The notes below the pieces were generated by a model. That model did no database searches, was not told the DNA's origin, and was given only the letters and a program-made list of their open reading frames with translations. Shown piece by piece: positions 1 to 64,000 of a stretch of DNA of 64,000 bases. How positions within the stretch are numbered: the first letter of the stretch is position 1; every line of letters starts with the position of its first letter. A program made the translations under genes and the position numbers. Source of the stretch: Thuidium tamariscinum (lineage: Eukaryota; Streptophyta; Bryopsida; Hypnales; Thuidiaceae); contig OX344749.2 of the NCBI GenBank assembly GCA_947034885.2, positions 5,347,501-5,411,500 of the forward strand. Reading direction: 5' to 3'.

Positions 1-1672
1 CATACCAACCTGTTTGGGGCAGTCCTGGGGTGAAGCAGGTGGTACAGGGTTATCTTCCATCACTGCTGGTGGTGGCGGTTTTATATGGTCTTCCCTTGGT
101 TATGTTTCTCTTAGCTAAATTGGCGGGCTATGTTTCGATCAGTCGTCAAGAGAGGAAAACAGCAGGGATGGTCTTTCATCTCTTGTTTGTCAACGTGTTC
201 TTGGTGGGGATCCTGGGGACTTCTATTTTCCAAGTCTTGGACAAGTACTCATCCGACCCCCGTAGTATCCCTCGGCGACTTGCAGAAGTGATACCAACCA
301 AAGTGAGTGATTCCATCTAGTATTCTTGAATCGTCGCTTCAACCTTCGGAACTGCTGGCTTTGTATCCAAGTTGGAGCGTATTATCCATTAGTTAGTTAT
401 AGTACGAGGAGTTGTTATAGTTACGTGGAGCTTGTAACATAGTGGTCCGTGTATGTTCTTTAGACTTTTTATTAACCAACAATCGGATGTATCAAACGTT
501 TTCTCTTTTCCATATGTACATGGAATTTACGTTTTGGAGAGCAACACAAAGCGCGAAGAATTAATTGAGTTTCGTTGTGTAAGTGGTACTAACATGTTCT
601 TCCTTATATGACGGTCTTCATTCCATATGCAGGCATATTTCTTCATGACATACATTATGACAACAGGATGGGCAGGGTTCCCTCTGGAGATCCTGCAGTC
701 TAGCGTTCTTATCTTAAACTATGGGAAACGGATGATGGTTGACATATCCAGACCCCTTCTCAGCGATGTTTGGTCTCTTCCATATTACCGATATGTCCCC
801 AATATTCTTCTATTCATATTTTTGGGCCTCACGTACTCGATCATCACACCGTTGTTACTGCCATTTCTTCTTGTCTATTTCGTACTGGGCTACATCGTGT
901 TTCGAAATCAGGTAGCGTACCTTTCTTGTTATGTATTTGTTGGCATATGTATCCCTCGTTGGTTGGAAGCTTCAGTGTGTTGCAAGTAGATATGGACATC
1001 TACGGAGAGCCCTTTTTTTAGATGATATGGTGACCAATAAATTGTTGATAGTTCTCTCAAGGAAAATATTTGGTGTATGTGCAGATTCTGCATGTTTATG
1101 AACCAGCCTATGAGACAGGCGGTCAGTTCTGGCCCCACGTTCATGTCCGGATTATTGTCTTTCTAGTTTTTCTGCAAATCTGCTTCATTGGTGTATTTTC
1201 AGTGAAGGGTTTTGGCCACGGGACCTGGTTTGTTGTTCCTCTACCTATTTGTACGCTTCTCTTCAACGACTATTGCAGACAACGGTTCTTTCCTGCATTC
1301 AGGCACTTCAATATGGAGGTAGACCTCGTTTCTTCATCTGCAGAGTTTGTGTTCCAGGTCGTCCAGAAATGATGTTTTAGTTGATATTCTTATTAGTGCA
1401 TCTATTTGTCATAATTAGGATATTGTACTGCAACTTTAAATGTGTTTTCAAGGTTCGATGGGCGAGTTCTGATGTCTTTCTTTTGAATGTTATATTTGTG
1501 GCAGTCTACTGTGAAAAAAGATAAAGAAGATGCTCGGAAAGATTTAAGGGAGGACTTGTGGGACTCCATACGAACTGCATACTTGCATCCTGCCTTGAGG
1601 CCTGTGAGCTTGGAAATCACGGGGAATCCCAATACTGAGAGACTGCTCCCGTCTACATCAAAAGCAGTGTAA
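1..1672 (+). CDS. OSCA/CSC1-like (DUF221) cation channel, C-terminal exons; 5' part outside window
   Basis: This is the C-terminal half of an OSCA/CSC1-type protein, a family of osmo- and mechanosensitive calcium-permeable channels in plant membranes. Exons inferred from GT-AG sites in consistent phase 0 are <1-302, 633-911, 1085-1318 and 1505-1672 (TAA at 1670-1672). The first piece starts with GYLPS and several hydrophobic helices. The second contains TGWAGFPLEILQ and a long hydrophobic stretch. The third begins ILHVYEPAYETGGQFWPHVH, followed by more membrane segments. The last is a charged cytoplasmic tail ending TSKAV. These match the RSN1_7TM pore domain in order. Membrane segments are largely complete here; the N-terminal cytosolic loop region lies upstream of base 1. 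A GTGTAAG at 1667 could be an extra donor, but no convincing further exon follows. Confidence 0.85.
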
Positions 1673-2406
1673 GCTTCAACGTCCTCTCTGAGTTTGGAAC
1701 GTCTATTCGACGAAGCTTGTCGTCCAGATCGTATTTTAAGATCCGGCAGCATTGTCCTCTTTATGTTTTATTTCAGCGCAGATTTGGTGGTACCATTGAG
1801 CAATACAGCTCGTGTTTTAGAAATCAGTTCGGTTGAAAGCTTCTGTCGACACTGTTGTCAATCGTGTCATCCATTCATGTCTAAATTACCAGCGTTATTT
1901 TTAAGTGACAGTAGCCTAAGAAATACATGCAGGTAGTCAAAGGATCCCTTAAGATTTCGTCTACCGGTATATGTAACATAGGAATAGCTTGTGCATACGT
2001 ATTTTTTTAAATTTATGATGAGCTGATACAGGTACTCGGGTTTGAAATTGTAATAAGGTTCTGTGCACAGAACCTTTCTTGGTGGTAATTGGAGGGTTGT
2101 ACGATAGAAGAGAGTTCCCGAGAGGTGTGCACGCTGTATATCTGTTACGCTTCTGAATTTTCATTTTCATTGTTGTGTACTTTTGTATATTTTAGAGTAG
2201 ATTTAAATAATGATCTTGTGAATTTCCCAGGACATATGGACATGACGAATAAAACATGGATGAGGATTTTGCAAGATATTGCATGTATGCCTAAAGGTGT
2301 AGGGCCTCTAATACACTGATCCAAATATGAGAATATTTTCCAAGCTAATTTAAAGATCTGTCCGTTTCAAGATCAATAATGGAGACCTAGGACAGAATCT
2401 GTAACT
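1673..2406. other. 3' flank of the channel gene, no gene seen
   Basis: This stretch holds the probable 3' UTR and intergenic DNA. It has only short open frames without domain signals and no clear repeat. The first TTAA-flanked MITE follows it. Confidence 0.4.
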
Positions 2407-2410
2407 TTAA

Positions 2411-3221
2411 CCCCTAAATGTTCAAGCCTTTTCAAGTATGTTTTGACTATGGAAAAAAGTGCATTGGAAAAAGTACATTGGGTTGTAGTTAAGCAACAAT
2501 TTTCTAGGCGCAATCCATTCCATATGAGGCATATTGATTTTTTTCCAAAATCTAATTGTATGGATGTTTAAAGAGCTTGTTTACTAGTATGCTTACAAAT
2601 TTTGAGCCCAAAATTGCATAGGGGTTGTGAGATTATAACAAAAGAAGAGTACTTTAGTATAATGTCTTTTCCTACAATGTTTCCCAAATTTGCATATAAA
2701 TTTTTTTGGGGATTGGAGATGTCATGAACAACTACAAAGAGTGTTAGCACACTAATATGCACTTCTAAAAAACTTAATTTCACACTCCACCTTGCAATTG
2801 TTGAAATGCAAATATATATTTTATAAGTAGAAATTGCAATTAGTTGCAAATCAATAGTTGCATGTTTAAAGTTATAATTGTGAATATCATGAAAACACTT
2901 TACTCTTTCCAATGGAACCATTCTCAAAGCAAGTGAACATGTATAATTTCTTAGATATCAAATCAAGTGAAATTACTAAACTTTGCGTAAAGCTAGGAAA
3001 TGAAGTGAAGTTGAAAAGCTTTACCCTTCATGTATAGTACATGCATGCCTTTGAAGAATTGTCAATAATCAAATATTAACTTTTTTCAATAAAAGTTTCA
3101 ATAGTTAGCCCTTAAAGCTACCTCAAAATTTTTTTAAAGGATCAAAGGAATTTAACGACCTACACAAAAATGGGCTTGAAATTTCAGATCAACCATATAT
3201 GGTTGATTGGGCAATTAGGGG
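2411..3221. mobile_element. TTAA-type MITE (piggyBac-like ends), about 810 bp
   Basis: The left end is TTAA followed by CCCCTAAATGTTCAAGCC. The right end is GGGCAATTAGGGG followed by TTTA, a decayed TTAA. The interior matches, in reverse orientation, the element at 56936-57751, including the palindromic CCATATATGG near one end. TTAA target duplication with CCC-starting inverted ends is typical of piggyBac-group elements. No transposase is present. Confidence 0.7.
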
Positions 3222-3225
3222 TTTA

Positions 3226-3920
3226 TGAAGTGAAACCCATCCAAGTCACTTAAGTTGCCCCTACAAACTCAAATCTTCAATCAAATCAAGCATTGAAGTT
3301 ATGAAACTAATAGGAGATATGAAGGTTGAAAGATAAAATCATATGCAAAATTCAAACTTGTACTTCAAATGTGAAAATTAAAATTTTCTACAAGGATAGA
3401 AATATTTCATTAAATTCTTAAATTAGTTTTTATTAAATGCAAGTGAAAACACAAGGTAGAAGAACGAGGAAGAATTCTTAGGATAACTTCAATATTACAA
3501 AAGGATTTTGAAGTAGTCTACTTCTCAAAATTGCAAGCAATTATACCAACAAAATTGTTGCTAGCCTATCAAGGTAGACACTTCATTTTCATCACCACTG
3601 CTATATGCAAACTAATTTGAGTGTTTTTCAATAGCAACTACATAGAAAATTTGCCAATGCCTACAACTAAATTATATAGACTAAGAACAAGTCTAATAAT
3701 AAGTCTAAGAATCACCAAAAATGGATAAAAAGCCATGACCTAGGAAAATAATTTTGTCTCGTAGTAGAACAACACAATGATCTCCTCATCTTGAATAATA
3801 ATTAAGGATCATCATGAGATTTCTTATAAAAACATAATAAGAACATAGTAAGAACATCAACTCCCTTGCAAAGACCATTACACTTAATCAAGTGAGCCCA
3901 TTAACTATTCAATTTGTGTT
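3226..3920. other. AT-rich intergenic DNA, nothing recognised
   Basis: I see no coding signal and no well-bounded repeat in this stretch. Confidence 0.3.
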
Positions 3921-4839
3921 CTAAGTTGAAGAATTGATATGGTTTGAGTAATCTAAAGTGCCGGCCCCTTCCCATCCCATCCACTCCTCCCAATCCTCCC
4001 AAGAGTCATCCCCAACACCTTGTAGTCTTTCAAAATTGGAAGTTGAATCATCTTCAAATTCTTGAAATTGATTTGTTGTCTTGTTCAAAAGTGACTGCAA
4101 AAAATACCATGTAAAATTAGCAATTGACAATCATGAAAAGCTTAAAAAAATTTGCAACCTATTTAAAGTAAGAAAATTAAAAGAAACAAATAAAAAAACT
4201 TGCAAGTGTAGTTTAAAAAAAATGTATATACAATGTCAAGAAAGCAATTTGATGATGTTTTCTTTGACTTTTTATAACATTGCATGCATACAAAACCAAA
4301 CAAATACTATTCTTCATATAAAGAAGATAAAATAAAAATTGAATAAGTCTAATGATGATTATGCTCTACAACAAATCTAATTAAGTATCTATTCTTGAAG
4401 AAGTAATTACAAAACCTCTAACAATGAAAATTAGACCCTTCAATCATTATTGATGCATAGTGCATCAAAGTAATGGATGCTTTGGTGTAATTGTGACTTG
4501 TGAGAATAAAGTAAACATTAGCAACTATTAAAACTTTGCTCTCAAAAAAATATAGAAAGCTTAGAGCCATACCTCATAAACATAGTTAGTTGTTGGAAAT
4601 TGATGATATTGCAAAGCTTGACTTTTGAATGTTCTTTTGATTGCTTGTTTGCTAGCACCTGTTGAAATGCTTGAAGTAGAGTGCGAGTCTTGCATTGAAT
4701 TGTCACCTTGTGCCATGGCAATCATGCCAAAGCCAAGGTTCTTCTTTGATTTAGAATTTGCACTTTGAGGTGATGAAGACACAAGGGGCTTTCCATGAAA
4801 TAAACTTTGGCAAGTTTGGATTGCTTTGCAAGAAATCAT
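3921..4839 (-). CDS. Hypothetical two-exon reading frame (146 codons), family unknown
   Basis: On the minus strand, 4839-4573 (89 codons) ends GAG before GTATGG, a donor-like site. The run 4094-3921 starts after TTTTTTGCAG and continues in the same phase to a stop. The joined product is Ser/Gln-rich at first ([13 protein letters not shown]), then strongly acidic and Trp-rich ([15 protein letters not shown]). No family was recognised. A TATATAAAG lies only about 12 bases before the first ATG, so this ATG may sit inside an internal exon, with upstream exons missing or decayed. It could be a leftover of a transposon accessory gene. The matching splice phase is the main reason for listing it. Confidence 0.35.
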
Positions 4840-5857
4840 CTTTGATTTTCTTTATATATTTACAAATCTCTCTTTTTACACTCAATAATATATGTTGAAA
4901 ATAACAACCACAGATATATATTGAAAATAAAAATTACAAATATATATTGAAATAAAAAACATAAATAATTTTTTAGCTTTGGGTCATATTTATATGCATT
5001 CCCCATACCTAGTTACCTTTTACTTTTCCTATAATCCAAAAGTAAAAGATGTATTTTTAGCAATAATAATAATCTTACTCATTATAATGTCTAAAACAAA
5101 GACCATTGTAGCTACAAATGTTACAAACAATAACCAAATGCTTCGACTACAGAAGTGAATCTACCCTTGTATAAACAATCAATATTATGACTTTAATGAT
5201 TGGAAACATTGAAACAAAACATAAAATAAAGATTGTATTGATTGCAACTTTACAAGAATACAAGGATGATATAAAAGAGAAAGAAAAACACTCAAGATAA
5301 ATTAGTGGCATATAAAGTATAGTACTCAAATCATGTATGATAAAGTAAAAGTAGGTCCTACAATCTATTTGAAAATGGACATAAATTGACTTGTCCTACA
5401 TGGTAGGTTGAAATTTGACTTTTAACACAATTCTTGCATTTTCACTTAAAACATGAGCAGTAGAGCTCCTTTTAGTTCTAATTCACATATCCCACATGGT
5501 TTTTTTTACCTACCACTACCCCACTTGCATACAAGGTTTCTTTTCTCATTCTCTAATAAACAAAATTGACTAAGTAGCTCAAGTTAGTATGTGACACAAA
5601 ATTATGTATGTAGCACAAAAGTCACTTCATTGGTTAAATTTTCCGATTGAGCATTGTATATTCAAATGCCTTGTACTTTACTCTACAATGGTTGATATCT
5701 TTACTGAAATTAACAATCATTGACATCGTAGTAGAAGGTGAGTGTGAATAGGGGGAAAAAGAATCCTTAAGCCAAAATTAAAGCAATTTGTGAGGTCCTT
5801 GGAAGGTTGTAGAGTGGCCTTATAGAAGCCTGTAATTTTTTCTAATGTCATATTAAT
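4840..5857. other. AT-rich intergenic DNA with a fragment of a long-TIR repeat
   Basis: Most of this stretch is featureless. Bases 5455-5560 (GTAGAGCTCC...AATTCACATATCCCACATG and following) match one arm of the foldback element at 17190-17970, so a solo end of that family lies here. Confidence 0.4.
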
Positions 5858-6578
5858 AGGTGATTGCAAGAAACACCTACCGATTTTGTTGCGTTTGGCT
5901 GATTTTTTGGGGAGTAATTTAAATTAGAAAATTAATTTTTAAAAAAATTTAAAAATATAAATAGTGTATATACCTCTAAGATGAAGGTTTTCACTGAAGG
6001 AAATGGATAGAAAAATTCTCTAAGTAGGAGAACTTGAAAAGTGCCAAACCTCTAGAAAATACATACTTTCATGTTTTAATTAGGGAAAAATAGGAAAACT
6101 AGATATTTTCAAAAAATAAAAAGTGACCATTTGCACAAACTTTATGGAGATGGTCATTCAAAAAAAAGAAAACCAAAATAATATTTTATATGTTTCAAAA
6201 TACAAGCAAAAGGGAGCTCACTTTGTAGACCTCCACACCACATAAAATTAACTATTTTTAAAAATCCTTCTCTGGAGAGCTAGAAGTCTATTAGAAGACC
6301 ATCTCATCCAAATTTCATCTTAAAATCATTTAATAAAGGTACTCCATAGTACTAAAAACCCCTAAATTGCCAAATGTGACATCCAATTGAGGTCTATTTT
6401 TGGATAGTAAACTATTTTTGAAAATTATGAAAAAATTATGGAAGGTTTACGATAGTTACGAGTAACTTCCCTACAAATATTGAGTCAATCGAAGCCAAAA
6501 CACAAAAGTTATAGCCAAAAAACAGATCAGCACATGTCGTGTGACACAAAATAGGACAAGTGTTTCTTGCAATCACCC
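5858..6578. mobile_element. MITE with AGGTGATTGCAAGAAACAC ends and 4-bp target duplication
   Basis: This 721-bp element begins AGGTGATTGCAAGAAACAC and ends GTGTTTCTTGCAATCACCC, a near-perfect terminal inverted repeat. It is flanked by TAAT on both sides (5854-5857 and 6579-6582). No coding capacity is seen. Two more copies occur at 27008-30854, also with 4-bp duplications. The superfamily is not assigned; 4-bp duplications occur in Sola and Ginger groups among others. Confidence 0.8.
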
Positions 6579-6582
6579 TAAT

Positions 6583-7369
6583 GTGCTTATGAATATTCAT
6601 GTTTTTTTTAATTTTTATACAAAAATGTATTTCAGTATATTTTTCAAAAAAATATCTTTTTGAGGTGCAAATGACGTATTAGGAGTCAACTTGGACATAA
6701 CCATTGTCTTTTTTGGACAAAATTAGACCATTATTGATGGTATAGCTTAAACTTTCTTAGATTTATCCAAAATAATGATACTCTATGTTCCATATATATT
6801 ATAGTGTCATGTTTCTCAATTTTGTAGTCTATGATGTCATCATTTCATCTTAATTAGGTACAAAAAACCTCATGTAACCAATGCTTTTTTCTCCTTTGTT
6901 GAATTTTTAAGTAGATGATTTAGAATTTTTTTTAATTTATTGAAAGTGATGATATTTTGAATGGATTTTGTCATTGTTGACAACTTTGAATAATTTTTAG
7001 AACTAATTTTGATGAAATTGATGAAGTTTTTGAATAAAACATTTCATTAAAATTTCAAAAGGAACCTAAAAAAAGACTCAACTCTTTGTCTCTGTTGGCT
7101 TCTAATAGCTCATTTGGACCCTTTGGTATTCTTTAATACTATTTGCACATCCTGTGACTTGTTATAGGATGGTGTATTTTATACATAAATAAATGCCTTG
7201 GGTTCTCTTTTTTGCCTCAATTTAAAGTTTTGAAAAGATGAATCCCCCTTTAATATTGTTTCAATCTAAGCCCTTGAAAAAAAATGGGCTAATCCCCTTT
7301 ACAGCTTTACTAGAAAGTGGCAGCTCTTGCCACAAAGCGTATGGTAGAACCATCCCTAGAACCCCTTAC
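6583..7369. other. AT-rich intergenic DNA, nothing recognised
   Basis: I see no coding or structured signal here. Confidence 0.3.
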
Positions 7370-7964
7370 CCCCGTAAATGCCCAAGGCACCAGAATCTGA
7401 TTGCAAAACTTTGAAGTTAAATAAAACCTAACCAAGTTGTTATTTTTAGTATCTTGTATTTTTAGAAAGTTCTTTTAGATATCTAGTTTTAGTGTCAGAA
7501 ATCTGATCTAGAAAATGAGTGATAGTGATTTTTCTATTCAAGATTTTTTGCAAGGGTACCCCTTGCAATCTTGACTTTCTATAGTATTGAGAGCTCTTGA
7601 AAATGAGCCTCAAATACACTATATCTTGGAGAAAAAATCACATTCAAAATTCATTTACAAATATTGTAGAGTAGATTTTGAAGAGCTATAAATTGATTGG
7701 AATTGTGCATGTTAGGTCCTTTCACCTTGTATTTTTTTGGTCACCAACTTTTTAGATTTGACTTGCAAAAAGAGGATAGAAAGACTTGTGCAATTTTAAC
7801 ACCTTCATGGTCAAACATTATAATCTTTCACTCCTTCAGTGCTATTGTTGTGTTTTTATGGTTACAACTAAAAAAAAATTGAAACAACTTATCTAAATGT
7901 TGGCATTTTATTCAACTTAGAGCAAATTCCATGAAGCTCAAAACAGGCCTTGGGCATTTAGGGG
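7370..7964. mobile_element. TTAA-type MITE, diverged copy
   Basis: The ends are CCCCGTAAATGCCCAAGGC and GCCTTGGGCATTTAGGGG, forming an inverted repeat. The flanks are TTAC and TCAA, both one base away from TTAA. The interior matches the better-kept element at 55296-55933, for example the shared GCAAGGGTACCC and AAATGAGCCTCAAATACACTA segments. No transposase is present. Confidence 0.7.
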
Positions 7965-7968
7965 TCAA

Positions 7969-9099
7969 GGGATTCCGCACATTTCTAGATTAGTATAAGG
8001 CAATGAAATATTTTTGCCAAAAAACTTAGGAAGATTGAAACCATGAAGATTGTCAATTTTTGTGATTTTTTTCATTGAATTCAAATTTCTAAGAGTTTTG
8101 GAAGCCAGAAGTTGGCCTAAATTCATTCCGAATGGTTCAATGTATAGAGTCTTTCAATTCTGACCATTCAAGAACTACTTTCTTGCTCACTATTATTAAA
8201 CAGGTGTAATGGACTTATTAGTCTCAATTTTGAAAAGGAATAGAAAGCACATTCCAAGCTTTGGTTGGAAATAAATTAAAAGCACCTAAATGCAACAATT
8301 GTTTTAGGTTGAAAGATCTTGAGGGTAGCTTCAAAATTTAATGATGTAGGATTGTTAGGAAATGGCTTAGGAAACCAACAAAATTGGTTTTCTATTTTTG
8401 CAAGCTTGTATGAATATAATACAATTTTTTAAAAACAACTATGTAAATACACTTTCTTTGCTAGATTTTAAACTAACACCGGAGTGAGTATAGAAGCACC
8501 CAATAGCAACACACTTCAACCTTGGATCACACATGAGTGATTGGCTGGTTCTTGAAAGAGTGACAATTTCTTGAAACCCACTACTTGTCTACCAAGGTAG
8601 TATGCTCTAAAAGCGAGTGTTGTTCTAAAAGCAATCATGACACAGGGGTATATTTTGGTTTTTGCGATGTATTAGAGGTGTATATTTCAACAAGTGGTGA
8701 CTTTTATTGACCACTGCGTTTGAACTTTAAAAATTCATAACTAATTCTACACAGGTCCAAAAAAGATGAAACAACTTGGGTTAGATGCCAATTCCATTTT
8801 CCTTCCTATAAAAATTTACTGAAAATTCATTCAAGGAGTTTAGCTTCCCCCAAAAGGAAATCAGCTCTTAAATGGTCGCTTTTAGAGCATACTACCTTAA
8901 GAGCATACTACCTTATAGAACCCCACTTGTCTACTTTGAGTCCACTTGCGCTTGAATTTAGGTTGTTTTATAGGTGTTGGAAAATGAATAGTGTTACACT
9001 TGGGTGCTTCAACTTTTATGTTCCAACCTATGTTGGAAATAGCTACACCTACAGGTTGGGTATGGATCCCTGATTGGCAATGGAATGATTCTAACATAT
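7969..9099. other. AT-rich intergenic DNA before the inverted duplication
   Basis: I see no gene. The motif AGAGCATACTACCTT is repeated head to tail at about 8884-8914, and a related inverted form (AAGGTAGTATGCTCT) lies near 8594. Confidence 0.35.
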
Positions 9100-10099
9100 C
9101 TACAAAATGCTGTACTGTACAGTACATCCAGGTAAGTGTACCGATGTTTTTTCCCTCCAGAGTAGGAAGCATCTTCCCCAAATACCAGAATCCTTCCAGT
9201 AGCCACTCGAGGTGGGCTGGCAGCCTTGCGTAGACATTCGTCGGCACTTACCGACTGCGGAGCGAACGCACGGAAGTAAATGCTCTTGAGAAAGTCAAGG
9301 TGAGGTGGTCGACCAAGTTTAGTATTTGACAGAGCGTCTGAGCAGTCCCAGCTTCCAAGCTTCCAGGGAGATCGTGCCGGCTACAGTCCAGGTTTCCTTA
9401 TTTGCATCAGAAAAGTTGGGCCAAATTGTTTTGGTGCCATTTTGATACTAAAGGCCACATTCTTGACAATAGGAGGCCCAAAGTTAGTCAGGAGAGGTGT
9501 AGTAGGTAAATTAATCAAGCATAAAATAGGAGGCTTTTGTTTTTACTTGCATCTTTGGAATGACTTCGGTGTTGCCAAGCGAGGGGGCTAGTTCAACCTA
9601 ATCCTTGATCACAATCCGGCTAAAATTCTACTTTTTCTTCGACCAACCCATTGTTTGGAGTAAAGTGTAGGTTACACCTTAAGAAAATAAAGAATATTAT
9701 CTTTTTCTTCCTCTAAAATGATCAGTTTTTTTCCTAAAATTTTTAATTCAATATGAAAATTTTAAATTCTAACTGGTTGACTTGTAACTAAATGCCAGTT
9801 GTTGATATTGATGATTGGTTTTCCAATCTTCCATATGAGCCATGTGAGTAAAGTTCCTAAGAGTAACTAATGTGAAGTGAGCAAATGTAGTGCTATGTGG
9901 ACTTTTGGATGGAAAAAGATCGAGTAAAAATTCAACACATATCGATTGTGATAGTGATTCCTTCAAGATTGACCAACCTCCACCAATGGGCTTGTCTACC
10001 GATTTTCGTGAACCTGAAATCCTTCTTCTCCGCTCACCGAGGCCAGCAAGACAATCGGTGAGATGGAATGTTCTTGTCTAGTCCAGCGAACTTTGCCCG

Positions 10100-11353
10100 C
10101 CTGGCTCACATAGCAGGAGGCGCTCAGTGGACACTTGAATGATTCGCACGTTGCGCGCCGTCCGCATTCTCGACGACGCTCTGTCGATCAAGACGAAGAA
10201 GTGGACGTCATTAAATTTTGCGGGAGTCCTTGAGAATATTTACAGCTTCGCTCAATGCGTCTTTCAAAGACAGTCTAGCTCTGTTAATTCATTTTTAGCA
10301 CGAAGGTATTTGTGGTTAATTATAAGGAAGCAATTCTAGCTCAGGGTCTTTACATATCCAACCTCTACTCCATGCAATTTCTGTGACTTGTACCCAACAA
10401 TACCTGTTTCAAATCGATTATTGAAGATCCGATCTATAACTGCAACCAGGTGGAGCATGCATCTCACCCATCTGGGTTTGAATAGCGGAGTAGCGGACTG
10501 CACACAACATTGTCGGTAGAGACGCACGTACTGTTTCCTTTCCATTCTTGCCCAGTCGATGTATGAGTTTTGAATTTGGGCGGCATGTATCAAACCTCTA
10601 CTACTAGAGCTTCTCTATTAGAGAGCATCCGAAAATGAAAGTTAACATGGTAAACAAATGTTGTGAGTACTTATTGTAGTCCTTTCTGTATTGCAGTTAT
10701 CCCTTAATTAACCAACCCTGTTGAGGTATCCCATGTTTTGAAACTCGCCTTCTTCAAATCGATTTATTAGTGTTGAGTAGATGCATTCCTTTGAGATTTT
10801 GAGTCTGAATCATGGTCGATCTGTACATATTCTCGGTAGCCGGCACTGTCTGCAGTCGATTAATGAGTTTCCAGCCGCGACACAAGACCGCCAAGTCCCG
10901 GAACCTGCGTCGGGCCACCCTGACAGAGTTGGAATGAGAGGAGATCATATAATCGACCCCAGGCAGTAGATTGTCAGTGGAATTATCATGTGTCTCAGAC
11001 TTCAAATTAAAGCACAGGAACGTCTAGCTTGAACACGGGAAAAACAGACGGGACTGCATCTAAATCTCCTGTTTGATGGCAGGGGAGTATCCCAGTTTAA
11101 ATTAATTACAGAGGAATACAAACAAAATGTTGATGCAAATCCCCTGTGGTATCACCGTGAGACTCATGGAAATATATGTTGCTAACCCCCTGTTGAGGTC
11201 AAGGGGAAAATAATGCTCAGTTCAGCATATGGGGAAGCTGAATGATCTTTCCGTGAATTGTGTTCTTAACTTCATTTATTTGAATTCTCTGCTTGTGCAG
11301 TTCCAGGTTATTGCGAGTATTGGAGGCTTGCGTAAGTACTCCCGCTCGCCAAG
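10100..11353 (+). promoter_or_regulatory. Upstream region of the left VWA/Cache gene, conserved between arms
   Basis: This stretch has no supported gene but is conserved with the region upstream of the right copy (23844-25090), including CTGCAGTCGATTAATGAGTTTCCAGCC and TGATCTTTCC near the start. It should hold the promoter and 5' UTR. No specific core promoter element could be assigned with confidence. Confidence 0.4.
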
Positions 11354-14300
11354 ATGAAGGGACTGCCACGGCCATGGCCTTGTCACCGCAGTCTTGCCTT
11401 TCTCTGCCTTCTCGGTCTTCGGGTGATCATGAGTTTCAACTCTGTAGAAGCTCAACTACAGAGTATTACGACTGCGAAGCAGCTTCTAGCGCTGAAAGAC
11501 GGAGAACTGAGCTCGTTTGTTGCCGCAGTGGAGGCCAACGCTCGGAATTGTGGTACTTCCATCGACCATTGTTCCCATTGTTCCCTGTCTTCTGCGTATT
11601 TCCAGTTACCGCAGTAGGACTATGTTTTCTTGGTCGTTTCAAGTAGGTCATGTGGGGTCTGTTTTCTTGTCTAATTTTGTTTTTTCAATTCATTGAGCAA
11701 CACATGCAACGTCCAATACTGATTTTGATGATGTGAAATTTGGCCTCAAATGACTTACATATCCTACAATGTGATCGATCAAATTGGTTGTTGCGTTTTT
11801 CGAATTTCAGGAGCTTCGCATTCTGACTTAGAGAAGCTTTTGAGGGGTAGAAATAAGCACTAAGATGTTGAATGTGCTGGTTCTCGCCTAAACCTTCGTA
11901 GACATGTCCGAAATGCTTGATCTGTACTTACCAGAAAAGATGAAGAGTAGCTAACATTCGACTGAGAAGCGAACGTTAGCGACTGCCCTTGTTCAAAAAT
12001 CAAGTATAATGAATCAGTATGACATGGACATCGAATATGAAATACGCTAACTAGCTAGTAGCCACAGCTTTCAAAATTTTAATCTGTATAAAAATTTGTT
12101 CACGGTCTCATTCTCCTTCAGCTAATTATAGAATAGAAATCTGGGCTAATTGCAACCCTGTTTTTTTTGCGCCGAGGGTTATACAAGCGATCACTTCATT
12201 GCCTGGTTTCATTCTTGCAAGTGCAGGTGCACTGAATGGTTGCTCGAGCAGCACTTGTTCCCGTTTATCTTGCTATGAGTACGGCACCCCAGGCGATAAG
12301 AATTACTCGTGCCTTGGAGTTTCGAACAACACCTTCTGTAGTCTCTCTGAGAGTTGCACGGACAGAAACTTTGACTTCACCAAGGGCTACGTAAGGTTTG
12401 AAATTCTCTTACTTGCCATACATTTAGCTCTCGAACGTTCACGTGTTGTGCCGGTAAATGCATTGTGTGCATTCTTCGATTCCAAACTATCGGTTTCGAA
12501 AATAGCTGAGAATTGATGCAATGGATTTTGGTGCAGGCGTATGGATCAGACAAGTAACAGTCTAGTTGGCGAGACAGTCTGCAGACACAGGTCGTTGGAT
12601 GACCACTTCAGAAACAGTACCATGAATGATCCTTCGCATTTCTTTCGAGTGTTTTTTGGATCTGTGGATGGCACATTGAGAATATATCCTGGAGCGGTAA
12701 TTTTCTCCATTTACTCGCAAATATTGAATCTCCTGCTCTTGTTGCCTTCGTTTGGAAACCATCTCTTGGGGGCAGCTAATTCACGTTATGGACGTCATTC
12801 TGCAATTGCAGGATGAATCTTGCGACCCTGATTTATATGATCCCCGAATCCGACCCTGGTGAGTGCTGGTGGCCTTAGGTTTCTGTGCCCTTTGGAATTC
12901 ATCTTCAGGAATGTCTGAATTGGGTGTTCATCAGTGTAAACTGAGTAAAATTTGTTGTTCGCTGGCCATTTCAATTCGAAATTCTGTTTCCCTGGTCCTG
13001 GCAGGTACCTCCAATCGACATATATTCCGAAGGTGGTCACAATACTCATCGACACAGGACTCAGCATGTATGGCACGATCAGTGGTACTCCCTACGAAAC
13101 ATACATCAGCAAGGCCATCGCAACTGCGCTGAGGATTTTGGACACTCTGACGGAAGACAAAGACTATGTCACCATCGTGTGTTTTGATGGAGATGGAATC
13201 AAGCAGCTGAATGCGACCGCGATTTACAACAATGCACGGATGTATCAGTCTTTCAATGACAGCCTCACAGCGGTTGAAGCTAGTCCGAGCACGACTGATC
13301 CCACTTCGGTTCAAACTAACCAGGCTATCAATGCCACAATCAGTCAACTAAACAACCTGACGTCTTCCAGCGCAATTCCACCAACTTACCTCAAGGTCTT
13401 CTAGGGTTTCCTCTTCCGTCGTGTCTGTCCCGCGGTTGTTCAGCATGTGCTTCATGCTGCGAGGGGGAGAATTATTTCTACGTTGATTTCATTGCAGACC
13501 GTAATGTCATCTCATCTCTCTTGTATACTACATATGTTGACTTCTGACTGTTTTTGTGTGCAGGTGGTGATAGCCCTCATTGGTGGTGAGCAATATGCAG
13601 GCATTGCTGACTTGAATGTCACCGCAACCCCGAGCATGAATCTGTTTTTGTACAGTTTCCTTACACAGCAGGCAGCCCAGTGCAATCCAGCTATTCGAGC
13701 TTCCCTAGAGGGAATACCAGATGATAGATTGAGTAACCCGTTGTATGCTCTGCAATCGTATTACTCGTTTCTCGCCAAACTGCACATCAGTTTCAAGAAT
13801 AATGCAACAGACTACGGACCTCTTTACCCAGATTTCAGTGGCATCGATGCTCGCACCTTGACACTTAGTAAAGCAGGTATGCTAACTCAGCTCTTCTCCC
13901 TTGAGGTTGGTGCACACTCTCTGGTTCAATGCTCTTATTCAATATAATGGTGAAGTACATTTGGGACTTGCGTAGTTGCCAACAGCTTTGACGATTAGGA
14001 ATTTGGCGAGATGCTCAAACCTTCGCCAAAATCTCTGTAACCCGCTTACAGCAATCTGATCGTAACCAAAGTTATGCATAGAGCAGGATTTGCACTTCAG
14101 TTACATGTTTCATCTTCTGTTTTGAGTGCAGCTTTTGGGCCCAGCGGAGAGCTACTGGGAGTGCTGGGACTTGATTTCTTCGAAAAAAAAGTGGAGGAAC
14201 AGTTCCCCACTATCCAATTTCTTTCCATCAGTAATGAGGCTAATAGCCATGAAAATGGGAGCTTCGACGTTGCTGTAGACCTGAGTACCAATGTCTGTTT

Positions 14301-15084
14301 CAACCATGTAAGTTGAAGATGAGAGTATGCTTCTTCAGAATTATTCCTCTCACAATCATGCTCATGCCCAGGGCTGTGATTGATTTACACACAATCACTC
14401 AGTTGCTTCAGAAAATGAAACAAGTGGTCGAGTGTAAATTATTTTCCACAGGAGCAAAGGTTCAAATGTAGCGTATTGTGTTTTTAGTCCTTGTCAGTGG
14501 AGCACATGATGGGGACTCTCTTCTGCTCCATTCTAGTGATACTTTTGACCCAACGACTGCAATGTTCTTGACTGCCGTATTCTGGTGGTATTGAAGTTTG
14601 TCCCGCAGAAATGTAATTTTCGTGACATGACCAATTATCGAAATGGTCATCAAATGAACGGTCGCTTGGCCTTTCATGATTGATTCTGTCTGTGCGTTTT
14701 CTATCACAAATTGTCACTTGTATGTTGCATATTGGTCTCCCGTAATCACGTGGCTATGGTTGTTCGCAGACGGAGGCATGCCCAGGCTTCACCTCTGATA
14801 ATGTGCCCGACTTTTTGTGCGCAATGGCAAAATCACCGGACATAAATATAGGCTGTTGTGGTTCATGCACGGCTGGCGCATTGCCTGTCAAGGATAAAAA
14901 TAAAGTGTTGGCACCCGCGATAGGGGGAGGAATTGGTGGATTCGTTGCATTGTTATTAGGTGGCCTTCTCATATTTTACCTCCGGCGCCAACGTAGAATT
15001 CGGAGAGCGCAAGGCGCAGCTGGAAATCAAGATTACCCACCGTTTGCACGACGTCAGGAAGGACACGGTGGGCCGCCTCCTTAA
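11354..15084 (+). CDS. VWA/Cache-domain single-pass membrane protein, left copy (589 aa, 8 exons)
   Basis: Exons are 11354-11552, 12227-12395, 12537-12696, 12812-12858, 13005-13395, 13564-13876, 14132-14307 and 14770-15084. They total 1770 bases and read open throughout. The product has a signal peptide (about 1-34), a Cys-rich segment, a VWA_N-like motif (FFGSVDGTLRIYPG), then RPWYLQ leading into a VWA domain (about 192-320). A Cache-like region follows (about 322-485; FGPSGELLGVLGLDFF), then a Cys-rich juxtamembrane stretch, one TM helix (about 531-555) and a short basic tail. The order resembles animal alpha2delta/CACHD1 proteins, so a surface ligand-binding or channel-modulating role is possible but inferred. 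The metal-site motif reads DTGLS at 208-212, whereas the family consensus is DxSxS. The exon 2 donor is taken as AAG/GTTTGA because only that keeps frame. Confidence 0.85.
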
Positions 15085-15700
15085 GGAAGTCGTCCCGGGA
15101 ATTGGTTCCGCAAGGAGAGTGGGATGATGACCGGCCAGAAGTAGCTTGGAACCTAGACAGTAGTTCCTTTAGTTCGACGTTCAAGTGATCGAGACTGGGC
15201 CCAGGTTATAGATCTCTGTAAAATATGATTAATACATTCATGAGCGTTCTTTTCTGTTTCTAGACGAGAATCTTTCGCGGATGGATATGACTGGAGAATG
15301 CCAACGTCATCTTGTGTTGAGTATTAACTACTGGCGTCAATCCATTTGCGTTTGGAGGCATGGAGCGGGCCTGTTCTCGTATTTACAGTAGTTTTTGTAT
15401 ATTAAATCTGTGTTTGGCTCGGACGCTGGTGGTGCAGTGAGGATCTGGAGTTGCGGATATTACAAAGCCCTTAATTAGAGGAACTTTGAATTTTTACTTC
15501 ATGCAAGTAGAGATGAAAAAGCAAACCAAACTGATATTTCAAATAATCATGTGGAGATCCAAGTGCTCACGACTGTCCATGAGTCGGCAAAATCCGACAA
15601 CAGGGAGACGCCCCTGTTCAGCCTCGGCTATCTCCCACTGGGCACAGCGCATTGAACAAGGCAGAGTACACCGGAGAGTGAATCCTAAACCCTGAGACCA

Positions 15701-17189
15701 CTTTGGGCGTTCTCCGGTTGTAGGATTTGTTGAACCAAGGAGGTTTGGGATTTTCAAGTTTTCAGGTTTCAAGTAAGGTTTAGGGTTTTAGGGTTTAAAA
15801 CATCTGCTAGCTTCAATCTTGTAGATCTTCAGCGTTAGGGGAGTGAACCGATTCCTGATCACCACCACCCCCATTTTGACAGGGTAGGGTGGCCTATTGC
15901 CAATCAGTTATGACGCTTTATTATTGAAAACTAAACTCCTGCTTGGTAAGGGCATCTGCGATGCAGCAGCGCCAAATAAGCCCTGTAAAAGCAAATGGAG
16001 GGCCATTCTGTGTGGCCCACATAGTGTCAGTTTTTTCTTCGCACAAAATGACCCAATACAAAGTCGGCTATGCAAACATCAAATGGATTTTTGTATAATA
16101 AAAAGAAAGAAAACAACCTCCAGTAAAAAAAAGGCTTTTCACGAAAAGAAGGGAAAGTTACGTTGATTAGCACACATATCAATGCTTGAAAAGCATTGAC
16201 AATAATGATTATCTCCTCAAAGGGCCAACTTGCAGGCCCTCCATATATTGCTTATTAATTGATCCCAAGTAGTTGTATACCAAGGCCGTGGAATTGAAGG
16301 CCCCAATAGCAATTGCATTTTAGCCCAAATTTAAATGAAATTTGTCTAAACGTGTCACACTACTAAAATTAGGCATGTTAACGGTAGGATTGCAAATACT
16401 CTAAGGTGGTACATAGCAATGTAGCACTTTTGATTGGTGCTACAATTTTCTATTGTAGTATTGAAGCAATCTTGATTTAAAACCAATCCTTGGCTAAAAA
16501 TAGGATGACCTATATCACTAATATAGAACAAACAAAATCTTCATCTATAAGTTCATGATAGTTTTGTTTGGGTAATAAAATTTGAAAAAAATATGGAATT
16601 CTTATCAAATCTATTTTTGCAAGTGTGAATTTTTCTTGCCTCAATATGTCTATACTCTTGGTATACTCAATTGCTTAACCCTTGAATGTTGACACTAACA
16701 TTTGGCATTCCAATGGATGCCATAAAGAATCTTTTTGTGTAAAACAAAAGTGCAACTTTACATCCTCAAAATTTTGTGTGAAAAAGAGAAATCTTGTACA
16801 ATAGTCATTAGAGAAAGAATGAGGCATCTAGAAAACTATTCTACAGCCCTTGTAGTTTGCATTTTTTTGCTTAAGGAATTTTTTCTCTCCTATTCATGCT
16901 CCCCATAAGTTACAATGTCAAATGCTCATTAGTAGCCCAAAAGCCAAGTATAAGGTATTAAATAATCAAGGTTGAAGTAGTATAATGCATCTTAACTATA
17001 ACTATCAAATATTTAAAAATCAAACTATATTTTTTTTTCTCCACAATTTGGCTTCCACATTTTAACGGAAATTTGGGGGAAAAAAATGTCCCAAAATAAT
17101 CCAATGACCATCTACCATCTAAATTATTTTTTTGTTAGCAATGTGAATGACTTCATTTATTGACATTTGGTGAGTATAAAGTTATGATG
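15701..17189. other. Outer part of the spacer between the arms, no gene
   Basis: A short run of plant telomere-like units (TTTAGGG, TTTTAGGG) lies at about 15778-15800 just beyond the arm end. The remainder is AT-rich with no supported coding region. Confidence 0.4.
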
Positions 17190-17970
17190 AAAAGTTCTTT
17201 ATACAAGTAGGATAGTGGTAGGATTTATCTATTGTAGGATATGTGAGTTGGAAAGAACAAGAGTTCTACCACTTAATAAAGAGAGATTGAAAATAGTATT
17301 AAAATCCAAATTTTGTGCCTCATTTAGGCATAGTATCTAAACTTTTTTTGAAGAAACTTCCATTCAAGAAAAATTAGGGAATGAAGCAAAGTTTTCAATT
17401 TAAAAATCTGTTTGAGATTTCAAATCTCTACAAAAAAATTGTGAACAAAATTCAAACCAAATGTTTGAAGGAATATTTTCTTTGAGATGTTTGAGATTCA
17501 AGTAATATTTTCTTTGAAATGTTTGAGATGTTTGAGATTGAAGGAACATTTTCCTTCTAAATCATTTTAATTTTCTTTGAGGATTTCAAATATTTTGAAT
17601 TTCTTTGAACAATTTCTTTGAGGAACATTTTTTTTCAAAGAACATTTTCTTTGAAGTCTTTGAAATTTCAATGTCAAAGAAAATGTTCCTTCAAACTTCC
17701 AATTTGAATTTTGAACATAACTTTTTAATGAAGATTTGAAATATTAAATGGATTTTTGAATTGGAAACTTTGCTCCATTCCCTAACTTTACTTGGTTGGA
17801 AGTTTTTTCAAAAAAAGTTTAGCTACTATGCCTAAATGAAGTACAAACTTTGGATTTTAATACTATTTTTAGTCTCTCTTCACTAAAGGTGGTGGAGCTC
17901 CTTGTCCTTCCAATTCACATATCCCACATGCATTGTAAATCTTACTACTATCCTATTTGTATAAAGAGTT
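17190..17970. mobile_element. Foldback (long terminal inverted repeat) element, about 780 bp
   Basis: The outer parts, about 17190-17420 and 17740-17970, are inverted copies of one another. Landmarks are TTTATACAAGTAGGATAGTGGTAGGATT against the inverted form near 17940, and GCCTCATTTAGGCATAGTATCTAAAC against GTTTAGCTACTATGCCTAAATGAAG. The core is a TTTCTTTGA-rich, low-complexity tract. No ORF is present. A partial relative lies at 5455-5560. Exact ends and target duplication are not resolved. Confidence 0.65.
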
Positions 17971-18127
17971 TCTCATGACAATTGCACAATCACCAATTGA
18001 AGTGGCTTTTGAATTAGAGCTAGTTATCGTCAATCATTAGAATTAATTTTTTTTGTGAATAAATTAAAAACAAATAGACAAACAAAACTCTAATGATTCA
18101 ACTAAGTTCAAATCAAAAGACATTATT

Positions 18128-18186
18128 AAACACCATGGACTTTAAATCGATTAACCAATTTAATCAACAAAGAGTCCATGGTGTTT
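18128..18186. repeat. Strong 14-bp hairpin around a CCATGG core
   Basis: AAACACCATGGACT at 18128-18141 is perfectly complementary to AGTCCATGGTGTTT at 18173-18186, with a 31-base loop. With one mismatch the stem extends to 17 bp. Confidence 0.8.
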
Positions 18187-18724
18187 GATAAATTGTTTTG
18201 TTGATTATTAATAATTATCTTCACTGCATTGCTTTAGCACCATCCTACTATTTATGGCGAGTAGTCAAATCATCTAACACTCAACTTGAGATGATTCCAT
18301 ACAGCCACTAGTGACATGGATTATGCTAACAATGTCACTTTGGAGCAACCTTCTAAAGGCCCCATATTTCCTCTTATATTTGACTTCCAATGAGTACTTT
18401 TGAATTTTTTTTGATCCAATGAGTATTAAAATGGATGATTTCACAGTCACCTTGTAAGGATTAAGCCTATTAATGCCAAATAAAGCCAAAAATGGCCTAT
18501 GGCATACAATAAAAAAGAATTTACATATAGTATATGCTACGACCTAGAGATTTGTCAAGCAAAAGATGGATGAATGTAGACAACTTTCATCTTGTTAATC
18601 AAAATGGAATGATTAAAAGCATTCCATGTAAATATAAATTTAGAAAACGGATTTCAATATTTTTTTTGAGGTACTTGGATTGCTCACACTTCAATGAAAA
18701 TCACATATCATACAATTAATTTCT

Positions 18725-18890
18725 TAACCATGTAGTCAAAAGTTATGAAAATTGTTGAACCTAAAAGCTACTCCTTAGGTACATGTAGTGTGAAAATTTA
18801 AGAAAAATAAAAAATAAAAAATTCATCTATAGATTGTAGTGAGTTGTCTAAAATTGCTATGTTGCCAAAAAAACACATTGTTTAGGGTTA
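18725..18890. repeat. Dispersed repeat, copy 1
   Basis: This matches 41570-41745 in the same orientation: GTCAAAAG(T/C)TATGAA, AAAGCTACTC, GTGAAAATTT and AAATTGC(T/C)ATGTTGC occur in the same order. No ends or coding capacity were recognised. Confidence 0.5.
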
Positions 18891-20460
18891 TAGGGGCTAA
18901 AATTTTGTACAATAGCATGAATGTGTGAGTTTATGGAATTTGTTTCAATTGAAGGTTGAAAATCTCCTTCAATGTCTTTCTCCTCTTTAGTAGATTGCTT
19001 AGTTATCTTAATCATTAATGTTATGCCACATCTTTTTACTAAATCTTCCCACTTTCAAATGAAGGAAAAGATAATTTAGTTTAGGATGGCTAATTTGCTA
19101 CCGTAGTAGGAAGATAATAAGAAAAATCTCAAAGCCATGCACCTTAACTAGTATGGGCTACTATGTACTTAAAAAAAGAGTGCAAAGTCTCATTTGTATA
19201 TGGCAGTTTAGGCCAATTCTGAGTGCACAGTAATTTTAATTAATTAATTTTAGAATTTTGTAAGAAAAATACTAAATTCTCCCTTGATCCCCCATGTTTT
19301 AAGAAAATTTATTAATTAAAATTAATTCCCTCCTTTCCCTCCCTTCCCCCCTTATTTGTAATTTTGAGAACCCAGTTAATCTAACAATCAATATGGGACA
19401 ATTCAAAATCCCATATCTCGTATCCTGAAATTTGCTCATGTATCCGTATTTGTATATGTATTCACGATATCAAGTATCTATATTCATAGTTGGTATCGTG
19501 TCTATGTTTTATATTCATATTGTATCCATATTTTAAATTTATATTTGGGCGGCTCAAATTAAATCTCATGAAGATCAACAACTTGTCATTTTTTGAGTAA
19601 TCAACAACATTTTTGAGGGGAAGCATTTTAAAAATTTCAAAAAAAATCAACAACACGTGATTTTTGAGAAAAGGGGGTCCTAATGGCAAACGATGGATGA
19701 ATATAGAGATACACTGCTTCACCAGATTTGAAGTGATTGCCATCTCGGCACTTTCTCAAAAAGTTAAAAAAAGGGCTGGTTTTGTGTGATCCTTGTTGAT
19801 ATAATGTGCAGATGTTAACAAGTTGAGAGATGTTGCACAAAAGGATCATCGTGAAGGAAAAATAAGTTTCTTAATGCCATTGAAAACGGTTTGGTGTCAG
19901 TCTTGCAAAGCGTTTTTTAGGGTTTAGGGTTCACTCTGCAGTGCACTCTGCGTTGTTCAATGCGCTGTGCCCAATGGGGGTTAGCCGATGCTGCACAGAC
20001 TGACAGGGGCGTCTCCCTGTTGTGGGATTTTGCCGACTCTTGAAAAATCATGAGCACTTGGATCTACACAGGCTTTTTGAAACCTCAGATTGTTTTGCTT
20101 CTTCATCTCTGCTTGCATGAAGTAAAATTCAAAGTTCCACTACTTAGAGGCTTTGCAGGCATCTCCCTCCAGATCCTCACTGCACCACAAGCGTCGGAGC
20201 CAAACACAGATTTACAAAAACTATGTAAGTGCGAAAACAAGCCCGCTCCCTGCCTCCAAACGGAAATGGATCGACGCCAGTTATTAAAACTCAACACACG
20301 ATGATATTGCCATTCTCCAGTCATATCTGTCCACGAAATATTTTCGCATAGAGGTAGAAACAGACGCTCATGAATGTATCAGGTGAAAAATTTCACAGAG
20401 ATCACCTGGGCCCAGTCTCAGTTGAACGTGGAAGTAGACACTACTCGCTACTTCTGGTCA

Positions 20461-23400
20461 TCATCCCACTCTCCTTTCGGAACCATTTTCCGAAGCGACT
20501 TCCCGAGGCGGGTTTCCATACGCTGGGAAATCGGGTTTCCTAACCACGTCTCTATATCTATTTCTCCGTCGGCGCCAGAAGTAAAATATGAGAAGGCCAG
20601 CTCCTAACAACGCAACGAATCCACCAATTCCTCCCCCTATTACGGGTGCCAACTCTGTTTTGTTCTTCTTGCCAGGCGATGCGCCAGCCTTGCATGAACC
20701 ACAACAGGCTATGTTTATGTCCGGTGATTTTGCCATCGCGCACAAAAAGCTGGGCACACTATCAGAGGTGAAGCCTGGGCATGCCTCCGTCTGCGAACAA
20801 CCATAGCCACGTGATTACGGGAGACCAAAATGCAACATACAAGTGACAATTTGTGAAAGAAAACGCACAGACGGGATCAATCACGGGAGGTCGAGCGACC
20901 GTTCATGACTTCGTTGACCAATTCGGTAATTGATCATATCGCGAAAATTACAAATGAATGCAGACGGGACAAACTTCAATACCACCAGAATACGGCAGTT
21001 AAGAACATTACAGGCGTTGGGTCAAAAGTATCAATAGAATGGAGCAGAAGGGAGTCCGCATGGGATCCACTGAGAAGGACTCCAAAAACAATACGAAACA
21101 TTTGAACCTTTGCTCCTGTGGAAAATAATTTACACTCGACCACTTATTTCATTTTCTGAAGCAACTGAGTGATTGTGTGTAAATCAATCACAGCCCTGGG
21201 GCATGAGCATGATTGTGAGAGAAATAATTCTGAAGAAGCATACTCTCATCTTCAACTTACATGGTTGAAACAGACATTGGTACTCAGGTCTACAGCAACG
21301 TCGAAGCTCCCATTTTCATGGCTATTAGCCTCATTACTGATGGAAAGAAATTGGATAGTGGGGAACTGCTTCTCCACTTTTTCTTCAAAGAAATCAAGTC
21401 CCAGCACTCCCAGTAGCTCTCCGCTGGGCCCAAAAGCTGCACTCAAAACAGAAGATGAAACATGTAACTGAAGTGCAAATCCTGCTCTAGGCATAATTTT
21501 GGTTACGATCAGAATTACTGTAAACGGGTCACAGATTCTGGCGAAGGTTTGAGCATCTCGCCAAATTCCTAATCGTCAAAACTGTTGGCAACTAAGCAAG
21601 TCCTAAATGTACTTCACTATCACATTGAATAAGAGCATTGAACCAGAGAGTGTGCACCAACCTCAAGGGAGAAGAGCTGAGTTAGCATACCTGCTTTACT
21701 AAGTGTCAAGGTGTGAGCATCGATGCCACTGTAGTCAGGATAGAGAGGTCCGTAGTCTGTCTCATTTTTCTTGAAATTGATGTGCAGTTTGGCGAGAAAC
21801 GAGTAATACGATTCCAAAGCATACAACGGGTTATTGAATCTGTCCTCCGGGATCTGCTCTAGGGAGGCTCGAATAGCTGGATTGCACTGGGGTGCTTGTC
21901 GTGTAAGGAAACTGTACAAAAACAGATTCACGCTGGAGTTTGCGGTGACAGTCAGGTCAGCAATGCCTGCATATTGCTGACCACCAATGAGGGCAATCAC
22001 CACCTGCACTCAAAAACAGTCCGAAGTCAACACATGTAGTATACAAGAGAGATGAGATGATATTACGGTCTGCAATGAAATCGACGTAGAAATAAATTCT
22101 CCCCCTCGCAGCATGAAGCACATGCTGAACAACCACGGGACAGACACGACGGATGAGGAAACCCTAGAAGACCTCGAGGTAAGTTGGTGGAATTGCGCTG
22201 GAAGACGTCAGGTTGTTTAGTTGACTGATTGTGGCATTGATAGCCTGGTTAGTTTGAACCGAAGTGGGATCAGTCGTGCTCGGACTAGCTTCAACCGCTG
22301 TGAGGCTGTCATTGAAAGACTGATACATCCGTGCATTGTTGTAAATCGCGGTCGCATTCAGCTGCTTGATTCCATCTCCATCAAAACACACGATGGTGAC
22401 ATAGTCTTTGTCTTCCGTCAGAGTGTCCAAAATTCTCAGCGCAGTTGCGATGGCCTTGCTGATGTATGTTTCGTAGGGAGTACCACTGATCGTGCCATAC
22501 ATGCTGAGTCCTGTGTCGATGAGTATTGTGACCACCTTCGGAATATATGTCGATTGGAGGTACCTGCCAGGACCAGGGAAAGAGAATTTGGATTTGAAAT
22601 GGCCAGAGAACAACAAATTCCACTCAGTTTACACTGATGAACACCACATTCAGATGAATTCCAAAGGGCACAGGAAACTTAAGGCCAGCAGCACTCACCA
22701 GGGTCGGACTCGGGGATCATATAAATCAGGGTCGCAAGACTCATCCTGCAATAGCCAAATGACGTCCACAACGTGAATTAGCTGCCCGCAAGAGATAGTT
22801 TAAAAACGAAGGCAACAAGAGCAGGAGATTCAATATAATTTGCGAGTGAAAAGAGAAAGTTACCGTTCCAGGATATATTCTCAATGTGCCGTCCACAGAT
22901 CCAAAAAACACTCGAAAGAAATGCGAAGGATCATTCATGGTACTGTTTTTGAAGTGGTCATCCAACGACCTGTGTCTGCAGACTGTCTCGCCAACTAGAC
23001 TGTTGCTTGTCTGGTCCATACGCCTGCACCAAAATCCATTGCATCAATTCTCAGCTATTTTCGAAACCGATAGTTTGGAATCGAAGAATGCACACAATGC
23101 ATTTACCGGCACAACACGTGAACGTTCGAGAGCTAAATGTATGGCAAGTAAGAGAATTTCAAACCTTATGTAGCCCTTGGTGAAGTCAAAGTTTCTGTCC
23201 GTGCAACTCGCAGAGAGACTACAGAAGGTATTGTTCGAAACTTCCAGGCACGAGTAACTCTTATCGCCTGGGGTGCCGTACTCATAGCAAGATAAACGGG
23301 AACAAGTGCTGCTCGAACAACCATTCAGTGCATCTGCACTTGCAAGAACGAAACCAGGCCATGAAGTGGTCGCTTGTATAACACTCGGCGCAAAAAGAAA

Positions 23401-23843
23401 TTCAGGGTTAATTATTGTTGCAATTAGCCAAGATTTCCAGTTTACAATTTGGCGAAGTAGAATGAGGTCAGTTTTACATCATCAAAATCAGTGTGAGACG
23501 TTGCATGTGTTGCTCAATGAAAAAACAAAATTGGACAAGAAAACAGTCCCCACATGACCTACTTGAAACGACCAAGAAAACATAGTTCTTCAGGGGTGAC
23601 AAAAAATTACGCAGAAGACAGGGAACAAGGGTCGATGGAAGTACCACAATTCCGAGCGTTGGCCTCCACTGCGGCAACAAACGAGCTCAGTTCTCCGTCT
23701 TTCAGCGCTAGAAGCTGCTTCGCAGTCGTAATATTCTGCAGTTGAGCTTCTACAGAGTTGAAACTCATGATCACCCGAAGACCGAGGAGGCAGAGAAAGG
23801 CAAGACTGCGGTGACAAGGCCATGGCCGTGGCAGTCCCTTCAT
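20461..23843 (-). CDS. VWA/Cache-domain single-pass membrane protein, right copy (594 aa, 8 exons)
   Basis: Exons on the minus strand are 23843-23645, 23333-23165, 23023-22864, 22745-22699, 22563-22173, 22003-21691, 21436-21261 and 20790-20461. The first seven have exactly the same lengths as in the left copy; the last is 15 bases longer. All junctions have GT-AG sites and the frame stays open, so the gene looks functional. The domain plan is as in the left copy, including the DTGLS metal-site variant. At the end of exon 2 the left copy's alternative GTAAGG donor is ATAAGG here, so splicing must use AAG/GTTTGA. Exon 5 differs by one residue in 130, exon 6 by about 17 in 104. The C-terminal tail is also diverged. 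The gene converges tail to tail with its partner across the 4-kb spacer. Confidence 0.85.
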
Positions 23844-25090
23844 CTTGGCGAGCAGGAGTACTTACGCAAGCCTCCAATATTCGCAATAACCTAGAACTGC
23901 ACAAGCAGTAAAATTCGAAAAAATCTAGTTAAGAATACAATTCTCAGAAAGATCATTCAGCTTCCCCATATGCGGAACTGAGCATTAGTTTCCCCTTTGA
24001 CCTAAACAGGGGATTTGCAACATATATTTCTATACGATGAAACCACAGGGGATTTGAGTCCAGATTTGTCTGTATTCCTCTGTTACTGCACGGGATTTTA
24101 CTGAACAGATGTGTTCCCCTGTCATCAAAAATGAGAATTAGATCGATGCAATCCCGCCTATTTCTCTCGTGTACAATTGCAAGACGTTCCTGTGCTTTAA
24201 TTTGAAGTCTAAGACTCATGCTATTTCTACCGACAATCTACTGCCTAGGTCTGTTTCGTAATGTCCTCTCTAAACACTACAACATGCATTCTAACGAAAG
24301 TACAATATTTCATTTATATCTCAGGGTGTCCCTACGCAGGTCCCGAGGCCGGGCGGTCTTGCGTCACGGCTGGAAACTAATTAATCGACTGCAGACAGTG
24401 CCGGCTACCGACAACACGTACAGACCTTGATGCAGACTCAAAATCTCGAAGAAATGGATCTACTCAGCAATAATCGATTTGGAAAAGGCGAGTTTCAAAA
24501 CAGGGGTTGAATAAGTGATAACTACAAGAGAGAAAGGACGACCGCTTCATCCTGACAACATAAAACATTTATATATGTACCACGGTACTAATATTAAAGA
24601 CCATATTAACTCTAACAGAGAAGCTCTGATACTAGAGGTTTGACAGATGCTACCCAAATTCAAACTCATACCTCGACTGGGCAAGAATCGACAGGAAACA
24701 GTGCGTGCCTCTCTACCGACAATGTTGTGCTATTCAAACCCAGATGGGTGAGGTGCTCCACTTGGTTGCAGTTATGGATCGGATCTTCAATCATCGATTT
24801 GAAACAGGTCCGGTCGGGTTCAAGTTTCAGAAATTTGGAGCAGAGGTTGGGTACGTGACGACCCTGAGTCAGAATTGCTTCCTAATAAACTTACATACCA
24901 TTGAGCTGAGCTAGCTAACAGAAACGTAACTCTCACTGTGAGCGAAGCTATGAGTACCTTACTCGATCACAGGGTCCCCTAAAATTCAAAGACGTCCTCT
25001 GCTTCGTCTCGATCGACAGAGCGTCGCGCCGAGAATGGTGACGGCAACGTGCAAATCATTCAAGTGTCGACTGAGCTTGCCAGGCCAGAG
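23844..25090 (-). promoter_or_regulatory. Upstream region of the right VWA/Cache gene
   Basis: This is conserved with the region upstream of the left copy and presumably contains the promoter and 5' UTR. No other gene is supported in it. Confidence 0.4.
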
Positions 25091-25465
25091 TGGGGACCGA
25101 AGGAGTCATTGACCAGTGTGAAGTGTGAACGATCAAGGGTGCTTTGTACCAAAAAGGAACTCGGCACTGTAGTCGGCACGACTGACTAGCTAGCTCCGTG
25201 GAAGCTGGGCCAGCTCAGGCGAAAACTAAACTTGGTTCACAAACTCATCTTGACTTTATTGTTTTATTGTATCCTCTTCCGCACATCATTCGTTGGGCAC
25301 CTCGTTCGGCAGTCGGTAAGTGCAGACGAATATGCCAGGCTGCCATCCTGCCTACCGAGTTAGGAAGGATTCTGAATTTCTGGGAAGGTGCTCCATCACC
25401 TGCCGTGTGTTCGGTCTGCACTCTAGAGGAAGTAAAAAATCGATGCACTTACTGTTACTCAGGGT

Positions 25466-26130
25466 AAGCCTTCGGCAGTGATTCTTTCGGAATTACATGT
25501 CAGTGTGGTGGCGAGTGAGAGCTGCCCCTCCCCGGTACTAAGGTAGATGGCTCTAAATGCGACACTTTAAGGTTGTTGAGCCTTTTTTATGGGTTTCAGA
25601 TGCTTGAAATTTTTATCACTTATTTTTCACTTGAAGAAGAATCGATGTAGAATCTAACCCAAGTGGTTTTATATTTATTGGAGCATTTATGAATTACTTA
25701 TGAATTTTCAAAGAATTCTGTGGTAGGTACCTATTTGTGACTTGTAACTCTTGCAAAAAACCCCACATGAGTTCTGAAAAAAGATATGACATTACCAAAA
25801 ACAAGCATTTTGGCATGCATAAAATAATAGAGAAGGTTCCCAAATGTGATCCTTTCTAAAACTTAAATGAAAGCTTAAGTCAATTAATATTTTCAAATTT
25901 TTTAGCATACTTAAGAAGATAGTTGGGCCATCATTTCTTATTTTGAAAAAATTTAATGAACACCTATTCACTTAGTTAGAAATGGACCCATTATGGCTGT
26001 TAAATCAACCATTAAATAACTATGAACCATAACATATATAATCATTAGTCCATTCTCTCATCAATAGATTCATTTTAGAGTCTCATAGAAGACGGTTTGA
26101 GAAGAAGATTTGTTTTAAAGCCACCTACCA
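25466..26130. other. Intergenic DNA, nothing recognised
   Basis: This is moderately AT-rich DNA between the right arm and the next MITE. No coding signal or structured repeat was found. Confidence 0.3.
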
Positions 26131-26133
26131 TAA

Positions 26134-26690
26134 GGGCCTCTTCACACTATAGTTGTCTAAGTTGAGAGGCTGAGGGATTGAGAGTCCAAACTTCATCCAA
26201 AATCCAAAGAAAAAGGCTAATAAAAAACAATAAAAATAGGATTTAAAGCCTTTGGCCGGCTATAGTGTGAAGCCTCCTAAAGCCAAGTTCAATGTTCAAA
26301 CCCTTGACAATGAACTCCCATGGCCTTTCAACTTGGATGATTATAGTGTGAAGCCTCCAAAGGCCAAATCGAAAGTCCACCTTTCTGTCTTCTTCAAAAC
26401 GATTCTTCAAATCTAACGGCTTAGATCTTATTAGTATTTTATTTTCTTAAATTTTTGGGTTTTGAAATTTGACGGACTCTCAACTAGAGTTTGAATCTCG
26501 ACATTTGGCCAACCCAAACTCTAGTCAAGAGTCCGTCGAATTTTGTGCCATGTAGGCAGCCATGTAAGTGACAAACTTTGGATTTTGGTGCATAGTGTGA
26601 AGGGTCTAGAGGCCAAGCTCAAGGTTTTTTGGCCTCCTATTGGTGGAAAGCAACAACCTCTTAACCTTTGGACATAGTGTGAAGAGGCCC
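26134..26690. mobile_element. PIF/Harbinger (Tourist)-like MITE, 557 bp
   Basis: The ends are GGGCCTCTTCACACTATAG and ACATAGTGTGAAGAGGCCC, and TAA flanks both sides (26131-26133 and 26691-26693). GGGCC ends with a 3-bp TAA/TTA duplication are the hallmark of PIF/Harbinger MITEs. The TATAGTGTGAAG(C/G) end motif recurs inside the element at about 26257, 26343 and 26592. No ORF is present. Confidence 0.85.
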
Positions 26691-26693
26691 TAA

Positions 26694-27003
26694 GTTAAAC
26701 GAAAGCCAATGGTTGGACTGTAATAATTAGAGGCGTGTTTTTTGGGGGCTAAAGTTCAAATTTTTATTTATGATGTTTGGCACTTAGCCAATTTTTTGAA
26801 GTTTCAGTCGAATCTATATTAGTACAATGAGGAGGTGAAAGTAAAAAAAGACTCCCTACTTTGTGCTAAGTTAATTCTATTGTTAACACTTCTCTTAGCT
26901 AATTTGGGGCTTTGATTGTAAATATAAACTTTAAATTTGCAAATTTTATCATACATTGTAGATAAAAAGGATTCCTTTGTTTTACCTTGGGATAAAAAGG
27001 GAT
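26694..27003. other. Intergenic DNA, nothing recognised
   Basis: A short AT-rich gap between the Harbinger-like MITE and the nested block. Confidence 0.3.
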
Positions 27004-27787
27004 GGCAAGGTGAATGCAAGAAACACTTGTACTATTTTGTATCACATGACATGTGTTGATTTATTTTTTTACAACAACTTTTGTGTTTTGACTCTAAATA
27101 ATTCAAGATTTTTAGGGAAAGTACTCATGACTATTATACACTTTCAATAATTTTTTTGTAATTTTTAAAAATAATTAACTATTTAAAAATAGACCCCAAT
27201 TGAATGTGACACTTGCCAATTTGGAGGTTTTTAGTACTATTGGGTAATTGCAAGAAACACCTATACTATTTGTTGCGTTTTGCAATAGTACTCATGACTT
27301 TTTCTAAAGCACTTTAAAATTAGAAAACTATTTTTAAGAAATTTAAAAATATGACTTATGTATACACCTTTAAGATAAAGGTTCCCAAAGAAAGAATTCA
27401 CTACGAGGAAAGTGGGTGCAAAATGACTAGAGTTTGACACAAAATTGTCCAAATTGACAACAAACATATGTTTGAAACTTCTACTGTCAATTTATGGGAA
27501 GATTCATAACCCTATCGTCGCCTTCTTCAAGCACAACTTATAGTTCGTCTCCAACCCTCGCGACAACACGCCCTAACGCCCCAGCTATGGCGCAACTGCG
27601 TCCCGTCCTTGCATCCCCAAACCCTAACCTCTCCTCCTTCAACGCCTTGCTCGCATCCGTCACTCCCTCACACAATCGTGCACCAGCGTCGCTTGCTCGC
27701 TCGCCATCGAGACTTCCCCGTTGTTGCTGTCGACTGCTAGCATCCCTCGCCTGATTGGAGCGGAAGCGGAGGTGTCCCGGCGTCGTC

Positions 27788-27935
27788 ATGGCGTCCACGG
27801 CGGGGCAACCGCAGTTCCGGTACACGCAACTTCCATCGAAGGTGCTGCACGTGCGCAGTTGACCTGCCGTGGGAGTACAACAAGGAGGAGCTCGTCAAGT
27901 TGTGCAAGCCCTTCGGCAAGGTCAACACCAAGGTC
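27788..27935 (+). pseudogene. Captured 5' fragment of a PTB-type splicing regulator (RRM1)
   Basis: The conceptual product starts MASTAGQPQFRYTQLPSKVL, then LPWEYNKEELVKLCKPFGKV and NTKV. It closely follows the N-terminus of plant PTB1/PTB2 proteins (start, QPQFRYTQ, SKVLH, LPWE, CK.FGK.VNTK). Between HVR and LPW there are 7 bases where one codon is expected, giving a frameshift and a TGA. The fragment is therefore a transduplicated host piece, not a working gene. The downstream RRM sequence is missing. Confidence 0.85.
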
Positions 27936-28658
27936 ACGCGCCTCTTCTCAGTTTGCATTGCGCAAATTGGTTTGTTGGGCTCACAAATTGGTTCACGAAG
28001 GAGGTCCAAATTATTTGTTGTATTGGATCCAACTTGGCATCTTTGGTAGAAAGTTTGATTTGAGGGTTTGATCCACGGAGTTCAAAAATTGGGTGGATCT
28101 TGCTCTTGCGATCAAGGAGCTTGTGTTCGAGTTTGAGGAGATCATTTGGAGCCTTTAGGGTTTGGAATTGGAGGAATTGGAGTAGTTGGGCAAAAAATTA
28201 ACTAGGTACAATGCAAGGTGAGGTGCATAGTTTTGGGCTACCTGCATACACTTTGGTTCTTGAGGTGCCTGTGACAATCACGCCCGTGAGTTCGGTGGAT
28301 CTGCGTGTCGCAAGATTGCCTTCGTTTTTAGTCTCTTGTGGAAGGACGTCGGACTCGGTCTTCTGTATTGTATGGGGTTGGGAAGGAAAAGTTTGTGTCT
28401 TGAATGACATAGTAGCTTTTAAATTACATATAGAATAATGAAACTGTTGTCGTAGTCATATGCAATTCTACACTTGCTGAACCAATGTCTGCATTTTAGT
28501 CATTGTGAACTCGACATTTTACAGTGAGCCTTCTGGTTGCCACTTTACGGAAGTATGTCCACTTGCTTTGGGGGTATGCTCCTACTATAGTAATGCCAAA
28601 GAAAAATCTCAAACGGCACTAATAGAAGTGGACTAATTGAACGTCCTAATTTTTGCAG

Positions 28659-28738
28659 ACTGTCACTCATTCTATGGAGTCGGAGGAAGCTGAAGGGACT
28701 CGCACATTAGGGAGGCTGACAAAGAAAACAAAGCACCG
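28659..28738 (+). pseudogene. Captured exon of an unidentified gene in CACTA element 1
   Basis: This 80-base open stretch is preceded by TTTTTGCAG and followed by GTGAGG, that is, good splice borders. It encodes SMESEEAEGTRTLGRLTKKT. It lies in the part of element 1 absent from element 2, so it is probably separate cargo. Source gene not recognised. Confidence 0.45.
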
Positions 28739-29137
28739 GTGAGGAATTGTCTCGAGACTTGTTCATTCTACTTGAATTGTGCAGCAGAAGTCACATTTTG
28801 AGCATGCTATGCACGCAGCAACTAATGTAGTGAAAACTAGAGGCAGAAGATGTTCTGCAATGACGTTCAATAGATTTTTTTTGGGAACATGTAGTCTGAG
28901 AGTTGTATGTTAGGTTGGACTGAGTGCCAAAAATAAAAGAAAGTTTCTTTGTAGATGTTGTCAACAGGATCACCAGTACAAGCAAAAGTAGCTTATAGTA
29001 GGTGTCAATAAGAGTTGTGCAAGAAGAAGTCTACTGTGAGTAATATGTCAAGGTCAACAAATACTTCCACAACATGTTGAAGTTATAGCGACACTTGTAG
29101 GTAGCTGGACTGAAGCGCTTCACTTTAGGATTCATGT

Positions 29138-29308
29138 CACTACAAGAAAACAGTGTCCGAATTGACACGTCCTAATTGACTAAAATGTCCAAAATGACAA
29201 AATTCTATCAAAGAAATGTCCTAATTGACAGAAAATTGACAAAAAAGTGTCCTAATTGACAAAAAATTGACAAAAGAATGTCCGAATTGACACCGCTCCC
29301 TTGTAGTG
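29138..29308. mobile_element. 171-bp CACTA-type MITE nested in CACTA element 1
   Basis: It begins CACTACAAGAAAACAG and ends GCTCCCTTGTAGTG, with a TGT duplication on both sides (29135-29137 and 29309-29311). CACTA element 2 has the unoccupied site TTCATGTGTTAAAC at about 34307-34320. The body is made of near-repeats of GTCCTAATTGACA. Confidence 0.92.
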
Positions 29309-30858
29309 TGTGTTAAACCTCTCTATAACAGAATTTTCAATTCAAAGTCTCTAAATTCTTTGGTCTCCTTCTATTCCTATATATTAATGGGTCAAGACAA
29401 GAGCGTCATTGAAAATGTCAATTAATCCGCAGGAAAAATAAAGTAGAATGAATGTGAGAGAAGAAGATTTGCATGTAAGTGTATTTTATTCTTTGCATAT
29501 GTGAATTCTGAAATTCTTGCATGCAATCAGAAAAGAAGATTCTAATTGTTTGAGGTATTCGGAAATAATAAAGTGTGTAAAAAAAACCCTATTTTACGAT
29601 GACACCATATAGACGACTTATACTTTGACAGAAATTATGTTGAAATGACAGGAGATTGACAGAAATTATGTTCCTTTTGACAAGAAATTGACAGAATTTC
29701 GTCAATTGAGTGGGCGAACCTACAGGTTCCCACTGACAAGACAGTTGACAAAATTCTGTCAATTTCTTGTCAAAAGGAACACTGGTTCCCTTGTAGTGAT
29801 TGCATAGAAAAATTCTCTAAATAGGAAAACTTGAAAAGTCCTAAACCTCAAAAAAACACATAATTTCATATTTTTATCAAGAAAAAATAGTAAAAATAAG
29901 TAAATACAAAAAATAAAAGGTATTCTTTTGCAAAAACTCTAAAGAGATGGTCATTCACGAAAAAAATCACCAAAATAATATTTTATATGTTTCAAAATAC
30001 AAGCAAAAAAGAAGCTCACTTTGTAGACTTCCACACCACATAAAATCAAGTATCTTTAAGAATCCTTCTTTGGAAAGCTAGAAATCTACTAGAAGACCAC
30101 TTCATCCAAATTTCATCTCAAAATCATTGAGAAAAGGTACTCCTTAGTACTAAACCCTCGTAAACTACAAAGTGTGATATTTTTGAATCAAGGTCTATTT
30201 TTGGATAGTAAAATATTTTTGAAAATTATTTAAAAATTAGGAAACGTGTGTGATAGTCATAAATACCTTTACTATAAATATTGAGTCATTTGAAGCCAAA
30301 ACACAAAAGTTATGGCCAAAAACAAATCAGCACACATTGTGTGATACAAAATAGGACAAGTGTTTCTTGCAATCATCCTATTTAGAACCCCAAAAAACGA
30401 ATTTTGAGCTGAAATTTGGAGGAGATGATCTTCTAGTAGACTTGTAGCTATAGGCCAAAGGAATTTCAAAAATATTTATTTTTATTTGGTGTAGAAGTCC
30501 ACAAAGTGAGCCTCTTTTTGCGTGCATATTGAAACATTTAAAAGGTGATTTGGGGGGATTTTTTTTGGAAATGTCCATCTACATAAAGTTATTGCGAATG
30601 GACTATAATTATTTTATTTTATTTTATTTTCCATTTTTTAATAATTAAAACATCAAAGTATGTATTTTCTTGAGGTTTGGCAATTTTCAAGTTCTATTAC
30701 TTAAAGATTTTTTTTGATAAATTTCCTTCATCTTAAAGGTGTATACATTAGTCATATTATTTCAATTTTTTAAGAATTTTTTTAAAATTTTAAAGTACTT
30801 TTGAAAAAATCATGCAAACACAACAAATTGTACAAGTCTTTCTTACATTCACCTGGCA

Positions 30859-31198
30859 TAATGGCCTCCATAATCACCTTCTCACACTATTATAGATGTG
30901 ACCAATTGAAACACCCCAAAATAGCCAAGTCTTTACCTTTTCAAAAGTGATCTTGAGGTTAAAAGAGAAACCAAAGCATTTTTATGTATAAAAATGCACC
31001 ATTTCATAACAAGTCACACAATATCCAAATAATATCAAAGAAGATACCAAAAGATACTCAAGAAAAACTCTACTATAATTTAGATAACAAAGCCATTGCC
31101 ATAGTAAAAATAAAGTAAAAATAATTTTTTAATTTTTTTAATTCATAGAAACTTTGAAATTCAATAACTCTTGCACCAAATGTCGTGAATCAAAGTCT
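30859..31198. other. AT-rich gap between the nest and CACTA element 2
   Basis: No gene or structured repeat was recognised. Confidence 0.3.
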
Positions 31199-31590
31199 GT
31201 GCACTACGAGGAAAGTGGGTGCAAAATGACTAGAGTTTGACACAAAATTGTCCAAATTGACAACAAACATATGTTTGAAACTTCTACTGTCAATTTATGG
31301 GAAGATTCATAACCCTATCGTCGCCTTCTTCAAGCACAACTTATAGTTCGTCTCCAACCCTCGCGACAACACGCCCTAACGCCCCAGCTATGGCGCAGCT
31401 GCGTCCCGTCCTCGCAACCCCAAACCCTAACCTCTCCTCCTTCAACGCCTTGCTCGCATCCGTCACTCCCTCACACAATCGTGCACCAACGTTGCTTGCT
31501 CGCCCGCCATCGAGACTTCCTCGTTGTTGCTGCTAACTGCTAGCATCTCTCGCCTGATTGGAGCGGAAGCGGAGGTGTCCCGGCGTCGTC

Positions 31591-31738
31591 ATGGCATCCA
31601 CGGCAGGGCAACCGCAGTTCCGGTACATGCAACTTCCATCGAAGGTACTGCACGTGCGCAGTTGACTTGCCGTGGGAGTGCAACAAGGAGGAGCTCGTCA
31701 AGTTGTGCAAGCCCTTCGGCAAGGTCAACACCAAGGTC
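31591..31738 (+). pseudogene. Captured PTB RRM1 fragment, second copy
   Basis: The sequence is nearly identical to 27788-27935 (for example LPWECNKEEL here against LPWEYNKEEL there; Cys is also the PTB family residue). It shares the same extra bases between HVR and LPW. Capture therefore happened once, before the two CACTA elements separated. Confidence 0.85.
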
Positions 31739-32721
31739 ACGCGCCTCTTCTCAGTTTGCATTGCGCAAATTGGTTTGTTGGGCTCACAAATTGGTTCACA
31801 AAGGAGGTCCAAATTATTTGTTGTATTGGATCCAACTTGGCATCTTTGGTAGAAAGTTTGATTTGAGGGTTTGATCCACGGAGTTCAAAAATTGGGTGGA
31901 TCTTGCTCTTGCGATCAAGGAGCTTGTGTTCGAGTTTGAGGAGATCATTTGGAGCCTTTAGGGTTTGGAATTGGAGGAATTGGAGTAGTTGGGCAAAAAA
32001 TTAACTAGGTACAATGCAAGGTGAGGTGCATAGTTTTGGGCTACCTACGTACACTTTGGTTCTTGAGGTGCCTGTGACAATCACGCCCGTGAGTTCGGTG
32101 GATCTGCGCGTCGCAGGCTTGCCTTCAATTTTTAGTCTCTCATGGAAGGACGTTGGACTTGGTCTTCTGTATTGTATGGGGTTGGGAAGGAAAAGTTTGT
32201 GTCTTGAATGACATAGTAGCTTTTAAATTACATATAGAGAATTTATTGAGATGAAGAGAATTCGATTGATTATTACATTCTGCTGCTTCGATTTTCCACG
32301 TACGCAGTCTTTTGCATTCTTGAGGGCTATTGGATGCAAATTAGGATTTTCACTTTTGTTGTGAAGGCTATAGAGTTGGTCTCAGAAGGCTAAGGACAGA
32401 TCTAGAGGATTGCGTGACGGAGATCGGATTGTAGAGTAGAGATTGCCTTGCTTGAAATCTTCGGTGTGAAGTATTATTGAAATTTTCATCGTCATGCACA
32501 GCTTGGTTTCTGAGACCATTCCCGATCATCATGACTTCAGATCATATCCGAGGGAAAGGAAAGACTACACGAAAGTAAGACTTAAGATTTTACTTTGTTT
32601 CATTCTTCCAATAGTTTGCCTGATTTTGTAATGTAATAGCTGATCATTTTCAACAAAAACTTATGAGAATCGTGAAGGGAGAACCTCAATTTAAAAAATA
32701 TATACCACTCTGGAACTACAG

Positions 32722-33726
32722 AAATTGATAGATGTTATCACGGAGCTTGAAAAGCTGAAACCAGAAGTTCAGAAGCAAGTTGATGAATACAACAAAGCTC
32801 TTCTGAAGTCTACGTCACCTTCTTTCAAGAGCTCACCATCTTCATTCAGCACTCCGTTTGACACGCCGTCTTCTTACAATAGCACGCTGCAATTTGATTC
32901 CGGAGCGGCACGGCCGTCGTTCAGTAACCAACCGTTCTCAGGGGTTTCAAATTATGAAAAGGTATGCTGGATACATTTGAATATTAAATCTGCAGCTGTG
33001 AACCTGCAATTTTATAATATTACTGAGTTCTTGACGTACAAGTCGAAACTTGATGTGGATTTTTAACCAACAAGAGGATGATCCGTTTAAGAAATTATTG
33101 GTGGAAGTTTCTAATCAAGGGGGTTGCTTGCAGTTTGGTGACCAAGGAAATCGTGCTCATGTGCCGGGTTACAATGATTCGGGACCGGGTAGCAATCCGG
33201 CGAGCTCATCGCACATGAATACTCACTTGGACGATCAATTTAAAGCCTTGTGAGTACTTGCTTACGCTTCTCCCAATGATTTAGATCAGGTTTGACTTTT
33301 GGCAGATGCGTTGTTGCTTCTGAAAGCTTTTCTTTCTACTTCAAGTCAAAATACCTGTGCCTTTAGTTTGGGCGATTTATGAGCTGGAAATTGGAGTTAA
33401 CATAAAGGTAATTTTGGAGTTGGTTTTGAACATGCAGGTCCTTGAATATTCCAAGACCTAAGCTGGAAACACTATCTAGACATTCCATTCTTGGACCAGT
33501 TACTCAGCGATCACGAAGAGAATCAGTACCTGTTAAGGTATGTACTCGTTTTTAGAATTTGAAAGTGTACGGAGTGCTGGGTTTTGGTGCTTTGTTTTTG
33601 GTACATGTAGATTAATATGGCTTTCACTTGATATTTAGGTGAGTCCAATGATGTCTTTTTCCTCATTTTAATTTTATAGGTACAATACCCAAGTAACATT
33701 GTTGGGACACCAATCGAGCTGCCAAG
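32722..33726 (+). pseudogene. Captured AMSH-like deubiquitinase fragment (linker region, 4 exons)
   Basis: Exons 32722-32961, 33077-33249, 33438-33537 and 33680-33726 all keep GT-AG borders and one continuous frame. The product begins KLIDVITELEKLKPEVQKQV, runs through a Ser/Pro-rich stretch, then SLNIPRPKLETLSRHSILGP, VQYPSNI and PIELPR. RHSILGP, VQYPSN and the IELP ending match the region between the MIT and JAMM/MPN parts of plant AMSH proteins, which cleave K63-linked ubiquitin at endosomes. The catalytic JAMM domain is absent. The fragment lies inside a CACTA element, so it is a transduplicated piece. It could still be transcribed or spliced as a chimera. Confidence 0.75.
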
Positions 33727-36247
33727 GTTTTTCAAATATACTCGTTTGTTGTATGCTGAAATTTGTTTTTATGCAGTTCATATGCTTGTAATGAATACTT
33801 GGAGGTATTTTCTCTGGCTGCAATTTTGTAGTTGTGGATCTAGCATTGTAAACGTCCATGACCAACACTAAATGTCTGATTTGGGATTATTATATCGATA
33901 TTAATGTTCTGAAAGTTAAATTTCTCTGATGTTTGCCCTGATGGGCGCTTTGGGTGAAGCTTTTTCCAGGATTGGAATATTCCTACTCAAGCTTTTTCTC
34001 CAAGTGTATTCCAAGTGTATTTAGGGTTTAGAGTCTAGGGCCCACACGTCTTGTTTTGTGAACATGTAGTCTGAGAGTTGTGTGTCAGGTTGGATTGAGT
34101 GCCAAAAATAAAATAAAGTTTCTTTGTAGACGTTGTCAACAGGATCACCAATACAAGCAAAAGTAGCTTATAGTAGGTGTCAATAAGAGATGTGCAAGAA
34201 GAAGTCTATTGTGAGTAAATATGTCAAGGTCAGCAAATACTTCCACAACATGTTGAAGTTACAGCGACACTTGCAGGTAGCTGGACTGAAGCGCTTCACT
34301 TTAGGATTCATGTGTTAAACCTCTCTCTAACAGAATTTTTAGTTCAAAGTCTCTAAATTCTTTGGTCTCCTTCTATTCCTATATATTAATGGGTCAAGAC
34401 AAGAGCGTCATTGAAAACGTCAATTAATCCGCAGGAAAAAAAAAGTGGAATGAATGTGAGAGAAGAAGACTTGCATGTAAGTGTATTTTGTTCTTTGCAT
34501 ATGTGAATTCTGAAATTCTTGCATGCAATCAGAAAAGAAGATTCTAATTGTTTGAGGTATTCGGAAATAATAAAGCGTGTAATTATGTTGAAATGACAGC
34601 AGATTGACAGAAATTATGTTCCTTTTGACAAGAAATTGACAGAATTTTGTCAATTGAGTAGGCGAACCTACAAGTTCCCATTGACAAGATAGTTGACAAA
34701 ATTCTGTAAATTTCTTGTCAAAAGGAACATTGGTTCCCTTGTAGTGGTGCATCCTTAGTCATAGTATTGCAAAGAACATCCTAAGTACCAAAAACAAGCC
34801 ATTAGAAGAAATCTAAAGGCATTAGAAGATTGCGTGTTCTCGGATTGTAGAAACGTAGTTTCTGTCGCGTGAACTGAAATCCGACATGGTCGAGAGAGTG
34901 CCACGTCATTAATTTCTTTTTTGGACTTTTTTTCATATTTCAGGACTGCCAATTTTTTTTTTTGGATAAATGCCGCCTTGACAGCAGCCAGCAGTTCGGG
35001 AATAGTTTTGGGGAATAGCTAGCCCCGAAACGGCCCATTGGAGGCCTCAGATTTCTTCTAATGATCCAAAAGACAAAAGCTTATGTAAAGTATCATTATT
35101 ATTTGTTGTAGATGGTACTTGCAATATTTGCATTTCAACTAATTGTAGTTTGCAAGTGAATTGGAGTCCCAGACTACAACGAATCTTATCAAATTAAAAC
35201 ATTTAGAGAGAAACCTATTTGAAGATAAGCACTAAAATAAAATATTTAGAATATTGGGTTTGGAGAAAATATGTCTCTTTAGATTGATATCAATTTAGCT
35301 TGACTACTTTAGTCCTTTAGTTTATAGCTATGCATTTGAAGTCCAACAATGAAATCCAAATACTATTATAATTTAACTGGATTCATGTTAAATGACAACA
35401 AAAAATAATTAAGGAATTGTCCACCTTATGTATAGATAAAAGACTACAAAAAAAAAAAAAAATAGAGTAGCATTGTTGTTAGTTTAGCTTGTGTTGAACT
35501 AATATAAGACAACCATTAATTGCCTAGTCTTCAAGAAAATAGAGTATATTTGATAACCTTTATAAGAATTAAAATTGAAGAAGATTCAAAAACACAAACA
35601 CAATGTAAAAAAATCAAAATAATCAAGGCCAAATTTAAGATTAAAGACAAAATCATAGATAAGAAACTAAATGTAGTGAATATAGATTGTTTAAGCAATT
35701 CATCTCGTGTTGAGTTAAAATGACACAAAAATGTTATCTAACAAAATTCCAATCCTACATTCTCATTAGAGGAATTTTGGCCTCTAAGAGACTATTTAAG
35801 GGCCATTCTTGAAATTGTTTCCAATTTTGCAAACCAACCATTGATGGTTTGAATTTTCAAATTAAAAAAAAAAAGTTAAATTTTTTTCAAAAATTTCAGA
35901 ATGTAATAATAAAATTAATAAAATTCAAAATTCAAAATGATAATAATTTATTAAGAAAATTCAAAAACATCATATAATGTAATAGTCGCCCAACTACATC
36001 AGATTGCTAATGTAGCAACATTCCCAACATTCCCACAATGTTCCTAGCATTTGAGAACTTGTAGTCTTACAAAGGCTGAAATCTCTCCTAATGTATTTTT
36101 TTCTTTCTTAGTTGAATTCCAATGCCAACTCAAGATTAAGATATGCTATGATTGCATGTAAATTAACTTGAATCAATTTGACGATAATCAAACTAGTGTA
36201 AATATAAGTAAATTATAAGAATAATGATTTATTGAAAAATATCAATA

Positions 36248-36306
36248 TTATATATATATACACACACACAGTTGTAGGAAGTTGTATATATAGTTGTAGG
36301 AAGTTA
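36248..36306. repeat. TA/CA microsatellite with duplicated GTTGTAGGAAGTT
   Basis: A run of alternating TA then CA is followed by two copies of (A)GTTGTAGGAAGTT separated by GTATATAT. Confidence 0.7.
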
Positions 36307-36754
36307 CGGTTGACATCAACTATTAGAAAATATGGAATCCAAAGTAAAAGTCTCAAGTCACTTGTAGGAAGTGAAATTAAAAACCAAGTCAAACCCATTG
36401 TGTACTCCTTGAGCGCCACAATTCTATTTGGCCTCATTGTTTGCAAATAAAAAAAAAAGGTCTTGAGCAATTAGGCCTTGGCTAGCTCTATACAAAGGTG
36501 ATGCATACCATTCCTAAGACTTTGTAGACAAATTAGAAGCCCTCAAGCCCAATTCCAAGTAATCAATGGTGGTTTACAAGAAGTTATAGTTGATGTATGA
36601 GGATGCACATGTCTTCACAATGCAATGTGACAAAAAGTGGCTGTCACAGTTTTTTATTAATTTTCCTACCCCCTCCCTCATCAGAAAAATCAATAGCCAT
36701 TGGATTTGAATTTTAAAAAATCCCACCCCCCCTCCAAGAAAAATCAACAACCGT

Positions 36755-36855
36755 CGGATATCGATATGATACAGCATACGGTACAGGATATGGATATAGA
36801 ATACGGTACAAAATACGGATACGGATACAATATACGGGTACGGATATTGAATGTC
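36755..36855. repeat. Degenerate GGATAC/GATACG hexamer tract
   Basis: Repeated short units such as GGATAT, GATACAG, ATACGG, GGATACGGATAC and GGGTACGGATAT fill about 100 bases. A complementary-style tract (GTATC, ATATTCATA) occurs at 19420-19530. Confidence 0.6.
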
Positions 36856-39800
36856 ATTTATCCCATATTCTTTGTCTCCCAATCCACCCTCTCAGAATTA
36901 TAAGAAGGTGGGGGAGGGGGGATTCACAAGTTTAAACAATTTTAAAATTTAAAATTTAATACTTATATCAGATTGGGTGGGGAGGGGGGTTAAAAAAGTT
37001 TAAAATTTAAAATTTAATGTTTAAATCAAATTGGGAGGGGGGGAGGTGCATCAATTTTTAAATTTTTAAATTTTTGAGTTTTTGAGTTCATTGTGACACA
37101 GTTTGTCACAATGAGCTGAAAAGTGGCAGTAACTGCCAACACATACACAATTGACAATAAGAAAGATGTTGCCATCAAGTAGTTCATTGTAGCAACCTTC
37201 AACATTTGAATGAAAGAAAAAACAATTTGTTAAGGATGCAATGGATACTTATGTCCTACCTCGTCATCATGTCTAATCCAAATATGAAGCAAATGCTTTA
37301 TATAATGTCTATTGGACTTCATAAGAAATCTACAGAATGAAAAGACTTAAAAGATAAATAGTTTTGTATCATTCATCAACAAAGAATACAATCATTATTA
37401 AAAAAAATCTAGAGTCTCTAGAAGGTTGCCAGGGTTTGACAAGCCACTCTATATGGAGAGCCCTACTATGCTAAAAAACTATAAGATTTCTAACAAAATT
37501 GCGTTTTAGCTTGTATGTATATCTTCACTATTAACTAGAATATGCCAATTTTCCTCCAATTGAACACAAGTGCTCATGTACTAAGGCTCTAACATTTGGC
37601 TACACCACAACCACCACTATATAGATGACACTTAGTGCACTAGAGCTATAGGAAAAAAATTCTTGCCTATATCAAATAAATATAATCTTGGGCCCTTTTG
37701 GCACTTCTAAGCAACCTTTTGGAGAGTCCAAATTTTCTCTAATAGTTTCTACTAGCAAAATGATGATGGAGGGAGGTACTTAGAGGTATTACATTGCAAT
37801 TGCACGCATTTTTATAAAATTATGGGTTTATTTGTTTTTGAATGGATTTTAATTACAATAAAATAGTAAAAAAGATGACATCATTTGAAGTGGTTTTAAG
37901 ATGATAGATAAAATAAGCTAGGAGATCTACGAATTGCTCGTTGAAGAGGTGAAACAAAATTTTAGGGAGGTAAAGTTTTATGAAATATTTTTTAGTAAAA
38001 TTTTTCTTCAAAGACATGTAGAATACTAGAATTGGCCTTCAACTATAGTTGTTTTATATTTTTTGGAGCTTTTTGGAATTAATTATGAAATTCTAAAGTT
38101 GACATGGTATAGGGCTTTAAAATCACCTACTTTCTATAATGTACACTATTTACATATTACTCAAGACTAATACAAAGCAACATCTACATATAGTGTACAT
38201 TTGAAAAGGTGGACAATTTTAGATAATGAGTGCTTTTTGAACCACAACCTACCTTATAAAGAGGTGGAAACTCGTAAAATCTTCATCAATTTAATATACT
38301 TTTTTATTTTTTATTTTTGAATTCTAGTTTGTTAAAATGGAATATTTTTTGAAAATTTGAAAATGATAAGCCTCAAATAAGTTAGAGCCTAGATTTAAAT
38401 TTTCATTGTTGTAGCTATTAGATCAATCTTTTTTGTTATTGTATTGCATCTTTTAGTGGCATTTAACTCCATTAAACTCAATTCAAATGTTCCCTAAGCA
38501 CTTAATTTTTGCTGATACCAAAAGTCATAATCTTCTAACACTTGCTTATTTGATGTACACACATGTTAAGCTTGAATTTTAATCATAAGGGGCCCTAGTC
38601 CTTTATAACTATCTAACACTTCTATTTAAACACTTATTATATGTGCAGATTAATTTCATAAATAACTTAGGAAAATCTGAAAAAATGTCAAAATTTTTAA
38701 AATTATTTACAACTATTTCTAAAAAATTTTAAAAATTGTTCTTGAGAAAAATTTGAAGAAGGAACCTATTTATGCATGAATAGAAAGAACCAATTCAAAA
38801 TTAGGGATATCCTCATAAAGTGCCAAAAATATTAAAAAATTCTATGTATCTGCCAAAGTGTTGAATTGCAAAAAATAAAATATTTTGACATAAACTTGCC
38901 AAAACTAACCTACATATACGGTAATCCCCATAAGACCTTCAACATGTCATTTGATAACATAAGGCAAAACTTCCATTGATGTTGAAACATTTGGTTGCAA
39001 CACTAGTGCCATTGGTATTAACCACCTTTGGATAGGATCCACTTTCCTACTAGATCTTACCAATCTTACTATTTCATTTTTTTATTTTTTCAAAATTGAA
39101 TGTAGAATAATATACAAAGAATCCAAAAAGAGTATAAAATGAAAACAAGCATACTACATACTAATATAGTATTTGATCATATTTTAAATGTTTTTAACTA
39201 GGTAGGTTGAAATTTTGCTTGTAAATAGGTTAAAAATAGTAATTTAATATAAATTATATATATTTAATAGATGTACCTAAACTCACCTACACTTATAACT
39301 TATGTAATATAAACAAGCTAAATTGATTCGAGAACATACTAGTGAAAAGCCTACTTAAGTGCCCAAATTAATTTCCAATTCTAGTAGAAATCCTAGTCAT
39401 TAGCTTGTAGGTGGAAAAAAAAATCACAATAGAGGATATCTATGTTAAAAAAATGGTGTTTCAAGATTGAAATCACATTAAGAACTTGATGGTAAAATTG
39501 GTTTTCTAAGATTCCTCTTCACATCAAAGATCCTTTGAAACCTCATAATTAAAGGACATAGTGGATTTTTTTGTCTTGAAAAATTATGCAAAGTAAAAAT
39601 ATAAATTTGTACATCTTTTGTGAAATTTTATAAGAGGTTTCTTAAAATATTTTGGAATTTTTTGATGCTCAAAAGATGCCTTTTGAATCATCAATTGCTT
39701 GAATCTACAATGGAAAAATTCTAGAAATGATTCAAGTTGTCGTTAAATCTCATTAAAAATACAATTAACTTTTTTTATGCAAATAAGACTCTCCAACAAA

Positions 39801-40599
39801 TTTTTAGACATTTTGATAGTTAAAAGTACCTAAATTGACAAGATTCTCCAATTATCCATAAATGAAAAGATTACAGAAGAATTGAACAGCATTCTAAGAA
39901 CACACAAAATTGAAATGATGTCAAAGCGATGTCTTTTCTTACTCCTTTATATTTACTATGAAGAGCCTAAGATAGTTATTTCTGATAGAAAGTCAATCTC
40001 CAAAAGATAAAATTTTGTCACTTTTTGGCATTAAGTTGGCACTAGATTTTGTTGATGTTTTGATGGAAAAAAAGGGATAAAAGTCTACTATATTTGAAAT
40101 GGCCTTTTGAAGACAAATAGCCAATGGCACAATATATTTGCAATTTGTAGTTTTTTTTCAAAAATTAGAGTTTAAATTCTATACAGAAAGTAAAAACTCA
40201 CAAATTAGAATGAAATCCTAATTGATAAATTTACTATGTGGAAATGAGAAGAGGTGGGTGCCCTTGGAAGAATAAAAAATGACACTCATTAGAGAAAATT
40301 GCTTTATATCCTTCCAAGGACCTACAAATTGCTTTCAATTTATTTTTTCTCCTATTCCCACACACACCGTTTGTTGCAATGTCAACATACATGGTTTTTC
40401 AAAAGCTTTCAATCAGGGTTTTCTTGTCAGACATATTTTTGGGTTTTGGTGTCGTGTAGGACGTCTGACGTCGCATGTCGCAGGTGACAACATGTCGCTA
40501 CCCCGTCGTAGCCCGTCGAGTAAGGTAAAAAAATTTTACCCTATGGTAAATGGATTTGGCATACGTGGCAGGCTTTGGACAATGACGTGGAAAGCCGGT

Positions 40600-40835
40600 A
40601 AGGCGCCTGCGGGTGAAGACAGGGCGACCGCGGGTACTAAATGCACGGCGACTGTGGCTTTAGGGTGACCTCGGGTGCGGGTTCCCGTGGGCGACCTCAG
40701 GTGCGGGTTCCTGTGGGCAACCTCGGGTGCGGGTTCCAGTGGGCGACCTCGGGTGTGGATTCCAGTGGGCGACCGCGGGTCCTAGAGGGCTGCGAACTCG
40801 GGTGAGGGGCGACTGCGGGTTTAGGGTGGCAATGA
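40600..40835 (+). repeat. GC-rich GCGACCGCGGGT array A (no adjacent gene)
   Basis: This contains about ten spaced units such as GCGACCGCGGGT, GCGACCTCGGGT and GCGACTGCGGGT. Four of them form a longer unit of about 35 bases, roughly GGGCGACCTCGGGTGCGGGTTCCAGT. It stands in sharp contrast to the AT-rich surroundings. An 18-base palindrome, GGTAAAAAAATTTTACCC, lies just outside (40526). No ORF lies on the low-coordinate side. Confidence 0.8.
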
Positions 40836-42298
40836 GATTTCTACTTCATACACCAAGACTTAGGGGAAAAAACATTTTTTTAACACATGCAACCGTAGGA
40901 TCTTATAGTAATCTTGTTTGAAAAGGTTTAGAAAAACTTTCAGAATTTTCCACCATACAGATTGCAACATATTTTTGTTTCAAGTTACAAATTTTTTTTT
41001 TTAAACAATGCTAAAATACTGGCTGCTACACTTCACAAGGTTACACTTGTATGAAAAAAAAGTTCAAATTGCTTGATACTCTTGAATTCATCCTTAAAGG
41101 CAAGTTGGCTACGTGCTCAAAAAATTTCAAATCATTTGGAATTGTACAACATATAAAAGATTATAATAACTAGAAAGAAGTAGAAAAGAGCTAAAATACC
41201 AAATTGTGAACAATTGATTCATAGAATTGGAAAATGCCAATCCCAATGGTTAAAATATTATAATAAACAATCTACACCTACTATTTCTTTATTATTCCAA
41301 ATGTAAAAAACTAAATTTAATAAAGGATTAGGAACTGCTTCTTTTGTAGTGTAGAGATTCTATAACTAGTCACAAAATACTCCTAACTAAAACTCGACAT
41401 AACTTTTGACTCATTGATCAAAATCAAATGATTCAAAGCTTTGCACTTAGGTAGAAATCTAATAAACCAATATCAATGTTTTACTTCTTATAAAAATTAT
41501 TTTTAAAGAATTTTTTGTTTCTACCCGTACTACCCAGCAATTAAATGAATTAAGGAAGTGACATATTATGCCATAACTTTTAAAATATGTTGTCAAAAGC
41601 TATGAACATTGTTGGGCCTCAAAGCTACTCATTGGACACATATTGTTTGAAAATTTCAAAAAAATATAATAAAATCTCCATTCATAGTGAATTGCCCAAA
41701 ATTGCCATGTTGCTAAAAAATGGCGTTTGAGTGTGTAGAGATTAATTGGCCCTATCTATTAATCCACTCTTGATTTGAAAGATCCCAAATGATTCTCAAG
41801 GATTTACACTTATGTACTTCTAAACCCCGTTCGAAACCATTGGAAGTGCTACAAAATCATAATGAGTTCCCTACTACATAATTATGAATAATGAAGGATG
41901 AGAATTTTGTAGCTCATTTCTTCTTCTCCACTTCAAAAACGGATGTCTAAGGACTTTACATTAATGAAATACAAATCAGTAGTACTCAAAATCAAAATAG
42001 TGATAATAAACTCATAACTTATGTATTATCATTATACTTCGAAGAGTCTACAAAAAAAGATTTGTCTGCGTTGCTATTTTGAAATTGCCTACTACCATCA
42101 ACTAATTACTTTCGAACACAAATAATAATATGGATTTATGTGAGTCTCACTATAACATGTATAATCATCTAATGAAGCACTACAAAATGCTCACACATAA
42201 GGTACTAGCCTATAAACTTCTACTTCTAATCTTCAATACAAAACATTTGTCGAAGATCTTTATAATACTTTTTTTTCTCAAGACTGCTAGTTGCACAT
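40836..42298. other. AT-rich DNA 3' of the hAT coding region
   Basis: No gene is seen. A second copy of the 18725-18890 dispersed repeat lies at 41570-41745. Transposon termini for the hAT element could not be identified here. Confidence 0.35.
41570..41745. repeat. Dispersed repeat, copy 2
   Basis: Same-orientation match to 18725-18890, recognised by shared short blocks in the same order. Function unknown. Confidence 0.5.
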
Positions 42299-45200
42299 TT
42301 AATCACTTGGTGAAAAATCCGAATCACCCTCAACTTCATCGACATTAGGGTCTGATTCTCCATTTGACTCGCCACTGCCTCTATTGCCATCTGAGCTTTC
42401 GTTCTCGTCATCCTCTCTCAATATTGGCTCAGCTTGTATTTCATGTTCTACCTCTGAGTGCAAATTTCGCACCTGAACATCTATACCTCCTACCTTTTCA
42501 ACTCGTACTAACCGTTTTGTAGGCCTCGTTGCATCTGTAGTGCCATCAATAATAGATAAAGGAGGCCGACCTCCAGTACTTGATTGTCCAACTCTTTGCG
42601 TAGAGCCCTCCACCGCCATGTTATATTTGTGAACAACATGGTTAGCACGTTTTGGATTCCCTTGTGTCCTTTCATCAACCCTTCTAATACGTCGTCTTTT
42701 CCCTCCGGTATTGCGTGTATGCGCTTCCAATGATGATTGTCCGGGGAGTGACATTGATGTCACTTGGGTAGGTTGTGGAGTAGATTGTGGTACTACTTCC
42801 GTAGTGGATGCTATTGGATGCACCCTTCTTGAAGGATTTGGAACCGACCTTCTCACTATAGCTGGAGTTGAGTTCCTGCCACGATTGCGATATATGACAC
42901 TGTTCAATGGCGCATCTGAATCATATTCCAAAGTTGTTGTAGTTTGGGTGGTTGATGGATTCATCGTTCTGGAAATTGGAATCCCCGTGACATCTCCCTG
43001 CTGGACGGGAGCTTCTTCTTCTTCTTGTTCACTTCCCACGCTAGCTTGTCCAACATTCAAAGGATTCCTTGAATCACTCAAAGGAATACGTGTTGGTACT
43101 GGAGATCTCTCTTGACAATGTGATGGTGGCATTGGATGAGCCACGTTTTCGTTGTTATCAACAGGAATTTCCCCCACATTTGATGGTGCATTTGGTGACC
43201 ACACTCCATTCCACACATGGACACGGTCAGCCTCTGGAGAACGAAAAAGTTCTTCATCAATGGAATTGTTCCGATCATCGCCACCCGCATATGTATCTCG
43301 AGTAGGGTATTCAGGCGAACTCGGTCGAGGGGGATCATTGCATTCCAAGGATTATTACGCAAGCGATCCTCTTCTTCTCTACGGATTACATTGGCTTCAT
43401 AATAATCAAAACCAATCTCTTCATCTGATGCAGAATGCAAGGGCTCATCGTCCTCTTCCTCACTATCTCCTCCATCAAGATACTTCTCGTAAAAGAGGGT
43501 AGGGTTGTGTCCACGTTTTTCACGTTCCAATTTACTGTTGGTGTAGATATAGACCAAATCTTCTGCCTTGGATGTGGTTAGGCGGTTCCGCACTTTGCTG
43601 TGCACAAACGAATACATGCTCCAATTCCTTTCGCATGAAGATGTTGAGCATGTCAAGCCTAGAATTCTCTTTGCAATCTTCGGAAGAGCATTACCACCTA
43701 CTCGATTCCACCATTAATGAGGCAATAAGTTGCATTGAGTAATATCAGGAGCCTCTTCTAAAGGGTCGAATGGACCTGTCTTTTCCTCAAATTGCGTCAA
43801 CTCATGCATTGCCTTCAGTACTGACACTCCTAATGTAGGGGCCAATTTTTGAATGACTCGATTTAAAGCTCGCTTGGCAATGCCATCATCTTGAATGTCT
43901 GCTACATCCACCAAAAATGGATTCAATAGGGCACCAGCATAGTGGAGGTCTGTTAGCATTAACTTCCAACGAGCATCAAACTTCTTCTCGTAGCGTGTTG
44001 CAACCTCCGGTGTCAAAAGAAAAGGAGGCTCCCTAAGAGAATATACATGCCTTTTCAAGTCTTTCATGATTATCCAAGCTTTTGGCATTGCCGGGATTTT
44101 TCCATCAAAGTGTCGTAGAGCAATGAGCACGGGCTCTACCATGTGCAAGAAATTCTCGCATCTTATCCAAAACCCTTCCGAATGAATGTTCAGTCGAACA
44201 TCTTTTGCTTTGCGCATTAGTATACCTCCATTTTGTCTGACATTCAAACTGAACTCGAATGCCATATACCCCTCGTCTGCAATCACCATGTGCAAAGCTT
44301 GCTTGCATTCCACTAATCGGTCTATCATGAGAAAATTGGTAGCAAAGCGTGTTGCTCCTGGAAGTCTCAATACCTTCTTCGGTGACCATTTCCGAAATAG
44401 AGCTAGTGTGAAGTGGTATTTTCGAACGAACTTTACCATTTCCCTACAGTCCTTGACCAAATCCTTCACTCTTTGATCCTTTCCCCAATCCTCCAAAAGT
44501 AAATCTAGAATGTGAGCTGCACATCCTTGTTTATACATGTGAGGGTACTTCTCTTCCAAGCTTGTCATAGCTCCCGTCATTACTGGGGCATTATCTGTGC
44601 ACATTTGGACAATGTTGGCTGGACTGACCTCTTCTATGTATTTTGTCAAAATCTCAACCGTATACCCTAGGTCCTTTTTATGCCCCGTACTGTCCACTGA
44701 TCCCAAAAAAGTATCCCCGACTGGACAAACAAGCATCATATTCATCAATGGACGTCTATTGGTATCTAACCATCCATCTGTACAAATAGTTGCACCATAT
44801 TGGGCAATAGAATGTTTTGTCCGCTCAGTGACTACTTTCTTCACCGCTGCCTTCTTCACATCAATCATTTTTGTGCAGATTGCGTTCATTGCGGGTAGGT
44901 GATACAAGAATCCAGCCGCTGCAGTTTCTTTCACAGCCTTGATGAAGGCAGGGTGTCGCACAACGTTGAACGCAATGTTAGCCTCGTAAAAGAAAGAGGA
45001 CCACATCCTATCCAACTTCTGCTTGAGGCCCACTTGTAATGATTCATCCATACTTCTTTGACGAGAAGTTGAAGGGCCACTCCTTGTTCTCTCGACCATA
45101 GCTGGAGTAGAATCCACTGAGTCAAGGCCGATAGTCTGACTTTCGTTCAAGCCAATAGGATCCCCACGGCCTCCCACTTCTATGTGCTCTAGTTCTTGAA

Positions 45201-45537
45201 TGATGGATTCACCCTCAACATTGCTTGGGGCACCAACTAATGGTGCCTCATGCATTTCTTCAAAGCTCATGGCTTTAGGAACCGCCCCACCACATGCTGA
45301 AAACATGTTCTTCACACTCCTAGGGATTTTAGGACAACGCTTTGATGTTGTCGATCCGCCATATCCAAAGTGACTAAATGCCCTCTTCCGTACAAATACT
45401 TTGCTCCATCCACAAAATAGACATTTCCGAGGATAATTCGAATTATCGTTAGGTGTACATGGTATGAGCCAAGGATCCCAATCTTTTGTGGCCCTCCGTG
45501 TATCGCTTGCTCCATGTCCCCCACCAGGGCCAACCAT
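42299..45537 (-). pseudogene. BED-type hAT transposase (DUF659 + dimerisation domain), one in-frame stop
   Basis: The main frame runs 45537 to 43714 (607 aa). A BED-like zinc finger lies near the start (C39-x2-C42, H56, C68). The DUF659/RNase H-like core has CTDGW (D254), MCTDNAP (D315) and GCAAHILDLLLEDW (C339, H342). A TAA at 43716-43714 follows NLLPH. The same frame then continues directly with WWNRVGG, LPKIAKRILGLTCSTSSCER and VRNRLTTSKAEDL, the hAT C-terminal dimerisation region. So a single nonsense change splits an otherwise intact transposase. Further on, frames at 43348-42299 encode a disordered acidic tail ending in SDFSPSD, offset by one base (a frameshift or small intron). Terminal repeats were not found, so element limits are unknown. 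An array lies 250 bp upstream of the start. Confidence 0.88.
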
Positions 45538-45762
45538 AGTGCAAATCTAAAAGTGATCTTGGCGCCAAAACACTGGATCAATAAAGTAAATAGTGTAAAA
45601 GATGTAATGACAAAGCTACCCACTTTGAGTGATTTTAAAAACCTCTCAAAGCAAAGTAGTTGTCCTCCGTTGAATCCAAACGTCCGCAAGAAGCTTCTTT
45701 CGAAGGTTCAAGTCAAGAGTCTAATCACTAGAGCAAGATGAGAAACTATTGCTTCCCCCAAC

Positions 45763-45770
45763 ATATATAG
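45763..45770 (-). promoter_or_regulatory. TATA-box candidate for the hAT gene
   Basis: CTATATATG on the minus strand lies between array B and the start codon, about 230 bases upstream of the ATG. The position fits a core promoter driven by or next to the array. Confidence 0.45.
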
Positions 45771-45785
45771 TGCCTCATTCCATTT

Positions 45786-46085
45786 ACCCGCGGTCGCCCT
45801 ACATGAGACTGCGGGTGAAGGGCCAAAGGAAGGCAAACTCTGGAATTTGGAGGGGCGACCGTGGCTAATTTCGCGACCGCGGGTCCACTAGTGAGGCGAC
45901 CACGCGTTCAGGGGGGCGACATCGGGTCCAAAGGTAAGGCGACCGCGCGTTCAGGGGGCGACAGCGGGTCCAAAGGTAAGGCGACATCGGGTCTGGAGGG
46001 CGACCGCGGGTCTGGTAGGCGACCTCGCCTAGGTCTGGAGGGCGACCGCGGGTCCAGAGGTAGGGTGACCGCGCATGCCAAATCT
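45786..46085 (+). repeat. GC-rich array B, upstream of the hAT gene
   Basis: About ten GCGACCGCGGGT-like units, with variants (GCGACCGCGCGT, GCGACATCGGGT, GCGACAGCGGGT), occur in longer blocks such as AGGGGGGCGACATCGGGTCCAAAGGTAA. The plus strand carries the G-rich orientation; the gene it precedes is on the minus strand, as with arrays C and E. At the outer end, AGGGTAAGAAACGCG resembles the array C outer border TGGTAAGAAAATTC. Confidence 0.8.
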
Positions 46086-46126
46086 GAGTTGGAGTTTAAG
46101 AAAATGTTTCCAGGGTAAGAAACGCG

Positions 46127-46710
46127 TCTGGCCCTTGGACCTGTTTGGAATTTCTGCTAAGTCAACAAAAAGACTACTTCATTATGAGCGTCATCAATTT
46201 CTTGAGAAATGTAATTGTACAAATTCAAATTAGACATATTAGACATCAATTAGGAAAATCCAACACATCATCATCACTTTTGGATTGAAAGATTATAATG
46301 TTTGCTCATGAGGGTGTAAAAATTGTAAAAATGAGTTTAAGTCTTCCAATAGTCTTTTCCCAAGTCAAATCCTAAAAAATTTTGAGGAAAAAAATTAACT
46401 AGAATAACCTAAAATGTATAACCCCAATCAAGTTTTGGCTCAATAAAATGTATTGGGCTATTCTTTCAAATGAATTTCTAATGTAATTTTATATCCAAGA
46501 TCTAGTATATGCAAGTATCATTTCGATGGATACCCTAGCAGAATATCTTAGATAGAAAAATGATAGTCTATTATTTTCAATATAAGCTTAAAGCATACTT
46601 CAAAAACTTTCTCCCAAAATGTAGTCCAGTAAAAATAGCAACTTGGTTAGGTTTTATTTAACTTCAAGATTTTGGAAACACCAAATTAGTGTACCCTTGT
46701 CTTATAGAGG
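46127..46710 (-). mobile_element. Diverged TTAA-type MITE copy next to array B
   Basis: This matches the 55296-55933 family in reverse: GGATTGAAAGATTATAATGTTT, then ATCTTAGATAGAAAAATGATAGTC, then TTGGTTAGGTTTTATTTAACTTCAA. The end is near GAGGTTAAC. The outer ends are decayed. Confidence 0.55.
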
Positions 46711-49343
46711 TTAACCATACATGACCAAGACTTTTTTTAATCTTCTTGGAATTTGTTCTAAATTGAAGAAAAAATGAACATTTTTATAAGCCTTATCAAA
46801 ATCTTGTTCAATGTTACAATAACAATTCAAACAAGATATGTTAAACATTACTTAGAAAAATAAAACACAACAATATCACTTATTGATTGAAAGATTATAA
46901 TGTTTTATTGTGGAGGTGTTAAAATTCCAAAAGCCTATCAAACTCTTTGAATCTTCTTTTTACTTGAGAAATCTAAGAATTTAGTCTCCAAAATATTTGG
47001 GGTTCAAGTGCCTAACATGCCTAACATCAATCAATTCCAATATTCTCAAAATACACTCTACAATTTATTTAAACGAATTTCCAACAATCTCATACAAAAC
47101 AAATTATTTCTTATTTCATTAAGGGTCAATCCAGCTACTGAAGTGATAGATTTGTTACGACTTCTTCAAATTTGAGGATAAAGTTCAAGTGATGTATTGT
47201 TTTAAATATTTAATAATTGGATATTTAAACACATGTGTCTCATTTAATACTTGCTTAGAACTATTTAAGAATCAAAATGAATTTACTATCTTCCAATCTA
47301 TTTTATATTATTAAACTGATCTATAATTCATCACTACACAAAAAACAATTGTCCTATACAAACACTTTGGAGATAGAAACAATTATTACATTATTGCATC
47401 ATGTACAATACAATTTTTTCTTTGGTACATTGGTCATCAATGACATCAAATCAACAAGCAACAATATGTGTTCTCCATTCTTGGAATTCTTCCCCAATTT
47501 TGAAATTGACATTCAATTTCTTTACAATTTAGAGTCACCTTTTCCTAAAAGGCTCCACATTCATTATTTGGCTTTTCTTTTTTTATTGATAATGAATGAA
47601 TTTAATTTATTTTTAATAGATGAGATGTAAATGAAATTTCATAATACAATTGTTACATGCACACGTTATCGAGGTACTACTAATCATAAGCAATTTTATC
47701 TTTTTTATTTGGAGAACCTCTACATGTAGTCATCTACTATCTATTTCCATGTACAAATTTTACATATGTAGATTTTATTATTCTAACAAAATTTGGATTT
47801 TCAAATAAGCTAACATAATTTGGATTTTTTTTCAAAAATATTGTGTATTTCATGCTCATTCAATAGAGCCCCACAATTCCACAAAGGTACCTATAGAAAC
47901 TAGAAAGTCAAGAAAGCAATGACACATTTACAGAGAATGTTCAATGAAAAATCACAATCTATCATTTTTTATATCAAAATTTTTTATGCTTCAAGTGAAT
48001 TTGGAAAAATAAATATTTGGAAATTCTAAATTCTAAAAATAGAAATATTATAAGGTTAGATTATTCCTCCAATTTTTTGAAACACCACATTTTTTTAGCT
48101 TTGGCATTCATTGCTTCAAAAATATTTGATTAGCTCCCAAGTGGGTAAAAAAATCCTTGAATTCCTAATGAAAGCTTTTGTTGAACATCTACAAAGATTT
48201 TTAAACTATAATGAGTAGTAAACAATTTGATATAATTTATCCATTTTTTGGAAGATATAACCAAATAAATTTAAAGCACACATGTTATAGAGAACTTCGG
48301 AAAAACAATATCACTTATGGATTAAAAGATTATAATATTTGATTTCATAAAAGTAGCAAAAACAATTTGAAGGGTTCTAATTCTCTTTTCAAATGTGAAA
48401 TCTCAAATCTCAAATTGGTTGCCAAAATAAATGCAGTGCAGAGGCCCTACATACATCATTCTAATCTATTTTTGTTTCTTAGGAATGTATTCTTCTGTAT
48501 TTTCAAATCGATTTCTAATAGGATTTTTCCTACACGATGTATTGTATGTCTGTATTTTATTGATAATTCATGTCCAATAGCTCTAAACATTGTAAAAGAC
48601 CTTGATTGCAGTGGACCCCCTTGTAAGGTATCTTGAATAGAAAAATCATAATCCATCTTTTCCAAATTTATTTAATTGAAGCTAAAAGTTGACTTCAAAA
48701 AGAAATTTTCAAAAATATAATGTATTGAAAATAGCAACTTCGTTAGGTTTTGTTCAACTTCAAAGTTTGACAAACATTGGATTTTTGTAGCTTGGACATT
48801 TCATATTCAAGAATTATTAGAAACTTTTAAATTTCCTATTTTTTATTCTACAAGGACCTCTAAACCCTTTGTGGCCATGTAGTTTGTATATGATGAATAT
48901 AATGGTAATCAATTGAAAAACAAATGATTCATGCTATTCAATGCAAAGTCAATCAATTAGAATGATAGTGTGTATTTTATAAGTAACAATATATCACATT
49001 TCATATTTTTCATTAATATTTAAGCATTTATAAGGTTAAATACAAGTTGATCAAAAAAATCCAACGGTCATCCTATTATAAAGGCATTCAAAGATTGTTA
49101 CATTACACAGGAAAAAAAAGTCTTCCTGACCTTGCATTTCTAACACTCAATGCTTGGTGAAAAACCCAATCAATCTAAGTATCTAACTAAATCAAAGTTT
49201 AAAAAAAATCATATCATATGATTTTATTTCATTTAATTCCTATGGCCTTCAATCAAAAATTTTGAATCTGTGATTATTAATTTTAATTCATTTGCAAGGC
49301 TAAATATTGTATGTAAGGAACATCCATACTATCACCTTTTGTA
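46711..49343. other. AT-rich DNA with further decayed MITE copies, no gene
   Basis: Parts of the same TTAA-MITE family recur at about 46750-47140 and 48290-48790 (GATTAAAAGATTATAATATTTGAT, TATCTTGAATAGAAAAATCATAATCC, CTTCGTTAGGTTTTGTTCAACTTC). The remainder has no recognised content. Confidence 0.45.
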
Positions 49344-49347
49344 TTAA

Positions 49348-50270
49348 CCCCTAAAGGACTAAAGTCCCCTTGGGGGACACTTGGAATTTCGGGCAGGCTT
49401 GTGTGACTTGATTTTTGCTATGGTTTTTTTAAACTTCTTTTGAAGATAGGAAATCAGATTAGCTTTCCAAAAATATAATCTTTATTTCAATTGGTGCTTC
49501 GAAGCAAAAGTTATGCCATTCCAAGTCCAAACAATAGTTCACTAAGCCCAAAAAAAACACAATAAACATTGTTTTTAATTTTTAATTTTTTCTCTCTAAG
49601 ATTATATTGTTTTTCTACATTTGAAGCTTTGGTTGATTTAATTTGGACTAATAATGAAAAAGTGATGGTCTTGTGGACAATCTTGTATTTTGGGCAATCT
49701 AAGCACCTTCTTAAAAAAATAACTTATAGAATGTATTTTTGAATACAATTTTCCAAATTTTCCTAATTTTAATTTTTGATAGAGTTCAGGATGTTTGCAA
49801 GAACAAGCTCACCGTTGGGATCATAGTTTTCCAATTACATCTTAAAGTTATTAAGCACTTACTGTTTTATTCAATCTTGGACCTACTTTTGCTTCACAAT
49901 TTTTTCATGAATAAAAATCAAGTAGTTTTTCTTTTTAAAAATTTTCCCTAATCCTCAACTCAAATGTTCAATATAAAAAATTTTAACTTCATACTCCATA
50001 TTGCAAAAAAATTATACAAATGGCAATCAAAGTCATCTGAAATTGTAAGTAGAGTTCAAAAAAACTTATTTGGACAACTTTGAATGCTAATATCTTCCAA
50101 TCAGTGCAGTCAAACTTCATGAAATTTTTACCACATGATCTCAGACAAGTAATTTACAAGATCCTATAGTTAGATTCTAATTTTTTTTTTAGTTGTTTTC
50201 TTGGGAGGAAGTAGCAAACATGGCAGTTTTGAGTGGTTTCAAGCCACAAAATGCCTCAGTCCTTTGGGGG
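49348..50270. mobile_element. TTAA-flanked MITE, different subfamily, 923 bp
   Basis: The element is CCCCTAAAGGACTAAAG...CTCAGTCCTTTGGGGG with perfect TTAA on both sides (49344-49347 and 50271-50274). The interior differs from the other TTAA MITEs, so it is a separate subfamily with the same kind of termini. No transposase is present. Confidence 0.85.
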
Positions 50271-50274
50271 TTAA

Positions 50275-50790
50275 TAGACATCCCATTCAAGAACAATAAT
50301 AGGATCATTGACATGTCAATGAGTACTGTGAGAGTGTCACATATAACCAAACTTTGAAGAGATGGATGTTACATTTGTTAAATTCATTTTTTCTATGTAA
50401 TAAGACCATCACATTCAAATTTACAAACAAATCACCATGTGATGTGCAAAAAGTGATTGTATTAGAGAAAAAACTTTGATACGGAAATTAGAATGGAATT
50501 ATCCCAATATACAAATGTAAACACATGTATTCCAAAGCATTCTTGGAGATGCAATTCTAAACCAATGTTGTGCATAGAAATAATTCTTATCTCCTACATA
50601 TCCAAGCAATGAATTTTTGAAAATTGCTCACCAATTACTTGCAATCAATCATGCCTTTAGCAAATTTGAAAACTTTGAGTTAAACAATTCATCACAGCAT
50701 CAACAATGTATAAACCGAAAGGTATCAAATATATACATATGTAATTACAAAAAAACGTTGTGGTTCTCAAAATGCTAAAAAACTACCATG
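50275..50790. other. AT-rich DNA 3' of the coiled-coil gene
   Basis: Nothing recognised. It presumably includes the gene's 3' UTR. Confidence 0.3.
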
Positions 50791-52217
50791 TCACTCAACA
50801 TTTTTTTTGCCCTTCTCTTCTCTCTTCTGCCTCTTAGCTAATATTTGGGACCAAACCACCTTCTGTTCACTCTTGAGCTTGGATAGAATGTCATGTTTCC
50901 ACCACTCTCCACGTAACCAAGCTGTCTTAGTTGCTTTTTGCATCTCCAGGACTGTCTTTTGTTTATCCACTTTCTCTTGCAACTCATTTTCCACCTTAAG
51001 AGAAGCAACTAATTTCTTCTTCAATTCCTCTACTTCCAAGGGGGTCATCTCATGTTGTGTACAAAAGTCTCCCCAACCGTACATGTCAACAACACGGTCA
51101 AGTGGGGCTTTGTCCGTGATCTCACAAAGGTGCGTCAACCTCAATTGTGCCTCTTCAAGACCTCTTTTCTCACGGTCACAATGATCATCTTCTTCTTTGG
51201 AGTCCTCCATGGCTTTTGCAAGCCTTTTCTTTGTAATTGGATTATCGACCGTAGAACTAGAAGCTCCATCTTGAGAACCATAGAAGCTAAGATAAAACGC
51301 TTCCAAGTTCTTCATCTCCTCATGTTGCTTTGACAATTGGATTCGAGCAGTTTCAATTTGGGCTAGAAGGGTTGGAACCCCATCACCCAAATCTTCCATA
51401 GCCTCGTTCTGTAGAGTCTTTAACTCTTTCTGCTTCTCTTCCAAGTCTTGAAGAAGTAGCTTGAGATGATCATTGTAATACTCTTTCGTGTCTTCATAAA
51501 TTGTATCTTCAAGCTTTTCTTCAATGCCCAACATTTGTTCCACTTCAAGCTTTTCTTCAATACCCGACATTTGTTCCACATCAAGCAATGGCATTTGAAG
51601 AGGTGCCACCACTTCTTCCAATTTTGTAGGTGGCTCTTCCATCTTGGCCATATCCAATAATTCATTCAATGGTTCATTCTCTTCATCCGAATTCGCGTGA
51701 TGTGACCACTGATACTCATCAGTAGGCACTACATTCTTGATGAAAAGATTTTTTCCTAGCCCTGCTCTTGGATTGGGGGAGGGACCCGCTCTAGGAATGT
51801 CTTTGGTTGTTGGAATGGTGGCCATCTTCGATCCCTTGATGGTCCTCCAATCCACCGTTCTTCTCAGGATGACCTCCGCATACACCATCTCACGCAGATA
51901 CAATTGAACCTCATTTCTCGGCACGGTCTGTGTGTTGTGCAAGTACCGATAAACTTCAATACATCGTTGCACAAATGCATCGTGAGTGCACGAATGAAGG
52001 TTTGCCACATTCGATTGCACATGAATCTTGTGCCGATAATGATGGAAAAGCTTGTCGATGTGACACCACTGAATGAATCCCTTACAAGTGGTCGCGGTCC
52101 AATCACCTTGAATTCTATCCCAACCTGGATAAGCCATCGCATTAGGATCAAGAAGGATGTGGCGTTGCCTTTTTTTTTTTTTGCTTTGGCCTTCACCTTC
52201 TTCTTCATGGCATCCAT
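50791..52217 (-). CDS. Intronless coiled-coil protein, unknown family (448 aa from 52137)
   Basis: The long frame starts at 52137 and ends at 50791. Its first 100 residues are Cys/His/Trp-containing and globular-looking (DRIQGDWTATTCKGFIQWCH). Next come a Pro-rich linker and an acidic part with a tandem VEQM(S/L)GIEEKLE repeat. Long charged helices follow that should form coiled coils, and the tail is Lys-rich. No family was recognised. An upstream ATG at 52217 opens with a Lys-rich start (MDAMKKKVKAKAKKKK) in another frame. The two frames meet at a 13-base A run (about 52170-52182). A one- or two-base slip there would join them, so the true start may be 52217. Array C lies 180 bp upstream. 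Confidence 0.65.
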
Positions 52218-52394
52218 TGAACTGTAATCTTCAGTGGGTATTTAAAAATACCTCAATGTATGACGAGTTGCACGAGACACTAGCTTAGAGCACAAAGTGG
52301 AGAGGAATGAACCCCTGAAAAGTGAAAACAGTTGTTGAACACGCAGTCAGCCACTTCACGGTGGGTAACAACTAACAAGCAGTGCACAAAGCGA

Positions 52395-52706
52395 AAATGG
52401 CGAATGCGGGTGGAGGCGACTACTTATGCACCCGAAGTCGCACAGGGGCGAGTGCGGGTACAGGGCGAGGCGACCTCGGGTAGGGGGCGACTGCGCGTGG
52501 GCGACTTCGCGTGGGGCGACCGCGCGTCAGGCGACTACGGGTTGGGCGGGAAGTTCGAACTCCCCTCCTCCAGCGACCACACGTGGGGCGACCGCGGGTC
52601 GGGCGGGAAGTTCAAACTTCCCTCCTCCAGCGATCGCGCGTGGGGCGACCGTGGGTCGGGTGGGAAGTTCAAACTTCCCTCCCCCAGCGACCGCGCCTCC
52701 TGGTAA
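52395..52706 (+). repeat. GC-rich array C, upstream of the coiled-coil gene
   Basis: GCGACCGCGGGT-like units are followed by three head-to-tail copies of a unit of about 57 bases (from about 52546). Each consists of GGGCGGGAAGTTC(A/G)AACT(T/C)CC, CTCCAGCGAC and one or two array units. The unit contains the palindrome GGAAGTTCAAACTTCC or a near form. The inner border (52343-52395) matches the inner border of array E. Confidence 0.85.
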
Positions 52707-53060
52707 GAAAATTCAGGGTTTTGAAATTGCCCCCAAAAATGATTTGGCCACCTAAAATTTTGGAGGCAACTGGCTGGATCCACCAAAGAGTATTGAAGAT
52801 ATTGACATGTAAATGCCCAAATCATTTCTTAAATTGTTTGAGAAAAATAGTTTTTGTTCAACAATAAACCAATCCTTTCATAAGCTTAAATTATCCATTC
52901 TTTTCTAAAAGTCATCCAACAAATTAAAAATAGACATGTCTTAGACCAACTAGGAAAAACATAATACACGATATCTCTTATGGATTGATAGATTTAAATG
53001 TTTCATGATAGAAGTATTCAAATTGCCAAATGAACTTCTCTTCTTTTCATCATGTTTTCC
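52690..53060. repeat. Outer flank of array C, shared with array D, running into a decayed MITE
   Basis: CAGCGACCGCGCCTCCTGGTAAG is followed by GAAATTGCCCCC, TTTGGCCACCTAAAA, GGAGGCAACTGGCTGGATCC and TATTGAAGATATTGACATG. The same blocks occur after array D (56794-56935). From about 52806 the sequence resembles the TTAA-MITE family in reverse (GTAAATGCCCAAAT..., GATATCTCTTATGGATTGATAG). Confidence 0.75.
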
Positions 53061-55291
53061 CAGGTCTAATCTAAAAAAGTAGTTAGTGGAAAAAAAAGCA
53101 GAGGGTTTCATATACATAATTCTAATCAATTTTTGCCTTCTCCGAATCTTCTATGTACAAATTATAGAAAAGAAATTTTCAGTTCATTTTTCCTTAAGCC
53201 TTTAATGTAATTACAAGTCATCTCCGTGATACCTACTTAAGGACTTAAAAAAGGCAAGATTGCAATAGACATCTTTACAGTAAATCTTCAACCCAAAAAA
53301 CATAACCAATCATTTCCAGATCGGTATTATGATGCTTAAACTAGACATCCTTTAGTAATTTTCTCATTAATATGAACTAGTAAAAATAGGAATTTCAATC
53401 AAATCTATTTTGCATTGCAATTGAGGAAAAATCAAATTTATGTGCCTCCGAATTCTACGGGTTAAAAGAATGAGAAACACATTCATGCCGCATTCCCTCC
53501 CCTAATTAGTCTTCATGTAAATAAAAATCATGCCATGATGTTGTGGAGGGAAACATGAGAAAATATCCTTACCAATTCTTTGGGACCCCTTCACTAACGA
53601 TGTTGGTCATTTATGTTGTGCTTAGTTGGATGGAATGTAAAATCAATATTACTAATATATTCTTAACAATAAAATTTGAGAAATCCATATCAAATATAAA
53701 TCTTGGTTCAAAAATCTAAAATTTCAAGAGTAGAAGCAAATTATAGTGTAGAAAATTACAAGGTAAATTAACTTTTGTACCACTCTATATTTTGAAATGT
53801 GCTTGTACATATTCAAATTCAAACTTCACTAATCTAAGGAGATCTTCTATATTTTAGGGAATAGTAGAAACTAAATTTCATAAGCTTCATTTATTGTTTT
53901 TTGTCAAAATCAAAAGAAAGTTTTCAAATTGTCAAAATCAAGTTCCAAGAGAAAAAGAATTAAAAGTAATGAAATGCATTAGACAATGTACCATTTCTAG
54001 GGTTCAAAACAATCCCATATAAACTTATTTATTTTTAAATGTCTTGAACTCAAATGAATAGTGTGGCTATAGCGCTCGTCAATGAAGTTACATTGAAAAT
54101 ATTGTGTGAAGATCATCCATTCTTCAATATATACAAAGTTCAGTTGATCATTTGAAGGACAAAAAATGTCCTCAACATCCTTGAAGGATTAAAAATCTAT
54201 TCAATACATGTAATATTTCTCATTCATACAAGTTTATAATAGGATCTTTTCAAATTTGCAACCATGTAAAGAAGTGAGGAGTTCTTCATTCTTTCTTCTT
54301 ACAAGTATCTTTCTTTTAACCAATAGCAAAAAATAATCTTTACTAAGATCATGAAGTTCTTTTACATCTATGGTCATGGATGAATGTTTGAAAATGGATG
54401 CAAATCCACCTTTTCATCTAAAGTACATAAATTTATCTCAAGTAGAGCCTTCATGTTTGGAAATTTGATAACAATGAACGCAATTCATCCCTTGGGAAAA
54501 AAAAGAATTTATCATGAAAGATTATCTTTCAAAAAATATTTTTTATTTTCTAGAAAAAGTGAGTACAAATGTACAATTAATCACTATAATTTCATAACTA
54601 TACTTTACTAAAATCTTACTAAATGTCATCTTTGGAAACAAAGTGTAGTTTAAGTCTAAAATTCGATTTAGTCACCTACCTAACTATAAGATATCAAAGT
54701 AGATAGTATAGAAATGTGTAAATGAAAATTGTAAACTTTGAGGTTAGCCAAGGTAAATTTTTTAAAGATTTGAGGTTTAATTCCTAAAGGGATCAAGGGT
54801 TCATTCAAATTTTCAAAATTATAATGATATACTATAAAATGAAATATAGGATAACAATTTAATCACATAATTCAATCAAAAGTGATTATCTACATAATAT
54901 ATCCCTATAGTTAGATAATTGGTACACTATCACTATGACAGTATGACTTATTTTTCAATTAAATTTGAACCTTTAAAATCACTGTAAAATAAAGTACAAA
55001 TAGAATAATTGTAACTATCTTCTTACAAGAATTTTCTTTACGTTCAATATAGTATGTTTAGATTGTAATTATTATTTATGATTTTTATTTTACTTATTTA
55101 TTCACATCGTTTTGGAATGGTAATTTCTTGAATTCAAAAGTTTGTTCACAATTTCAAACATACTTTATTTTCTTAAGTACAGAAGATTTGCAAGAGTATT
55201 TATGAAAATCTAAATTAAAAAAATGAAATAAAAACAACACAATAATCTACAAGTGTTCTGATGTCTGCAGAAATGAAAAATTGTGTGTTTT
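53061..55291. other. AT-rich DNA, no gene
   Basis: No supported coding or structured feature in this 2.2-kb stretch. Confidence 0.35.
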
Positions 55292-55295
55292 TTAA

Positions 55296-55933
55296 CCCCT
55301 AAATGCCCATGGCACTCAAATGTGGTGTCAAAGAAACTTTGAAGTTCATGAAAGCCTTACCAAAAATTTATTTTTAGTGGTTTATATTTTTGGAAGGCTT
55401 TTTTCAAAGTCTAGATTTACCATCAATAATCCAATTTTGAAAATGAATGATTATGATTTTTCTATTCAAATTTTAATGCAAGGGTACCCATTGCAATCTT
55501 GACAATCCATAGTGTTAAAGACTCTTGGAAATGAGCCTCAAATACACTAGATCTTAGAGAAAAAATCACACAAGAAATTCATTTCAAAAAATTTTAGACT
55601 ACATTTTGAGAAGCCATAAATTGATTGTGGCTATGCTTCTTAGGCCCTAACACCTAGTATTGTTTTGGTGACCACCTTTTTAGATTTGACATGCAAAAAG
55701 AGAGCTCAAAGATTTTCAAACTTTCTACACCCTCATGATCAAACATTACAATCTTTCAATCCAGAAGTGATATACTTGTGTTTTCTTTTTCTGGGTGATC
55801 TTTAACATGTCTACTTCAAATTTCTAAAGTTTCAATTAAAAGAAAATTTATTCAACTTATCAAGAATGTTGCATCTTGTTCCAATTTAGAGCAAATTCTA
55901 AGAAATTCAAAGTAAGCCTTAGGCATTTAGGGG
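55296..55933. mobile_element. TTAA-flanked MITE, best-kept copy of its family, 638 bp
   Basis: The element is CCCCTAAATGCCCATGGC...GCCTTAGGCATTTAGGGG with TTAA immediately on both sides (55292-55295 and 55934-55937). The interior is shared with 7370-7964, 46127-46710, about 48290-48790 and about 59880-60290. piggyBac-like non-autonomous ends; no ORF. Confidence 0.9.
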
Positions 55934-55937
55934 TTAA

Positions 55938-56324
55938 ACACTTTTGTATTCATTTGTTTATCACTACTTGAAGACATGGTCTCTTATAAGTTATGTCTTA
56001 ATTGTACAGAGTTGGGGAAAAAATGATTCATGGCAAATAATTCAAAAAGGGTTAAATATTTTAATTTCAGGCCTTAGGATTTTAAATATTAAATTCCCCT
56101 TTTTGTTTGAATAAGATCAATACTCTTCAAATAATGAAAAGTCAAATCATATTCTAGCACCTCCAAATAGGAACACAACCCTTTTGAGGTAGGCGAGTAA
56201 TCCTGCCTAATTCTGCAAAAGGCTTGATGCCCCTGGTCTGAATGTACTGGTTCCTGTGCCAATGGAATTTTCTCCATTTGTTCAAAAAGAAAAAAAAATA
56301 GAAAAAATAAAGGCACGATCGTGT
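55938..56324. other. Sequence before array D, unidentified
   Basis: A minus-strand open frame here (to about 56300) has no recognised domain and is not called as a gene. An A-rich run (AGAAAAAAAAATAGAAAAAAT) lies just before the array. Confidence 0.3.
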
Positions 56325-56815
56325 CTCGAGCGACCGCGGGTCTTGGCGTGGAATTTCTAAACCCCCGATTCTGGCACTGCGAACGCGCACCCGCGAGTGG
56401 GCGACAGCGGGTTGGCGCGACAGCGCGTAGGGCGACCTCGGGTCCTGGCGCCATGTTCAAGTCCTTCGAATCCTGGCACACAGCGACCGCGGGTGGGCGA
56501 CTGCGCGTGGTGGCAACTATGGGTCATGCGGGGAAGTTCAGAAGCCCCGATCTTGGCACTGCGACCGCGGGTGGGTGCGACAACGGGTTGTGCGACCTCG
56601 CGTGGGGCGACCTCGGGTCCTTGCGGGAAGTTCAACACTCCACTCTCATGGAACACAGCGACCGCGGGTGGGTGCGACTTCGCATCGAGGCGACCTCGTG
56701 TCTTGGCGGGGATCCTGGGACACAGCGACCGCCCTTGGGTGCGACCTCGGGTGGGCGACCGCGGGTCCGACAATTAAAAAGCCTCCAAAAGAACAGCGAC
56801 CGCGCCTACTGGTAA
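56325..56815 (+). repeat. GC-rich array D (largest, no adjacent long ORF)
   Basis: Nearly 500 bases with about 15-20 array units are arranged in four or five longer periods of about 75-95 bases. Each period has a GCGGG(A)AGTTCA-like or CATGTTCAAGTCC-like block, then TGG(C/A)ACACAGCGACCGCGGGTGGG, then more units. It shares its outer flank with array C. Confidence 0.85.
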
Positions 56816-56935
56816 GGAAAGGAATTAATTTGAAATTCCCCCCTCCCCCCCCCCCCAAATTATTTGGCCACCTAAAAATACGGAGGCAGCCGGCTGGATC
56901 CAACCAAGATTATTGAAGGTATTAACCCCTACCTA

Positions 56936-57751
56936 CCCAACCGACCATATATGGTCGATCTGAAATTAAAGGCCCATATCTGAATAGGCAGTTACATTCC
57001 TTGAACCTTAAAAAAAAAATTAGACACTTTTAAGGGTTAACTATTGAGAACTTTCATTTTTCACTGTAAAAAGTATATATTTGATTATTGAGAGGTCTTC
57101 AAAGGCATACATGTGTCATAAGTGAAGTGTAAAGCTTGCCAATTTTACTTCATTTCCTAGATTTATGCAATTTCACTTGATTTGAGATCTAAGAAATAGT
57201 ACATATCCATTTGCTTTGAGAATGGTTAGAATGGAAAGAAGAAAGTGTTTCCATGATTCAACATTGAAAATTTAATCATACAACTATTGACTTGGAGTTA
57301 TTTCCAAATTCTACTTTAAAAAAATAATTGCATTTCAACAATTGCAAGGTGGATTGTCTAATGAATTCAATAGCTTTTCATGTGAAACTAATTTTTTTTT
57401 TAAATGCATTTTAGTGTGCTAACACTCTTTGTAGTTAATTATGTCCCCTCCAACCCCCAACACAATTCATATGCAAATTTGAGAAACTTTGTGGGAAAGA
57501 GCAATATACAAAGTATAAAAGATGTACTACTCTCTTGTTATAATCTCACAACTCCTATGCAATTTTGTACTCAAAATTTGTGTACTTACTAATAAACAAG
57601 TTCTTTAAACATCCATGTGGTATAATTTGGGAAGAAAATCAATTTGCTTCACTAGGGATGACTACAAGCTCATATATTTTTTTCATATTCAAATACACTT
57701 GAAAAATATGAAAAAATAAATAAAAATTGAAAAGGCTTGGGCATTTAGGGG
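56936..57751. mobile_element. TTAA-type MITE inserted in the array D outer flank, 816 bp
   Basis: It is flanked by TTAA (56932-56935) and TTAC (57752-57755). Ends are CCCCTACCTACCCAACC and GGCTTGGGCATTTAGGGG. It is the inverted relative of 2411-3221. The equivalent place beside array C (TATTGAAGATATTGACATGTAAATG, about 52790) is unoccupied, which shows directly that this is an insertion. Confidence 0.85.
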
Positions 57752-58515
57752 TTACCATGTAAATGTCCGGAGTACTTCTTTAATAGTTTTAGGAAAATAG
57801 TTATAATTGAACAATACACCAATCCTTTGGTAACCTTAATCCATTCATTAGAGCCTTAGAGGATTTTTGAGTTCTAAAGAGGGCCGCTAAGAGGTGTTTG
57901 GAAGGGTGCTTTTGTATTTAAATATTCTCCTTGAGGATGACTACTTCCCTATACGTGCTCATTGGAAAAGATTTTTTTCCAATGTGTACTTCCATGTGAC
58001 AATAGCTTTCATTGGGTGGATCACGGAGACCATGATGAAGCTTTGTCATTTAAAATTTGGGTTTAGGACATGAAGATGACACCAAACTATCCAATCAGGA
58101 ACACTATTTTGTACAACCATTAAGATAATAATATAGTATTGTACATTGACTCCACTAGTGGATTTTCTTTTACAACCATTGATATAATGTTATACTATCC
58201 AAATTTAATATTTGGTAATAGTGCCTTGTTATTGTAGTCTCTACTTTTACTTCACACAATATTTCAACTACTAGTTTTTGTCTTCATTAAATAGGTGTGC
58301 ATGTCTATCTCTAAGGGCCTTATATAGATTTCAAAAACCCTCTTATGCTTTGCTATAAGTCATCCAACAAATAAAAAGTAGACATGTCTTAGATCAAATA
58401 GGAAAAACATAATACACGATATCTCTTATGGATTGAAAGATATAAATGTTTCATGATGGAGGTGTTTCAAATTAGCAAATGAACTTTTCTTTTTTTCATC
58501 ATGTTTTCCCAGGTC
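57752..58515 (-). repeat. Continuation of the array D flank: decayed MITE split by an insert of about 490 bp
   Basis: 57756-57850 and 58345-58515 match the array C flank (CATGTAAATG..., AATACACCAATCCTTT, then GTCATCCAACAAAT, CACGATATCTCTTATGGATTG). About 490 bases between them (57850-58345) are absent beside array C, so they are an insertion here. The insert's ends are not clearly resolved. Confidence 0.65.
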
Positions 58516-59879
58516 TAAGGACTTCCTTGTACCAAATCTATATAAGTTAATGTTTTGAATTCAGTTTGAATATTGCCAAATAAAATATGGTATTACATGA
58601 TATCAACTAATCCATTTAAAAAATTAAAGATTCGAACATATTCAAACCACTAAGCCAGATGAAAATAATCTATTGTGATGAAGTGCAATTGATATAATTA
58701 GTATCGCACTTGTGCTCATTAGCTTGTATAAAATTGATCCTCTTATAATATCTCGTTTTGCCAATTCCAATTTTTACAGAATATAAGATCCTTTTTAAAC
58801 ATACACCTAATTAGATTCTCCTTAAACATACACCGAATCGGATACTTTAAGTATATATAGAAAATTTTTATTTAAGAAATTCCTCTTCTAAATACACATT
58901 CCTCTTCTAAATACACATTCCTCTTCTAAATACACTAATTGCAAACATGACATGAAACTTTTGAGACTATTAACACATTCACTGTAAGGAAAGATGGAAT
59001 GGGATTGGTAGACTAGTATTACATTCCTAGTACAACCTATCTAATATCTACAAATTAGTGACGTGGTAATTAACGACGAGACTAATTGATGATGCGACCA
59101 CCAGACCAACTCACAAAATAACAACACTAATTAAGAGTTTTGGTTCAATAATGGAATATTAAAGGAGATACCCCAAGACCCAAGTCAATTTTTTTCTAAT
59201 GCACACCTTTAATTTGTACCCTACAATATATTTAAAAACACCCTATATCATTTTCTATATATTGTAGTATATAAAATTTTAAAATCAAATTGTAATTTTT
59301 ATCAAAATGATTATTTGGCATCCTACATTTGTTCATACATATATAGCTACTTCTTCCACTCACTGTAGCCCTTGGGATTGAATAGTCTTACAAATATTAA
59401 ATCATTGCATGTATTTGTTGTTCATCACTTACACTTCTTTGCAACAAACTTTAGAGCCGCTCTTGTTTGTTGGAATCAATGGACTGGTAATTTGGAAAAA
59501 AATCATTTTAATATTAACAATCTTTCTATGAATCTCCCTATGACCCTATTCTTATTTTAATTCAACAAAATTTGAAAACATCACACCACAATTGGAGATG
59601 TAGCATCCAAAAAATAAAATAAAAGTTGTTCCCTAAAGGGTTATAAGGGTCTATGCATGTATACCATTCTAACATTTGTTTAAAGCAAAAATTGAAAAAA
59701 GTCATCTACCAAGGATGAAATAATATTAGATGAAAATGACTCAAATATACTTCTAATTTAAAATTAGTAGCCTTATTGAAGTCTATAAATTCCTATACAA
59801 ATGAAGTTTGTAATTCAAGTACATTTTTCAACAATAGACATAAATAAAAAGTGATGTGAAGTCTTTGTATTCTGTTTTC
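58516..59879. other. AT-rich DNA, no gene
   Basis: Apart from the short tandem repeat at 58881-58936, nothing was recognised. Confidence 0.35.
58881..58936. repeat. Tandem repeat, 3 x 19 bp
   Basis: TTCCTCTTCTAAATACACA is repeated three times without change until the last bases. Confidence 0.9.
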
Positions 59880-60290
59880 AGAAGTAAAATTTGAAAAGTT
59901 GGTGACCAAAGAAATACGAGGTTAAAGGGCTTAACATGCATGATTCCAATCAATTTATGCCTTTTCAAAATCTAATCTACAATTTGTTTAAATGAATTTT
60001 GAACGTGCATTTTTCTCCTAAATTGAGCATATAAGCGTATTTGAGGCTCATTTTCAAAAACTCTCAACACTACGTAAAGTGAATAATGTAATGGGTAGTT
60101 GATTAACCTTGCACAAAATCTTGAATAGAAAAATCACTGTCAATCATTTTCTAAATTGGATTGTTGACATTAAAATAAGACTTCTTAGAAGACTTTCCAA
60201 AAAATAAGAACCACTAAAAATAACAACTTTGTTAGTTTTAATTTAACTTCAAAATTATGCAAACACCAAAGTTAGGTGCCTTGGGCATTT
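59880..60290 (-). mobile_element. Partial TTAA-type MITE copy, reverse orientation
   Basis: TTGGTGACCAAAG, GATTCCAATCAATTTATGCC, AAAATCTTGAATAGAAAAATCACTGTC and GTGCCTTGGGCATTTAG match the 55296-55933 family in reverse. The far end is not recognisable. Confidence 0.6.
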
Positions 60291-60922
60291 AGTAATTTAT
60301 TGATTAAAGACTTATAAGAGACTTCCACGACCTACTAGTACATTGGAAGAAGAGGATTTCTTCCATAATTCAATGAACATTAGAAAGTGAAATAGTTGTG
60401 TGAGGTGAAATTTTTTGTTTAGAAGTCTCTTAAGAGAAATCAAAATTGATATTGTCTACGAAAATGTGGCACAGAAAATCAATTGTTTGAATAATTCAGT
60501 GGACACAAAAGTATATTCATTATTTCAGTGAAAGATTTGGCTTCGATGATTTGATTTTCAAATTTTTGTATCAAATCGTAAATGACAAATGCAATCAATG
60601 CTACATCATTTACTATCTTAAACTACAAATTTTACTTGGTTAATTCTTACTATAAAATAATTTGATAGCCCGCATGTCTAATACTCAATAACTCAAATTA
60701 CATATGAATTTCAAACATTTGGAAATTCATCCAAGTAATCAAATATTTTTTCATTCAACTTTCAATATGTTTGATTTAGTAGTGTGAACACATTGTTCAT
60801 AATATAAAATATTTTTATATACACATAAATCCTATTACAAAATGAAAGGCACACAATGTGGCCATTAGCTTCCTTGTACTAAAATACTCTCTACTAAATC
60901 ATACTCCCTCATACACTCACTA
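60291..60922. other. AT-rich DNA 3' of the pseudokinase gene
   Basis: Nothing recognised; it probably includes the 3' UTR. Confidence 0.3.
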
Positions 60923-62503
60923 CTACAGAGGTGAGTCACGGAAAACTAATTCGGGGGGTTTCATGTACCATGGAGGCCCCATGAGCAAACTTACCACCTC
61001 CGTACACGTTGGTCTGTCCTTTGGATCTTTTCTAGTCAATTGATCCAACTTCAAGGCAAAGTACCTACATGCATCTCGATTTTTGAAGATGTCTTCATCA
61101 AAGTCGCCAGTCCACTCAATCTTCATGCTTTCTGCCAATTTTCCAATAGAATATGAATCCGATTGCACGGTATATCGATGCGTTGCTTGCATAATGGATA
61201 GGCTTGTATCGAAATTTTGTGGCCCAAATGTGTAGAACAACTCTGGAGCCACCCACCAACGCCCTAGTTGTTGTCTCTCCATCTCTTCATTGGTACAGTA
61301 TCCATAGTGCGATGGGGCTTTCTCATCCATATGACTTGCAATTCCCCAATCACAAATACCGATGTTGATGATCTCGTTGGAATAATCAGGAAAATGCAAC
61401 AATATATTCCTTGGAGACAAGTTGTTGTGCAACACCAATGATTGATGCATAAGATGAATCACGTACACAAGAGCCCATGCTAATTTGGCCTTGTGCCTTC
61501 GAAAAAGGCTGACTTCTTTTTGTTTCTCCTCAGGCAATTGTCTGATCTGATTCACCTTGTGCCATTCCACGGTTGGTGACACCTTCTTGTTCAAATCGAG
61601 CAATTCACCCAAATGACCTCCATTCCACCATAGAGTATACGCCTCCATGGTTTTTGAATTCATGGCACAAAACTTTATTATGCTAGCATGATTTAGGGGA
61701 CATACCAAGGCTTCTACGGATCGTTCCACCCTTGCATCGTGCAAGTTCTTGGTTTTTGGCATTTTCCCAGCTAAAGTGATATATTCAGGGAACGTATCCA
61801 ACCCTAAAATACGCACTTTGCGCACCTTGCCATGCCCACCTTCACGACAGAATCCACTAAGGGGCTCCACCTTTGCTGAAGGTGGTATCCAAGTAATACA
61901 TAGTCCACCATCTTTTGCAAATGCAACCTTCACAGCATCGTTTTTCCACTTGAAACCCCTTGATCCAGACTTTGATAATTTCTTCACAACTGTTTGCCAC
62001 CATTCCATCTTCTCACGAAACTCCTTTGCTTCATCATCTAGTGGTTGCCCTGCCACTTGTGGTCGAAGATTAGTCATCAATCTCTTGGTATTAAAAATTA
62101 TAGACTGAACAGTGTCGGTAAGCCAACGTTGAAGGCTTGAATTGTATGTCAAATCCACGTCTTTGAAATCATCAGATTCATAACACTTGCTTAAAATCCT
62201 AGCCTCCAAATCATCCACCAATTTTAGAGCACCTGTCGAGGGATCTCTGAAATAGCTTGCCTCCAGAAATTGCACACTTTTTCTTGCATACCATTGTAAG
62301 GACACCTCATATGCAAACTTTGTATAACTTGGAGGTGGGTACGTCGGGTCCTTCTCATTAGCTGTCCTAGGCTTCTTTGGCTTGGTTTCGGTTGCACTCC
62401 CAGTTGTCACGCCTGTAGCTATAGGGACTTCAAAATGCTTAGGATCATCTAGATCCCAAATTGACCTCCGCCTCGTGCTAGTGCCTTCATGTGGATTGGA
62501 CAT
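60923..62503 (-). CDS. Intronless protein kinase-like protein, probably a pseudokinase (526 aa)
   Basis: One exon-like frame runs from ATG at 62503 to a stop at 60923. Residues 1-210 are a non-kinase N-terminal region of unknown family. The kinase-like fold runs from about 211. It has a glycine-rich loop GFCREGGHG (217-225), a possible Lys in AGK (247), HASII (about 272-276), and a catalytic loop LHNNLSPRN (358-366) in place of HRDLKPxN. CDWG (384-387) stands for DFG, WVAPE (417-421) for APE, SDSYSIGKL for the DVWSFG region, and DPKDRP precedes the C-terminus. The catalytic Asp is Asn (HNN), so phosphotransfer is unlikely although nucleotide binding may remain. The frame is fully open, which argues for recent activity or selection. 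Array E starts about 140 bp upstream. Confidence 0.8.
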   Translation of the reverse strand: MSNPHEGTSTRRRSIWDLDDPKHFEVPIATGVTTGSATETKPKKPRTANEKDPTYPPPSYTKFAYEVSLQWYARKSVQFLEASYFRDPSTGALKLVDDLEARILSKCYESDDFKDVDLTYNSSLQRWLTDTVQSIIFNTKRLMTNLRPQVAGQPLDDEAKEFREKMEWWQTVVKKLSKSGSRGFKWKNDAVKVAFAKDGGLCITWIPPSAKVEPLSGFCREGGHGKVRKVRILGLDTFPEYITLAGKMPKTKNLHDARVERSVEALVCPLNHASIIKFCAMNSKTMEAYTLWWNGGHLGELLDLNKKVSPTVEWHKVNQIRQLPEEKQKEVSLFRRHKAKLAWALVYVIHLMHQSLVLHNNLSPRNILLHFPDYSNEIINIGICDWGIASHMDEKAPSHYGYCTNEEMERQQLGRWWVAPELFYTFGPQNFDTSLSIMQATHRYTVQSDSYSIGKLAESMKIEWTGDFDEDIFKNRDACRYFALKLDQLTRKDPKDRPTCTEVVSLLMGPPWYMKPPELVFRDSPL

Positions 62504-62596
62504 GGTGCTCCTTCAAAGAAATAACACCAACTTCTAATTTCGTAGGAGAAAAATGCAAAAAGTCCGCCCCCAAGAAAATAAACCTGGACCAACGGG

Positions 62597-62905
62597 CACG
62601 CATTCAGCCACTCAGAGGTGGGTGAAAGACAGTGCGCATGGCCAAGAGTGGCGACTGCGGGTAATGGAGAACGCTTAAGTATCGGACAGCGGGTGCGAGG
62701 CGACCGCGGATCGGGAGGGGCGACTGCGGGTCAGCATGGAGGCGACTGCGGGTAGGTTTAGGGCGATCGCGTCTCTGTGGAGGGGCGACAGTGGGTAGGT
62801 GGAGGGCGACCTCGGATCGGGGTTTGGGTGACCGCGGATCTGTGGAGGGGCGACCGCGGATAGGGGGGGGACCGACCGCGCCTCTTCGGGGCCGACCGCG
62901 TCTGG
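62597..62905 (+). repeat. GC-rich array E, upstream of the pseudokinase gene
   Basis: It contains about ten units (GCGACTGCGGGT, GCGACCGCGGAT, GCGATCGCGTCT and others) separated by short GGTTTAGG or GTGGAGG spacers. Its inner border GCACGCATTCAGCCACTC...GGTGGGTGAAAGACAGTGC matches the border of array C (CACGCAGTCAGCCACTTC...GGTGGGTAACAACTAACAAGCAGTGC), although the two genes are unrelated. Confidence 0.85.
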
Positions 62906-63091
62906 GCTTCACTAGGTCATAGAAAAAAAGAGTTAGGAATTGTCAAATAGATTAGAAACTAATCTTTTGTTTTCTTTTGCATTATAAAATTTTATTTAAA
63001 AATTTTATTTGAAAAAACCAAAATACTTTAGAATCACAAATCTTTTTAAATAGGATATTTTAGTTTAAGAAATGAATTTTTTATTTTTCAG
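62906..63091. other. AT-rich stretch ending in a polypyrimidine-type acceptor
   Basis: It is probably the end of an intron of the following plus-strand gene; TTTTTTATTTTTCAG precedes 63092. Confidence 0.4.
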
Positions 63092-63651
63092 ACTTCGGCA
63101 ATGCAAGTTTAGGTGGTTTCGGTAGTTTACGCAACGGAAGTAAGGATCCACAAGAAGATGAAACGTTGGAGTCCATGTTTGGTCTACATTCGGTGAAGTC
63201 ATCGGATCGATCTCTTTTTTTGGGCGCAAATGAGATCATCATTCCAAACGGATCAAAAGCAAGACAACCAGCAATGAAAGAGTCCAAGAAAGCTAGAAAT
63301 AAAAGAATACTGGAGGCCTTTGCAAGATCACCATCAAAGCGGCAAAGTCTAGGTCGAACCCCCCTTGATGTATGTGAACCTTTCTCACAAAGCAAAGTGA
63401 AACCGGTTAATGGTCTTGAACAAGGGATTGGGAAGTCTACACTAGGAGGTAGAGACATGGTGAAAGAGAAAAAAAAGGGTAGACGCAAGAGATCGCTTGC
63501 ATCAAAGCAAATATCCGGAAGAAAAGAGCGAGCTCTACAGTCTTCATCTGATAGTATGGACAGCACAAGTAATGAAGAAGACTCGGAATGGGATTCAAGA
63601 GGTCATAGTAGTGGAGTTGAGGTGAGAGGAGACGTTGATTACAAGCCTTAG
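63092..63651 (+). CDS. Last exon of an unidentified gene (basic, Ser-rich C-terminus)
   Basis: The frame is open from the acceptor at 63091 to TAG at 63649-63651. It begins FGNASLGGFGSLRNGSKDPQ, then ESMFGLHSVKSSD, and contains a likely bipartite nuclear signal (KEKKKGRRKRSLASKQ). It ends in an acidic Ser-rich tail (SSSDSMDSTSNEEDSEWDS). No family was recognised. Earlier exons were not found in the window, so the upstream intron would have to be long or the gene is a fragment. Array E and the opposite-strand pseudokinase lie directly upstream. Confidence 0.55.
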
Positions 63652-63789
63652 AAATTAAAGGAATGTAGACTTAGGTGTTTAGATATTCATGGTACATGGA
63701 GCTTGTAATGGAAATGGTTTGTTTGAACCTTTGAAAGTAATACAAGTTTTCATGCGCATGTTGGAAACGTCACTATGATTTATTGATTT

Positions 63790-64000
63790 TTGATTTCTTG
63801 GTTTCATGGCCAGTGTATTTGACTGTCTCCCCATGGTCATCATCATCTCGGTAACCACCTGAGATCACCACGCTGCAAGCCACCTTCTCCCCTAGATCTT
63901 CAACCCATGCAATCCCTCCTTGCACTTGCTAGTACAACCCAACGGCAAACATTTCGGACCAAAATTCAAATTGATCACCGACTACAATTCCGGGAACGTG
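63790..64000 (-). pseudogene. SRA-YDG domain fragment (SUVH/VIM-type methyl-cytosine reader), broken
   Basis: The minus strand reads HVPGIVVGDQFEFWSEMFAV, GLY, a stop (TAG), then QVQGGIAWVED, SVVISGGYRDDDDHGE and VKYTG. This is the SRA-YDG fold core (PGV-VGD-F, E---VGL, Q-GI-W, S-V-SGGY-DD-D---YTG), used by SUVH methyltransferases and VIM/ORTHRUS ligases to bind methylated cytosine. The premature stop and the loss of similarity after YTG suggest a relic or a truncated copy. The rest would lie beyond the window edge. Confidence 0.75.

Follow-up and report, generated by a model that had tools for sequence, protein, structure and literature searches.

A giant five-gene hAT transposon of the moss Thuidium tamariscinum with motif arrays upstream of its genes and inside both ends

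Elements of the hAT superfamily, such as Ac/Ds, Hermes and Tol2, usually carry one transposase gene, and their terminal inverted repeats (TIRs) typically start with CAGGG. VANDAL elements, with which we also compare the present locus, are Mutator-like. Clusters of short motifs are known from several of these systems. For Hermes, 17 and 14 putative BED-binding subterminal repeats have been described at the two ends (PMC10368747). The VANC proteins are anti-silencing proteins of Arabidopsis VANDAL elements (PMC5735166; PMC10398659), and their targets are described as short motifs that lie at high density and in one orientation in non-coding DNA and undergo repeat gain and loss (PMC5735166). In Spm/En, TnpA recognises subterminal repeats (PMC2613891). 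A review of giant eukaryotic transposons makes no mention of hAT elements in its main text (PMC6431247), and we found no giant or multi-gene hAT element of a plant in the open-access literature that we searched.

We analysed a stretch of 64,000 nucleotides (the window), part of which belongs to a large hAT element. Like the described hAT elements, it has a CAGGG TIR, an 8-bp target duplication, a transposase with DUF659 and dimerisation domains and subterminal motif clusters; unlike them, it measures 37.6 kb (29.4 kb in a sister family), holds five conserved genes and has motif arrays before every gene as well. The likeness to VANDAL/VANC lies in motif behaviour: a dense, mostly one-orientation motif is clustered in non-coding DNA, including upstream of genes, is confined to the family and shows repeat turnover, with one array of the sister family (array B) as an exception in orientation. 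The VANC21 motif, by contrast, is given as YAGTATTAY, and the likeness does not rest on VANC homology. We rejected membership in the VANDAL family itself, as transposase and 8-bp duplication here are those of hAT; the element may thus work like VANDAL/VANC without being one of them. CACTA/Spm elements are similar in that motifs cluster at both of their ends (in En-1 the motif is 12 bp long), in reaching lengths of up to 20.5 kb and in having non-autonomous relatives, and differ in their transposase, in a 3-bp duplication and in clusters placed at the ends, where the moss element has them also at five genes (PMC2613891). ToxhAT of fungi (14 kb; PMC12506042) and other giant transposons resemble it in being large, and ToxhAT is hAT in name; the moss genes, in contrast, are a set conserved between two families rather than captured cargo.

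A giant hAT element with five genes

The arrays belong to a giant hAT DNA transposon with five genes, of which this region represents one copy. Arrays A-E and the genes for the transposase, a coiled-coil protein (CC1) and a kinase-like protein are all enclosed by the TIRs and target duplications of a single element of 37,636 bp (Table 1), which bears out an earlier proposal, made in a preliminary description of this DNA, that one large transposon family might be involved. The right limit of the element (G000:C1:5425549) lies 14,049 bp past the window end. A second copy of this family, F1, was found at C1:10193053 (C1:10.19-10.23 Mb). It is 36,733 bp long, is flanked by an identical 8-bp pair (ATGAAGGT), has the same 11-bp TIR (CAGGGTTTTCT) and can be aligned with the window from base 40413 to a common limit past the window end, its collinear pieces being about 95% identical. 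The sister family, F2, is 29.4 kb long (copies at C1:7134478-7163927 and C1:12734489-12763877), with a perfect 13-bp TIR (CAGGGTTGTTCTG) and identical pairs of 8-bp target duplications in the two copies (CGCACTGG and GTAACAAC). Most intergenic DNA cannot be aligned between F1 and F2. Short TIRs of the CAGGG type are thus present in both families, and 8-bp target duplications in both families and in a relative of about 9 kb (L049). Together with a transposase matching PF04937 and PF05699, these TIRs and duplications are the hallmarks of hAT, hence the assignment to that superfamily. The existence of similar copies with intact duplications suggests mobility in the past.

Table 1. Features of the element within the window
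Feature	Position	Strand	Basis or description
hAT element of 37,636 bp, part inside window	40414..64000	.	about 95% identity to second copy, collinear blocks, abrupt common limits
Target-site duplication CTTTCAAT, left copy	40406..40413	.	right copy directly 3' of element, outside window
Left TIR CAGGGTTTTCT, 11 bp	40414..40424	+	inverted copy at right end
Array A, left subterminal	40603..40820	+	9 units inward, first unit 190 bp from left end
hAT transposase gene (DUF659, Dimer_Tnp_hAT), interrupted in window copy	42299..45537	-	ORF and family matches
TATA-like sequence between array B and transposase ATG	45764..45769	-	sequence
Array B, upstream of transposase	45786..46053	+	10 units +, 1 unit -
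CC1, coiled-coil gene; N-terminal WCHIDKLF domain also in CC2, CC3	50791..52137	-	ORF, family comparison
CC1 proximal promoter box ACCCACC..GTGGCTGANTGCGTG	52340..52366	-	comparison among kinase, CC1, CC2
Array C, upstream of CC1	52400..52698	+	10 units +, 1 unit -
Array D	56330..56807	+	15 units; no neighbouring gene, ORF or promoter box found
Protein-kinase-like gene, catalytic loop HNN and DWG in window copy	60923..62503	-	ORF, family match
Kinase proximal promoter box	62597..62623	-	comparison among kinase, CC1, CC2
Array E, upstream of kinase	62651..62861	+	8 units

In the second F1 copy, the transposase matches DUF659 (PF04937; 120.4 bits, E 6.9e-35) and Dimer_Tnp_hAT (PF05699; 28.2 bits, E 1.7e-6), both above cut-off. 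A genome search yielded at least 43 transposase matches and at least 82 kinase matches (42 F1-type, 40 F2-type), both counts being lower bounds; 35 of the transposase matches span the whole query, and 13 of these are uninterrupted frames of 1082-1083 aa. For every one of the 42 F1 kinases, a CC2 match lies within 60 kb on the strand and side expected, 6-9.3 kb away in 34 of them; 37 of the 42 have a transposase match by the same measure, 16-25 kb away in 33 of the 37.

F1 and F2 have five genes in common, in the same order: transposase, CC1, kinase, CC2 and CC3-RING, the last two of which are located past the window end. The first three are each one open frame, which would fit intronless genes. 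The five proteins are 51-71% identical between the families, and the corresponding dN/dS values, approximate because synonymous sites are near saturation, are 0.22 for the transposase, 0.37 for CC1, 0.15 for the kinase (the lowest of the five), 0.27 for CC2 and 0.25 for CC3-RING. With two families carrying the same five genes in this way, the earlier idea of a family that swaps its cargo was not upheld. Between the two F1 copies dN/dS is 0.43-0.83, which points to little or no constraint on young copies. The label of pseudokinase, also given earlier, describes the window copy with its HNN and DWG motifs, but these motifs are HND/DWG in the second F1 copy and HND/DFG in three F2 copies.

CC1, CC2 and CC3 have in common an N-terminal domain (WCHIDKLF) some 105 residues long, in which 32 positions are invariant in the six sequences compared. 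Searches with this domain gave no match in Pfam or NCBIfam and no convincing PDB profile match, and viral contigs likewise gave nothing convincing; the single-sequence fold of the window CC1 domain was poor (pLDDT 41). The RING match of CC3 (PF13639, 20.6 bits) is below the Pfam cut-off of 27.3. No virus or recombinase genes were recognised among the ORFs scanned. The element also contains a 161-aa ORF (63166-63651, plus strand) that has no array and no family match above cut-off, and which may be a sixth gene or nothing.

Motif arrays at the genes and at the ends

At up to 2 mismatches, the unit GCGACCGCGGGT occurs 56 times in the window, compared with 0.40 expected in shuffles, and 54 of the 56 matches are grouped in the five clusters A-E. 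Past the window end, array F (one plus and nine minus units) precedes the plus-strand CC2, and array G, which has a terminal part and a CC3 part, precedes CC3. Neighbouring units are mostly separated by 2-14 bp, in places by up to 47 bp and more, and the arrays are not regular tandem repeats; GC content is 26-47% in 1-kb windows that hold no array. While unit number and spacing differ between copies, the unit itself persists, and its consensus is near-identical across F1, F2, ends and promoters; the ends of the 9-kb relatives favour GCGACCTCGGGT.

The preliminary description had placed arrays B, C and E about 150-250 bp upstream of three genes, in the same orientation relative to each. We measured distances to the ATG of 248 bp (B, transposase), 262 bp (C, CC1) and 147 bp (E, kinase), and nearly all units lie on the strand opposite to the gene, the exceptions being a single reversed unit in B and another in C. 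The three genes were confirmed, but the element runs 14 kb past the window and adds two more arrays and two more genes, so that an array lies 147-338 bp upstream of the ATG, in the same orientation relative to the gene, in five of five element genes. When the eight array blocks were placed at random in the element 200,000 times, at most three of the five genes had a correctly oriented array within 400 bp. The kinase of F2 is inverted (plus strand), and its array, mainly of minus-strand units, is inverted along with it. All 20 further kinase copies fetched (11 F1 and 9 F2, of 82) have an upstream array with 5-10 gene-oriented units and 0-1 reversed; for the remaining four genes, the arrays examined come from no more than two F1 and three F2 copies. 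In the window copy, the GCGAC side of most units faces the gene start or terminus that is served, at all five genes and both ends. In array B of F2 (G000:C1:7140393-7140936), plus and minus units alternate and only the six units adjoining the transposase are uniform.

Arrays A and D had been described as lacking a gene. Neither has an ORF in that relation, but A is not an orphan, since it is the left subterminal array. Array D has 20 units in the other F1 copy, and F2 has only 2 units at a possibly corresponding place; it may lie upstream of a non-coding transcript, or else be a relic.

Between array and ATG we observed two kinds of sequence. A TATA-like sequence precedes the F1 transposase and CC3 of both families, and the F2 kinase and F2 CC2 also hold one. 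A box of the form ACCCACC(5 bases)GTGGCTGANTGCGTG, with spacing that varies in some copies, is common to the kinase, CC1 and CC2, and the pairwise similarity of the array-ATG stretches of these three genes in F1 was equalled in none of 200 shuffles. Its core, GTGGCTGANTGCRTG, has three mismatch-free occurrences per copy in the five copies read, all on the gene strand, with one extra match at 2 mismatches in the F2 copies; it is absent beside array D and from two elements of about 9 kb. The pattern has 310 matches genome-wide at up to 1 mismatch, compared with 0 for the control. The earlier notion of a copied promoter-like element is supported only within the element, for the box common to these three genes.

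Six elements (two F1, two F2 and two of about 9 kb) were read from end to end for terminal arrays, and at up to 3 mismatches all of them have one at each end. The first plus unit lies 188-191 bp from the left end and the minus units start 136-218 bp from the right end, with one further match at 23 bp in L050. With plus units at the left and minus units at the right, both arrays point inward; in the window copy they lie about 190 and 140 bp from the two ends. Inward units are present at each of five further right ends, in one case just a single unit. Among 15 further left ends, an array is present in five (two of four F1, three of four F2 and none of seven F3-type). Nine of the ten array-less left ends were examined: seven stop at 361 bp with a right TIR (up to 2 mismatches) and are therefore MITEs, and the other two, with a diverged right-TIR-like sequence at 360 bp, were classed as MITEs.

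Short relatives and genomic distribution

Left ends occur 401 times in the genome at up to 2 mismatches. On C1-C4, where ends were typed, 35 of 42 F1-type left ends pair with a right end among those listed, giving 20 elements of 8.3-12.3 kb, 15 of 36.6-39.6 kb and, among these ends, none between. Only two of 36 F2-type ends (29.4 and 51 kb) and none of 20 F3-type ends were paired, the right ends listed being mostly F1-type; the F3-type is at least partly made up of MITEs.

The two elements of about 9 kb that were read (L049 and L050) keep terminal and internal arrays. Their ORFs of at least 100 aa, two in L049 and one in L050, all read through an internal array, and none of the five element genes appears in the matches listed between them and the large element. 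They are 88-92% identical to the large element over some 180-200 bp at the left end and 77-79% over 190-240 bp at the right end; elsewhere they share with it short pieces, mostly 67-79% identical. L049 is flanked by an 8-bp target duplication (TTTACTAC), and no target-duplication match was found in the L050 flanks compared. A large internal array of L049 (L049:4988-5808) has units at steps of about 162 bp and no recognised gene.

The 361-bp MITEs (L051, L052, L054 and L056-L059) share the ends of the giant element, and L053 and L055 are similar and diverged. They have ends and 8-bp duplications similar to those of the giant element and no array. In the seven with a right TIR found, the two copies of the duplication agree in all 8 bases in three cases, in 7 in one and in 4-5 in three. 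We therefore rejected the idea that arrays are needed for every transposition, with the caveat that another transposase may move the MITEs; arrays are dispensable for moving such short elements, at least by whichever transposase moved them.

The genome measures 363.2 Mb in 19 contigs. It has six matches to the LEAFY domain, which point to a plant, and 2,423 exact copies of the unit GCGACCGCGGGT, compared with 5 of the reversed pattern. The first 100 of these units, all on C1, fall into blocks of some 17-37 kb, apart from a pair and two single units, and 98 of them lie inside elements, which disfavours the arrays as a general host-gene promoter. Neighbouring kinase/CC2 matches are the basis for assigning to elements the cluster at C1:15.92-15.94 Mb and the last part of the one at C1:13.97-14.00 Mb, and the pair at C1:2.8365 Mb lies inside the left end of an F1-type element (L002), an assignment made from the left end alone. 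One of the two remaining units, at C1:2363509 (L001), is a single unit outside elements whose sole match, of 118 bp, is to window DNA outside the element; the other is at C1:5959776.

Comparisons for constraint on the units gave different results in the two families. CpG decay is lower at units than elsewhere in F1 (11/330 vs 37/411) and higher at units in F2 (15/334 vs 7/455), and these opposite outcomes allow no conclusion on methylation protection of the units. Column diversity, taken as a measure of purifying selection on the units and based on an uncertain alignment within arrays, is lower in units than in spacers in F1 (0.078 vs 0.140) and not lower in F2 (0.123 vs 0.117); neither comparison was counted as support.

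Possible roles of the arrays

We favour, with a probability of about 0.6, the reading that a DNA-binding protein encoded by the element recognises the arrays as clusters of binding sites; it would activate or un-silence the element genes and also serve the ends. The described behaviour nearest to this is that of VANC targets in Arabidopsis VANDALs (PMC5735166; PMC10398659) and of subterminal repeats bound by TnpA (PMC2613891) or by Hermes BED domains (PMC10368747). Candidate binders are the N-terminus of the transposase and the paralogous WCHIDKLF proteins CC1, CC2 and CC3-RING. With a putative binder beside every gene start, all element genes would be switched on or un-silenced at once, and the same binder some 140-190 bp inside both ends could open the termini for transposition or join in it. 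The 9-kb relatives without recognised genes would then exploit these sites and so parasitise the system. Among the short relatives, the array-less MITEs oppose a pure transposition role and the 9-kb elements without recognised genes oppose a pure promoter role, and a dual role fits both. Counted against this reading are array D without a gene, the internal arrays of the 9-kb elements without a recognised gene, the mixed orientation of array B in F2, the array-less MITEs, the discordant CpG-decay and diversity results, the weak or absent constraint between the two F1 copies and the lack of a convincing database match for the WCHIDKLF domain or of a BED finger in Pfam for the transposase N-terminus.

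A more far-reaching version, which we put forward only tentatively, is a giant hAT element regulated in a virus-like manner, in which a self-encoded factor would act on the 12-bp motif at both ends and all five promoters, the kinase and the RING protein would act on the host, and gene-less satellites of about 9 kb would hijack the system. The two promoter classes, TATA-like (transposase, CC3-RING) and ACCCACC-GTGGCTGANTGCGTG box (CC1, kinase, CC2), may in that case stage expression.

It is unlikely that the arrays are ordinary hAT subterminal repeats bound by the transposase alone, with the promoter copies serving only for transposase autoregulation. The inward arrays at both ends, retained in the two 9-kb elements that have no recognised genes, are consistent with such repeats, and Hermes likewise has putative BED-binding repeats at both ends (PMC10368747). 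The transposase N-terminus contains a CLFC..H..C stretch, kept in F2, that looks BED-finger-like by eye, but its first 100 residues gave no BED match in Pfam; moreover, the 361-bp MITEs move without arrays, and arrays at genes outnumber arrays at ends. Less probable still is a host transcription factor for which the arrays would be enhancers exploited by all element genes. Although the units are short and GC-rich and the arrays adjoin TATA-like or common proximal promoter boxes, the near-confinement of exact units to elements (98 of the first 100) argues against such a factor, as does the retention of arrays at both ends of two 9-kb elements in which no genes were recognised. Neutral satellite expansion of a GC-rich seed, by chance in non-coding DNA, is very improbable: copy number and spacing do vary strongly between copies, array D has no gene and the within-array conservation tests disagree between families, but placement and orientation are far from random, the arrays are kept across families whose remaining intergenic DNA is mostly unalignable, and the array goes along with the inverted F2 kinase.

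A hAT element with a conserved five-gene programme would widen the view of what cut-and-paste transposons contain. One motif at every promoter and both ends offers a clear test of how a transposon coordinates expression and mobility against silencing, with array-free MITEs, array-bearing 9-kb elements and full elements as a natural experiment.

The window also contains, as an inverted pair (11928-15705, plus strand, and 19881-23375, minus strand), a gene that matches the VWA domain weakly (E 0.015, below cut-off). A third copy, about 75-82% identical, lies just outside the element, at G000:C1:5427079-5430922.
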